A DNA stretch of 64,000 nucleotides from Manis javanica. Lineage: Eukaryota > Chordata > Mammalia > Pholidota > Manidae. Positions within the stretch are counted from its first letter, which is position 1; every line of letters starts with the position of its first letter. The translations under genes were made by a program, and so were the position numbers. Shown here in pieces: positions 1-64,000 of this stretch. The notes beneath the pieces were generated by a model. The model was not told where the DNA came from and did not search any database. It was given only the letters and a program-made list of their open reading frames with translations. The stretch lies in NCBI RefSeq assembly GCF_040802235.1, contig NC_133167.1, positions 139,001 through 203,000 on the forward strand, given 5' to 3'.

Positions 1-2663
<2,663 letters not shown>

Positions 2664-2699
2664 CTACAGTCTCCATGGCAACTGGGTTTGCTCAGAGAA

Positions 2700-3150
2700 G
2701 CGAGAAACAGTCCTTTTTTCTTATCCTTCTGAATATTTTTTATTATGCAAGCAGTATGTTTCAATCATAAGAAAAATTAGAAATAGATAAAGAAGAAAAA
2801 ATACAGAATCATAACATCGTCTGTGATCATCAGTGTGGTGCTGACATCCGCGCATTTTTCCATACGTACATGTGTATAAATTTCATATTTATTTTTCACA
2901 AATAGGAAATCATACTAAATCGACATACTGCCTTATGGCCTGCCTTTTCCCGCCCCGAGGATCATGCACCATGCCCCACGGTCTGTTTGCCCACCTCTGT
3001 CCGCGACCTGCATGGTGCCGCACTTGGTCATGGCAACCAACGTTATGAAAAATTTTACTGAACACGTATCATCGCAGATTTTCCCATGGTTTTTATTTTG
3101 TTTGCCAGACATGTGCAACATTTATGTAAAAATACCTAAAACAGAATTCA
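2700..3150. repeat. Ancient interspersed repeat, family not certain
   Basis: An AT-rich block inside GC-rich DNA. Its layout (A-rich stretch, then catcgtctgtgatcatcagt, then ttttccatacgtacatgtgt, then aggaaatcatactaaatcga) matches a common old mammalian repeat in which a run of A-rich sequence is followed by a 'conventional' vector of these blocks. A second copy with the same order of blocks appears at about 61280-61935. I cannot name the family with confidence; an old LINE tail is likely. Confidence 0.4.
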
Positions 3151-3174
3151 CAGCTTCACAAACTACACAGAGAC

Positions 3175-3490
3175 TTAGTTCAGCGCCGGAAGGAAGGCGG
3201 CCGCGGAGCTGTCCCAGCGCCCCTCCCGCGGCCAGCAGGCGCCTGGTGAGCCCCGCCCCCGGGGACGGCACCGCTTCGTTTGGCTGCTCTGAGCACAGTA
3301 AAGGGAATCCTGTACGGCGCGCTTTGCACACACGAGGCTGGTCGCGCCTCCTCGTCTCCTTGTTTGTGAGCTTCAGCCGCAGAGACACGAGTAGTAGCAG
3401 TGTGTCAAGGTGCCATGAGGAGAGTGAAGTGAGGAAAGATCCAGCCAGCGTTCAAGCAAGTGGGGAGGACCGCCGGGACGAGGATGCATA
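3175..3490. promoter_or_regulatory. CpG-rich block upstream of RTP5
   Basis: Dense CpG (for example ggcggccgcggagctg and cccgcccccggggacggc) stands out from the AT-rich repeat just before it. It lies 0.6-0.9 kb upstream of the RTP5 start codon in the gap between the divergent RTP5 and PDCD1 genes, so a promoter-type CpG island is plausible. A 188-codon open frame crosses it (2964-3530, plus) but starts inside the repeat and matches no protein I know. Confidence 0.35.
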
Positions 3491-5905
3491 TGAGAAGCCT
3501 GCGAGACCACCTTTGGGTGACTTTCACTGAGGATGCACCCTTGGGATCAGACCGCTTAGAGGCAGGCTGTCGCACCTCCTACTAATCCCTCAAGCTGCTG
3601 AAGGTGGTGACACCCAGCATGTCCTCTCCACCAGGCAGCAGGCTTGGAGGACTTGACCAGGGAGCTGGCCAGCCAGTACACCAAGGATGCTTGCTTCCCC
3701 ATGTGGCTGTTGACAGGCAGCAGAGTGAAGCCAAAGCCATAACGTGCCTACTCGGTGTAGGGTCCTGGCACCTGCCACAGGAAGCTCAGCTCTGGCAAGT
3801 CCTGAGCCCAGAGCCCAAGTCCGAAATGGCCCCAGAGGCAGCGGGAAACCTAGGAACACCCCTGCTGTTCTGTGCTCATGGGCCACTGGGGACCTCCCTT
3901 CCCCAGGCAGATGCCAGAGCTCATCCACTAGTGGAGGGGCAAGTGTCCAGGTTCTAGAGCCACAGCTTCTGCCAGGATAGGGATGAAGAGTGGTGTCAGG
4001 GGGACCAGGCACCATTTCCACACTATCACCAGTGACAATCACTGTTGGGAAACTTCACTGAGATGGCATCAGGAGGCCATGGGGAAATGGGACCCACATC
4101 AAGCACAGATGAGTGTCATCTATGGACCCTGTAACCACACAGGTGCCCTTGTCAGGAGAAGCCCCACAGACTCCCCAGTAACAAATCAAAGAGAAGCCGG
4201 CTTCCCCAAGTCATAACCCAGAGTGTGGGAACCACACTGGGAGCTTAGAGATGAATGAAAACGGGACTTTGCTGACCAAGTGGACACAGGGCTCTGAGCT
4301 CCCCAGAGGCCACAGACAGACTCTCCACTAGGGCATCCTTGAGGGGTCTTACAGGAACCTAGACCCACCCCCGACCCTAGTTGGGCCTCCAGCTGACCGC
4401 AGGCTGGGTGGAGCCAGAATACTGATGACTAAGGGTCCCGATCAGGCCCCATCACTCTCCAGGACCGTCAGGAGACAGGCGCAGGCTGATCACACTACCG
4501 GCCCCTCCCCACAATCTTCCTCTAAAAACCCCTGCCTGCAAGCCAAGGGCGAGTCCAGGACCTTGAGCATTAGCCACCTGTCCCCCTAGCCTGGCACCAG
4601 GCGGGAACCATCCACTGTCCTCACTATACCCAACGCTGGGGTTGTCTTCCCTGTAGGCCAGGCAGCGGAACCAGGTATATCTGGGTGGGTAAGAGGAGCA
4701 CCCTCTTCGGAAAGGGATTGTCAGTCCGTCACCCACCCCAGCAGGGCAAGGTGCCCCAAAACTCCGCCAGTAAGAGCCCGCCAGCCCCAGCCTCCGGCGT
4801 TGCTCCAGTGGACCCCTCCCCACATCCGCCTCCTCCTCCATGAAGTGAGGGGCCTCTCCGTGGCTGGTTCCACTTGCCTGTGGTTCTACCGGATCAAACA
4901 TTTGAGTCAGACATTTGCTTGCATGTCCCAAATTGAAATTCTCTATTGTTGCCAAATAAACATGTTTTCTCTGGTAAAATCCCTGTCATTTTATTTTTAA
5001 GGCTGCCCTGCCCCACCTGGCGGAGCTGCCCAGCCTCCCTGTGCCCCACGGACCCCCACCCCCTCTCCTCTTGGCTCTTTGACTCACACTCACTGCCTGG
5101 CTCTCATGTTTCTGAGCTTTGGTTTGGAGAGGGTGGCAGGGAAGACGGGGGCAGCCCTCACCACCGGGGGCAGATCTGAAAGCAGACCTTCCCACAGCCC
5201 AGGTTAGCCAGAGGACAGTCTCCCACAGGTGGTGAAGCTCAGACATCTGTCCCCCTGTTGGCCTGGATGTTGCCCTGGCACTGATGCTGTACCAGAGAGG
5301 TGCCAGGACTGGGACAGGATGGCCCAGCAAAGGAGGGGTTGAAGCTGGAGGCCAGGCCAGGGTTGGGGTGTCACAGGGTCCGGCTTGAGGCCAGCTAGCT
5401 GACTGGATGGCTTTTGCTCTATCAACAGGACCCCACCTCTGTGTCTGGGAACAAGAGAGGCTGAGAGGCAGACAGACAAGGAGAGAGAACTGGGCAGAAA
5501 TGGTGGTCATCAGCATGTGCGGTGCTGTGCTCACCCCAGACCTCAAAGAGGGAGTGCTGCTCCAGGAACATGGGTCACCTCCCTGGCCCTGGGCTCTGGG
5601 GGCATGTGGTCCACGTGTGTATCCCTGGGCTGCAGGCAGCTGGGGTGGCATCTCTGGATGGTGGCAGCCCCAGTCTGTCTGATCCTGTACCTAACACCCC
5701 TCCCTTCCAGCTGCTTGTCCCTGGCACACAGCCCAGCTGTGGTCAGTCAAGGAGCCAACCCCCTCCGCCAAGCCTGGGGGTGGGCACCCACTGGCAGCCA
5801 CAACAGGAGCCACAGAGGCTGACAGGGGGAAGAAGAGCCGGATGAGGGATGCCAGGGCCCGTGTGGCAAGGGAAGGCCGGTAGTCCCATGAGCAGCTCAC
5901 TTTAG
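3491..5905. other. Intergenic DNA between RTP5 and PDCD1
   Basis: No gene is recognised. It contains one arm of an inverted repeat (4152-4703) followed by sequence ending in an AATAAA (4955-4960) and a short T/A-rich tail near 5000, which looks like the end of an inserted element. The stretch 3540-4150 has no long open frame that I can assign. Confidence 0.5.
4152..4703 (+). repeat. Left arm of a 0.55-kb inverted repeat
   Basis: This segment is present again, inverted and diverged, at 9328-9866. Shared landmarks include agaagccggcttcccc, cactgggagcttagagatga, ctctccactagggcatcctt and ggtaagaggagcaccc. Similarity stops sharply at both ends. On this arm the sequence continues to an AATAAA at 4955-4960, which suggests a repeat with its own poly(A) signal, perhaps an LTR. 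I cannot name the family. Confidence 0.75.
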
Positions 5906-6559
5906 GAGTTTTTCACCACATAACAATTGGCCATAAGACAATTTTTCCGTAAAAGGTAAAAAAATAACTGGTTGGCAGCTTGGTTTGACAGTCTGGTTTC
6001 ATCAACTGGTAGTCGGTTCAGCTTCATTTCTGCATCGATGCAGGACTAGCATTTGTATATGTCATAAATCTCAGCCCCTAAAGGCCTGTACAGCATGTAG
6101 TGCTCAGCCTGCATTTCCCATAGAGGTCTCGGCACAGGTCTGAGGACAGGTAACAGTACACCTGTGTGGACAGCTCTCCCGCCGTGGAGCTCAGGTGCAA
6201 AGGCACCTTGCCTCCCGGGATTGGGAAACGGATGTCTCTCTTAATGAAGGAAGGAACTTGAGCGTGAATGACAGCACAATGGGATCAAGGAGATGAACCC
6301 AGAGCAGAAGAAGGTGTCAGAAGACCATCCTCCGGTACAAGCATAAAACGCCGTCGGCCACTTGCGCATTGCCATGAGTCCACACACGTTTTAAATGAGC
6401 TCGGGTGTTTCACATTTTGCAATAAAGTCTTTTTAATTTTGCATTCATTGTCCATGTTTCATCATGTACTTCTTAGCGAATGTCCCTTTTATTTTCTGTG
6501 ATTTTATGTCTCATGGCAAAATTGCCTCCCAGCCAATCTGTTACGTGATGAAAATACTC
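5906..6559. mobile_element. Candidate non-autonomous DNA transposon with imperfect terminal inverted repeats
   Basis: The left end reads gagtttttcaccacataaca followed by attggc. The reverse complement of the right end reads gagtattttcatcacgtaac followed by agattggc. The two ends align over about 45 bases with roughly three quarters identity and a few one-base gaps, giving a 654-bp unit. No clear target-site duplication is visible in the flanks. No transposase frame is recognised inside. A DNA transposon or MITE-like element is the simplest reading; a chance or foldback repeat cannot be excluded. Confidence 0.45.
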
Positions 6560-7189
6560 GCAACAAAGATGCTCCGGCAAACACGGAGAACTGAGAGCCT
6601 GTTGGTGGTGTACTCATGGAAGAGATGGGCAGGCATATGGGGCCATGGCTCCCCTGGTTGCCCACCCCCCACCAGGACCCCTTCCCAAAGCAGGAGAGGG
6701 TGTAGAATAGATGCTGCAGCATGTTCTCCAGGTTCCCACACAAAATCTTGTGTCTTGGGCAAGATTTTGAGACTCGGTGTGCCTCGGTTTCCCGGACTGT
6801 AACAGGTGGCCCCACACGGCGCAGAGCCCTCCGTGTGGCCGATGCTGCGTGCAGGGTGCCCCTCCTGCTGTGCCCCAGGCTCAGCAGTCCCACTGCAGCC
6901 AATCTTCCATTCTGGGATGCATCTCCTTCCGCTCCCAATTCATTCCCTGTATCTATTATTTCTGTCTTTCCTTGGCCATCCCATCCCCCACCTTGCTTAT
7001 GTACATGTTTTTCTTGCATTGTATGAGCTACGCAAATCCAGTAGTTTGTGACCCCATCCTAGTGAGCGAGAGTAGGTCAGAGTAGCAGTTTTAAATGGGC
7101 CAGACTTGAGTCCGGGGCAAATGAGTCTGGGGTAAAGCCATCACTGAGAGCTTTGGAGCCCCAGTCAGTCACCTCGTCTCCTTGAGCAG
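6560..7189. other. Non-coding DNA upstream of PDCD1
   Basis: No exon, RNA gene or clear repeat is recognised. Open frames here overlap on both strands and have no protein likeness. Confidence 0.5.
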
Positions 7190-7690
7190 AACTTACCTGG
7201 CTGGGGTTGCCGTAACAAGTACTACGGGCATCAGAAGTGCCTTGCCTGGCAGTTCTGGAGGCTGGAAGTCCAATGTCGGGGTGTAGGTAGGGTCAGTCCC
7301 TTCCAGACATCAGGGAGCATCTGCTCCAGGCAGCTCCCAGCCTCTGGGGACAGCTGGTCATCTTGGTGCTCCTTGGCTGGTAGACACATCACCCGGCCTC
7401 TGCCCCCATTTCCCAAGGCCTTCTCCCTGAGCGCAATTCTGACCTCCAGACTCATCTTAACCAGTTACTGCTGCAAGGACCCCCTTTCCAGATATGGTCA
7501 CCTTCTGTGGTGCCGGGCTCAGCACTGCAGCATGTGTCTTTGGGGGCTCAGCCCAGAGCACGACTCACATCTGCAAATTCTGGGGCCTCAGTGCCCGCTG
7601 CAGCCCTAGTTGCAAATTTCTCCTTATGCTCCAGATGTTCTCTGGGGACCGCAGCTTTAACACAGTCTCGCGGTTGAGATGCTCTGGTGC
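7190..7690. mobile_element. Old MaLR (MLT1-type) LTR fossil, diverged
   Basis: Diagnostic blocks in order: ggggttgccgtaacaagtac, agttctggaggctggaagtc, catcttggtgctccttggct and gcaaggacccccttt. These match the common mammalian MaLR LTR consensus as I remember it. The same family lies in the opposite orientation at 61945-62310. It is a broken, solitary LTR; the MLT1 group predates or accompanies the placental radiation. Confidence 0.55.
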
Positions 7691-7889
7691 CCCAATCCAG
7701 CCCTCTGGCTGGACCATCTTTCCCTGATGGGAGCCAAGTAAGTTACCCCCTGCTTTGTTGGAATGTCATCGTCCCCAGCTTCCTCGGACCTAGAGCAGCA
7801 GCCCCCTCTGTCTTTGCCCACAACTTGGCATTGTATTTTTAATCAAATCTCAATTTTATTTTAGATATGGAAAGCCTTAGAATTAGAAA

Positions 7890-8625
7890 TTTTTTGAGGT
7901 ATAAAAATTATATAAGCATTATATTAGTGTCAGCTATACAATGTAATGATTCAGTATTTGTATATATTGCAAATGATCACCCCACAAGTCCAGTTAACAT
8001 GTCACCACACATAATCACAATGTTTTTGTTGTAATAAAAACTTTCAAGATTCCACAGTATGATTATTTATACATATTATTGGCTATACATATACATTATT
8101 AGCACATACATCCCCAGGACTTACTCATTCTGTAACTGGAAGCTTTAACTTTTGACTCCCTTTCCCATTTCACTCCTGTGTCCCCCACCAATCTATTCTT
8201 TGTGTCCATTTTTTTTAGATTCCACATGTCAATGAGATATGGTATTTGTCTCTGACTTATTTCACTGAGCAAAAAGCCCTCTAGGTCCATCCATATTGTT
8301 ACAAATGGCAAGAATTCATTCTTTCTCATGACTAAGTAACATTCCATTGTGTATATGTACCACATATTTATCCATTCGTCTACCTATGGACACTTTGGTT
8401 GCTTCCACATTTTTGGCTTGTAAATAATGCAGCAATAAGATAAACATAGGGGTGTATATATCTTTTCGAATCAGACATGTGGTTCGCAAATGTCTTCTCC
8501 CACTCTGCAGGCTGCCTTTTCACTCTGTTGGGGTCCTTACTGTGCAGAAGCTTTTTAGTTTGATGTCATCCCACTTGTTGATTTTTGCTTTTGTTGCTTG
8601 CCCTGGATACTTGGAGTGTCCAGAC
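7890..8625 (-). mobile_element. L1 LINE 3' end, minus strand
   Basis: The plus strand shows the antisense of a classic L1 tail: tatttgtatatattgcaaat, agttaacatgtcaccacaca, ggtccatccatattgttaca, taacattccattgtgtatat and gtgcagaagctttttagttt. The minus-strand frame 8365-8099 reads NEFLPFVTIWMDLEGFLLSE, the typical L1 ORF2 end. It is truncated, with some internal sequence missing. Confidence 0.85.
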
Positions 8626-11600
8626 CAGGGGTGCAGACCACCACCTGGGTATGTCTGATGTGAGTTCGTGGGAGATCATGTTTGTCCTTCTTGGGTACCC
8701 CATCGGGGACCCCACGATGGACACACTCCCTCTGTGCCCACAGTGAAGGAGGTGAAGGTGCCCCTTTTGCTGTGATGAAGAGACCCACGGGGGCGGCTGG
8801 GGCCTGACAGTACTCCAGCAGTGCTTTCAGCTGCACAGATGGGTCTCATCTAAATCAGGTGTTAGGCGGTGGCTGTGAATGTGTTGCTGGTGAGGCCGCC
8901 TCAGAGCAGGGCCTCTCTGGGAGCCAGGTCAGTGCTGCCTCCTACTTACAGCCTGTCCACGTGGGCTCTGCCCTGAGGGTCTCCCCACCTGCCCTACCGA
9001 GGCACAGCTCCCTCTTCCTAACCATGCCCAAACACAAAAGAGGCCTGGGGCCCCTCACTGACACCCCATTATCAAGTATAAAGTAAAAAGACAACATGTA
9101 AAATTTTAATTAGATGAAAAATATAAGAAAAGATGCATAGACGTTCATACTATGGGGATAAAGCAAATCCCAGTCCACCAACCTTAAAAGGAAGGCCTGT
9201 CTTCAGCCCCACGCAGGGAATTGCTGGGCTGACTGAAGGTTAGGTGCACCTGAGGCACCCATTGCAGGCTCCCAGGTCCCAGCAAGATCCCGGGAAGCAG
9301 AGAGGCCGCCCAGCCCCATCCCAGCTGGGTGCTCCTCTTACCCACCCGGACGAGCTGGGTCTGCTGCCCGGCCTGCAGCAAAGCCAACCCCAGCGTCGGG
9401 GTGTAGTTAGGACACTGGGCAATTCCTGCTGGGCACCAAGTTAGAGGACAGGTGGCTAATGCCCAAGGTCCCAGACTCGCCCTTGGCTCGCAGGCAGGGG
9501 TTTTTAGAGGAAGATTGTGGGGAGGGGCCGGTAGTGTGATCAGCCTGCGCCTGTCTCCTGACGGTCCTGGAGAGTGATGGGGGCTGATCGGGACCCTTAG
9601 TCATCAGTCTTCTGGCTCCACCCAGCCTGGGGTCAGCTGGAGGCCCAACCAGGGTTGGGGGTGTTTCTAGGTTCCTGTAAGACCCCTCAAAGATGCCCTA
9701 GTGGAGAGTCTGTCTATGGCCTCTGGGGAGCTCAGAGCCCTGTGTCCATTTGGTCAGCAAAGTCCTGTTTTCATTCATCTCTAAGCTCCCAGTGTGGTTC
9801 CCGCACTCTGGGTTGTGACTGGGGGAAGCCGGCTTCTCTTTGATCTGTTACTCGGGCTTCTCCTGAAGGCTACATTCCCCCGTGGTGTTCCCGGGCCCCC
9901 ATTCTCAGGGCCCATCTTTCTCCATCTGAGCAGGCCCTGAGCGTCAGCAGGGGTCCTCCCTGTGGCCCTGCACCCTGGCCAGGCCACCCAGAGCCCCTGA
10001 CGTAGCAGTGAGGTGTCCTGTGGTTCATTCAGCTCTGGAGCAGCCACAAGGTGACAGGCCTGCCCCCACCCACACCACTCCAGAAGCACCACCTTACCTG
10101 TGTCGGGCCACCTCCACAGCTGCTGTGTCCACCCCCTGCCCTCGAGCATGCTTCAGCAGGGCGGGTGGATATACAAGTGTGCTGTGGAGAGGGGCCCGAG
10201 GGGCAGCAGGAACCTGAAGGGCCACCAGGAGGATCTGGAGTCTTGGGCCTGAGCAGGATGAGCAGCCACTATACAGAGACCCAGGCAGATGGGCCAGGCC
10301 AGGGCAGGGAGACCTGTGGGTGGGCCAGACGCAGGCAGCCCAGGACCCCACAAAGTTCAGACCCCGTGGGAGGCACCACAGTGAGCTGAAGAGAAGACAG
10401 TGACTCAAATGGTCACGAATTCAGGTCACAGGTGGGGCAGATGAGGGCCCAAACCGAAGAAAAGTGGGGCAGCCCCATCCACACAGGGCGATGATGGCTC
10501 CCAGGGCCCAGCAGCACATGTCCACACAGGGGCTTCCTGAAGGGAGGCCTGCAGAGGGGCTGTGCAGGAAGGTGGCTTCTGTGCACATACTGTTCTCCCC
10601 CAGGGTAGCTTCTCAGGTCACCCTGACCATGAGAGGCGGGTGGCTCCATCCAGACCTGGGATTCCTGGGGGTATCTGAGAAGAGGACCTGGGCTTCTGGT
10701 CCCAGACTCGGGCATGCCGCAGGAGGGAGGCGGGAAGGCGGTGGGGCAGGCAGGCCGTCCTCAGAGTCAGGGTGGGCCCCACAGGTCCCACTGGCTTAGT
10801 GCTGGAGCGCCCCACCATGACACCTTCTGCCTGATCTCTGTGGAATCACACTATGTGCTTCTTGAATAAATGTATAAAGAAGATGCGCATTAAAACTGCC
10901 AAGGGAAGCTCCTGGCATGATGTGCTGGTTGTGGAAGGTTTGGACACAATTAGGAATAAGAAAAGACCACTGCTGTTTGTGTCACCCTGGGAGAGCCAGA
11001 GGAGTGGGCAGATTCCCAGGCTCCAGGGGCCTGTAGCTTTGATGAGAAAGGGGCTCCACCTCCCCTGGGCAACCCCATCCAAGCCTGGCCCCCTTCCAGG
11101 CCTCCTTGGCCTCCCCAATGCCCTCTGCCCCCCAACTGGTGGGATGAGCCTTCCACAGAGATGTGTGGACCACCCAGCCTGCACAGAGCACCCCTTCCAC
11201 AGGGGGCAGGGCACCCCAGCCTGGGAGGTCTCCTGGCCCCAGCTCATGGGTGGTGCCCACCCTTATATCTGGCACATGATGCAATCTAAGGGAACAGCAC
11301 CTACAGTCACCAGACTGGCCATGTGCCAGCCCCTCAGCCTATCAAAGGCTGGGAAAGGTGCCAGAGGAGGGGCAACAGTGGCCAGTCCAGGCAGACTGGG
11401 CCCCGGTCTCCCCAAGCCCCGGTGTAAGCCAGGTGGTCCCCACTGCAAGGACCATCCTGTGATTCCCCCTTGTGCCCAGTGCCAGGTGGCCCAGGAGGGA
11501 GGCCTGCCGGTCACATGTGCCCTGGCGTGGCTCACTTGGATGGGCCCTGCCTGGCACCAGCTGCAGTGCCCTGGGTCCCTGCACCATCTCCTCCTCCTCA

Positions 11601-12289
11601 GTGAGTAGGCCACTGCAGACAACCTCAGGCCATTCCTTCCCTGGATGCAAAGGGACCCCTTGCCAAGTCTGTGCCATCACATGTGAGGAAGCCTGCCCAG
11701 CACACATCGCTCAGGGCAGAACCCAGTAGAACCCTGAGTGCACAGCCAGGAAGAGCAGAAAGGAAGGGTGGCAGTTAACAGCTCAGGTGAACAGGGTGAA
11801 GCAGCAGCCACCCCATCATCCCAGGACTGGAATTGCAGTTGGCACAGTGACTGTGGAGCCCAGTGGCATGGGACGTGTTAGGTGGCCTCACTGGGCCACA
11901 CTTCAGGTCTGGGTGTTTGTTCCTGATGGGCCCTCCCCACAGCAGGGAAGCCAAGGCCGAGGCCCAGAGCAGCATGGCAGAGGGCTGAGCACGGGTCCCA
12001 GGTGCGGGCTCATGTAGGGGGCCAATGGGAGCAGCTACAGACCCAGGGTTGGGTCCAGACAGAGAAGCTTCCTCTTCTGAGCCTCAGTTTCCCCAGTTAT
12101 AAATCGGGGATCTTGGACCAGCCTGCCACGGCGAGCTGACCACACAGGGGCAGACCTGGCAGGTATGGGCTCAGCTATGGCTCCTTCCCCGGACCCTGGG
12201 AGCTTCTGACCTGCCCATATAGCCATTATAGTCAACCTTGATTCCATGTAGATGCGTCACCTGGGCCGCCATGGGAAGGCCTTCCTCTG
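8626..12289. other. Upstream or intron 1 DNA of PDCD1
   Basis: No coding exon is recognised. The region should hold PDCD1 intron 1, and perhaps its promoter and leader exon, if the layout is as in human, where intron 1 is several kilobases long. The second arm of the inverted repeat is at 9328-9866 and an AT-rich unassigned stretch at 9065-9180. Open frames of 100-250 codons around 10850-11620 are on both strands at once and look like GC-rich chance frames. Confidence 0.5.
9328..9866 (-). repeat. Right arm of the 0.55-kb inverted repeat
   Basis: This is the reverse complement of 4152-4703, diverged by point changes and a few gaps. The best-conserved part gives matching short peptides in the two arms, such as SSLSSQCGS followed by GKPASL on opposite strands. 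Sequence beyond 9328 to the left differs from that beyond the other arm. Confidence 0.75.
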
Positions 12290-12557
12290 CATGCCAGCAA
12301 GCCGAGTGTGAGTGTGCAAGGGCATGTACACTCATGCATTCATGTGTGGATGTGAGCATGCCAGCAAGCCGAGTGTGAGTGTGCAAGGGCATGCACACTC
12401 ATGCATTCATGTGTGGATGTGAGCATGCCAGCAAGCCGAGTGTGAGTGTGCAAGGGCATGCACACTCATGCATTCATGTGTGGATGTGAGCATGCCAGCA
12501 AGCTGAGTATGAGCGTGTAGGGGTGTGCACATTCATGCATTCGTGTGTGAGCATGGC
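12290..12557. repeat. 67-bp minisatellite, four copies
   Basis: The motif start catgccagcaagc occurs at 12290, 12357, 12424 and 12491, an exact 67-base spacing. The first three copies are nearly identical; the fourth has several changes and fades into TG-rich sequence. It lies about 0.5 kb before PDCD1 exon 2, within what should be intron 1. Confidence 0.93.
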
Positions 12558-13044
12558 TGTGGTGGGAGTGAGAGTGTGGCTGTCCATGCAGGGGATGAGA
12601 GCTTACATTGTACATGTGGGCATAGCATGAGTGCATGTGTCAGTGAGGCTCTTGCTGGAAAGGGCTGCCAGCCCCTGAGAGGTGGCTACAGGTCTTTGTT
12701 TTGGGGGCCAGCTTGGTTGGGCCTCTTTTTCCATTCAGGGGCAATGCCCCAGCCCGTCTCTGTGAACTCCAGTCCCCAGAGTCCCTGCAGGAGACACGGG
12801 GGCCCCTCACTGCCCATGTCGGTGGTGCCTGCACCATAGTCCCAGTTCTAAGCTTGTCTTGAGATGGGGGCCAAGTCTAGAGGAGTTGCAGGGCTCTGTG
12901 GTGATGCACTGCCAAGGGGATTCCAGCAAGGACAGAGCCTTCCAGAATCTTCCTGCGAGAGTGCAGGAGGGAAAGTGGGAGGGGAGGGCCTGGTGGTCTG
13001 TGACACACCTCTCCTCACAGCCACTGGTTCTCCCCACCTCTCAG

Positions 13045-15382
13045 ATGCCCATGTCAGGCCCTGGAGCCCCCTGGCCTTCTCCCCAGCCCAGCCTGCAGTG
13101 CCCGAGGGGGCGAATGCCACCTTCACCTGCAGCTTCTCCAGCACATCCAAGGGCTTTGTGCTCAACTGGTACCGCATGAGCCCCAGCAACCAGACAGACA
13201 AGCTGGCCGCCTTCCCTGAGGACAGCAGCCAGCCAGGCCGGGACAGACACTTCCGAGTCACACCGCTGCCCGACGGGCAAGACTTCCACACGAGTGTGGT
13301 TGCTCCCAGCGCAATGACAGTGGCATCTACCTCTGCGGGGCCATCTGTCTGCTTCCCAACATGCAGATCACGGAGAGTCCCCTGGCAGAGCTCACAGTGA
13401 CACAGGTGTGGGCCTGGGAGACCCCAGGGCAGGGTGAGCGGGAGGGGGGACCCCCAGAGCAGGGCGGGCAGCCCTCAGCAGGAGGTTCCAGGGAAGCGAA
13501 GGCAGGAGGGCCTGCTCCAAGCTGACTCCCATCGCTCCGCAGAGCCAGTCCTGGAGCCACCCACAGAGCGCCCAGCCCGCCACCCAGGCGCACCCCACTG
13601 CAAGTGGTGGGCATCACGAGCATCCTGCTGAGCTGCTTGCTGGTCTTTCTGCTGTTGGCCTGTGCCCTGGCTGCCGCCTTCCCTAGGGACACTGGAGGTA
13701 ACGCCCAGGGGTGTAGCCCAGCACACAGACGCCCCTCCTGCCACGCTCCACAAACAAGGCCCCCCAGGGAGGGTGCACAAAGTCTCCCCAGGGTCTAGGG
13801 TCCCCTCCCTGGTGCAGCTCTGAGGGGTTGTGGAGAAGCTGTCAAGGTCACACAGAGAGGCAGGGAGCTGTCCCCCGCCACAGGCTGAGCCACCCTGCCT
13901 GCCACCCCCCAGACCTCAAGCCACAGGACACTGCAGAAGAGCCTCTAACATCCTCTGGGCTCCTGCGGTGACACACAACCACCGGGGGAGAATCGGGATG
14001 CCCACCCCACCCCCACGTGCACACACTGGCTGCAGGCGGTGCTGGAGCCTGGCCCTCGTCCTCACTCCTGCAACAGGTGGACGGCTCTGGGGCTGGAAAG
14101 AGGCATGGTTCTCCAGGGGCCACGGCCTCAAGGGGACCTGGCTCGGGGGTCAGCCCCTCCCCATGCCCCACTCGCCAGCTGTGCTGGCCACGCTCTCCCG
14201 AGACAGCCACCTGGGGGACACAAGGCCAGAGAACAGGCGCCCCAGGGCCTGCACAAGCCCCCAGCAACAGCCAGCCTCCCCGCCTCCCCAGCATTTGGGG
14301 GAGCAGCTGAGTGAAGGTGGCAGCGCTTCACCGGCAGCCTCCTGGCCTCTGTGGAAGCTCACTTCTCCAGTGACTCATTTTTTCTTCCTTCAAGTAATTT
14401 TGAGAATGCGCTGTGTGCCCATGCCTGCCACAGGTGGAGACACACATGGCACTTCTGTGCAACAACAGCTGGAGATGGCCCCTGCAGCTTCATTGATTAT
14501 ACACCTGCTGAGTGCTGTCCGCACCAGCCAGGCTGGAGGGTGGGTTTGGTGCCCTGCAGTGGGCGCTTGGCTTGGTCATGCTGCCACAGAGACCAGAAGA
14601 CTAGTACTGGAAGCCAGTGGTCCTGCGTGCCTGGTACCCAGACAAATCATGATCCAAACCAGACCCTTGGCAATGGGGGAGGGGAGCTCCTGGTGGTCCT
14701 GGGGAGTGGGGATTTGGTTGGATGACGGAGCAGAGGGGAAGACACTGGGCCGCAGTGCCCTGGGGGCAAGGAACCCCACGGAGACTCCAGGGGAGGACTG
14801 CTGGCCTCCCGGGCTCCTTTACTTCAAGGCATTTCTCTGCAGGGCCCTGCACAGGCCGGAGCCTGGATGAGCCTCTGGTGAGCCCCTTCCCTTTGTGGCT
14901 GATCCCATGGGCCCCAACTGCGCCAAGGGTAGGCTGGGGTGGCACTGCCTAGGGGTAAGCATGCTTCAGGGCAGCCATACCCGGCACCGACCAGGTCACC
15001 ATGTTTGAACCTGGGGCCACAGGGCTCTGGTGGGGAGGGGGGCACAGCCCTGCCCCCACTCTGTGTGTGTGCACGTGTGTGTGCCTACGCGCAAGTGCCT
15101 GTTGGCCACTCAAGAGACACTGACTGCTCCCTCCTTGTCCCCCCCAAGAAGGAGGGCCCGTCCACCATGCCTGTGTTCACCGTGGACTATGGGGAGCTTG
15201 ACTTCCAGTGGCGAAAGAAGACCCCGGAGCTGCCCACCCCCCATGTCCCTGAACAGACAGAGTATGCCACCATCGTCTTTCCAAGCAGGCCAGTTTCCCC
15301 AGGACGCAGGGCCTCGGCCGACAGCCCCACCAGGCCCCAGCCTCCAAGGCCTGAGGATGGCCACTGCTCTTGGCCCCTCTGA
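13045..15382 (+). pseudogene. PDCD1: PDCD1 (PD-1), exons 2-5, reading frame disrupted
   Basis: PD-1 is an inhibitory immune receptor of activated T cells that binds PD-L1 and PD-L2. Exon 2 (13045-13405) encodes the IgV domain, with FVLNWYRMSPSNQTDKLAAF matching human PD-1 exactly. Exon 3 (13543-13697) encodes stalk and membrane segment (VVGITSILLSCLLVFLLLAC). Exon 4 is 14843-14877, 35 bases as in human. Exon 5 (15149-15382) encodes the tail with ITIM VDYGEL and ITSM TEYATI and ends EDGHCSWPL. Three length changes break the frame relative to human, dog and bovine proteins: one base missing at about 13301-13310, two extra bases at the exon 2 end (GTGACACAG where human has GTGACAG), and one C missing near 13571. 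After the first, the frame reaches TGA at 13398-13400, before the second Ig cysteine and the membrane segment. The leader exon 1 was not found. Splice sites look normal. A sequence error is possible but would be needed three times. Confidence 0.85.
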
Positions 15383-17004
15383 TGGCCCCTAAGCTGGCCT
15401 GTGTCCTTCAGACCATCCTCCAAGACCCCGGGGTCAGCACCTTCCCTGGAGGAACACGCATGGGCACAGTGGTGGGGCCACTCCTGTCTGGGGACCACCC
15501 CTGCACCTGGGTTCAGCCCGCCTGGCCCTCCTGTCACTGATCAAGGCAACCTGGGGGCTGAGGGTGGGAGGCGTCACCATCCAGCTCAGCAGAAGGGGAG
15601 GACACTTGCTCAGGCTCCAGGCCCAGGCCCGGCCGAGCTGAGAGTCAACCCCTGAACTGCATCTCTGCATCTCGGGGCACATGGGGGAGCAGGCAAGTGG
15701 GGGCACAGGGCCCTGGTTGGAGACTCTGCCTTGGACCCTGGTGGGGTGCCCCCACAGCAAAGGGATCCAGCACACAGTGCAGGCCCAGTGGGGGAATGTG
15801 TGGGGCTGGGCCCTCCAGGGTGCCTGGTGCACCTGAGCCTGGAAGAGAGCTCCTGGCAGCAGCGGGAGGCAGAGGCAGGGAGCCCACGGGCTGACCTCTG
15901 CATGCCTCCCCTCACCCTAAGCAGGCCTGGCCCATCAGGCAGCCTGGAAGCTGAGGTGCTGAAGGGACAGGCCAAGCTGGGGCAGTCCCACTGAGACTAG
16001 AGCCCAAGGAGTCTCCCATTTGTCTGTGCTGGGGGTCTCCTGTTCCTCGCAGCCCACTCAGGGTGCTACTTAACGGGGCCTGGCCAGGCTCCCAAGGGGT
16101 GGGGGGTGGGGGCAGGTGTGCTCTCGGAGCACATGTCCCAGCGTGGGCTCTGCACACACTTGAGGGCCCCTCCCTGTTCTGTTATCATCATTAAATCATG
16201 ACAAAACCTGTAAGAAAGGCCCCAGCTCTCCTGCCCACACGGTTGGGGAAGGTGGGGTGGTCCGGCCCAGAGGGTGGGAGGGTCTGGTCCTCACAAAGGA
16301 CAGAGGCCACACACCAGCTCACCTCACAGTCTCCCACAGGCCCTCCCAGGCCCCTCATCTCTGTGCCCCACCCTCCCACTCACCCCTCCTACACAGCCAC
16401 AGCCTCCATGGTGTGAAATCCCTCTGACTTCACAGGCTGCCAGGCATCCCCCAGAAGCCCATCCTAGGGTCCCACAGCCCTCTGCCCTCAGAACAACTCC
16501 ATCTGGCATGGGGCATCCAGTATCTTCCCTGCTCCAGTTCCCCCATGCCCCCCACACCTGGGAGTCCCTTCAGGCTGGGTCACCGCCCCAGGTGGGGCCA
16601 AGATGAGTGGGTGGGCTTCACCAGGCTGTGAATGAGTGGGTATTGGAGTGTTGCAGGCAGGTGGGGAGCGACATCTATGGGGAAACTCAGCCCTACGTGT
16701 GTGAAAAGGAAACCTCTCCTGTCCTCCAGGAAGGGAGTGCATCACCACCATAAAGGGTCCTTGTGCCCTGTCCCCATCTGCTGTGGCCCTCCCAGTGGGC
16801 CTCGTCTGAACTCCCAGGGCCAGGAGTACAGATGCCCTGCCCACTCCGAGCCCTCAGCACTCATCCTGTGCCTACCCTGAGGTCCTGTCCCAGTGGGGTG
16901 GGCAATGGGCACCACTCCAGGACAAGGCAAGGGTGCTGCCATGCTCTGGAGGTGCCAAGCAGGAGCAGGCATCGACTCCAGGGAGTCTGTAGGTGATGCA
17001 GTTT
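15383..17004 (+). other. PDCD1 3' UTR region and flank
   Basis: GC-rich sequence after the PDCD1 stop codon. In human the 3' UTR is long (over 1 kb). A possible poly(A) signal ATTAAA is at 16190-16195, about 0.8 kb after the stop. Nothing else is recognised up to the L1 pieces at 17005. Confidence 0.45.
16190..16195 (+). terminator. Possible PDCD1 poly(A) signal (ATTAAA)
   Basis: ATTAAA is a common variant poly(A) signal and lies in an otherwise GC-rich 3' flank on the PDCD1 strand. Position and strand are the only support. Confidence 0.35.
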
Positions 17005-17470
17005 TGCCCGCCTGAAAAATCCAACTGTATAGTCGAAAAACTATGACAGAATTAGAGGATCTGGTCAACTAAAAGATATAAAATCAACATCTAAAAATAA
17101 ACAGCTTTCATATATACAAGGATAGTCAGTTGAAAGAAAAGTGGTAAAGAATTTTCTGTTTATGACAGCAAGAGAAAAGACAAAATGCATAGGGCATGCA
17201 TTTAACGCAACGTGCCTGCCAGCCTGCAGAGGAGAGGCTGAGCACAGGTTGGCTGGGGCCATTGGACTCACCGTGCTCTGGGGCTCTGATGACCCGGCAC
17301 CACTGACTGAGCCATCCTAATATAATTCATAAATTTAACACAATCCCAGTAAAAAACCCACATTTCTGCAACTGCAAAGTTCAAATGGAAAAATTAGCAA
17401 GTAACAGCCAAGCACACCCTGAAGGGAAGTGAAAGTCCAGCTTTATCAGATCTAAAACCCCCGTCACCAA
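17005..17470 (+). mobile_element. L1 LINE ORF2 fragment, plus strand
   Basis: Landmarks of diverged L1 ORF2: gatataaaatcaacatctaa, agctttcatatatacaagga, gttgaaagaaaagtggtaaa, then aacacaatcccagtaaaaaa and gttcaaatggaaaaattagc. A GC-rich stretch near 17210-17310 interrupts the L1 likeness. Confidence 0.7.
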
Positions 17471-17589
17471 AGCGGGGGCACTGGCATAGGAGAGAACAGG
17501 AAGACGGGGGGGCAGCTGACACTGGGGCCACAGCATGACCTGGAGCAGCATCGAGGTGGACCCAGACCTTGTGCCAGGTGCCCATGTGA

Positions 17590-18140
17590 ACCCCAAATGC
17601 AGCAGATAAAAGTGTAAGGAAAGCCTACAGACAGGGAAGGACACTCAGGTGAACGTCTTCTTGTTGGAGGGACAGGACAGCCTTCTTCACACTGGCCCCA
17701 AGCAGGGTGCCCCCAAAGAGGCGCCTGCCCTGGGCTGTGCTCGCGTCACACAAGGCTGACATCCAGTCACACAAAGATCTGCAAATGTGGAAAGAGCAAG
17801 GTGATGGGAACAGTGGAAGGTGGGTAGGTGATATGGCCAGTGCACATGCACGCATACGCCCACACATGATCACACACACGCCACACACATATGTTCCATG
17901 TACACGTGTATGTATCCTGAAACAATGGAAGGACGTACAGTTTGACTCATAATGAGAAGAATGCAGATCGCAACTATGCCTACCCAGTGCGCAGCACATG
18001 TCGCGGGGTCGCAGGAAGCAGGCTCCTCACGCACTGCGGGTGGAAATGCCAAACTGGAGGGGAACCAGGCTAGAAGAGTTGCCTTTTGGCCCAGAACCCA
18101 TCCACCCCCTGAAATATCTCCCAGGGCGACCAGCTAAAAT
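17590..18140 (+). mobile_element. Probable continuation of the same old L1
   Basis: Blocks such as gagaagaatgcagatcgcaa and cactgcgggtggaaatgcca resemble the L1 ORF2 3' part that follows the fragment at 17005-17470 in the full element. Likeness is weak and broken by CA-rich sequence (17840-17910). Confidence 0.4.
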
Positions 18141-19854
18141 GTGAACTGACAGAAGCATGGCACCCGGTCCTGGGTCTGCCCTGGGGGCTGGGCTGGTGGC
18201 AGGGCCACGTGCCGGTGGGCAGTGGGAGTGTGTGTAGGAGGGACAGAGACCACGTGGCCCCCAGAACGAGGAACCAAGTCAGGATCCAGTCAAAGGGCAG
18301 GAAGTAATCTGAGAATCAGAAATATCAAAGTTCAAGTTAAAATGGATTAATACACTCTGAGAAAGTTTGAAAGAACACGAGTTCATATTGATAACTAAAA
18401 AAATGGCAAAAGCATGTGCAGCTGGGAGGAAAGGAAGCGGTTGCTTCCCCGAGCCAACGGGGCTGGCGGCGCGGGCCGCCCGCTGATGGAGTGTGGCTCA
18501 GATAAGAAGTGAGAGAGGGCCCGTCAGCTCTTTGGGTGCTGCCTTCCCGTAACAGGCCCCTGCAGTCGCCTCCACTCATTTTTTCTGTTCCCCTGCGGTG
18601 CCCCAGTGCCTGTGTCAGCGCCCGGCTGGGGCGCCTCACCCACCTCCACCCACACCCACTCCGGCCGTGTCTGTCCCAGCCGGCATCCACACATGTCACG
18701 GAGCCGTATGCAGTGGTCTCTGAGCAGCCCACCCCAGGTATGGACTTTCAGGATGAGGCCTGAGGTGCGCAGGGAACACCCAGTGGGAGGGGAAGTAGCT
18801 GCCCCTGCAGCCCGGGGCCACCAGGCTCCAGGTCCTGTCCCCAAAGAGCCCCATGCTTACAGCCCCTCTGCCCAGAGGGACACCATCCCACCACCTGTTG
18901 CTCACCCTCTCCTGGTCTGCAGGGCTGGAGGTGAGGGTTGGACACCTCAGCTTAGGAACCCAAGGTCCTGAGGACAGGAGGGATGGAGTCTGAACCCCAC
19001 CCAGAAATCCAAGATCAGGGCCCTAGAGGACCACATGGGGACCCTGGACAGATCTTCCAGCAGGAGAAAGGAACCCACCCTCTCAGAGATAGCCTACCCT
19101 CAGGGCCATGAAGGTGGGGCTGGAGGCCTGCTCCTTGGGCTTGGCCCCAGTGGGTTGGTGGTCTGGTGTGGAGGGGTCCCGCTTTGCATCTGGATGAGGC
19201 CTTAGTTTCTGGGGACTTCAGGATGTGGGGTGTAGCCAGCATGGTGTGGACTCCCTTGACTGCTGCTCAACCACACCCCTCCTGTGGGTCCTGTACCCTC
19301 TGACCCTGGTCAGGCTGCCCTGCCTACCTGTGGGAGTCTGGTTCTGTGGCTCCTGGGCTAATTTGGGGGGGACCCCCACAGCCTTTGACTCCTGGGGTAT
19401 GGGATGTCATGGGCCCACCACATATCAGGGGTACCCCAAGAACCATTCAAGTGGAAAGATGCATGGCTCCCCTCATCTGAATGCCACAAGGTACTCAGCT
19501 ACCGAGACCCTTGGGGCAGGAAAAAGTGTCCAGGCACGTGGACTCACAGCTTCACATCTGTCCTGGGGTGGCCACTCCCACCATGGCCTGGCCCAGATGG
19601 CAGGGGCTGCCTGGTGGGCACAGACTCACATCTCAGCCTCCAAAGGCGTTTGGATTCTCCCGTCCCCAGGCCCTCGCTGAGCTTCAGCATCCTGAGGTGC
19701 AGCTAATGTTGGTTTTTGGACAAAGTGGAACCAGCCCCATGGCCTGGCCCTCATGACAGGGGCTGTGTGGGGGCCACCAGCCAGGCACACCTGCCTTGGG
19801 CACAGGTGTACCACCAGCCCACCAACCATCACGAATCCAGGGTTGTTTTTGTCT
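18141..19854. other. PDCD1-NEU4 intergenic DNA
   Basis: Mostly GC-rich single-copy sequence. I see no exon, RNA gene or clear repeat. Confidence 0.5.
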
Positions 19855-20330
19855 CAATCTGAACTCCAAAAGTAAATTATCACATGGGATATTATTCAGC
19901 CTGAGAATAAAAATTTATTTACTTTTTAAAGTTGCTTATCAATGCTCACAGCGGCACTCTTCACAACAGCCAAAAGGTGGAAGCAACCCAAGTGTCCATG
20001 GATGTATAGTTGGATAAACAGTGTGGCCCAGCCACACATTGGAATATTATTCAGCCTGAGAAAAGGAAGGACATTCTGACATGTGCTGGGGATGAGGACA
20101 TGATGTAACAGTGCATAGTCTGGTTACAAATGACACTGTATGACCCCACTTAAATGAGGTCCCCAGAGCGATGGAAGTAGAGTCTAGAGGTCCAGAGGCT
20201 CCCTAGATAATCGTAGAATAATCGTAGTTGTGAGGAAAGGGCTCTGTGAAGGGTCACTTTTATTTTCTTTATAGTTTCCTACATTTCCCAAGTTTTCTAT
20301 ACTGAACATACTTTGTAAGCAGAAGTGAAG
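19855..20330 (+). mobile_element. L1 LINE 3' part, plus strand
   Basis: Strong landmarks: actcttcacaacagccaaaa, ggtggaagcaacccaagtgt, tggaatattattcagcctga and gacactgtatgaccccactt. A second copy of the block tattattcagcctgagaa occurs at about 19890 and 20043, so two pieces or an internal rearrangement are present. Confidence 0.85.
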
Positions 20331-20671
20331 ACTTTAAAAAGGAGGAATAAAAAGGTGTTTCAGGGAGGGTGCAGGGGGCTGGTCCTGGGAGGTTCCCTAC
20401 TCTGTGTATCTGGCTCTGCCCCGCCTCCAGGGAAGCCAGTCTGCAGATCCTGGACAGGTTTGGGGCCACCACAAAGATCACCTGTATGTCTTCAACCTGC
20501 CCCACCTCTGATGGCCCCCAGGCATTGGGGAGTTCAGCTAAGCAGAGCAGACTCTGCAGTGTGACCGGGTGGCCAGGGGTCAGAAAACTGAGCGAGAGCA
20601 CTGGGCGCCCTCCCCATGGCTTTGAGGAGGAAAGAACTGAGAGACGGCCCTGGCCACAAACACACAACCCT

Positions 20672-20677
20672 TTTATT
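20672..20677 (-). terminator. Probable NEU4 poly(A) signal (AATAAA)
   Basis: The minus strand carries AATAAA about 390 bases after the NEU4 stop codon, a normal 3' UTR length. No other canonical signal was noticed closer to the stop. Confidence 0.55.
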
Positions 20678-21064
20678 TCTCGTTCATAAGCCAGAAAGTA
20701 TACAGCAGAGCAAGGTTTAGGAGAAAAACTCACCAGCCTATGACGCACTGTGTGCTGATCTGAGGGTCCAGCACCCCACCCGCGACCCTCAAGAAAGCCC
20801 AGGTCAGCCGCACACCCACGGGGCTCAGAGAACCACCTCCTCTGACTTCGGCTGCACGACCCTCATTAAAGGCCAGCCTGGTGGTTCGAACATTCTAAAA
20901 CTGAACTCGGTATGACTCAGCAGCTCCTTCACAAGGACAATTCTTGGAGAAGCCAAGGAGCAAAGCTGCCTCTCGAAGCCAGAGCTCCGTGGAGCATCCT
21001 GACACTCAGAGCTCCTCCCCTCGCCTCCCCGGCACCCGGGTGTCAGACCTAGCAGGAGAGCCCA

Positions 21065-23525
21065 TCAGGAGGGCAGGCAGCGCTCCACAGGCTTGCCCAC
21101 ATGGCTGGGCAGCAGGGGACCTGCTGACACATTCTCCAGGACCTCACGCAGAGAGAACATGCAGAAGCTGACCTCCTCGTAGGAGACCCTGGCCCCGCTC
21201 TCAAAAAGACAGGCGAAGGTCAGGCCCCCCTTGGAGGTGGGCCCAATGGACGCCAGGTCAGAGTAGCCACTGGGGCCCTGGTAGATCACCCAGGGCTCTG
21301 TCCAGCTGTGTGGGTCCAGGGGAGACCTGCTCAAGTAGATGCCCATGTGGAGCCGAGCCCTACGCCCAGATGGGTGGGAATACAGCAACCATGTGGGGCT
21401 CTGCAGGAAGGCAGGAGGGGGCCCAACAAGCCTGTTCCCACCGTCCCCACATCCCTCCATCACACCAGGCCCACAGCCCCCGCAGGTATCTCCAGAGCCT
21501 TCCTCTGGGGCTTTCTGGACCCCAGGACAGAGGCATCGAGTGTGGGGGGTGTTCCTGGCATCCACAGACCATCCCTTATCTCTCAGCTTGCTGGAGGGTG
21601 GGGCCAGGAAGCCCAAGATGCTGCCCTGGCAACCCCTGGCAGTCTCAGCCAGGGAGGGCACAAGCTCCCCTGGCAGGAAGGACGTGCCCTCATCCTCACT
21701 GAGCGCCTGCACACGCCTGCCCAGAGGGCTCCGGGCATTGCAGTAGAGGACGCTGCCAGCCTGTCCACTGTCCACCACAGCCAGCTGGCACTCGCCTGAG
21801 CGCAGGTTGGGTACAAGCCGTCCTCGGTGCCAGGTGTGGCCGTGGTCATCGCTGTAGAAGGCAAAAGCATGGGGGCTGGTCCTGCAGATCTTGCCAAAGC
21901 ACTCTCGCCGGTCCACACGGTAGGTGTAAGCCGGTACCAGCAGGCGGCCCGAGGGCAGCTGGACACCGTGGCCTGGGCCAACAGCGAATGTAGCCCAGTC
22001 TGCAGAGAAGAGAGATGCCAGTCACCCTGGGAAAGGGAGCATCCTGGGGATTGGGGGGCGCTCTTGAGGAAGCCACCCTCAGACCATCCCCCTACCCTCC
22101 ATGCCTGCGGCCACCCTGTACTGGACAAGCCTCTCCACCATTAGCGGTAGCGGGGAGCCAAGGCAGGCGCTTGACCAGGTGCTCAGCGTGTGAGCAGGTG
22201 GCCACTGTGAACACTGCCCAGACAGGGCCGTGGGGACCTTCAGCTCAGGGTCTGAGAGGCCCCTCCTAGGCTGGGCCCCAGCCCCGCGGTGTGAGGTCCA
22301 CACCACCAGACGGCTCCTTGGATCAGATGTGTGTCCCAGCAGGTTTCAGAGCCTGCGTGTCCCTCACTTTAGCTCACACCTACCAGAGCGGAGCGGGGAT
22401 GGAGCTAGGGGGGAATCTCTGGGACTGGTGGCCCCTGGGGTCAGCGTCCACATGCCAGGTTCCGGGCGGCCCCAGGCGGTGGTCAGGAGTGCAGTGAAGC
22501 TTTCGGGTCAGAATGCCTGCCCCTCCGGCTCCTCAGGCTGACCCCCGCCGCCACCCTGCCCCGGAGGGTGAGAAAGAGGAGAAAGTAGTAAAGTTGGTGT
22601 GGAGGCCCCGGGGGTCGGGCCGAGGTGGATCAGGCTCAGAGACAAGCTCAGGGAGATGAAAGAGGCGGCTCCCGCCTTTGCGGGGCTGAGCACTTGCGGG
22701 TGGGGGCGCCCGGAACAGCAGTGGCGGCCCTTAGACTGGGACGACGGGGAACCTGCGGCTGGATGCCCCCCCGCGGGGCGGACCCCGCCCCAGAGCTGAT
22801 CCCCACCACCGTGCGGGCCCCTGCGCCGGGCAGACTCCTCGCACGAGCGCGTCCCCGCTCCCACCCCGTGCGCACCCCCCCCCCCGCCCCAGTGCAGGCT
22901 CTTCCTCCTCGCGGACCCCTCCGCCCCGCCCCCGGCAGGCCGCTCCGCATCGCGGACCCCTCCCAGCCTGCCTACCCTGCTCGGCGCTGCCCACCGCTTC
23001 CTCCGTGAGGTCCCGCGCGCCACCCCAGCTGCGCCCCGCGTCGCGGCTGGTCACGCAGCAGAGGCGCGCGGCGTTCCTGCCGGCGGCGATCTGCGCGGCC
23101 TCCGGCGTGCGGCCGCGCACAGCGATGAAGAAGAGGAAGACGGTGGCCGTGCGCGCGTCGTGCACGGGGCAGGGGTTCATGGACCGGTGCTCCTCCAAAG
23201 CAGCTGTGCCCAGCACGCGCGCGGCGCCCCACTGCCGGGAGGGAGGCAGGGAGGGCCGGCGGCCTCAGTTTACCGCGCGAGCGGGCCCGCCCCACCTCCC
23301 GGCCGCGGGGCGCGGGCCGCTCACCCGCACGGAGCCCCCAGCCAGCGTGCCGGTCCTCTGCACCAAGCGGTGGGCGTGCGCGTCGTCGGGGCTGAGCCGC
23401 TGCTCCGCGAAGGCCAGCAGGATGGGCGCGGGCGGCACCGGCAGCAGCGCGGGCACGCGGTAGGTCAAGCCGCTCCTCTCGCGCTGGAAAAGTACGGTGC
23501 GCCCAGGGACGCGCGGGGCCTCCAT
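21065..23525 (-). CDS. NEU4: NEU4, sialidase-4 (complete coding region, three exons)
   Basis: Exons: 23525-23325, 23231-22976 and 21999-21065, joined in phase with normal GT/AG ends; the total of 1392 bases encodes 463 residues. The start MEAPRVPGRTVLF aligns with human MGVPRTPSRTVLF. The sialidase arginine motif is TYRVP (21-25; usually FRIP/YRIP). Asp-box motifs are SRDAGRSW (129-136), SDDHGHTW (202-209) and SEDEGTSF (253-260). Conserved active-site regions include RRECFGKICRTSP and GPSGYSDLASIG near the C-terminus. NEU4 removes sialic acid from glycoproteins, oligosaccharides and gangliosides, in internal membranes such as mitochondria, ER or lysosomes. The loop between the third Asp box and SPTWLLYSHP is shorter than in human NEU4 (484 residues) and rich in Cys and Gly instead of Pro. 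The gene looks intact. Confidence 0.95.
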
Positions 23526-23540
23526 GCCTGGGGGCGCGGG
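22540..23540. promoter_or_regulatory. CpG island over NEU4 exons 1-2
   Basis: CpG density is very high through exons 1 and 2 and the intron 2 start (for example gcgcgcggcgccccac, cctgcgccgggcag, gcgtgcgcgtcgtcg). It covers the start codon. An upstream untranslated exon, known for human NEU4, was not identified. Confidence 0.7.
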
Positions 23541-26500
23541 CAGGGTCAGCGGGCTACGCCTCTCTGTGCCCACCTCCGAGACCACGGGGTCCCAGGCTCC
23601 ACGTCCCTTTCTCATGGCCCTTCCTCCTCCCCACGTAGCCCACGGAGAGGAGATTATGGAAGCAGGGGAGCCTGACCAGAGCCCCCGACCTCCCCCAACC
23701 CACGTGCCTGGGACACCTGCCCAGCAGGAGGCTGGCCAAGTGGACAATTAGGGCCCACAACTTTGGACAAAGGGGTTCGGTGTCCACAAATAGGGGCGTT
23801 ACAACCACAGCAGCCAGGCAAACCCAGAGTCAGACACATTAGACACATAAAAAGGCACAGAGACTTAACCACCAAACGCAGGTGCTTACATAGACATCCA
23901 TACAGACACACACACACACACACACAGGAAGGTGGGAGGTGCACAGACACGTTCACATTCCACATACACAGACATGAGGCTTCTTGGGCGAAGGGGGGTC
24001 ACAAGGGTCAGGGGATTCAGAGAGCAGCCAGAAGAGATGGACGCCCCAGTGGGTCTCCTGCAGAGAAGGGGCCTGAACTCGAGGCTGCAGTTGGACATCT
24101 GTGGGGGCGGGGGACCCACCACGCTGCCCCCCAGGCTTCTGAGCAAGGCTCAGAAGAGCCACCCCACCACAGCGTGCCCCAAATGGCTCCCACGTGGGCC
24201 TTGAGAGGGCTGGAGCAGTGCAGGCCAGAACAGAGAGGGACCCCAGGGAGGCTGGAGAGGTGTCCACCCCACCTCCCAGCAGAAAGGAACCCCAGGAGAA
24301 GGGGCCAGACTGGCTCTAGGCTGAGTACTGGGGTCAGAGTTTTGAACCCAGAAAGCAGAGACTGGACAAAGGTGAGCCCCTCTGAGTCTGGTCCTCCCCA
24401 GGTGGGCCCCCAAAACCCGTGGGCACCCAGGGATTAGCTGGGCTGGGAAGGGTGGGGTGGGGCGGGGGACTTCCTGGAGTGTAAGAGGGGTGGGGTGGGA
24501 AGGAGGCAGCAGCCCCCAGTGGGTCCTGGAGGCAGAGAGCACTCCGTGGTGCAGCAGGATAAAGTGGGCCCCTCCCTCCTCGTGCCCGCCTGGCCTCATC
24601 CCCCGCAGCCCATGCCCACCTGCCTCTGCCCCAGCCCCATGCCCCTCACAGCCCAACTCCCTTCCCAGGAATGGAGGCTCACAAGGGCAGGGCCTCCTTC
24701 AGGTGGGGGTGCATTTAGAGCAGCCCTGGGCTCCGCCAGGGGTCCTGTTTCTATGAACTGCAGGAGTATGGAGTATGGTCCACCCAGCGCAGCAGTGACT
24801 GCAGACAGTGCCTTGTGGCTAGGCAAGCGGGACCTAGACCTCAGCACTGAGGGGGCAGAGAGAGGAAGGTGGGAACGAGCCCACTTGCCCACAGCAACAC
24901 CAGTGCCCATCCAGGAAGTGGTGGGGATAGAGAGCAGGGCACGTGAATGAGCACACAAGCCTGAACGAGAGCGGCCTCGCTCCATGCACAGGAGGGCATG
25001 CTTGCTGCTCATGGGGCCCTCTGCCTCGGTCCACCTCTGCCCAGGGCTACCTGCTCCTAAAAGGCTTTCTTGGGCAGCACATGGCCAGCCCCGCTGCCCA
25101 TTGACATCAGCAGACCTGCTGTTCAACCCCAGGCCTGTCCACCCACTGCTGCCTCTGGGTCTGAAAAGCAGCCCCATGCCCAGGAAGTCCCTGGGCCCCC
25201 ACTCCCACCTGCATCCAAAGGGCAATTGTGCCCAAGCAGGAAGCAGGGGTGAGTGCCACATGAACCCCCAGGCAGAATGTCACAAGGGGGACATTCTCTC
25301 CACTTGGCACACTCTGCTGGGCCTGTGACTACTGGGAGCTGGTCTCAGCAGAAGCATGGGGCCCAGGCCCACACAACCCCGCCCCACCCCCACTCCTCCC
25401 TGCCTGGGAACACAACAGAAGACATGGAGGCTCCAGAGACTAGCTGGTCAATCTGCTCACTGCCCAGAGTAGGACAGTACTGCCAGGCCCTTGGAGCATC
25501 CTTGCCCAGGCCAGCCCCCAGTTTCTGCAGACCCCCAAAATCCCAGGGAGGCCCCGCAATCTACAAGGAGAAGCTAGCCTCCCAGGCATCAGTCCCACCC
25601 ACCTTGGCCAGTTCAGTAGGTTCTGGGGCTTGGCTTGACCAGGATAGTCATCCCAGCTACACTCCCAGCAGCTACACTCCTTGTGGGTATCACATCACAG
25701 AAGAGGAAACTTAGGCTGGGGAGGAGATGGGCCTCCAAGAGAACCTGGTCCCCTGGCGCTGGCCTCTGGCGAGTTGTTAGGAGTCATTCTGCCCCAGCAG
25801 GTCATGCCCCAGAAGTGCCAACACTGTCCTGTCTGTCTGAGCTCTGCCCTGGAGCGCTTAGGCCAGCCCAGGACACCACCCACACCCTGCGGGCCAGCAC
25901 AGGTCCTCTGGACCTGTCCTCAGCCTGCCACAGGGCACTTAAATGCACACGTGTGAAGAGCAAAGGCTTTGTGCACAAGTTAGACACAGGGGCCATCCTG
26001 GCACTGCACCTCAGGCTGGGTCTCCAGGCAAGCCTGTGCCCTGTGTCCTGTCTGGAGCAAGGGCTCAATTTCACCAACTTCCACCTGGTGGAGTGTCGCC
26101 AATGGGCCCTTCTGATCTTTTGATCTTTCGGGCTGGGCAGGGCCCCCTGCTTCAAGCCCCAACACCCAGTCTGCATTATACCATCTAGATCTACCCTGGG
26201 GGCCCTTCAGCTTCATACCTGCCATGCTGGCCAGGAAACTGTCCAAATGGGGGTCCATGCAAAACCTCTGAATGGAGGGCCCTCGGTCCACATGCCAATC
26301 ACCCTTAGCCCAAAGAGGAGAGGGAGGACACTGGGTTCTGGCCCCCAAGGGCCGGGGCACAGATGAGCAGGGCAGGGACTCACCGTACACAGCAGTCAGG
26401 GCACAGAGCTGGCTGTGGGGTGGCTGCAGGAGTGCCGTCTCTCCAAACCAATGAGAAGAGACAAGGGTCCACTGTGTGGGTGAGCCGGGAGCTGGCCACC

Positions 26501-29265
26501 TCCCAGGGTTGCATCAAAGCCCTCCTGCCAGCGTGCAGTGCCACACAGCAAGCAGGGGATACAGGCGGGCTGCCGGGGAAGGCAACATCAGGACACACAG
26601 GGCCCCTGTCCAGTGGGCTGGCTCCACCCTGGGTGTTCAGGACTGAGGGGTCACCCTTCAACAAGGCTCTGCTGCACCCAGCCTCCAGACACCCATGAGA
26701 ACCCAAGTGGGCACTATGCCCCTGCACTCCCTGACTCTTCACACCGCAGCCTGGGTACCTACTTGCCCCTCGCTCGGACCCTGGCCCCTTTAGCCCTAAC
26801 TGGGCTCCAGCCCTGTGCCTGTGCTTGGGACCCCAGCTCCGACCTGGTGAGCCAGCATCTCACCCCCTCCCCAGCACCAGCCACCTCTCAGGGCTACTGC
26901 CAGCCTGCCCACTCACCCACTGTCCCTTCCTGATATCTCCTAGGCACCACTGTCCACTTGACCACTCCCCAGGCCAGGGTCTCAGGGGAGGCCACAGCAT
27001 CCCAGTGCTGTCAGTGAAAGGGGCTGAGGGGAGACACATCCCTGCTGCCCACTTCTGTGACTTTCAGGAAACCTCCTGGCATGGTCTCCTGCCCTCAAGG
27101 GCCCCATCCAAGGCAGGTCAGCGAGGGTCCACCTCCTGTCCCCTTCGCCCCAGGTCCATGCCTACTGCCATCTGACAGGCCACCCGCTGAGCACCCAGAC
27201 CCAGGGAAACAGTGCCTCGAGCCCTGCATCACCTGTGTGAAGCCCCCAAGGGCTTTGGCTAACAGGGTGACCCGGAGGCCACGGAGGGAGGTGACTCACA
27301 CATAGGCCTTGTTCTGTCTGTTTAAGATTTTTAATATTTTAGTTAGATGCCCTCTTTTTAAAAACATGGAGATTTGACATAAAAACCTATATTTCCAGCT
27401 TCTCTTGAAAAATCAGAAGGACTGCCTCCTGGGCTTCCCCCACCGCTAAGGGTACCTGCTGGCTGGGACCAGCATATCCCACCCTGGTCACCTGCAGTTG
27501 CTCACCAGCCCTGACCCACAGCCCACAAAGGCACGGATCTGCCCCTCCCCGAAGACGTTTCGGCAGACGCTGAGCTCCGGCCTTCCCAGCTGTGCAGGGC
27601 GCCAGCTACACACTCCATTTTCGATGGGCTCCTGGACAGCTTGTTCCCGGTGCTCTCTGTTCCAAACTGCACGCACTTGACGTTGTAATAAATGCCCCGA
27701 CCGACCTCCACAGAGACAGCACCGTCTGCATTCCTGCCAGGCTGTTGCTGCACAGCTGGGGAAGGGCCCATGTCCTCCGGCCTCACCCGGTGCTGGGCCA
27801 CGGTGCGACTCTCCCCTGAGACAGCACTCCCTGCCTCTCACCCTGGACTCCCACACTGGCCCAGGCTCGTGAGGTGTGGGTCTCGTTCCTTAGCTCCTTG
27901 AAGGAGCCTGCCTGCCTCCCACCTTGGGGCAACCTTCTCCTCGTCTGGCTGTGGCCTCATCGCCTGCCCTGTGGCTCCTCCCGGGTCTGACTTCCCCACA
28001 CCCCCTCAGATTATCCCCCTGCATTTCCCAGGGTTGGGGATGAGTGACCCTCTGGCTGGGCTCCCAGCCGACTCTGACCCCTCGCAGTGTCTGCCTCTTC
28101 ACTGTCCCTGGTCAGTTTATGGAAGTCATTTTTCAATTTCCCAATATTCTTTTATTCTCAGATTCTCCACAATACCTCCTCTCATCTCATTAAAAATTCC
28201 CTCTTAAGGATTCCCTCCACTAAACGGTGTCCGAAGCAGCTGCTGCCTGTTCTGCTTGTTTGGGGGGGTCTCCTCTTTTTCTGAAAGTACAGCCATGCCT
28301 AAATTCAGGGGCACCCTCAGTGGGTGCCCAGGCCCAGCTGCTGAATCTTCTGGGCTGACGTGGAAGGAAGAGGACCTGCCAGTGCCAGGCACACAGCCCA
28401 GGCTGGGCCCCGAGGCTGAGCAAATGAGAGCAGCTCTGTTTCCTGGCTCCGGGCAGCCTGCATTTCACAGGGCACAGGCACCCCCAGCAGCCAGAAATCA
28501 CATCTGCACAGGAAGAGGGTCCTCAGCCCCTCCCCACCAAGAACAAAGAGAGATGTCCAGAAGCCACACTGCAACTGCATCCACCATGGTCTCCAAGGCA
28601 ACCAGGCATGCAGATGGAACCAAGGAAACAGACGTTTCCTCCACTGGGTATCAGGGGGGGCTCTGCCATCAGGAGGCATGGCACTGAACCACAACTTGTG
28701 CTCCAGCTGAAACATTTGTCTCATTGGCAATTTTAACATATCTCAATCTGAAACTGTTCTTCAGTTGGAAATAAGCCTCATACAGCCAAAGATGGGAGAC
28801 TGCACGTCCCAAACGCTCACTCCCTCGCCCCTGCTCTACAGGCCTGTCTTCCAATCCCTGCCTGTGGCCAGCGCCGTGCAAACTCCAGGGAGCTGCTCTG
28901 AGCACCTTCAGGGATCCACAGCCCTCTGGGTTCCCTGGACAGGTGTTCTGATGGGCAGTGTGCTGACATGTAATTAAAAATCACTCGCTTTCCCACCTCG
29001 TAAGACTTTTCCATTTGATGAACAGGTTCACATCCTCAGACCACGTGTGCCTTTTGGTCCTAGATTTGCAGCCCTCACCCAAAAGGCTGCCTCCAAGAGG
29101 GTGGATCACAATGCAGCTCTCTTCATAGGCGACTCCGCCCTGAGGATCAGTGGGCTGGCAGGGTTCGGGTCTCCCAGGTAAGCCAGAAGGGCCACTCTGA
29201 GTCTGAGGCAGCGAGAGGTGCCAGCTTCCACCGGGGACCCTCTCCTGGGCACTGGCCCACTACAT
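23526..29265. other. NEU4-GAL3ST2 intergenic DNA
   Basis: No further gene is recognised. The short (CA)n tract at 23906-23926 is the only clear simple repeat. AT-rich islands at 27310-27420 and 28110-28210 look like old repeat remnants that I cannot classify. A minus-strand AATAAA at 28148-28153 lies about 1.1 kb after the GAL3ST2 stop and could end that transcript. Long open frames in this GC-rich stretch have no protein likeness. Confidence 0.5.
23906..23926. repeat. (CA)n microsatellite
   Basis: About ten uninterrupted AC units, 5' of NEU4. Confidence 0.95.
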
Positions 29266-32212
29266 CTACAGGAAGGGGATGTTCTTGGGGGGCTTCTCCG
29301 GGAACTGCTGGGTGTACAGGTGGGCCATGTACTGGAGCTCGGGCGTGACCATCCTCTGGCACACGTGCCATGTGTGGTTGTCCAGGCCCTCCCTGAGGTT
29401 GTAGCCCAGGATGTCAGCCTCGCCCGACTGGAAGGGGCGCAGCTGTGGGTCGGTGATCTGTGACTGGTTCTTGGGCACACCGTCCTGCAGACACAGGGCC
29501 TCGAGCTCACGCCGCCGCGCCCGCAGCTGTGCCACCTCTGAGTGCAGCCGCTGCAGGCCCAGTTCAGTGTGCACACGGGCCCAGAAGGTGTGGTTGAAGT
29601 GCTGGTAGAGGCGCCAGTCCAGCGCACACCAGCGCTTGGCGCGCTCCTGGCTCTCGCGTGACAGGCTGGCCACGCTGTGCTGGCTGCGCGCATTAAGCCG
29701 GAAGGCCACCACATCGTCCAGCTGCCAGCGCAGCAGGTGTCGCAGCAGCACCAGGGACTCGTCCAAGTGCTCGGCAATGAGCACCAGTTGGAAACGCCGC
29801 TGCACAGTGGCCAGGCGTGCGCGCACGTAGCCATCGGCAAGCGGTGCATCGCTGTCAAAGCCCAGGTCGAACCACATGCTGTTCCTGGCATAGGCATTGC
29901 TCAGGCCCGCGCTGCGGTTATAGTAGGTGTCCGGGGAGGCCAGGAAGGCGTCCAGGTTGGGTGCGGCCCTGAAGGCGGGCACCACGGCTCGGTAATAGGT
30001 GAAGGAGGACTCCAGCTGGGAGACGGGGTTTCTGAGGATGGAGAAGTAGAACGTGTCATCGTGCATGACCTTCTGCACCTGCAGGGAGACAGAACGGATG
30101 GGCGGCTGACTCTCCTCCCGGAGCCCAGGAAGCACCTGGCCTCTTGCGTCACCCTGCCCCCAGGCCTCTGTCCCCTGCCCCCTGCTCTGCACCCCTTCAC
30201 CTCTCCCACCCGTCTCCCTGCATCTGTCCAGGCCACCTTGCTCCTGTACCCGCTCTTCTGCACGAGGGTCCAGGATGACCCTAAAACACCTGAATCACAT
30301 GCCCTCCCCAAACCTTCCCTCTCCTGGCACTCAATCAGGGAAGCCTGGGGGAGCAGGTGACCTCTGAGCTGGGACCTGGGTGACCCAGCTGTGCAGAGCA
30401 TCCATGCCCAAGGGGACATCCTGGGGTGGGAAGGGCCAGGCAGGCCTGAGAGCCAAGAGGCAGTCAGGGAGGAGGAGGGAGAGAGCGGCGGGCATGAGGG
30501 TTGGGGTCTGATTTGCAGAGCAGTTGCAGGCACCAGGCAGCCAGTCGGGGGAGCAGCAGGGTCTGCACAGGCCTCCACCAGCCCCCCACAGCTGCCCAGC
30601 CCGGAGCCCTAGTCTCTCCGGAGGCTAGTGCGCGCCCTTGCCGCGGTCACACCTCAGAGCCGCAGAGGGCAGCCCGGGCTGGGGGCAGAGCCCCCCCGCC
30701 CCCAACACGCTATGCAGCTGCACCTCACCTCAGGCAGGTTAAACCTCAGGTGGTTGCACATGATGTTGAAGCGCCTCTGCCCACCATCCGGCCCGGCGCC
30801 CTCCACATAGCGTGCCACAAAGAGCCAGGGGTAGCCCAGGTGGAAGCGGGTGCCCGCGGGCAGTGCCACAGACAGGTTGTGTGCCTCGGCAAAGCGGAAG
30901 AGGACATTCAGCACCGTGCTGCTGGCGGTCTTGTGAGTCTTGAGGAACATGACGTTGGTGACAGGCGGCCCCTCTGCCCGGTCCCCGGGCAGGCTGGGAG
31001 GAGAGCACAGAGCTGTAAGGCAGCAGGGGCCCAGGCTGCCAGAGCCCTGCCGGAGAGGCCCCACCAGCAACACTCACCTGCTCCCCCAACCCCAGGACCC
31101 CCAATCCAGGAACCCCCTAACTGCATGACTCCTGACTCAGCAAACCCCAAACCAATGCCACCTACCTGGAGACCCCCAAGCCATCTCCCATCAGCAAGAT
31201 CCCCCAACCCACAATCTCTACACTGGTGACCCCCAACCTGTGCCCCAACCCCAGCCTGTCACTGTGCTCCCCCAACCCTACAGCTCTGAAGGACCCACTG
31301 GCATAGACACAATTATGCCCTAAGTGGCTACACCATCTGTGCCCAACATACCACAGGTGGGCCCCCCAGCCCTGGTACCCCCTCAGCTCCCCAACCTCCC
31401 GTGTGGCTCCCAAGGCTCCTTCGCGCTGGATGCAGGGCCGATGCAGCGCTCACCCCACAATGCCTTGCCAGTGCCTACCCAGCTGTGGACGCTGTTTGGA
31501 ACAGTAGGCACCTCCCCGTCCCATCACAGGCCCCGAAGCAAGGCCAGGGAGAAGGACCTGGAATGCTGGGGGACAGGGCCCAAAGGCCTGTGCCGGCCCT
31601 GAGGACAGTGGGGCCGCTGGCAGAGACCCAGGAGCTTTGGCCCTCCCCATCTCCCAAGGAGACCCAACCAGTTTGGGGGGGCAGGAGAAGGTGACCTGGG
31701 GCCACAACACCCTCCCAGCAGCAGGCTGAAGCCCTGGGCCTGGGCAGCCTTCCGTGTGGACACTGGGCTGCATCAGGACAAATCAGCAGCAGGCAGGTCC
31801 TGACCTCCCAGAACCACCAGGTACCAGCTCTGCCTTCCAGCACCTGGGCTCCTCTGCACATGGCAGATCTGCCCAAGATATGGCAGCCAAGGCCCAGCCC
31901 CCAGGGGTGAGGGGGAGACACCGGGAGGGCCTCAGGAGGCTAATGGGCCCCCCACGAGGAAGGGCCTGCCCCTCCTCTTACAGAAGGAAGACTGAGGCCA
32001 GCAGAGAGGCATGACCTGCCACGGTCATTGGCCAGTGTTTGGTGACACCCTGTGGTGGGCAAGCTGGGGCCCCAGGTGCTGCTCTGGGAGGGGCAGTACC
32101 CAGACTGCAGGGTACCCAATGCAGGACTCACGTGAGCAGCCCAATGTCCATGCACAGGAAGCCTGCCAGCAGGAACACAGTCAGGACCAGGAGGAGGAGG
32201 ACCCGGAAGCAC
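29266..32212 (-). CDS. GAL3ST2: GAL3ST2, galactose-3-O-sulfotransferase 2 (first short coding exon not seen)
   Basis: Exons: 32212-32132 (81 bases), 30993-30729 (265) and 30078-29266 (813), all in phase with GT/AG ends. They encode about 385 residues; human has 398, of which about ten N-terminal residues (MMSMLGGLQR) come from a separate upstream exon that I could not find. The order is: type II membrane anchor ([16 protein letters not shown]), 5'-phosphosulfate binding motif [13 protein letters not shown], 3'-phosphate binding motif [16 protein letters not shown], then conserved blocks [33 protein letters not shown] and [19 protein letters not shown]. The stop TAG (29268-29266) follows NIPFL, two residues earlier than in human. 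The enzyme transfers sulfate from PAPS to the 3-hydroxyl of terminal galactose on O- and N-glycans in the Golgi. It looks intact. Confidence 0.93.
30994..32131 (-). other. GAL3ST2 intron with C-rich low-complexity stretch
   Basis: This intron lies between the membrane-anchor exon and the PAPS-binding exon. At 31080-31290 the plus strand is a loose, irregular repeat of C-runs and AC-rich pieces (acccccaa-type units, no fixed period). Nothing else is recognised. Confidence 0.6.
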
Positions 32213-35200
32213 CTGTGGGTGGCAGGAGCCTTCAGCCCCCTTAGGCCCTGTCCGTGCCCCACCCTCAGGGTCCCTGTAAGAGCTTGTATTGAAGACCTGC
32301 AAGAACCACCGTGGGCATCCTGGGGCAAGGGAGAAGAGACCAGGCCCCACCCTTACCCGGCCCCTGCCCCACCCTCACTGCTCAGAAGCCAGGAGAAGCT
32401 GGGAGGCGGGATGTTCCTGACAGGTGGGTCAGGGGACCCTGCCCCAGAGCAGGACCCCCTGGGGTAAGTCAGGGGAGGGGTACCACAGGACGAGACCCTT
32501 GGAGGGCCTGCCTAGGGGCCAGGAGCTCAGCAGGGGGGATGCAGGCCGAGGTCGCTGGGCTGGGGTGCCCAAGGAGACACTAGCCAGATCACAGAAGAAA
32601 CAGGGCTGTGATGAGGCCTGCCCTGGGGCTTGGGCAGGGAGTCCTGGGTCCTGCCGTCCCCTGGACGAAGGAGCTGCAGTGCCCCCTTTACCCCTCCTTC
32701 CGTGGCAGAGATGCTCACATCTGGGCAGTGCTCCATGGCAAGCAGTGGGTGACAAAATGGGCCAGCATGAGAGGCCTCCCTGCCCCTCCCCACCCTGAAG
32801 GCCACCTTGACCAAAAGGCTGGGGGGTCCTGGGAGAGGGAGAGGAGGCTCCAGCAGTCTGGGCTCACCATACACGTGCAGGGCACCCCATATTTACATCC
32901 CCAGCCTGGGCTCACCAAAGGGGTATCTGGGTCACTGGGGCATCAAAAGGCCTTGCAGTCACCAGGTCCAGAACACAGCTTCTAATCTGCCCCCCAAGCC
33001 CACTGCCCCTCCCCCATGGTGGACAGCAGTTCCTCTAGCTACTCTGGCCGTGGGGGCCCCTCAAAGTGCCCTGTGTTGAACCAGGCCCACTCACTTCCTC
33101 CTGGGCTCCTGGCAGCTGTTAATCCTGGGTACCCTGCCAATCTCCCTTGGCAGCCCACACTACCCTTTATTACATAGCCCAGCAGCGTGCCCCAGCCCTC
33201 CCCCTTAATTGAAAAAGCTCCTCTACTGAAACCCTCATTGAGTGTGTCACCCCAGGAAAAGTGCAGGTCCTCCCAGTACTCTCCACGCCCATCCTTGACC
33301 CTCCCACCTCCCTCTCCAGCCCCGCCTCTCCTCCCTGGTCCTCAAAGGCCTCTGGGACTTTGCAGTCACCCAGGCTTCAGCATGGTACCCTCTTCACAGT
33401 TATCCACACAGCTCCAGTCTCTGCTCGACTCCCACCTTCCCCAGGGGCCTCCCCACCTCCCTGCAGGAGTGATGTCCTGTCCTGAGTGGTTTCCCTTCAG
33501 TGGTCATCACCTGAGGGTCACAGTCACAGTGTCTGTGCTGTGAACTAGCGAGTGGTAAGCATTCCTGCTCCCGGAGGAGCATCCGGCATGTGCGAATGTT
33601 CAGCCTCTCATTTGCTGAGTGAATGAATGATGAACCAGGAACACACTCCCTCTCCCAAGTGCAGACACCCCTGTTTGAGATGGCCTGAGATGGAGGAAGG
33701 GGAAGCCATGGGGCAGGGACAGGTCTGGAAGGTGGGGAGATCAAATCTGTTGAGTGTGAAATGTCTGTGACGCCCAGGTGGAGATACCAGGCAGTGTCTG
33801 GAAAAGGAGTCTGGCGCTCAAGGAGTTGCCAGGGCTGGGACACACATATATGCAGCAGCATTAAAATGTCCTTTCACTTAGCTCCTCAGCCTCAGAAGTC
33901 AGAAACCAATCAGAAAATCTAGTGGTGGATTTTCCTCATTCTAGACGTCTGGAGAAGGGAGGCCACTGCTTCTGGCCAACTCAGCCCCATCATGTTAGGG
34001 TGTTTATATCCTCTCTTCCTCCTCAGGTGTGTCCTCATAGTCACAAGATGGCTGCCAAGCTCCAGATATCACAACACTGAGATCAGAGAGGGGAGGAGGG
34101 ACAGGCCCCACCTTGATAAGCAGCCAAAAGCCTGCTGGAAGCCCCTAACCTTGTTGGCCAAAACCCAGCTGCAAACGGGCACTGGGAAAGCTTTATGCTG
34201 AGCTTATAGCCCCTGCAGTGGGGGGACAGGGAGAAGGTGGTGGGTGCTCGCCTCAGCTATATTTATGCAGATCTTGGGCCCCAGCTGGGCTCACTTATGG
34301 AGGCCGGCACGTATTTGAACATAATACAAGAGGCCACCTCTTTCACAGCCTGGCTAGTGGCCCAGGACCCACGTGGCTGGGCCAATAGCGAGGGGCTCCC
34401 TGAAGCCCAGAACTACCCAGATGTCAGTCCTCTGTTCAGTCCTGACACACACATGGCAGGCACTTCACTGGTGCTGGGTTCCACTTACAGAAACCACAAA
34501 CTCGATGGCCCAGAGCACAGAGCCACTGAGCAAGATGGCAACACCCTGGCCCGGCCACCTGGGGGCGCACAGCAGAGCACCGGAAAAACCACCACCTTCA
34601 GAGCCTCTGTGGTCCTAGCTTTTATTTTCCTAGCATTGACTGATAAACCCCCATTATTTTTCTGCCTCATTAGTGATTTCAACCCCTGTGCACTAAGAGT
34701 ACCTATTTGCACTGAGGTATTTTTGGCTGATTTTCCAGCAGCAGCAGTTCTGTGTGGCTCCTTGGCCCAGAACCACTCATACCTCCTCAGCAGGGGACAG
34801 TACCCCCCTGCCCCTGATGCATGGCACAGGTTCCTTCCCTCTTGCAGACAGGGTCAGGTGGTAGGAGCAGGGGTCTTTTCTTCTGCCTGGAAAGCCTGAG
34901 CCAAAATGTTCCGGAACCTCCATGGGGGGGCCTCGGCCTCCTTTGGGCTGTCCTGCTCCCATCACCCCAACCTCCTGCATGGGACCTGACCACCCAGCTG
35001 GGTGACACTGATGGTGTAGTGGATTAACCAGATTAGTCCTACACCCCAACTTCTCGGGGAAAGGAGGTGCCCACGTGCCCTGCATGACCCCTCTGCGAGA
35101 AACGACACGGTCTTGGGTTCCGAGCACTAGAGACGTGACCCTGAGAGGAGCTGCCCAGCCTGGCCCCCGCCTCCAGGACTGACTGGCAGGTGCTCATCGC

Positions 35201-36739
35201 CTGTCCTCAGACACATCTAGCAAGGCTTCGAGACTGTACCTCCCTGGCTGATTTTGAGTTTCAAAGCACCCTAGAACACTGCTATCCGCTTATATGATGG
35301 ACCTGAGGCCTCTCCTGGGCAAGACCTGAAGTCTGAAGGGGCGTTTCAGACTCCTGGGTTTGAAGAAGGGGAAGGAAGAGGACCACATATCCCCTGGAAC
35401 TGAACTCTGGGGCCTGCATCTCCCCAGCAGGCTGTGCCTGGCAGGACAGCCTGCCCATGGGCTCCTGCAGTGTGGGGAGCAACTGGTGTCAAGCAAGCCT
35501 TGGGTGGGGGTGGATGGTAGTGGCTGGAGGGGAGGAGGGGCTGGACACCATGTGGGCCCACGGCCTCTCAGTGCAGGTGGTCAGGTCACAGCTATGAGGG
35601 GCTGGACACCACACCTGACTCAGAGCTTTGTGTCTGGAGAGGACACAGGGATGAGCTCCCTGTTTTGACTGAGGCTTCCACGTCTGGCTTGAGGTGCTCA
35701 GGAGTGTGACAAGCAAATGGGGGAGGAGTGATTCCAACCAAGGGGAAGCACTGGTGAAAAGTCGGCCTGGGAGGAAAGGGCAAAAGGCAAAGGGCAAAGG
35801 GTGGGAGTCCCCATCAGCGGGGTGACGCTAGAGCAGCAGGGGGCCCAGACTCCGCCCCTGCGCGATACCTCCTGCGGATGCGGTGCTGTATCGGCCAAAT
35901 TCCTGGGCGGGAAAATGGCTGTTCCTGCGCTGCCTTCAGACACTTCTGGCCCCAAGCCCAAAACAAGGAGCAGCAGGTCACCCCCCCACACACTGCTGCC
36001 CCCACCCCTCTGCTTTCTGCATAAGGTGATCTCAAAGTTCAATACAATCCCAAAGGGATGAGGAGCCTCTGTTCTGGCAGATACGGAAGGTGCAGAAAAC
36101 CACTCTAAGGCTGCTTGTTGTTAGTGTGGAGCAGAGTGAGCCCAGGGGAGGGGCAGCGATGGCAGAGGGTAAAGGAGGACTTCCAGCAAACCTCGGGGCC
36201 ACAGCTGGCTAGCTCTGGAAAAGCATTATGTTGGGCTTCCACCTCACTCCACTGATCAGAATACAGTGCACACAGGCCAAAGATTTCAATGTGGCAGGCA
36301 TGGCACGCTCAAGGCTGTCCTTCACTGTCAGCAGTGTCCTGATGGAGAGCACCTGTCAGGACCCACAGAGCCTTTGCCCAGCTCACCACATGTGTCCCAG
36401 CACACACGCTGTACCCCATAGAGTCACCACGTGTCACTCTTACCCACTGGGCACAGGGAAGCCACATGCTGGGATGTGGGGAAGAGGCCTGAATCCAGAG
36501 CCACGTTAGCCAGCAGCCCATACTGTCCTGCCCACACTCATTCACTGTGGCCCAGCCAGAAAATAAACAGAGGAAGGAGAAACACAGGGCCGAGACATGT
36601 CCAGCAGAACACACCAGTGGAAAGAACCAGGCCATGGAGTAGTACCATGGTGGGGTGGACCATGGGACGTGTCTGTCTGCATATCCAGAGTCTGTTATAT
36701 CTTTAACCAGACTGTCTTGTCATCTTCATGACATAGGTG
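32213..36739. other. GAL3ST2 upstream region
   Basis: No coding exon found. The missing GAL3ST2 first coding exon and its untranslated exons should lie to the right of 32212; in human the gene is much longer because of them. A CpG-containing stretch at 35850-35935 includes ttcctgggcgggaaaatggc, an E2F-like site next to an ATGGC core. The A-rich, repeat-like pieces here are too diverged to classify. Confidence 0.45.
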
Positions 36740-36910
36740 CTGTTCCTCTCATTGTATGTATTTCAATTTGCTAGTTTTTGTTGCCATTGTAAATGAAATA
36801 TGTATCCACATTTCATTTCTTGGTCCTTTTCACCAGAGCAGAAAAGCATGCTGATTTTTGAATGCACATTGTATCCAGTCACTTTGCCACACTGCCCACT
36901 TCCTTTCATT
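36740..36910 (-). mobile_element. L1 LINE ORF2 fragment, minus strand
   Basis: The plus strand carries the antisense of an L1 ORF2 segment: aatttgctagtttttgttgc, then ctgatttttgaatgcacatt and gtatccagtcactttgcca. It is short and diverged. Confidence 0.5.
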
Positions 36911-39900
36911 CTAGAAGTCTGGTGCCCCCTGGTCTTGGCGGAGCCCTGCTGTCTGCTGTGACTGCATGGACACCCCAGGCTCGCCTGGTACGCTTCCTGG
37001 CCTGGGCCTGGAACCAGCCATGTATCCAAGAAGCCCTGGGTTTTGTTGGTAGGAAATGATCTTTAGGGGCCATAATATGGGGACTGGGACTGCTCACTGC
37101 CCCGAAAGTCACAGTTTCTGGGCCTTCTCAGTCAACAGAGACAGGAACGACATACACGAGGCTGAATCCCTCATGAGCTCACGCAGAGCGCGTACAGCTC
37201 CGATTCAGGACTGCGGCTTCTTAAATGGGCCTCCTCCTCCTACTTCCTGGCTCCTTTCTGCCACAGGACTGGGGTCTCGAAGACACGGAACGGCACAATC
37301 GTAGCGCCTCCTGATCACTCAGGTGCTGCATCCACACCCACGCCGCACGCCAAATGCTCCAAGTTAAGCCATTTTTTAGCACGTGCTGTCACCTCACCCC
37401 ACCACTTTTAGCTCTGACTGCATCTACACTTCCAGGTCATACAGACATTGTATAAGCCTCCCCACACCTTCCTGCTACAAGTAATTCCACCTTAGTGCCC
37501 CTCCCAGTCCTTAGGACAAAAGGTCTTGGGGCCGTCCTCGGAACGACCTCCAGTAGCCAAAAGTGGGACAAGATAAGCCTTCATAAGCGTAAGAACTACA
37601 ACAGACTGATGCCCACCAGACATGCTCCCACTGGGGGGGCCTGATGGGAAAGGACACCAGGTCAGCCTGAATTAGCCAGCCACCCATGGCAGCAGTGGAG
37701 GGATGCAGAAACAGGCGTAACCAGGAGGAACAGCAGTGAAGGCAGAGGAGACTGCAAGGTAGGGTCTCAGCTGGCGGTACGTGGTTCTGGGGGGCCTGGT
37801 CGCCTGTACCCAAACGAGAAGGGACAAGTCTTCCCAAACCCCAGAGGGTGTACTTCCAGAAGGCCACACTGTGGCCTAGGGCTTGTGGGGTTACTGTGCA
37901 ACAGTCTACCTGTCTCCACTGAACTCCCAGGGAGGGCGGCTTGCTGTCCCCTCGGGCCTGAGTGCCGATGAAGTCAGAGGTCAGCCTGGGGGAGCCCAGG
38001 TCAGGCTGGCCTCACCCCCCACAATCGTGCTCAGGCATCACTTTGTTCCACTGCATAAAACAACCTTCAGCAAACACTGTGTGATTCATAAAATTCTGGC
38101 ACATGACAACCATCTGCCTGAAATGTGAGCTCTAACATTTACTATTTACAATAATCCCTTTAGCCTTAACGACACATGAATTTGTCTCAGTTCTTTGCAG
38201 CTGCAAATTAGAACAAGGAAGCCTTCAGAGAAATCTCCCGTTTTCAGAGGCTCTCCCTTTGCCAAAAGACCCTCCTGTCCAAATGCCCACAGGGTCAGTA
38301 GGGTTGTGGGTGTGGTGGTGTCTGTGTGGTGCCAGGTGGCCAACAGGGGCAGGTGGGGGGATACAAGGCCAGCAGCCACTTCCAGGGCTGCAGGTGGGTA
38401 GTGTGCTGTGCCAGAAAGACAGCGCCAGGAGACCCTTGCCGAGTGGCATGTGTGCTACACACAGGAGCTGCTCACAGATGTCCATTCTTCATGGAGAGGC
38501 CAGTGGTCACACAACTTTAAACTGGTGAATTGTTTGGCTACATGTCAGTAAAGCCATTTAAAACGGTAAGAAATATTTTTTAAAAATATTTTTTAAAGTT
38601 CAGCTGCCAAAAATTATTTGAAAGTCAGTAATTGTGGAAAAAATACTTACAGTTGAGAATTATAAATAATGTGGTATTGCTCCCAAGCACTTGCAGCTAA
38701 AAGGGGCTTCCCAGGACCTTCCCATTCAAACAGAAGGGTCTCCATGGAACCCCCCACTCCCTGCTCTTTGGGGGCTGGATAGATTCCAGAGAGCCACACA
38801 CTTCTTGCATTTGGAACTCTGGGGTAGTTGGGGGCACCAGGCTTGGCATCCTGAGCCTGCTGCACCTGCCAGGAATGCTGGCAGGGTCGGTCTCCAGCAG
38901 TGGCCTGGTGGCCAGTGGCCCTTGGCAAGGACTTGGCATGAGGGCACAGAGAGGAGCAGGACCCAGCAAAGAGCACCAGCAAACCCCACAGCAAAGTACT
39001 GATGCAGCAAAGTACTGATGCAGTCTCCAGGGGCCAGTGGGAGACCTCAGGGCCCCAGCCCCCGAAGGCTAGGTAGGCCCTGGTGAGTAGCTGGCTGAAG
39101 GGCGGGGCCCCCAGGTGGGGTCATTCCCAAGTCATGTAGGGAGAACTGCTGGGCATCCAGGTAAGAACCAATAAAACATAGAATATTATGGGTAATAAAC
39201 AGTCTGAAGACATTCCATCTCCAGGCTGGGGAACTTGTGGTTTTGGTAAGCCTGTTGACCATTCAGGAGGCTCACAACGGTTTTATGGAAACAGGTGTTT
39301 TATATCCAGGATCTACACGCACACAAGCCCCTGCAGTTCCGTCTACTGGCTCATTACAGATGGACAAACAGCCTCCCACTGAGGCCATGGAAGACGCAGA
39401 ACCACCCATCTGACCATCATTCAGGAGTCAGCCGATTTCAGCCCAAATTTGGGAAAGTGACACCTAGCCTGATCTTAGGAGTTTACAAGTCACCCCCTAG
39501 AATCTGCAGGCAGAAGGGTCTGGAGGTCCCAGGCCACACCTGTGCGCCTGTCCCCTGCCCCTGCGGTCCTATGGCACACACACAATGGCAGAGCATCACA
39601 GAGCCTCCTACCTGTCCTCTAAGCCTCTAGCCCCGACCGTGGCTTTTTCAGAACAGATTCTCCCTCAGCTGATCCAGGGTCCTGACCAGGCCTCCCGTGT
39701 AGGACCCAAAGTCGTCAGGTAGATGTCCCCTCACCTTGGTCCTTGCTGAGCCCCACGTGCACCGCAGGGCATGGGGACAAGCTGAGGGGTGGGTGTGGCA
39801 GGAGCCTTTAATTAGCAGGGGCTGAGGACAGACTGAACAGTTACTCAGGGCTTCCTCCCCACAGACCAGAACTTGCCAGAAAGGCTGCATCCTCAGGAAA

Positions 39901-42900
39901 CCAAACTCCCAGCCTAGCAACCTGAGGATGAGCAGCAAGGGGCCAGCCTCCAGTGCCCGCAGGTTGGGGTGAGGCCTCTTAGGGCAGGGTGAAGACCCCA
40001 GAGCTAAAGACCCCACCAGCGCCAGGTGGAAGCCGCAAGCCGGAGAGTCTGGCACACAGAGCACCTCACAAAAGCCTGGACCCCAAACAGATGGAGGGAG
40101 TGAGCTGCCCTCCACCAGGGGCCGCTTCTGGGAAGGAAGAGAAGGCCAGGTTGGCCCTGTCTGTGGGATGTGACCAGTGCCACAGATGCCCATCCCCACC
40201 CACCCCCACCTGCCACCCTCCCATCTCCCCACCCCTTGACTTAGAAATGACAGGGCCTTGCTTTGACCAATAGAATGTGCCAGAAAATGATGATGTGAGA
40301 TTTCTGAGGTTGGCCTTAATGGCTTCTGCTCCCCTGGCTCCAAGACAGCCACCCAGGAAGCTGTGTGTCACTAGAAGAGAAAAGCCACATGGGGGACCCC
40401 AGGGTGCCCCAGCCAAGAGTCAGGGGCTCCACGACTGTCTGGCTAGATGCAGCCACTGGGGGGTTTGCTAGGCAGGACAGCAGAAGGGCTGCTGACCCCG
40501 ACAAAAAGCACAGTCTCACTTCCAGCACTGGGCCTTGGGGGGTCTGTCACACAGATTCCTAGTACAGGACCAGGACAGCCCAGGCACCACTACCCCTGGT
40601 GAAAAAAGGGGCAATCTCCCTCCCTTTTCTGAGAGCGCTGACTTTAAAGAGTATGACTGTGGACTCTTCCTCTGCCCAGCGACGTGTGCGCTCACTTCCA
40701 GGTGGTGTGCGGTGCTGGATGACACCCTTCCGGCCGATGGCCTGGCTCTCAGATGACTCCAGGCCCTTGTCCGTGTCCGCCTGAGAAGGAGGCCACACCC
40801 AAGGACCTGGCCCAGCAACCTGGGCAACAGTGCCTGAACCGTGAGGCCCCACACCGAGCTGACCAGCTCCTAGAACCCAGCACGCATTGCACTGGCCAGG
40901 ACACAGCCCTTCTGTGTCTGACCCTGTCATAACCTCAGAGCCAGAAGCCTCTCCCATCCTGGCCAGCATAGCTCCTCCTCATCCCCCACCATGCAGGCCC
41001 CTCCTCTCCTGCAGCCCTCCCAGGGGAAGGGCTCTGCACATGGCCACTGACCTCAGGTGAGCACAGTCCACTATGGGGGCAGCAGCCGTGTGTGGGGACC
41101 CCACAGGTGCCAGCATCCCTGACTCAGGACAGAAAGCCCCCAGAGCTCCCAATTCCCCCCTCACCCAGGGAAGGCCCCACCCTTGCCCACCAGCAGAGGT
41201 GGTTCACTTCTGCAGCCAGAGTGGGACTCAGCTCCCCTCAGGGAGGAGGAGGGCATCTCTTGGTCCCCCAAGCTCCTAGGGCGGCCCCCAGGCTTGGACC
41301 ATGACAGAGCCCCCAGTGGGCCCTAGCAGAGAGACGGTGTCCAGCCCTCTTCCCCAGACTCCACAGACAACAGCCTTCTGTGTGGGCCACCCTGCCCTGC
41401 CCCAACTGGGGCAGTGTGAAGGTGGTGGGGCTGCAGCCCTGCCCTTGACCTTGTGGGGTGTGCAACCACCAGGCCTAACGCAGGGAGGGCTGGCGGTCAC
41501 TGCCTACTCTCTCCTGGGGCCAGGGCGGGGGACTGGGAGGCTGCTCCCAGCAAATGCCCAGGGCCAATAACGTCGGGAAAGTATGAGGCAACTTTTGAGG
41601 ACTTCCAACGTGGCCCTCCTGGAAGGAGAGCTGCCCCAGGTAGGTCTGGCCTGGCCCTGGATCTGCAAGTGATGAATGGTCTTTGAAGCCCTGCCTCCTG
41701 AATCTGGGCAGTCTGCCTCCTGCCCCGCCCCTGCCCAGGAAGGCCCCTGAGGCTCAGCAAGGCGGCCAGCCCAGCCAGATGCACCCCTGGAAGGTATGGG
41801 CTGAGCCGACCCCACGGACGGCAGGAGGCCCTCTCTGGGCATCTCTTCAGGGTGCATCTTTCAGCTGGTAGAGCCCTTGGTCCATGGTGACTGGGCCGCT
41901 GTCCCCAGTCCAGGCCACAGGCTCCCACAATGCACCCCTCTGGAGCGTGAGTCCCAGGAGACCTGCATATTACCCTGGCCACTCTGGGACTCCCTGTCCT
42001 AAGCCGGTGCAGCTCTACACACTCCTGTCCACCTCGCAGTTGGGGTGACGCACACAGACAGGCCAGCATGCTGTCCATGCAGGGACAGATCGCTGGGCGC
42101 CAGGACACAACTCAGGCACAAGTAGGCTTTTCCAGTGAGCCCTGTGTCTGCCCAACCGCACGATGGGGCAAGCGCCCTGGCTGCTGCTCTCAGCACGGGC
42201 TCCACACCTGCCCTGAGGATTCCCCACCAGCCCATACGTGGCCACCACATTTGGGCACCAGCAGACTGCTGTCAGGCACCCACGGCCCTGTCCCTGCCCT
42301 TCCCAGCACCGCACACACGCTGGACCCCCACCCTCAGAGCTGGCCCCCTGGCCTGGAGCTGGGAACAGGACCCCCACAGGTCGCACAGTGTCCTGCAGGA
42401 GTGACTGCTCAGGGCTCAGCACTCCAGAGGACGTCCGCTCTCCAGAAACAAAGCAGAGCCTCAAACCAGAAACTCAGATTTTCTAGAGGCCCTGGGCGCA
42501 TGGCCCAAAGCCAGGACACAAGGACATGTGGATGCCCATTCTGACAGTCAGTGACTGCATGGCTGTAGCTGGGGTCCCCGCAGCAATAGGAGTGTGGCAG
42601 GGGTGCCCCTGAGTCAAGGGTGGCCAGAGCCTCAAGGCCACTGAGGGGTTTGCACTCTGATCCATCCCAGGCTGTGACCCTACTGAGCCCCCTCCTGCTC
42701 CGGGCAGGGAATGTCTCAGCTACCCCAGGCAGCTTCCCCACTGGCTGCTCCTGGCTGTGGAGACTGCCTGAGGTTGTCCCTCTGTTCCCAAGTCCATGGC
42801 CACTTGGGTCAAAAGAGAAGAGCCTCCAAACTCCTGCAGTTTGAGGAAAATAAACAAGAGGCTCTAACGGACCGTGCCATTTACAGCTGTGGGGGGGAGA

Positions 42901-43794
42901 CAGCATTTAGGGCTGGTGTGACCTCGGGAGCCCCTTCCTTCTAGGGCCTTGAGCTGAACCCATGAGCCTGGGATGCTCAGGGTAGCTGCCGCCCCAGCCC
43001 TGTGGCAGAACAGCCACCACACACCCATAGCATGCTCCCATGCCTCGGGGCTCGCCCCAGGGCCCTCGCCTTCATGTGCACAGGGAGCTAGGGCAGCCAA
43101 CAGGAACCAGAGGTGACCCCCCAGCTAATGGAGTGCACCCCCAGCCTTTACGCCTCCTCCTCACAGTGTGGTGCTAACATCCTCATCCACAGGGATGGGG
43201 GATGCCCTCTCAGAGGGGGTGGCAGGACTGAGGCCAGGAGGTCCTGGCTCCCAGCAGCCACCCACCCAGGCCATATACCCAGACAGCAAATCCCCTTGCC
43301 CCTGGGCCCCAGATCCCCCGGAGGTCAGGAAGGGCAGGGAGGGGTCACTCACTGAGATGAAGCCCAGGGAGAGTGAGTTCAGGGAGATATTAGTGGGAAA
43401 TATCCCCAAATCCACTGATTTCCTTTTCAACACAAACAGAGAAGGACTGAAGGACTGATTCCCACCAGGGTCTAGAATATCTGAGGGTTGAGGACATGCC
43501 ATGTGCCTGTGCTGCCCCAGCACCCACCTTACCTCTGTGCACCACTCAGAGTGGGCAGCATGCTGCTTGGAGCCTGTGGCGACAGTTGGTGGGCAGGCGG
43601 CGGTCCAGGCTTGAGCCCCACTGCTCTGCACAGCCTGCTGCCAGCCCGAAGCCCCAGACAGGCCCCAGACTGGGTGCGGCTCTGTGCAGTGTTAACGTGA
43701 CTCCCAGAGCAGCTCACCTGCAGGCTCCGGTATGAGACCACGCCCTCCACCCTCACCCCAGTTGGAGGACTTGTGCTTGGTGCTCAGGAGCAAC
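36911..43794. other. GAL3ST2-D2HGDH intergenic or 5' GAL3ST2 DNA, first part
   Basis: No exon is recognised. 38505-38600 (acaactttaaactggtgaat ... cagtaaagcc) resembles the 3' end of an old L1, with an A/T-rich tail to 38660. The rest is GC-rich single-copy sequence with chance open frames on both strands. Confidence 0.45.
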
Positions 43795-44845
43795 TGCTGG
43801 GAAGGAATTCAGTTCAGAGAAGCAGAGAAGTCAGAGTGAAAACGAAGTCAAGAGAGCCGAGGGGGATCTGCTGCATCCTGTGACAGAGTGACAGAGCGGG
43901 CCTGCCCGGGGTCAGACACGAGGCTGCTGAAGGGCATGACTGTACAGCTGCAGTCCTGTCTGGGTCACCCAGGCAACCCGAACTTGCAAGCCCAAATCAG
44001 AGCTCCCAGTATCCCCTCCCTACTTAACTAGAGTAGAGCAGAGACAGAGCGAAGGCTTGTGCTTAAGTCAGGAGAACAGAATGAAACAGCAAAGGGACAA
44101 AGCAGAGAGGGCAGACAAAACGCAGTAGGTTAGGCAGTAAGAGGTCTAGGGCAAAAAGTACGCACTCCAAGGAGGGGGAGTGTGGGCCGCCTCAGAGAGG
44201 AGGTGCGCTTTAAGGGTTTGGGGTTTGGGGTTTTACAGGGCCCTTTGTGTAGGGGTCAGCATAAGGCCTGATGTGTACAGGTGATTTGTAATTCCTTTGA
44301 AGTTTTGTCTTAAGAACAGGGTTATTTAATTTAGGTGATTGTGTTGGTCTGGATCTCGGCATTCTTTATCCACATAGGTTCATTTACACTTAGGAGGTCT
44401 ACCTCCTGTCCTGGTTACAAAGTTACTTAATTGATTAAGGGGCTGGAAGAACAGGAAAAACAGCATATAGATTAAGTTTAAGAATAAACTGCGCCTTTTT
44501 GCCAGACTAAGTAGATTTTACAATGGCCTGACCCCTCCCCATTTCCCTGCTGTGCCTGGTGGGGGACAACAGAGAAGTCCTTGACCGACAATCTTTGGCC
44601 TTGGAGGCCTGATCTAATTGGTACAATAAGGACATGGGCTGCACTCTGATGCTTTCCTTTATTTGGGGAATATATGGACATTGCAAGTCACTCCTGGCCT
44701 TTGAAACTTCCGTTAACTCACTAAATGCCGTGAGTCCTTTCAGGCTCTCTGGTTTTATAAGGTTAACTCTGAGTCCTTTTAGGGGTACTGGCTTTATTCT
44801 CTCTCCACCCCACTTACATCCATCTTCCAACCTAATAGAACCAGA
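43795..44845 (-). mobile_element. Probable endogenous retrovirus LTR fossil (ERV class I-like)
   Basis: Read on the minus strand, the block has the layout of an LTR: a U3-like part, a TTAAAGCGCACC promoter-like box, then the pyrimidine-rich stretch typical of R/U5. No internal retroviral genes are seen beside it, so it looks like a solitary, broken LTR. Ends and class are uncertain and no target duplication is clear. Confidence 0.4.
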
Positions 44846-47800
44846 CCTTCACTGGAGTCTGGGGCATCCTCCACAGCCATCCCACCCCCACTCACAACTA
44901 AAGATCTGGTCCTGCTCACCCCGCCAGCCTCCCACTGCCTGCCCACTGCACGCCCCACAGTCAGCTGGCCCAGGGTGGGGCTGGAGCGGGAACCTGTGGA
45001 CACCACCAAGGGCCTACAGACCCAGAACCCAGCGGAGACATGAATAATTGTGTGTGAAATGCAGCCGGAGTCAGCCCGCAGCTCTGGGGATAAACGAGGG
45101 ACACAGGCCAGACGTGGGAGCCTCCCTCCTTCAAAGCCTGCTTCATACGAAGAATAAGCCTGACTGTTTTTACATCTTGGGCTGGAAAGGAAATTTCAAA
45201 AGAGGATACCACAACTGGAAATAAACAGAAATGTTAGTAGATCTTATTGCTTTAAAATTATGTCTTTCTTCAGGAAATGTAATTCGAAGCCAAACAACAG
45301 GCTGGAAATGTCTGCAGCGTCCTGACCAAGCCTCAAGTCCATACAAAGAAGACAAAGCCCAGCCCCGGGAGGCCCCCACCACACCCAGCAGCCCTGAGGC
45401 CAGAGAACGGGGCCTGAGCGCCTCACCCACAGCCGGCCCACCCAGACGTCAGGCCGGGCTGTGGGGACAGCGGAGCCCGTGGGAGGCCTGGCTGAAGGCC
45501 ACAGCTGGTACCGTCACACCTACTGTCCAAAGCCACTAGGGCCCTGCAGGTCCCGGGGGGCCTCAGGACGGGGACAGGCCCAGGGGCGGGAGGAGAATGG
45601 CGGCTCAGGGCACGGCTGCCAGGTGAAGCTGAGCTCGAGGGTGCCAGGACTGAGCACAGGGGCAGGGGCAGGAGCCAGCAGGGAGGAACGAGCCTCTTGG
45701 GACAGTGGGGGCAGAGCTCCAGGAGGGGGGTCGCCAGTGAGGAGTCGCCCTGATGGAAGGGGGGCGATCAGCAAGGGCTGGGTGGCAGGGACTCAGTGTC
45801 CCCGTGGCAAGAGGGCAGGGCAGTCCTCTTAGACTCTGAACCTCAATCTGATCTGGTCCCCTTGCCTGGGTCCCCAGACCCCTCACAGACTTGGGGCCCC
45901 CAGGTCCCCTCCCTCAACACTGCACATCCCCACCCCAATCTCGAGTGCCCATCTTGTGAACACTGCCTAGTCCCCCCACCCACCCAGGTGGGGGTCTCGG
46001 CTCAGCTCTCAATAGCCCTCCTCCGACCCTTCAAGGCCCCAGGGTGGGATGGGACGCCACGGCCAAGGTGCTGGGCTTGGTGGGGAGCTGCCCCCGCAGA
46101 GGCCCCACTGTGCAGCAGATGTCTCCCTGTGCCCTCTGCCCTGAGGCTAGCGACCCAGCAGCCAGGACGGGGAGGCAAGGCTTGGAGTGAGGGGCCTGCA
46201 ACGCACCCAGCACCGACTCGTCTACTCCAAGGAGGACCCTGGATGGTGGGGTGCCATGGGCATGGGCCCCAGAGATGCTCAGGCCCGGCCTCACTGGCCC
46301 CAGAGACTCTTGGCTGAGTGGCACGCCCTGAAGCCAGCTGCCTCCCTTCCCTGCTCACCTCCGCCTGCAGCCTGAGGTCAAGGTGCCTAAGGTGGAGTGA
46401 GGCAGCCCCCTCCTGGGCCCTCCCTGCACCCCCCGCATCCCCCTCCCTGGAGTCTTGGGGGCTGCCTTGCTCCACCTTTAAAGGGGAAGCTCTCTTTTCC
46501 ACCCAGTCTCCCAAACCTTGAGTCCAGGAGGCACCTCTCTGATGCCGGCATTTACAGAGGGCGGGGCCCAGCACACCACACGCCCACTGGAGTCCCAGCT
46601 CCCTGGGTGAAGGCAGGAAAAGTGGGCCAAGGTGGGACGCTAGGGGCCACTCATGTACCCCCACCTCAGACCAAGGCTGGGAGAGCAGAATATGATAAAG
46701 CCTCAGGACATGCACCTGTGGCCCAGCCGCAGGTGGGCCCAGGTCAGAGGGAGGGGCCATCTATGACCCATAGGTCCCAGCCTAGAGACCAGACCCCATG
46801 AGACCAGGGTCTGGGGGCTCCAGTTCACGCCCAGCAGGACCCAAGGGGCAGATGCAGCTTCCAGAAGAGTAAAGCTAAGTTGGCACAGGCACTGGGGCCC
46901 TGCTGGCAGAGCCACACCCGGAGGACCAGAGAGTTGCCGCCATGCCTGCCCAGCTGGAGGCCCCATGCCCCCTCGGTCCTGCTGGCCCACAGTTTGACCT
47001 GTGTAGGGCCCTGCCCACGCTCACACTTCCGTGCCGGACACTGGCCTCTGGGCCAGACCCCAGGTGGGAGAGAGCAGCAAGGCCACGTGTGCCCTCCTCC
47101 CTTCAGCTCTGCCCCTTAGGAGAGAAAGGCTTCCGGCCCCCCGAACGGGAGGATGGAGGTGGCTATGGGCAAGGGGCTGGCAGGACTATAGCCAGGAGGC
47201 GCTCGGCCCCAAGCACCCCCATCCTGGGCTCAGGGCAGCATGTGACAGGACTTCTGCCTGCCGACCGCCCACCAGCGTCCACAGAGGCCCTGCCATGCAG
47301 CAGCCATTTGGGCCTTGGCCTTGGACCATGAACGTGAACATCCCCCAAGGCCCAGGTCAGAACGGAGGCCAGACCCTCAGGGATGCTGCCACCCAGCCAT
47401 CCCCTGCCCCCAGCTCTGCTTCTGAGGCCAGAGTCAGCCAAGAATACAAGTGGCCAGGGCAGTGGGCCCACCCTCCAACAGGCTGCTCTCTCTCACTATC
47501 CCTGGGTCCCACTGGCCACGGGACCCGGAAGGTGGCTCTGGGCACTGCACATCCCACCCAGAAAAGGGACACCATCCCTCACCTCTAGACGAGCCAACAG
47601 GGAGGGGTGAGCCAGGAGGAGACAGGCACCCCCCACCCCAGAAGCTCCTTCCTCACGCACCCCTGTACCAGGACCTGTCCTAGAACCTTCCAGGCAACAT
47701 GGGCTGTCCCCACAGGGCAGCAGGGAGGACCAGGCTAAGGCTCACGGAGGGCAGTCCTGAGGGCCAGGCAGGCTGCCAGCACATACCGCGCCACCCTGGG

Positions 47801-50800
47801 GAGCAGGGCAGTGGCCCTACCGCCGTATGGCCATCAGGAACTGAGCCTTTCAAAGTGCCAGGCTCACCTGGCCCTCCCTGGGCCCCTGAGGTCCAAGGGG
47901 CCTTGAGCATAGGATGGCAGGCAAGACTAAGAGAGGGGCTGGTGAGGCCAGCTGAGCACACCCCCATCCTTGCAGGGGTCAGCGAGGAGATGGAGGCATC
48001 CAGAACGAGCATTCCCATTCATCCAAGTGGGCAAGACCAGGGGTCATCTCCACCTCCCCACAGGGCAGCATCCTGGTGGGTGCCCTCAGGGTCCTGCAGG
48101 GCCACGGGAGCCCCAAACTCTTCCTCTGAGTCCTGGGGGTCCACAGTCTTCAGTCCTGAGCTCAAAGGAAGTGAGCTCCCCCCTACTTCCCCTGCAGGCC
48201 TAGGCGGGCTGCCGGCACCCAGCCTCACCCCCTTGCTCCCTGGGCTGGGACCCCCAGGCCCGCCTCCCCGCCCCCTCACTGGGCCTCCTCCCACCCTGGG
48301 CCCCCCCTCCGCAGGTCCTCACCCACCCTCTTCTCCCACTGCGGCACCTAGGAGGGCTTAGGGTGAAACCATAAACCTTTCCTCATGCAAACATGATAGT
48401 GCCTTAGCACCTCCAGCCAGGGAGATTATCCTCAGCAGAAGCCCCACCTGGGTGCAGGCGCCCTGAGAGGGGAGGAGGGGAGGGGAGGGGAGCCTCTCCA
48501 GCCACGGGGTCTTGCCGACATACTGGCCACCCAGCTTGCTCCTTTTGAACTGTTCTATGTGAGGCTCTGTCTGCCTCCACACCATCCCACCGGGCTCCCT
48601 GACACCCGTGAGCACTGGGACTGCATCCATGTATCTGCGGATCTGTAGTGTCCTCCCAACAGCCCAGGTCTTCGGCCCTCAGCCAGCATCAACCCAGAGA
48701 TTTGAGAGGCATATCGTCTTCCCAGACGCCACGGGGTTTCCTCTAATTTACCTGCTGGTTCCACAGGTTTTCTGGGTGTATAGAATTGCAAGACCTCCCT
48801 TCTGGTGGAGGCACATTTTATCACCACGGTTTGTGCCTGGAGGCTCCCTCCCGATGTCCTGTCTGCTCACCAGGTGGTGATGTGTTTCACTGACTCTAAA
48901 GTGGGGTGGGGAGACTAAGAGACATCACCACCCCACAGTGTCAGATAAATGAAAAGTGAGCCGTCACACGAAGGCAGAGCAGGGGAAGGGCCCACTCTGC
49001 CGCTGGGAGCTCAGGACAAATGCCCAGCAGCCACGGGGGCAGGAAGCCCTGTCTTCTACATGCCCACTGCCCAAACAGTCACACTGGCAGGAACTCATGC
49101 CTATCTCCTCTGCCACCCCCTGGACCCAGGCCATGGGGCAGAGCAGCCCAGCTCCAATCCAGAAACACTGGGAAAATACCAGCATCAATCTAGCTTCCAG
49201 AGAGTCAAAGCACCGGGAGCCACCTGCTGACCTGGGCAACGAGGACACAGGCCAGCTGCTAGGGCCCCAGCGCTCCATCGGGCTGAGTGTCAGGCACCCA
49301 CAAGATCACTCTTGTGCCATGGGCCCCCAGGGCCACCATGGGTATCCAGCCAGGCATGGTGTTACAGTGGCCACAGCCATGGGGACAGAGCCAGCTCTAG
49401 GGGCCAGTGAGGCAGGAGGGACCCTCAGAAGTTCCGACAGGAGCCCAACTGCAAAGAGAGGCTGCAGCCAAGCCCAGCCAGGTGCCAGAACCAGGTGAGG
49501 CCACAGGCGGCTGGCAGACTATGGGAAGAACAGCTCTCATTTTAAATCCTGGAGAGCAGAAGGGGCAGTTGGGGACAGAGAGGAGCAGAGGCTGGGCCCC
49601 AGCCCAGAGAATAGTCACAGGAGTCCTGACACCTGTGCCCTGCTGAGCCAGGTCAGGGGCTTCAAATCAGCCCCTCACCCATGCCCCAAAATTGTGCTGG
49701 GGCCAAGATTTGTGCATGTCAAGGCTTCTGCCTCAGATACTGCTGACATTTGTCCCCAGCATGACACCCACTTCTGCCGGGGTATGGCTCTCCCGAGCCA
49801 GTGGACTCTGGCCAGGCAGTGGCCCAGGGGCCAGCCTTCAGGAGGCTCTGCTGGGGCTGCTGCATTTGGGGGTGCATCTCACTAAGGCCCGGCAGCCAAG
49901 CTGGCCTCTCTGCCTGGCCTGGTGGCATCTTCCCTGGGGTCTCTGAGTTAACTTGTCACCTGGTTTATTCAGGTGTTTTAAAGTGTACATGTGCTTGGCA
50001 AAAAAAGCACACAGCATGGAAAAAATATAAGGCGCATCTCCCTCCTTCCCAGCTGCCCTCCAGGCTCCTCACCAGGGTGAGCTTCAGCCTCGGCCTCCAC
50101 GAACCACAGCTATCTGTGCAGAGCAGCCTCCCTGGGTCCTTTCCAGAGGGAGGCAAGCTGCTACCCCCACCGTTCCCTGATCCTCGGGCCAGGGGTCTCA
50201 GAGGAACACTCACCTCCTCCGGTGGGCACCCGGCCAGCAGCCACCACCACCTGCAGACAATGCAACATGTGTGTCCAGGGGACACGTGTGCACCAGCATG
50301 TGTGCGTGTGTGTGGCACGTGTGCCAACCCATGTGCTTTGCATGTGTGCCTTGTATGCCTGAGCCTGAGTGCTGCATGTGTGCCCGTGTGTGCTGTGTAC
50401 CTGTGTGTGCCCGTGTACCTGCATGTACTGTGTAGGTGTGCCTGCAGGTGTGTGCTTCATGTGTGCCTGTGCATCTGTGTCTGTGTGCACATGTATGTCC
50501 GTCTGCATGCATGTGTGTGCATGCACACAAGTGGACTCCAGGGTGAGCCTCAGGATGAACTGCAGAGACCATGGGGCCCACTTCCTATTTTCACATTTTG
50601 GGAGCCAGCTTGACCCCCAGGGAAAGAGGCCCTTCCTGTTGCTTACTCCCTACAACCCTGCCACTTGGGCTGCCTTCTGTGAGCCCACCCCTGCAGTAGC
50701 AGAAAATACCTTAGCACATGGCCAGGGATGGAAACCCCCACCAGGTGCTCAGGCCTGAGGTTTGGGTGTCCAGGGACCACGGCACTCAGGCACTTCACCC

Positions 50801-51769
50801 TGGGTTTTCATGAGGCCCCTTTTCTAGCAACAGAAGCAAGGAGATTGTTGTGATTAATTCCCATTTTTACTGGAAGCTGAAGACAGCCAGAAAGAGAAAA
50901 TATGTCCAAGCCGCAGACTGTTTCCACAGAGCCCCAGCAGCCGCCCCAGGGGCGATCCGGGCCGACATCCCTGAAGCAGTGTGCGTACACCTGCCTGGAC
51001 AGATCCCACACTTGTGCCCGTCAGGGATCCTCGCCCGACGCTGCTGGGCGCTGCAGAAGCAGAACCGGAAAGGCTGATCTCCGTGGAGACGACAGCAAAC
51101 CCCCAAGTAGGACAGACAGCCCCCTGCCCCCAACAGCTGCCTTGCCAGCTGACGGCCGCCTAGAACACCAGGAAACAAACACATTCCAGGGTGCAAGGCA
51201 CTCCTGTCATGCGGGCTCAATGTGACTGGCTGTCACTAATCACAGCCTTTGTAAAGTGCCTACTGACCCTGGCTCTGCTGGTCAGAACCCCAGGATGGAT
51301 CCAGGCTGTTCACACGGTTGTCACCTCTGCCGGGGGGCACCCAGGGGCTTCACTTCGAGGGGTGTCCTCCCAGGGCTGCAGCCCACAAAGTGGGACCCAG
51401 GGCAACACAAGCAGAGCAGAATGTGCCTGATCTCCTTCTAGGAGGGCACTAGAGCTGGCTACCAGGGGACATCCCGGCTTGCAAAGGGATGGAGGGTGCC
51501 TGCCCAGAAGAAGAGTGGATGGGCAATGCCAGGCCCTGCTACCCACTCAGCCACCAGAACTGGCAGTGCAGCCAGGATGAATCCTGTCATGTGCCCCGGA
51601 CTCCACAGGGCCTGCTCCTGGCTCCCACCCAGGTGGCAGGTCACTGTCTGCTGCCGGCTGTCAGATGTAGGCCCTTGGAGGCCGCACCAGCCTTACAGGC
51701 CCATCCCAACAGGCAAACCAAGACTAGACAAAGCCCTTCTGTGTTTCCTGCTGACCCTAACAGGCCCCA
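44846..51769. other. GAL3ST2-D2HGDH intergenic DNA, second part
   Basis: GC-rich, few clear repeats. Purine-rich short repeats at 48465-48490 (ggggagg units) and TG-rich sequence at 50255-50540. Several open frames of 130-270 codons (for example 46760-46002 minus, 47699-48361 plus, 49801-50613 plus) match no family I know and overlap others, so I do not call genes. No canonical poly(A) signal was found close to the D2HGDH stop. Confidence 0.45.
50255..50540. repeat. TG-rich low-complexity stretch
   Basis: Imperfect runs of TGTG, TGCATG and GTGTGC words over about 280 bases, without a fixed period. Confidence 0.8.
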
Positions 51770-54700
51770 TCAGGACTGAGCAGGCAGCGTCTTGTAGGGG
51801 TTCAGGATGCCCTTGGGGTCCAGCAGGGCCTTGAGCTGCTGCATGAGGTTCAGGGCCTCGGGTGGCTTGCTGTAGCCCAAGACGCCCCTTTTCTTGAAGC
51901 CCAGGCCGTGCTCGGCACTGATACTGCCCCGCTGTCCAGCTGTCCACTCGTACACATAGGGCTCCAGGGCGCCCAGCAGCGACGAGCTGAAGGCCTCTGC
52001 CGTCACGTTGAGGTGCAGGTTGCCATCCCCTGAAGGGATAGGGAGCCACAATCAGGCTGGGCCCCAGGCCCTGCCCATACCTGGGGGAGAGCTGGGTCCA
52101 CCCCACCTCTGCCCTGCCAGGCCCCCAGCCCCTGGCCTGCGGTTACCATGGCCCTCTTCTGGGGGTTGCAGCTCAGCTCTCTTGGCTTAGCACACTTCTT
52201 CCCTAAGCCCTCCCACCCACCTGCCCTCCACCTGCACGCCCTCTGAGGCCACCCACTGGAGTGGCATCCCAACCTGTGGGGCCACACTGCCACAGGGCCT
52301 CCCAACCCCCAAGGCCACCTTCTCTGAGGCCACCCCTGGCATTCAGGACACCTTGCTGAGAGCCGCACAGCTCCAGTTCCCAGAACCGTCCTGAGGCACC
52401 CAGGCCTCGGCCCCAGGAATGGCCAGGCCCACCGCCCACATGCACGTCCTCTCTCAGGGGTCCCAAAGCGATGACGAGAGACAGAGATTAACCCAACAAC
52501 ATGGGGACTCGGGCCAGGGCTGTGAGAGCTGGCTGGCCTCTGCTGGAGGAGAGCCTGGGGTATGCCCAGCCCAGCAGGCTGAGCAGAGAAGAGGAATGCA
52601 GGCAGCGGGCTTGCCCCTGCTGGGGGGCAAGCTGTGCCCTAGGAGGCCTGTGTGCAGAGAGGCAGAGACCTGGGAGGTAAACAGTCAGGGGTCATTGGGC
52701 ATGGCCAGCAGGCAAAGCTAGCAAGGAACCAGTGCAGACAACAGGGAAGAGGGCCCCTGGGACCAGACTCAGAGGTCAGAGGTCAAGAGCTAAGCAGATG
52801 GTGGATCAGGCCCAGTGAAGGTTACTGCCCACCCTTAAGGGCAGGGAGCCTCAGAGGCTAGCAGGAGGCTAGAACAAAGACAGCAAGCCCAGAGGCAGCA
52901 CGGGGGCAAGGGGTGGCCTGAGGGTTGCTGACCCAGTGACCAAGGGACCTCTGACATTGTGACCTTGAACTTCTTACGCCTCCTCCCTCCAGGTCTGTGA
53001 CATGTAGGGAGAGCGTGACAGGGACCCCCTCCCCAACAAAGCAACAAAGTGGTTCCGATTGATAAACTCAAGGCAAAGGCACTAAAAACACACCCAACAG
53101 GGACCTGCCTGGAATAGCTGGTTGTGGAAAGAGAAAGCACATCCCACTGACCAACCTGAACATACGAGGCCACCGGGCAGGCTTGCAGCCAGAATTCAGT
53201 GCCTTTGGGACGACCGGGGTAGTCCAAGAACTGAAGGTTAGTGGAGGGGGCCCAGGTCCCCACCCCTATTCCTAACCCCTGCACAAACAAATCACCTTTA
53301 ACCCAGGCCTCAAGTAATTTCCTCAGATAAAAGCCCAAGATGAACGAGCTTCCAAAAGTTACACATATACAGGAAAAAAAAGCCACCATGAGCAAAAACC
53401 AGCAGAATCAGAACCACAAAGACTTCAGATCTCATAATTTCCATAAACAAAATATAAATTCACATGTTTAAGGAAATAAGAGAGAAAAAAACATAAAAGA
53501 CTGACAAAGCAAATTGATTTTATCCAAATCAATCTTCTAGAAATTAAAAATGCAATCACTGAAATATAAAACTCAAGGAACAGGCTCAAGAGCATGCTCT
53601 GCAAAGACAGACTAATGATCTGGAAGATAAATCAACACCGTCCAGACACGGACAACAGGAAAGTGGTTAAGAGGCATGGAGACAACATGAGGTCTAAGCT
53701 CTAGAAGGAAGGAAGAGGAAATGGGGGAAAGACAGCAGTGGGGCAATTTCTCATGCTCTAGGCAGGACAGGCAGACACTCACCAAGACAGATCAGAGTGA
53801 GAGTAAAGAACCCCAAAGACAAAGTGTGGGGAGAGAGAGGGCAGGAGACAGCCAGAGAGGGAGAGAGCGACTTTAGGGGACTGGCTCACACAGCTGTGGG
53901 GCTGGCAAGCCCCAAAGCTCCAGGGCAGACCAGCAGGCTGCAGACCCAGGGACGTACTGACGTGGCAGCCTGAGTCCAGGCGCGCCAAGAGTCAGAACAC
54001 CCTCTTCCTCAGGACCTCAGTCTTCTTGTCTTGAAGCCTTCGACTGACTGGATAAGGCCCACCACATTACGGAGGGTAATCTGCTTTACTCAAAGTCTGC
54101 TGATTTAAATATCAACCTCGACTTAAAAAATACTTTCACAGCAATATTTATTTTGGTATTTGGCCAAACATCTGGGCAGCACAGCCTGGCCAAGCTGACA
54201 CATAAAGCTAATCATCACACATTTTTTAGGAGGTGCAGAATGATACTGATTAGCTTCAAACTCTGATGAGACTGCATGCTATAATCCTAGGCCTACCACT
54301 GAAAGGATGTATGTGTATAACTCCCAAATTCACAAATGAAAAGCTTTAATGAGAATTAAATAACAACCAGAAGAAGGTAAATAAAAATTTAGTGAAAAAG
54401 AACTAGAGAGGAAATGAGGGGCAAACAGAAGGCCCAAAGTAGGATGAAATAAATAAAGTAACTGAGTAATGACAGCATGTGTGAGTGACAGGCAGCAGGA
54501 CGTGCCACCCGAAAGAAGGCCACTTTGGCCAAAGGATTATTTTGAGCAGACGGTAACTGAGAAGAATCAGACACCAGGAAAGCTCTCTGCCCTCTCCCTA
54601 TTCACCTAAAATCAGGACATAAATGTGTAAAGGTGTCCGTCCCCCACCACTGTCTACCAGGAAGCACAGAAATAATCCCAGGAGAGCTCTAGCCTTCGAG

Positions 54701-57700
54701 GAGCCTGGACACACGCCAGAGGAAGCTCCCTAAGAAGCCCATCATCAGTGGTCTCCCCGTGCGTTTATTTACCTTCCCACAGTTTGCCCCTGGAAGCTCA
54801 AAGCCCTCTTCCTTTGTGACTTCTATAAAGATACACTGTTCTTCGTCAAGATGCTCTAGAAACCCAAGCCCTAACCCCCTTGGAGCCACTTGTCACTGGG
54901 CCTCCTTTGTGTGTGCATGATGCACAGGCTAGTGAAGTTGTCTGTTCTTTTCTTATTAATTTGTCTTTTGTTGGTCTAATTTACAGGGCCCCAGGTATAG
55001 AACCTAAGAGGGTTGAAAGACAATGATTGGCAAAGTATGCTGTCTATAAGACATACGTCTGAATCATAAGGACAGAAAACAGTGGAAAGTAACAGGACAA
55101 AAAAACCACATGTCAGGCAAATACTAAATACAAGAAAGCTGGTATTACTATATGATATCAAGCAAAGTAGGCTTCGAGGCAAAAGCAATTCTAGAGATAA
55201 AGAGTCAGTCCATCACAATAAAGATTCAATTGGCCATAATGAAACCACAGTTCTAATCTCCTGTCTTCAAAACTGACAGAACTACAAGGTGAAAGAGATT
55301 AGTGTATTGTCACAGTAGGGAATTTCTGACACATAGATCAGTCGCTGAGCGACCCAGCAGGATGTGGAAGACTGAACACAAAATGTGCATATTTATCTGT
55401 TAGATCTGTACAGACACCAGCTCCACCAGCTGTCAAGAACACCTTCTTTCCAAATACTCACTAAGCAGTTACGGAAACGGACCATATGCCGGGCCACTGA
55501 CCCAGTTTCACCAAACTGCTATGATCAAGACCAAGCTTTCTAGCGACAATGTGATTAACAACAAACCAAAAATTTTAAGAATAGCTAGAAAACTTCCATA
55601 TGTGCGGAAATTTAAAAACACATTTCTGCCTTACCCATGAGTCAAAGAAAAAATGACAACAGAAATTAGTCCCGAGCCATAAGCGACTGAAGGGAGGGCT
55701 CCTGGCCACACCGGGGCACCTCACAGATCAAACTGAGTCTGACAAGGTGACAACACAAACTTCAATGACAACAACCTGTGAGACCATCAGAGCAGCTCTG
55801 AGAGGGAAAGCCCAACACCCACGTTAGGAAGCAAGAAAGGCAAAAGTCAGAACATCGAAGATTTCATTTCCAAGGTTAGAAAATGCAACCAAATACACCT
55901 GAAAGGGGAGAGGAGAGGGAAAGAAATAACAGAAGAAACAGCAGAAAAGAGTGAATAGAAAATAAAATACAATAGAAAGGATCAGCAAAGCCAGACGCTG
56001 AATCTTTGAAGAGATTGTAAAGTTGATAAACCCCAGAACAATGTGAGCAAGAGAAAAAAAAACAAATCAGGAATGAAGCAGGGCCCACTCACAACCGCTG
56101 GACACAACACAAATTAGGCAGAAGGTCATAAACACCTTGATGCCAATATATTTGAAATTTTAGAAGAAATGGACAAATTCTAGGGAAAAAAAATTACCAA
56201 AACAATTCAGAAGAAAAGAAAAGTTCACTTAGTCCACTAGCTATTAAAGAAACTGGTCTGTAGTTGAACTACACCCCAAAAACCCATAAAAATCCTCAGG
56301 CCCAGGTATCTTCATTGGCAAATTCTACCAGACGCTGGAGGAGGGAGTGGCAACAGCCAAGGCACTTCCAGAGGCAGCAGGAGGGAGCCCACCTCCTGAC
56401 TTTGATGTCAGCGAGAGAGGAACCTTACAGGACAGTGTCACCCACGACATCTGAGAAAATCCCACACAGAACACAAATAAATGGGTCAAACAAGAAAGAG
56501 TGAAAAGTACTGTGGCCAGTAATACAACCACGGGGTCTCACGGCCTTGCCCCGCACATGCAGAAAAAGCATTCAACCAATTCAGCGTTCACCCTGGACTT
56601 TTAAAAGTGAACACCCTCACCCCACCTCTGGCCATGATGGCTTCTTCATCCCTGGCAGGGGCTGGAGTCAGTGCCCCACAAAGGGAAGGCTTCCAGCCCC
56701 GGGTCCTGTGTTTTGAGTCCCCGGCTGGGGGCCCTGACACCCACGCCCATCTCTGGGTGAAGATGCACACCTGTACCCTCACTCCACTCCTGTTCGGGCA
56801 CCCCACCTTCCAGACCCTGCACTCAGATGCTCGGCAGCACTCCTAACCTCCAGCACCATGTCCTAACCAGACTGCTCATGAACTTCCCCCCGAAGTGCCA
56901 GGGTTTCCGGGCCCTGGCCTTGGCCACCAACATTCTTGTAAAGGCTGTTTGAGGAGACATACTTACGTTTGATGAAGTCACAGTGACCCATCTCCCCCTC
57001 TGTGATATAGACTTCTGTGCCCTGTTGCAGAAACCCTTCCCACCAAAAGGTCATGCACACATTCTCCCAAAAAGCTTGAGGGCGCCCCCCACAGGGAGGC
57101 CTCAGGTCCAGGGGGAGACAAACTGGTCTGGTGTGGGCGAGTGGCCTTTCTCCTTGGGCTGACAGTTGCCCTGAGTCACTGACAGTTCTGAAAAGCACAT
57201 CTTTCCCTCTGGGCATGCGGCTGGCCCCTCTGCCACCAGCTGCCAGCTGCCCCAAGTCAGAGCCCCTGGGATGCCTGCACACCTCTCTGCTCACCCCCTT
57301 CACTTTGGGGGTGCTGCTTGCAATGCTGACTCCTTTTTTTTTTTAAACAATGAAGGTTACCACTTGTTTTACATCAGTACCCCAGATGTACCACTTACTC
57401 ATCTGGGCAACACTGGGTGAGCCCTTTTCTCTGTGCATGTTTGCAGATGTGTAAATGGGAAAGCAATGCACCCAAGGACAAACAGGCGGAGACAAGCTCA
57501 GGTGTTGGGCTACGGCCACCTGGGTGAGTGGCTGCACTTCGGGTGTTCCGAGTGACCACGAAAGGGGGCCCCTTCACAGATAATATTAGCTTGCCCTCTT
57601 TCAAACCTCCCCTCATCCCACAAGGTGGCACCTGAGTCCCATTGTGCAGACAGGCAGATGGAGGCTCCAGGCGAGTAACCCCCATGCCACAGGGCCAGGT

Positions 57701-60700
57701 GGGAAGGCAGAAGCCAGGCTCTACCTACCCACCTCACATGCCTCCCCTGTAAATGGGGTTTTCAGATGCCCTCTTCCAAAGGCTGCCAAGAATGGACAGA
57801 AAGGGCAGGTTTCCTTTCTGTGAATTAATAACATAAAACCCGATTTTTCTGAACTTGGATTTATAATCCTTCCACCTGAAGAAGTGGGGGGCGGCTGTGG
57901 GCAGTGGGGCTCTAGGACCAGACCGAGCTCAACCTCTTGGATGCCCCCCAACCCCAGAGGGGCTCCTAGACACCCATGTGCTCAGCCACCACAACTCTTC
58001 CTAAATAAACAAAAGAGTCGTGAAGATGATTAGGACTCCCTCAGCTGGCAGGCCTTTCATCAAAGGGGACTGCACCGCCGGCGCACAGACGCCAGTGCAA
58101 TGAAGCCCCACGTCCTGCATGCCACTCACCCAGGTGGCCGTAGCCCACCACGTGCTTGGCCTGTGGGCCGAGGCGGGTGCGTAGCTCAGTCACGAGGTCG
58201 TAGAGCCTCTCCACCGGCAGGGAGATGTCGTACTTGTACACGTAGCCGTCACGGCTCAGGGCCTCGCTGATCCTCTCCCTCAGGGCCCACAGCATCTACG
58301 ATTAAAATCAGGCCACCAGCTTTCCAGGCAGGGCAACAAGACAGTGGTTCCTCTGTGCGTGTTCCTTGAGCCCTCGTGGCCTCCCCAGGGCTACAGAAAC
58401 ATGCTGCATCACGTCAGGTGTGGGACTTTGACCCGAGAGTCAGTATTGGACAAGGTTCCAGGAGGTGGCCGCAGGCTGGCCCCAGGACACCCCAAGTGGC
58501 GAGACGCTCAGAGCACATTGTGCCACTCCCGGGGATGAGGGTGGGGCTGCAGGGGGTCCAGGACAGGTCTGGACAGGAAAGGTGTAGCAGGGGATGAGGG
58601 GCTGTGAGAGGGGCTCACGGGGTGCAGGGCTGCAGCAGGGAGTGAGGCAGAGCGGGATAAAGGTGGGGCCCAGGAGAGGGACTCCTCACCAGCAATGCTG
58701 CCTTCCAGACAAACCCACCTGTGGCTGTCTGGCTTGGTTAACTTGTCACTGTGGACATTTGGAGTCCTCAGGACAGTTGAAAACCCTGCCATGAGCACCA
58801 CCATATGGGTCAGGCTGCTGTCCCACCTGCCCCCACCCTCCACGTGACCCCACCATTTCAGGAACATCACCCTGTAACTTCTGTGATCCTTATTTCTAAC
58901 GTACCCATAGTGCCGTGCACCCCAGAAGCAGTCACTCCTCCCTGCCCGTGCTCAGCTCCCATCACATCAGTTTATAGCCCCAGGGTCACTCTGTGTACCC
59001 CCACACTCCACACCCACCCATCGGCAGCTCCTACGGGCCCGACCTCCCACCCCAGAGCCAGCGTTGTCCCACACAGCCAGCCGGACTGCCAGCCCCCGAG
59101 CTCCGCAGGCTCCTGTCCCACCCCTCACACCCTGCCTCTGCCCTGCCTTTGCCTGCTACCCCCACTCTTTCCAGTCCCACCGTCTCCAGAATGTTCCAGA
59201 ACACGAGGCACAAGCCCCTCGGGCCTGGGTGTTCCTGCACATCCTCGAGGCTTGCTCCTACCTCCATCCTGGGTTCAAATGCCCCTTCAGGGATGGTCTC
59301 TGGCTCCCCTACCCATCTGGGCACCACCACCTTCCCCCAGGATGTTCCTAATACCCTTGCCCACCTGGGAGGGAAGCTGGCCCATCCGTCCTGCCCACCA
59401 GGCTGGGTCTCTGGGCTCCCATGTTTGAGAACACTGCTGTGGAGCCAGACTGGACAGGGACCTGCTGGGCACACATGCCAGGAGCGCTGGCCTACCACGG
59501 AGGTGGGAGGTGTGCCACCCTGAGGCATATGGCCTCCAAGACTTGCTCTGGCTGATGAGCTTTGGGCACAACTGTCTGCTGGCTCCAAGCAGACACCTGG
59601 GGCCACACTGATGTTCCCACCAGCTCCTGCTCTTCCAGCCAAGGGACCAGGGCTGCTGCCTAGGCCCGGGTCCCCGAATTAGAGACACACGGGCAGAGCA
59701 ATGCGCCAACATGTACCAGGGTGGGTATGCCAGGAGGGAGCAGGGAGGCTGTTCTTACACAGTATGTTTGCACGAGGGAAACAGTTATGCCAGAGAACAC
59801 TAACCAGGTCCTAAGAGCCGGTGACACACACTGCTCCCCACTGTGCGTCTACTGTGCACCCCTGGTGGGATGCTCAGGACACCCAGAGGACATCCAGGAG
59901 ACGTGGCAAAGGACATGCAAGGGACACTTAGGGGACACGCCAGAGGACACCCTGGGGACACTGCAAGGGATGGCCCAGCCCAGTTACGCTCAAGTGGTGA
60001 AATCCCAATAGTGAGACACAAGGGAGCAGCTGAGACAGAAAAGCGGTGAAACCCCAGTCACCACGACAGGAAGTGAGTGCGGGTCTGAACTGACTGGAGA
60101 GGAGTGGCTCCACGCTGCCTGCCCGCCCACTGCCCTGCCGCGCTGCCACAGAGGCCTCACTCTGTCCCTGCTGACCCCCTACTACACAAAAACTGGTGTA
60201 AAGAAACGTGTTCCGCAACAGCAGAGGAGAAAGTCAGTGAGGCCGACTGAGAGCCAACCAACGTCCACTCGCACTGGCCCCGGCACCCCCGGCCCCGTCC
60301 CCGCAGCACCCCAGTCGCCGGCACCGCCCACACGCCGCCGCACCACCAAGCGGCCCCGCCCCCCGCAGACCCACCCCCCCAATCCAGCCCCGCCTCCGGC
60401 TGTCCCCCTGCCCCCTGCTGGCCACTCTCCACACTGCAGCCCAGGAACCACAGTGGGAAATTGGGGGATGACAGTTCCCACTGCCCCGTGATGGTGACAC
60501 GGCTCCAATGCCCCAGGACGACCCCTAGTCATTCCCTGGAGGCCTCAGGTTCACCCTCCCACCATACTGGCCCTTCTCTCTGTCTGTTTATAAACACAGC
60601 TGACAACCATTGAGCCCGAGTATGTGTCTCTGGTTGGGCAGACAGCCTGTGCTGCCGTCAGGGGCACACGCACCTTGACTTTGCTATGGTCGGTGGCCAC

Positions 60701-62941
60701 CGTCCCGTCGGTCACCAGCCCGCAGCCCAGCACCCGCTCCAGGAAGCTGCTCAGCTTCTCGGCATCATGTGCCACTCCAGAGCCTGAGGTCTCGATGAGG
60801 ACGTAGAAGGGACTTTCTGGAAGGGGCAGAAAGGGTGAGCAGCAGCGGAGAGCGTGCAGTGCTGTGGGACAGTGTGAGGCCCCACCGGGCAGAGTGACCC
60901 AGTCTGGACGCAGGGCTTTGGGTGCCCCAGGCCTCCCTGATGGTGCCCGGAAGGAGCAAGACCGCAGGAGCGGCAACACTGGTGATACGCCACAGCATCA
61001 GGGGCAAAGGCACACACTTTAAGGCATTAAGTAACACATTACTTAAAATTTTAAGCTTTTTTTTTTTTTGAGGCTACTGTTAATTTTTTTCACATTTACT
61101 GAAAACTCACTGAGTGGCACTTTCTTTTAGGACTAAAGTTTTTTCATGAAAAATATCACAAGTTTATCCTACTACAAAGTGAATGTGTCAGATACTGGCA
61201 TTTTTCTATGCTGAAATGGAAATTCTGCTTCTAAATTTCCCATAGGTCACTCAGGACACTGGAGTTTTTAAATATTTCTCTTCTTCCCATTAAAAAAGTA
61301 AAATATGCTTACAAGAAAATACTAGGAAAACAAAGAAAAACAGAAATGAAATTTTAAAATCTTCCAGCTCACCAAATACAGCTACTCATATTTCAACACA
61401 GTCCCTTCCTTTCTCACACACTGCCAAGATCACAGAGCTGTGAACCTGCGGGCAGTGGTGCCACCACCCTGTGCCCTCAACATGACGTCAAGGGCAGCTT
61501 TCCATATGTGACGCCCAATGGCCACACAATGCTCTACCCAGGGACCCTCCCTCCAAGGACCCTCTGCCCTCCCAGGGGCCTTCCACCTACCCAGGGACCC
61601 TCCATGCACTCGGGGGTTCACCGTTCCCCCAGGGGCCCTCTGTCCCCACATGGATGCCCCCATCCACCCTGGGACCCTCCATCCACCCAGAGGTTTTCAT
61701 TGTTCCCCCAGGGACCCTCCATCCAAGGACCTTCTGTCCTACCAGGAACACCCCCCCCATCCACTCAGGGGCCCCTCTGACCCTACAGGGACCTTCCACC
61801 CACCCAGGGACCCTCTGTCTTTCCCATGATTGTATCACATCTTCTTTCTTTACCAGCAGACACGTAGGGTGCTTCCTGCCTTATTATGCTGAAAACAGCA
61901 CCTTACAAATAGTTGAGAGCATAAAGACCTTCCCATGCTTATGACTGTTATAGAATGAACTGTCTCCCCCAAAATTCCCGTGGTGAAACCCAAAGCCCAC
62001 CTCCCACCCCCAACTGTAGCTGTACTGGGAGATGGGTCCCCGGGGGAGGTGATAGGTTAAGTGAGGTCGTAAGGGCGGCCCTGATCCTGCAGGGCCGGTG
62101 CCTTTGTAGCAGGAAGACACCAGAAAGCTCTCTCCCTACACCACAGAAAGGCTCCATGTGGACGCAGAGAGAAAGCAGCCGTCTGCATGCCAGGAAGCAG
62201 GCCCTCACTGGGACCCACCCTGACGTCACCCTGGTTTGGGACTTCCAGCCCCCAGAACTGTGAGAAATATATTTCTTTGGTTTAAGCCCCTAGGCTGTGG
62301 TGTTCTGGAGGGTGGCCTAGGCTGAGGTAGCCATAATTTCTCCAGGGAAGATCTTGGAAGTGAGGATGCCACGGCCCACAGCCCAGTGCTTTTAACTTCT
62401 GGGTCCATGACGCCAAACAGCTTTCCAAAACATCATATCAGTTCAGACAAGGAGTGACTGAAATAACTGGGTGTGTTGGACTTATTTGCTCATTCAGAAA
62501 GGGCTGGCTGAGAATGTCTTAGGTCCGGAGACAGAGCATTTCTGAGTGCATTCTGCTTGTTTCAAAGACCCCAGAGCCAGGGTGCAACCAACAGCATTTG
62601 ACTGAGTCAACTTTTAAATTTATGTTTAAAACACTGTGAGAGTTCCACGTTGTCCAATTATGGCAACACCAGAACTATGGAGATACCAATCGCCCCGCCA
62701 CCTCCTACCTCGTGGACCATGGCTGACAGCCTGACCCATCCCACCAGTCCAAGGGCGTAAAAAGGGTGGTGAGGGCCACCCAGCAGGGGTGCAGTACCTT
62801 GCACGGGGCTGGTAAGGCGCAGGTGGTGCCCAACCAGCTGCATGCACTCCGCGTCCATGAACTCATATGCTGACAGGATCTCGCCCAGCATCCCCTTGCA
62901 GGTGCTGAAGGTCTGCAGAACCTCGGGAAAGCCAGGGCAAC
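51770..62941 (-). CDS. D2HGDH: D2HGDH, D-2-hydroxyglutarate dehydrogenase, last four coding exons (partial)
   Basis: Exons: 62941-62798 (144 bases), 60816-60674 (143), 58295-58130 (166) and 52029-51770 (260, with TGA stop at 51772-51770). Phases join exactly. The visible protein covers roughly the last 237 residues of the 521-residue human enzyme, starting at [20 protein letters not shown] and ending [12 protein letters not shown]. The metal-binding histidines sit in GYGHLG and NLHLN, the metal-binding glutamate in SAEHG. The enzyme is a mitochondrial FAD protein that oxidises D-2-hydroxyglutarate to 2-oxoglutarate; loss causes D-2-hydroxyglutaric aciduria in humans. The N-terminal FAD-binding exons lie beyond the right edge. 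All four exons are open with normal splice sites. The intron before the last exon is about 6.1 kb and full of old repeats. Confidence 0.95.
52030..53289 (-). other. D2HGDH last intron, part next to the terminal exon
   Basis: GC-rich unique sequence with no recognised exon or repeat. Confidence 0.5.
53790..54225. mobile_element. Old LTR-like repeat inserted in the L1
   Basis: Diagnostic blocks: gaccagcaggctgcagaccc, ttcgactgactggataaggc, taatctgctttactcaaagt and acacataaagctaatcatca. I recognise this order from a common old mammalian repeat, probably an ERVL/MaLR-type LTR, but am unsure of the family. L1 sequence resumes after it. Confidence 0.45.
54480..55015 (+). mobile_element. Second LTR fossil inserted in the L1 (endogenous retrovirus-derived)
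   Basis: The end of the block (tgttcttcgtcaagatgctc, tcttattaatttgtcttttg, then aacctaagagggttgaaaga) has the layout of the R/U5 part of a retroviral LTR. No internal genes flank it, so it is a solitary, broken LTR. L1 ORF2 sequence continues on the right. Confidence 0.45.
56611..58129 (-). other. D2HGDH last intron, part next to its 5' splice site
   Basis: Contains a run of about ten T at 57333-57343 and the inverted copy of the exon end at 57506-57532. Otherwise unique sequence without a recognised exon. Confidence 0.5.
57506..57532 (+). repeat. 27-base perfect inverted copy of a D2HGDH exon end and 5' splice site
   Basis: The plus strand here (starting tgggctacggcc, ending gggtgagtggc) is identical to the minus strand at 58147-58121, which is the last 18 coding bases of the 166-base D2HGDH exon plus the first nine bases of its intron. 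With two mismatches the likeness extends about six bases to the left, and four more bases match on the right after one mismatch. Chance is not a reasonable explanation for 27 identical bases. Confidence 0.9.
58296..60673 (-). other. D2HGDH intron
   Basis: Intron between the 143-base and 166-base exons. Mostly unique sequence. A degenerate short tandem repeat lies at 59870-59970. A C-rich stretch at 60260-60420 has many CpGs but no coding likeness. Confidence 0.55.
59870..59970. repeat. Degenerate short tandem repeat (about 18-base unit)
   Basis: Repeated words of the type aggacatccaggggacac: cagaggacatccaggagac, aaggacatgcaagggacac, ggacacgccagaggacac and so on, about five loose units. Confidence 0.7.
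61020..61935. repeat. Ancient interspersed repeat, split by a minisatellite
   Basis: AT-rich sequence whose later part (tgcttacaagaaaatactag, gctactcatatttcaacaca, ... then ttattatgctgaaaacagca) follows the same order of blocks as the repeat at 2700-3150 and its usual continuation. The middle is occupied by C-rich tandem sequence at 61535-61830. Family uncertain. Confidence 0.4.
61535..61830. repeat. Degenerate C-rich minisatellite
   Basis: Words such as cagggaccctccatcca, ccaaggacc, caggggcc and cacccaggga recur at irregular spacings of about 20-45 bases. All three plus-strand frames stay open for long stretches because of the repeat, giving Pro-rich nonsense peptides. Confidence 0.75.
61945..62310. 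mobile_element. MaLR (MLT1-type) LTR fossil
   Basis: Very clear blocks: ctgtctcccccaaaattccc, gataggttaagtgaggtcgt, ccatgtggacgcagagagaa, gacttccagcccccagaact and gtgagaaatatatttctttg. This is a solitary LTR of the ERVL-MaLR group, old and broken, in the orientation opposite to the copy at 7190-7690. Confidence 0.8.
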
Positions 62942-64000
62942 CTGCAAGGGCACATGGCCTCAGGCACACGCAGGATGGGGCAAGCAGCGACCTGGTCAGG
63001 CCTGACCGGAGCCTCACCCCAGACCCACCTGAGGACGGAGCAGAAAACGTGTGCACACAGTGTGCAGGGGGCTGTGGGAAATGAGGGGAGACCCAACTGT
63101 GAGGTGTGCACATGGGGCCAGACACAGGGTAGCCTTGAGAAACAGCTGTGCTGCATCCCTCCCAGTCATCAGCCTCAGGTTCCCATGGGTCCTTAATATT
63201 TCACTCAAGACACACAGTTCACCAAGCACCCAGAAAGGCCTCTGCGGCCCCCAGGGCTGGAGCGACCACCGGGCATCCAGTGGCAGGATGGGACTGACTG
63301 CCCCGCTGGCAGACGGGAGGGCCAGGGACCCTGTGAGGGAAGTGGGGCAAGCACACGGCCTTTCAGGGCCAAGCCAGGAGACACTGAGAGGTCATGTGGG
63401 TGTCAGGGAAGGGTGCTCTGGAGGAAAGATCCAGAGAGCACAATCTGGAGGCACACGCCTCCTCTGCATGTCCACAGAACATGTGGAGGCACCACGGCTG
63501 GAACACAGATTGGGCACGCACAGCAGGTCTGGCAGCATCTGAACCGTGGCAGAAGAACTGTCCAGATGCAACAGGGAGTAAAAAGTGTACACGTAAGAGG
63601 TGAGGATACATGGAGGACAGGAAGGAAGGCTCTGCCACATGTTTAATCACAACCCTCAAAGGAGAGGGGACATGGCAATATTGGAAGAGGTGATGGCCAA
63701 GAACCTCTAGAATAGTAAGATGCCAAGCCACAGGCCAGGAAGTCCCAGGGACCCCAGAGGGAAGAACATGTGCATGCATGCACAGCACACCGAGGATCAT
63801 AAAAGACCAAAGATAAAGAGAAAATCCTTAAAGTGACCTAAGAGAAAAAGAGACAGAACCCCTCACAGCAGCAGCAGTCCGAGCGAGCACCACCAACTTC
63901 CCCACCAGCACGGGGGCCACGACACAGTGTGGTGGCATTTCCAGTCGGAGCCAGAGCCAGTGCTGACCTGTGCTGCATACCTAGTGAGAATATGTTGCAA
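62942..64000 (-). other. D2HGDH intron reaching the right edge
   Basis: This is upstream of the first visible D2HGDH exon. The preceding exon, which in human ends before CPGFAEVLQ, was not found before base 64000. No clear repeat is seen. Confidence 0.55.

Follow-up and report, generated by a model that had tools for sequence, protein, structure and literature searches.

The analysed window is a whole stretch of 64,000 nucleotides from the Malayan pangolin Manis javanica (C12:139001-203000), taken from an assembly of 2,559,957,944 bases in 63 contigs; the full 2.56 Gb is the scope of the genome-wide searches described here. In the window, the end of RTP5 (minus strand), exons 2 to 5 of PDCD1 (plus strand), NEU4, GAL3ST2, and a part of D2HGDH (minus strand) were found in this order. 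This is the arrangement of an orthologous PDCD1 locus, RTP5 - PDCD1 - NEU4 - GAL3ST2 - D2HGDH, and presumably matches the human gene order around PDCD1. The neighbours served as controls. RTP5 (2-2555, minus strand) has an open frame of 300 amino acids at 2-901 reaching the window edge, a first exon at 2448-2555, and a match to the zinc-ribbon family PF13695; I take the name RTP5 from the domain, the synteny, and the protein start. NEU4 (21068-23525, minus strand) is free of frameshifts, and its joined exons are 100% identical over 463 amino acids to M. javanica sialidase-4 (P0121, a cluster of 10 sequences), a match by which the species is almost certainly the Malayan pangolin. The matched exons of GAL3ST2 (29269-32214, minus strand) and the matched 3′ exons of D2HGDH (51773-62996, minus strand) are also open. 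In total, the matched exons of these four genes have 0 frameshifts in about 1,400 codons, a summed figure in which some stretches include intron margins. The window contains no N bases, and its 12001-16000 section is GC-rich (0.626). Scans of the window for tRNA genes and Rfam families gave no matches, and a SINE search of the window with consensus sequences gave one MIR fragment only. A tandem repeat with a unit of 67 bases (3.9 copies, 94% matches) lies at 12289-12549, about 500 bases 5′ of PDCD1 exon 2.

PDCD1 exon 2 (13045-13405, plus strand), which encodes the IgV domain of PD-1, has an AG acceptor and a GT donor and is 361 nucleotides in length. Up to 13304, its native frame encodes 87 amino acids with 92% identity to the PD-1 of Manis pentadactyla. 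From about 13307, however, the native residues switch to another frame, due to a one-base loss at 13301-13310. Translation in the native frame, started at the exon 1/2 junction, yields 118 residues, the final 31 of them out of frame, before it reaches a premature TGA at 13398-13400 with a C as the next base. A gain of two bases was found just 5′ of the exon 2 donor (13398-13405). The second Ig cysteine, in the motif YLCGAI, is out of frame, so the IgV domain does not have both of its cysteines in one frame; the Pfam V-set match on exon 2 covers only profile positions 3 to 74 of 109. The TGA also precedes the membrane segment, the ITIM, and the ITSM. The first-pass annotation of this DNA had reported these features of exon 2, including the stop and the displaced cysteine, and had concluded that neither a membrane segment nor a tail can be made. 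The joined exons and a frame comparison with M. pentadactyla PD-1 bear this out, since both parts lie downstream of the TGA.

Exon 3 (13543-13697, plus strand), encoding the stalk and the transmembrane segment, also has AG and GT ends and is 155 nucleotides in length. Native residues flank a phase change near 13571, where one base has been lost in a short C run (13571-13573, within 13568-13574) relative to the M. pentadactyla protein. Exon 4 (14843-14877, plus strand; 35 nucleotides, AG/GT) encodes GPCTGRSLDEPL, as in M. pentadactyla. The coding part of exon 5 (15149-15382, plus strand; 234 nucleotides) is open, with an ITIM (VDYGEL), an ITSM (TEYATIVF), and the native stop codon; the ITIM and ITSM are thus present in the exon, but behind the TGA of exon 2. 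The exon 5 acceptor at 15140-15149 reads CCCCCCAAG, with AG and an A at position -3. An A at this position of a splice acceptor is uncommon.

The exon lengths of 361 and 155 and all three length changes had been claimed before, at the places where they were found here. What had not been pointed out is that the three changes total zero. In the joined exons 2 to 5 there is a single stop, and beyond it the membrane segment, VDYGEL, and TEYATIVF are all read without interruption until the native stop is reached. Since the zero sum brings the membrane segment, the ITIM, and the ITSM back in frame after one stop, the loss appears to be recent, and the downstream part of PDCD1 shows little decay. The zero sum is no proof of selection, because three random indels often reach it by chance. 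Exon skipping does not restore the gene. It had been argued that skipping exon 2 is of no help, and this was confirmed: without exon 2, the frame runs into a TGA within exon 3, at 13629-13631 (a hand-counted position). If exon 3 is skipped, the stop of exon 2 remains, and if both exons are skipped, the resulting tail lacks a membrane segment.

Is the frame also broken in a related pangolin? The closest protein is PD-1 of M. pentadactyla (P0001, 286 amino acids), which has 88% identity to the query and is not labelled as low quality. It is an orthologue, with 240 of 260 residues identical to those of the window (this count includes two residues at the breaks that were entered in their native reading). 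In contrast to the window, it is complete, with an exon 1, a second Ig cysteine, and an unbroken frame. Thus, the comparison with a sister species that the first-pass annotation had proposed finds an annotated, intact PD-1 in M. pentadactyla at the protein level. The protein implies lengths of 360 nucleotides for exon 2 and, counted by hand, 156 for exon 3, on the assumption of conserved splice points, as P0001 is known as a protein only. Strict patterns were applied to the best 120 of 176 PD-1 matches, isoforms included; the second-cysteine motif was found in 109, the ITSM in 111, and the ITIM in 84. None of these best 120 of 176 carries the name of M. javanica. The ITIM is VDYAEL in M. pentadactyla and VDYGEL in the window, and 14 of 15 outgroups have the G. 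These 15 outgroup species, chosen from the same 120 proteins, were used to polarise the 20 of 260 positions at which the window and M. pentadactyla have different residues. Eight were derived in the window and three in M. pentadactyla; among the others, one is probably window-derived and eight are ambiguous. The excess on the window branch (8 vs 3) points to a possible relaxation of constraint, although it is not significant (chi-square about 2.3).

Exon 1, with the start codon and the signal peptide, is expected between RTP5 and exon 2 (2600-13044, plus strand) but was not recognised there, a gap that had not been pointed out before either. The exon 1 residues of M. pentadactyla were not found by tblastn in the window (best E 0.002, gapped) or in the 20 kb upstream of it (best E 0.003). 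A frameshift-tolerant profile was built from 62 distinct exon 1 sequences, including that of M. pentadactyla. Its maximum in the expected interval is 66.5, at 5611-5661, while exon 1 of M. pentadactyla scores 176. The score of 66.5 exceeds those of all six shuffles (maximum 57.0), but the profile reaches 72.3, 69.2, and 66.5 elsewhere in the window, and so this candidate was rejected. Two other candidates were rejected on the same grounds: 5556-5664, from a DNA alignment to human exon 1 (score 39, runner-up 37), and 11868-11912, from tblastn (E 0.002 with gaps). In the 2.56-Gb assembly, an exon 1 core pattern (32 places, up to three mismatches; without a positive control of its own) had 0 matches, and a protein search with P0001 at E up to 10 matched exons 2, 3, and 5, while exon 1 was not matched. 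That a protein search can pick up a short first exon was checked with a human CTLA4 query, which does detect the first exon of pangolin CTLA4 (E 2.3e-4). Exon 1 has been lost, has changed past recognition, or is absent from the assembly, and its absence could be a misassembly. An inverted pair of a 532-base repeat (4173-4703 and 9327-9856, 90.6% identical) lies inside the expected exon 1 interval and is a possible route to rearrangement.

A search with the shifted exon 2 peptide found P0241, which has the source label 'lgn' and two member sequences on two contigs, the longest of 1643 bases. I have taken this source to be the Logan assemblies of public reads. P0241 is 99% identical over the full query, including the shifted part, with one residue different, and it stops at the same point. 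It begins with the residues of the window's intron 1 in the same frame, which indicates that the contigs are genomic or unspliced. Since P0241 was separately assembled and differs by one residue but shares the exon 2 shift, this lesion is not a consensus error. It covers the exon 2 loss and the stop only, with the two-base gain and the exon 3 loss outside it; its species is unlabelled, and its reads may come from the same animal. Other assemblies had been named as a place where a normal phase might reappear, and in P0241 exon 2 keeps the shift and the stop.

PDCD1 exon 2 was found once in the assembly. With P0001 as the query, 70 candidates were scored and 43 matches obtained, four of which are the PDCD1 locus. 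The other 39 have E values of 1.4e-4 or worse; 36 are on C1 and C8, where I read them as TCR and Ig V genes, and one each is on C14, C9, and C4. Thus, neither the exon 2 search nor the P0001 search of the 2.56-Gb assembly found a second PD-1 copy. Viral contigs scanned with the PD-1 tail yielded no relative. The human CTLA4 query has four stop-free matched stretches at C12:30223403-30228522 (about 30.22 Mb); on the same contig, a weaker match that is probably CD28 lies near 30.33 Mb.

The first-pass annotation had read PDCD1 as a pseudogene in this species, and the frame loss and stop in exon 2, the phase error in exon 3, and the unrecognisable exon 1 support that reading. As it stands in this assembly, the gene is almost certainly unable to make PD-1. 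The features are those of a unitary pseudogene: the frame is destroyed by more than one lesion (three length changes, a stop, and no recognisable exon 1), no functional copy was found elsewhere in the assembly, and the gene is intact in a close relative, M. pentadactyla, as a protein. It is therefore very likely that the Malayan pangolin carries PDCD1 as a unitary pseudogene, inactivated after the split from M. pentadactyla. The extension from this assembly to the species is my inference. The well-conserved tail and membrane segment, in frame again, count against the pseudogene reading.

As for the mechanism, the one-base loss in exon 2 puts the end of the IgV domain and the second cysteine out of frame, and translation ends at the TGA. 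The two-base gain and the exon 3 loss add further phase changes. A transcript with a stop so far upstream of the last junction may be subject to nonsense-mediated decay. Alternatively, at most a truncated IgV fragment might be made, without the second cysteine, the membrane segment, the ITIM, and the ITSM. T cells without PD-1 inhibition would then rely on other checkpoints, for example CTLA4, whose matched exons are open.

The loss may be real but polymorphic, with functional PDCD1 alleles segregating in other Malayan pangolins. The conserved, in-frame tail and membrane segment, which suggest a recent loss, fit a segregating null allele, and the sample consists of few sequences. On the other hand, P0241 differs by one residue and has the same shift and stop, PDCD1 carries several lesions, and no PD-1 named M. 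javanica is among the best 120 of 176 matches. I consider such a polymorphism unlikely and the loss likely to be fixed in the species. Less probable still is an error of assembly or base calling, under which the animal itself would have an intact gene, with consensus faults behind the indels and the missing exon 1. One lesion does fall within a short run of C, where errors are typical, and the surrounding stretch is GC-rich; nevertheless, the separately assembled contigs of P0241 repeat the exon 2 shift and stop, the four neighbours have no frameshift in a window without N, and the three indels and the absent exon 1 are concentrated in a single gene. The loss is very likely real, with a confidence only slightly below that for the assembled gene itself. 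A UGA with C as its next base is prone to leaky termination, and readthrough of the sole TGA in the otherwise open exons 2 to 5 could give a receptor with a membrane segment, an ITIM, and an ITSM, but this is scarcely credible, as the IgV end would be scrambled with the second cysteine out of frame, no recognisable exon 1 supplies a start and a signal peptide, and three random frame-changing indels often total a multiple of three.

If PDCD1 is indeed a unitary pseudogene, what does its loss mean? PD-1 is a brake on T cells, and blocking it is one of the main cancer therapies. Mice deficient in PD-1 develop autoimmunity, and in people the deficiency leads to severe disease. A wild mammal without PD-1, beside a sister species with a complete annotated protein, would let nature show which purpose PD-1 serves and what can replace it. 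PD-1 is described as conserved from sharks to humans (PMC12151841); that study treats the same gene family and motifs, and its main text mentions pangolin or Manis 0 times. By titles and the first lines of abstracts, a literature search largely outside subscription papers gave no report of PD-1 loss in a mammal among the papers listed. Pangolins are described as lacking cGAS and STING, a loss of CGAS and STING1 placed in their common ancestor (PMC7291609), and as having lost IFIH1 and ZBP1 (PMC7225364). These cases resemble PDCD1 in that pangolin immune genes were inactivated by mutation. They differ in that the products serve as innate sensors or, in one case, as a signal adaptor, while PD-1 is an adaptive checkpoint, and in that the CGAS/STING1 loss is ancestral to pangolins while the PDCD1 loss is later than the M. 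pentadactyla split. It is tempting to speculate that all Malayan pangolins are natural PD-1 knockouts that keep CTLA4, and that the loss was tolerated or even favoured in a setting where the absent cGAS-STING and MDA5 signalling lowers inflammatory drive; I regard this as possible rather than probable. If true, the species would test whether lost innate sensing renders PD-1 dispensable, and the finding would bear on virus tolerance in pangolins and on the health of captive animals.

In one section of a qPCR study of five species including M. javanica, PD1 is stated to be expressed in chicken only (PMC7066927). The same section describes all three PD genes as high in heart, liver, and spleen. 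The qPCR result agrees with the loss of PDCD1 but carries little weight, because the three other species were also negative and because of the tissue statement.
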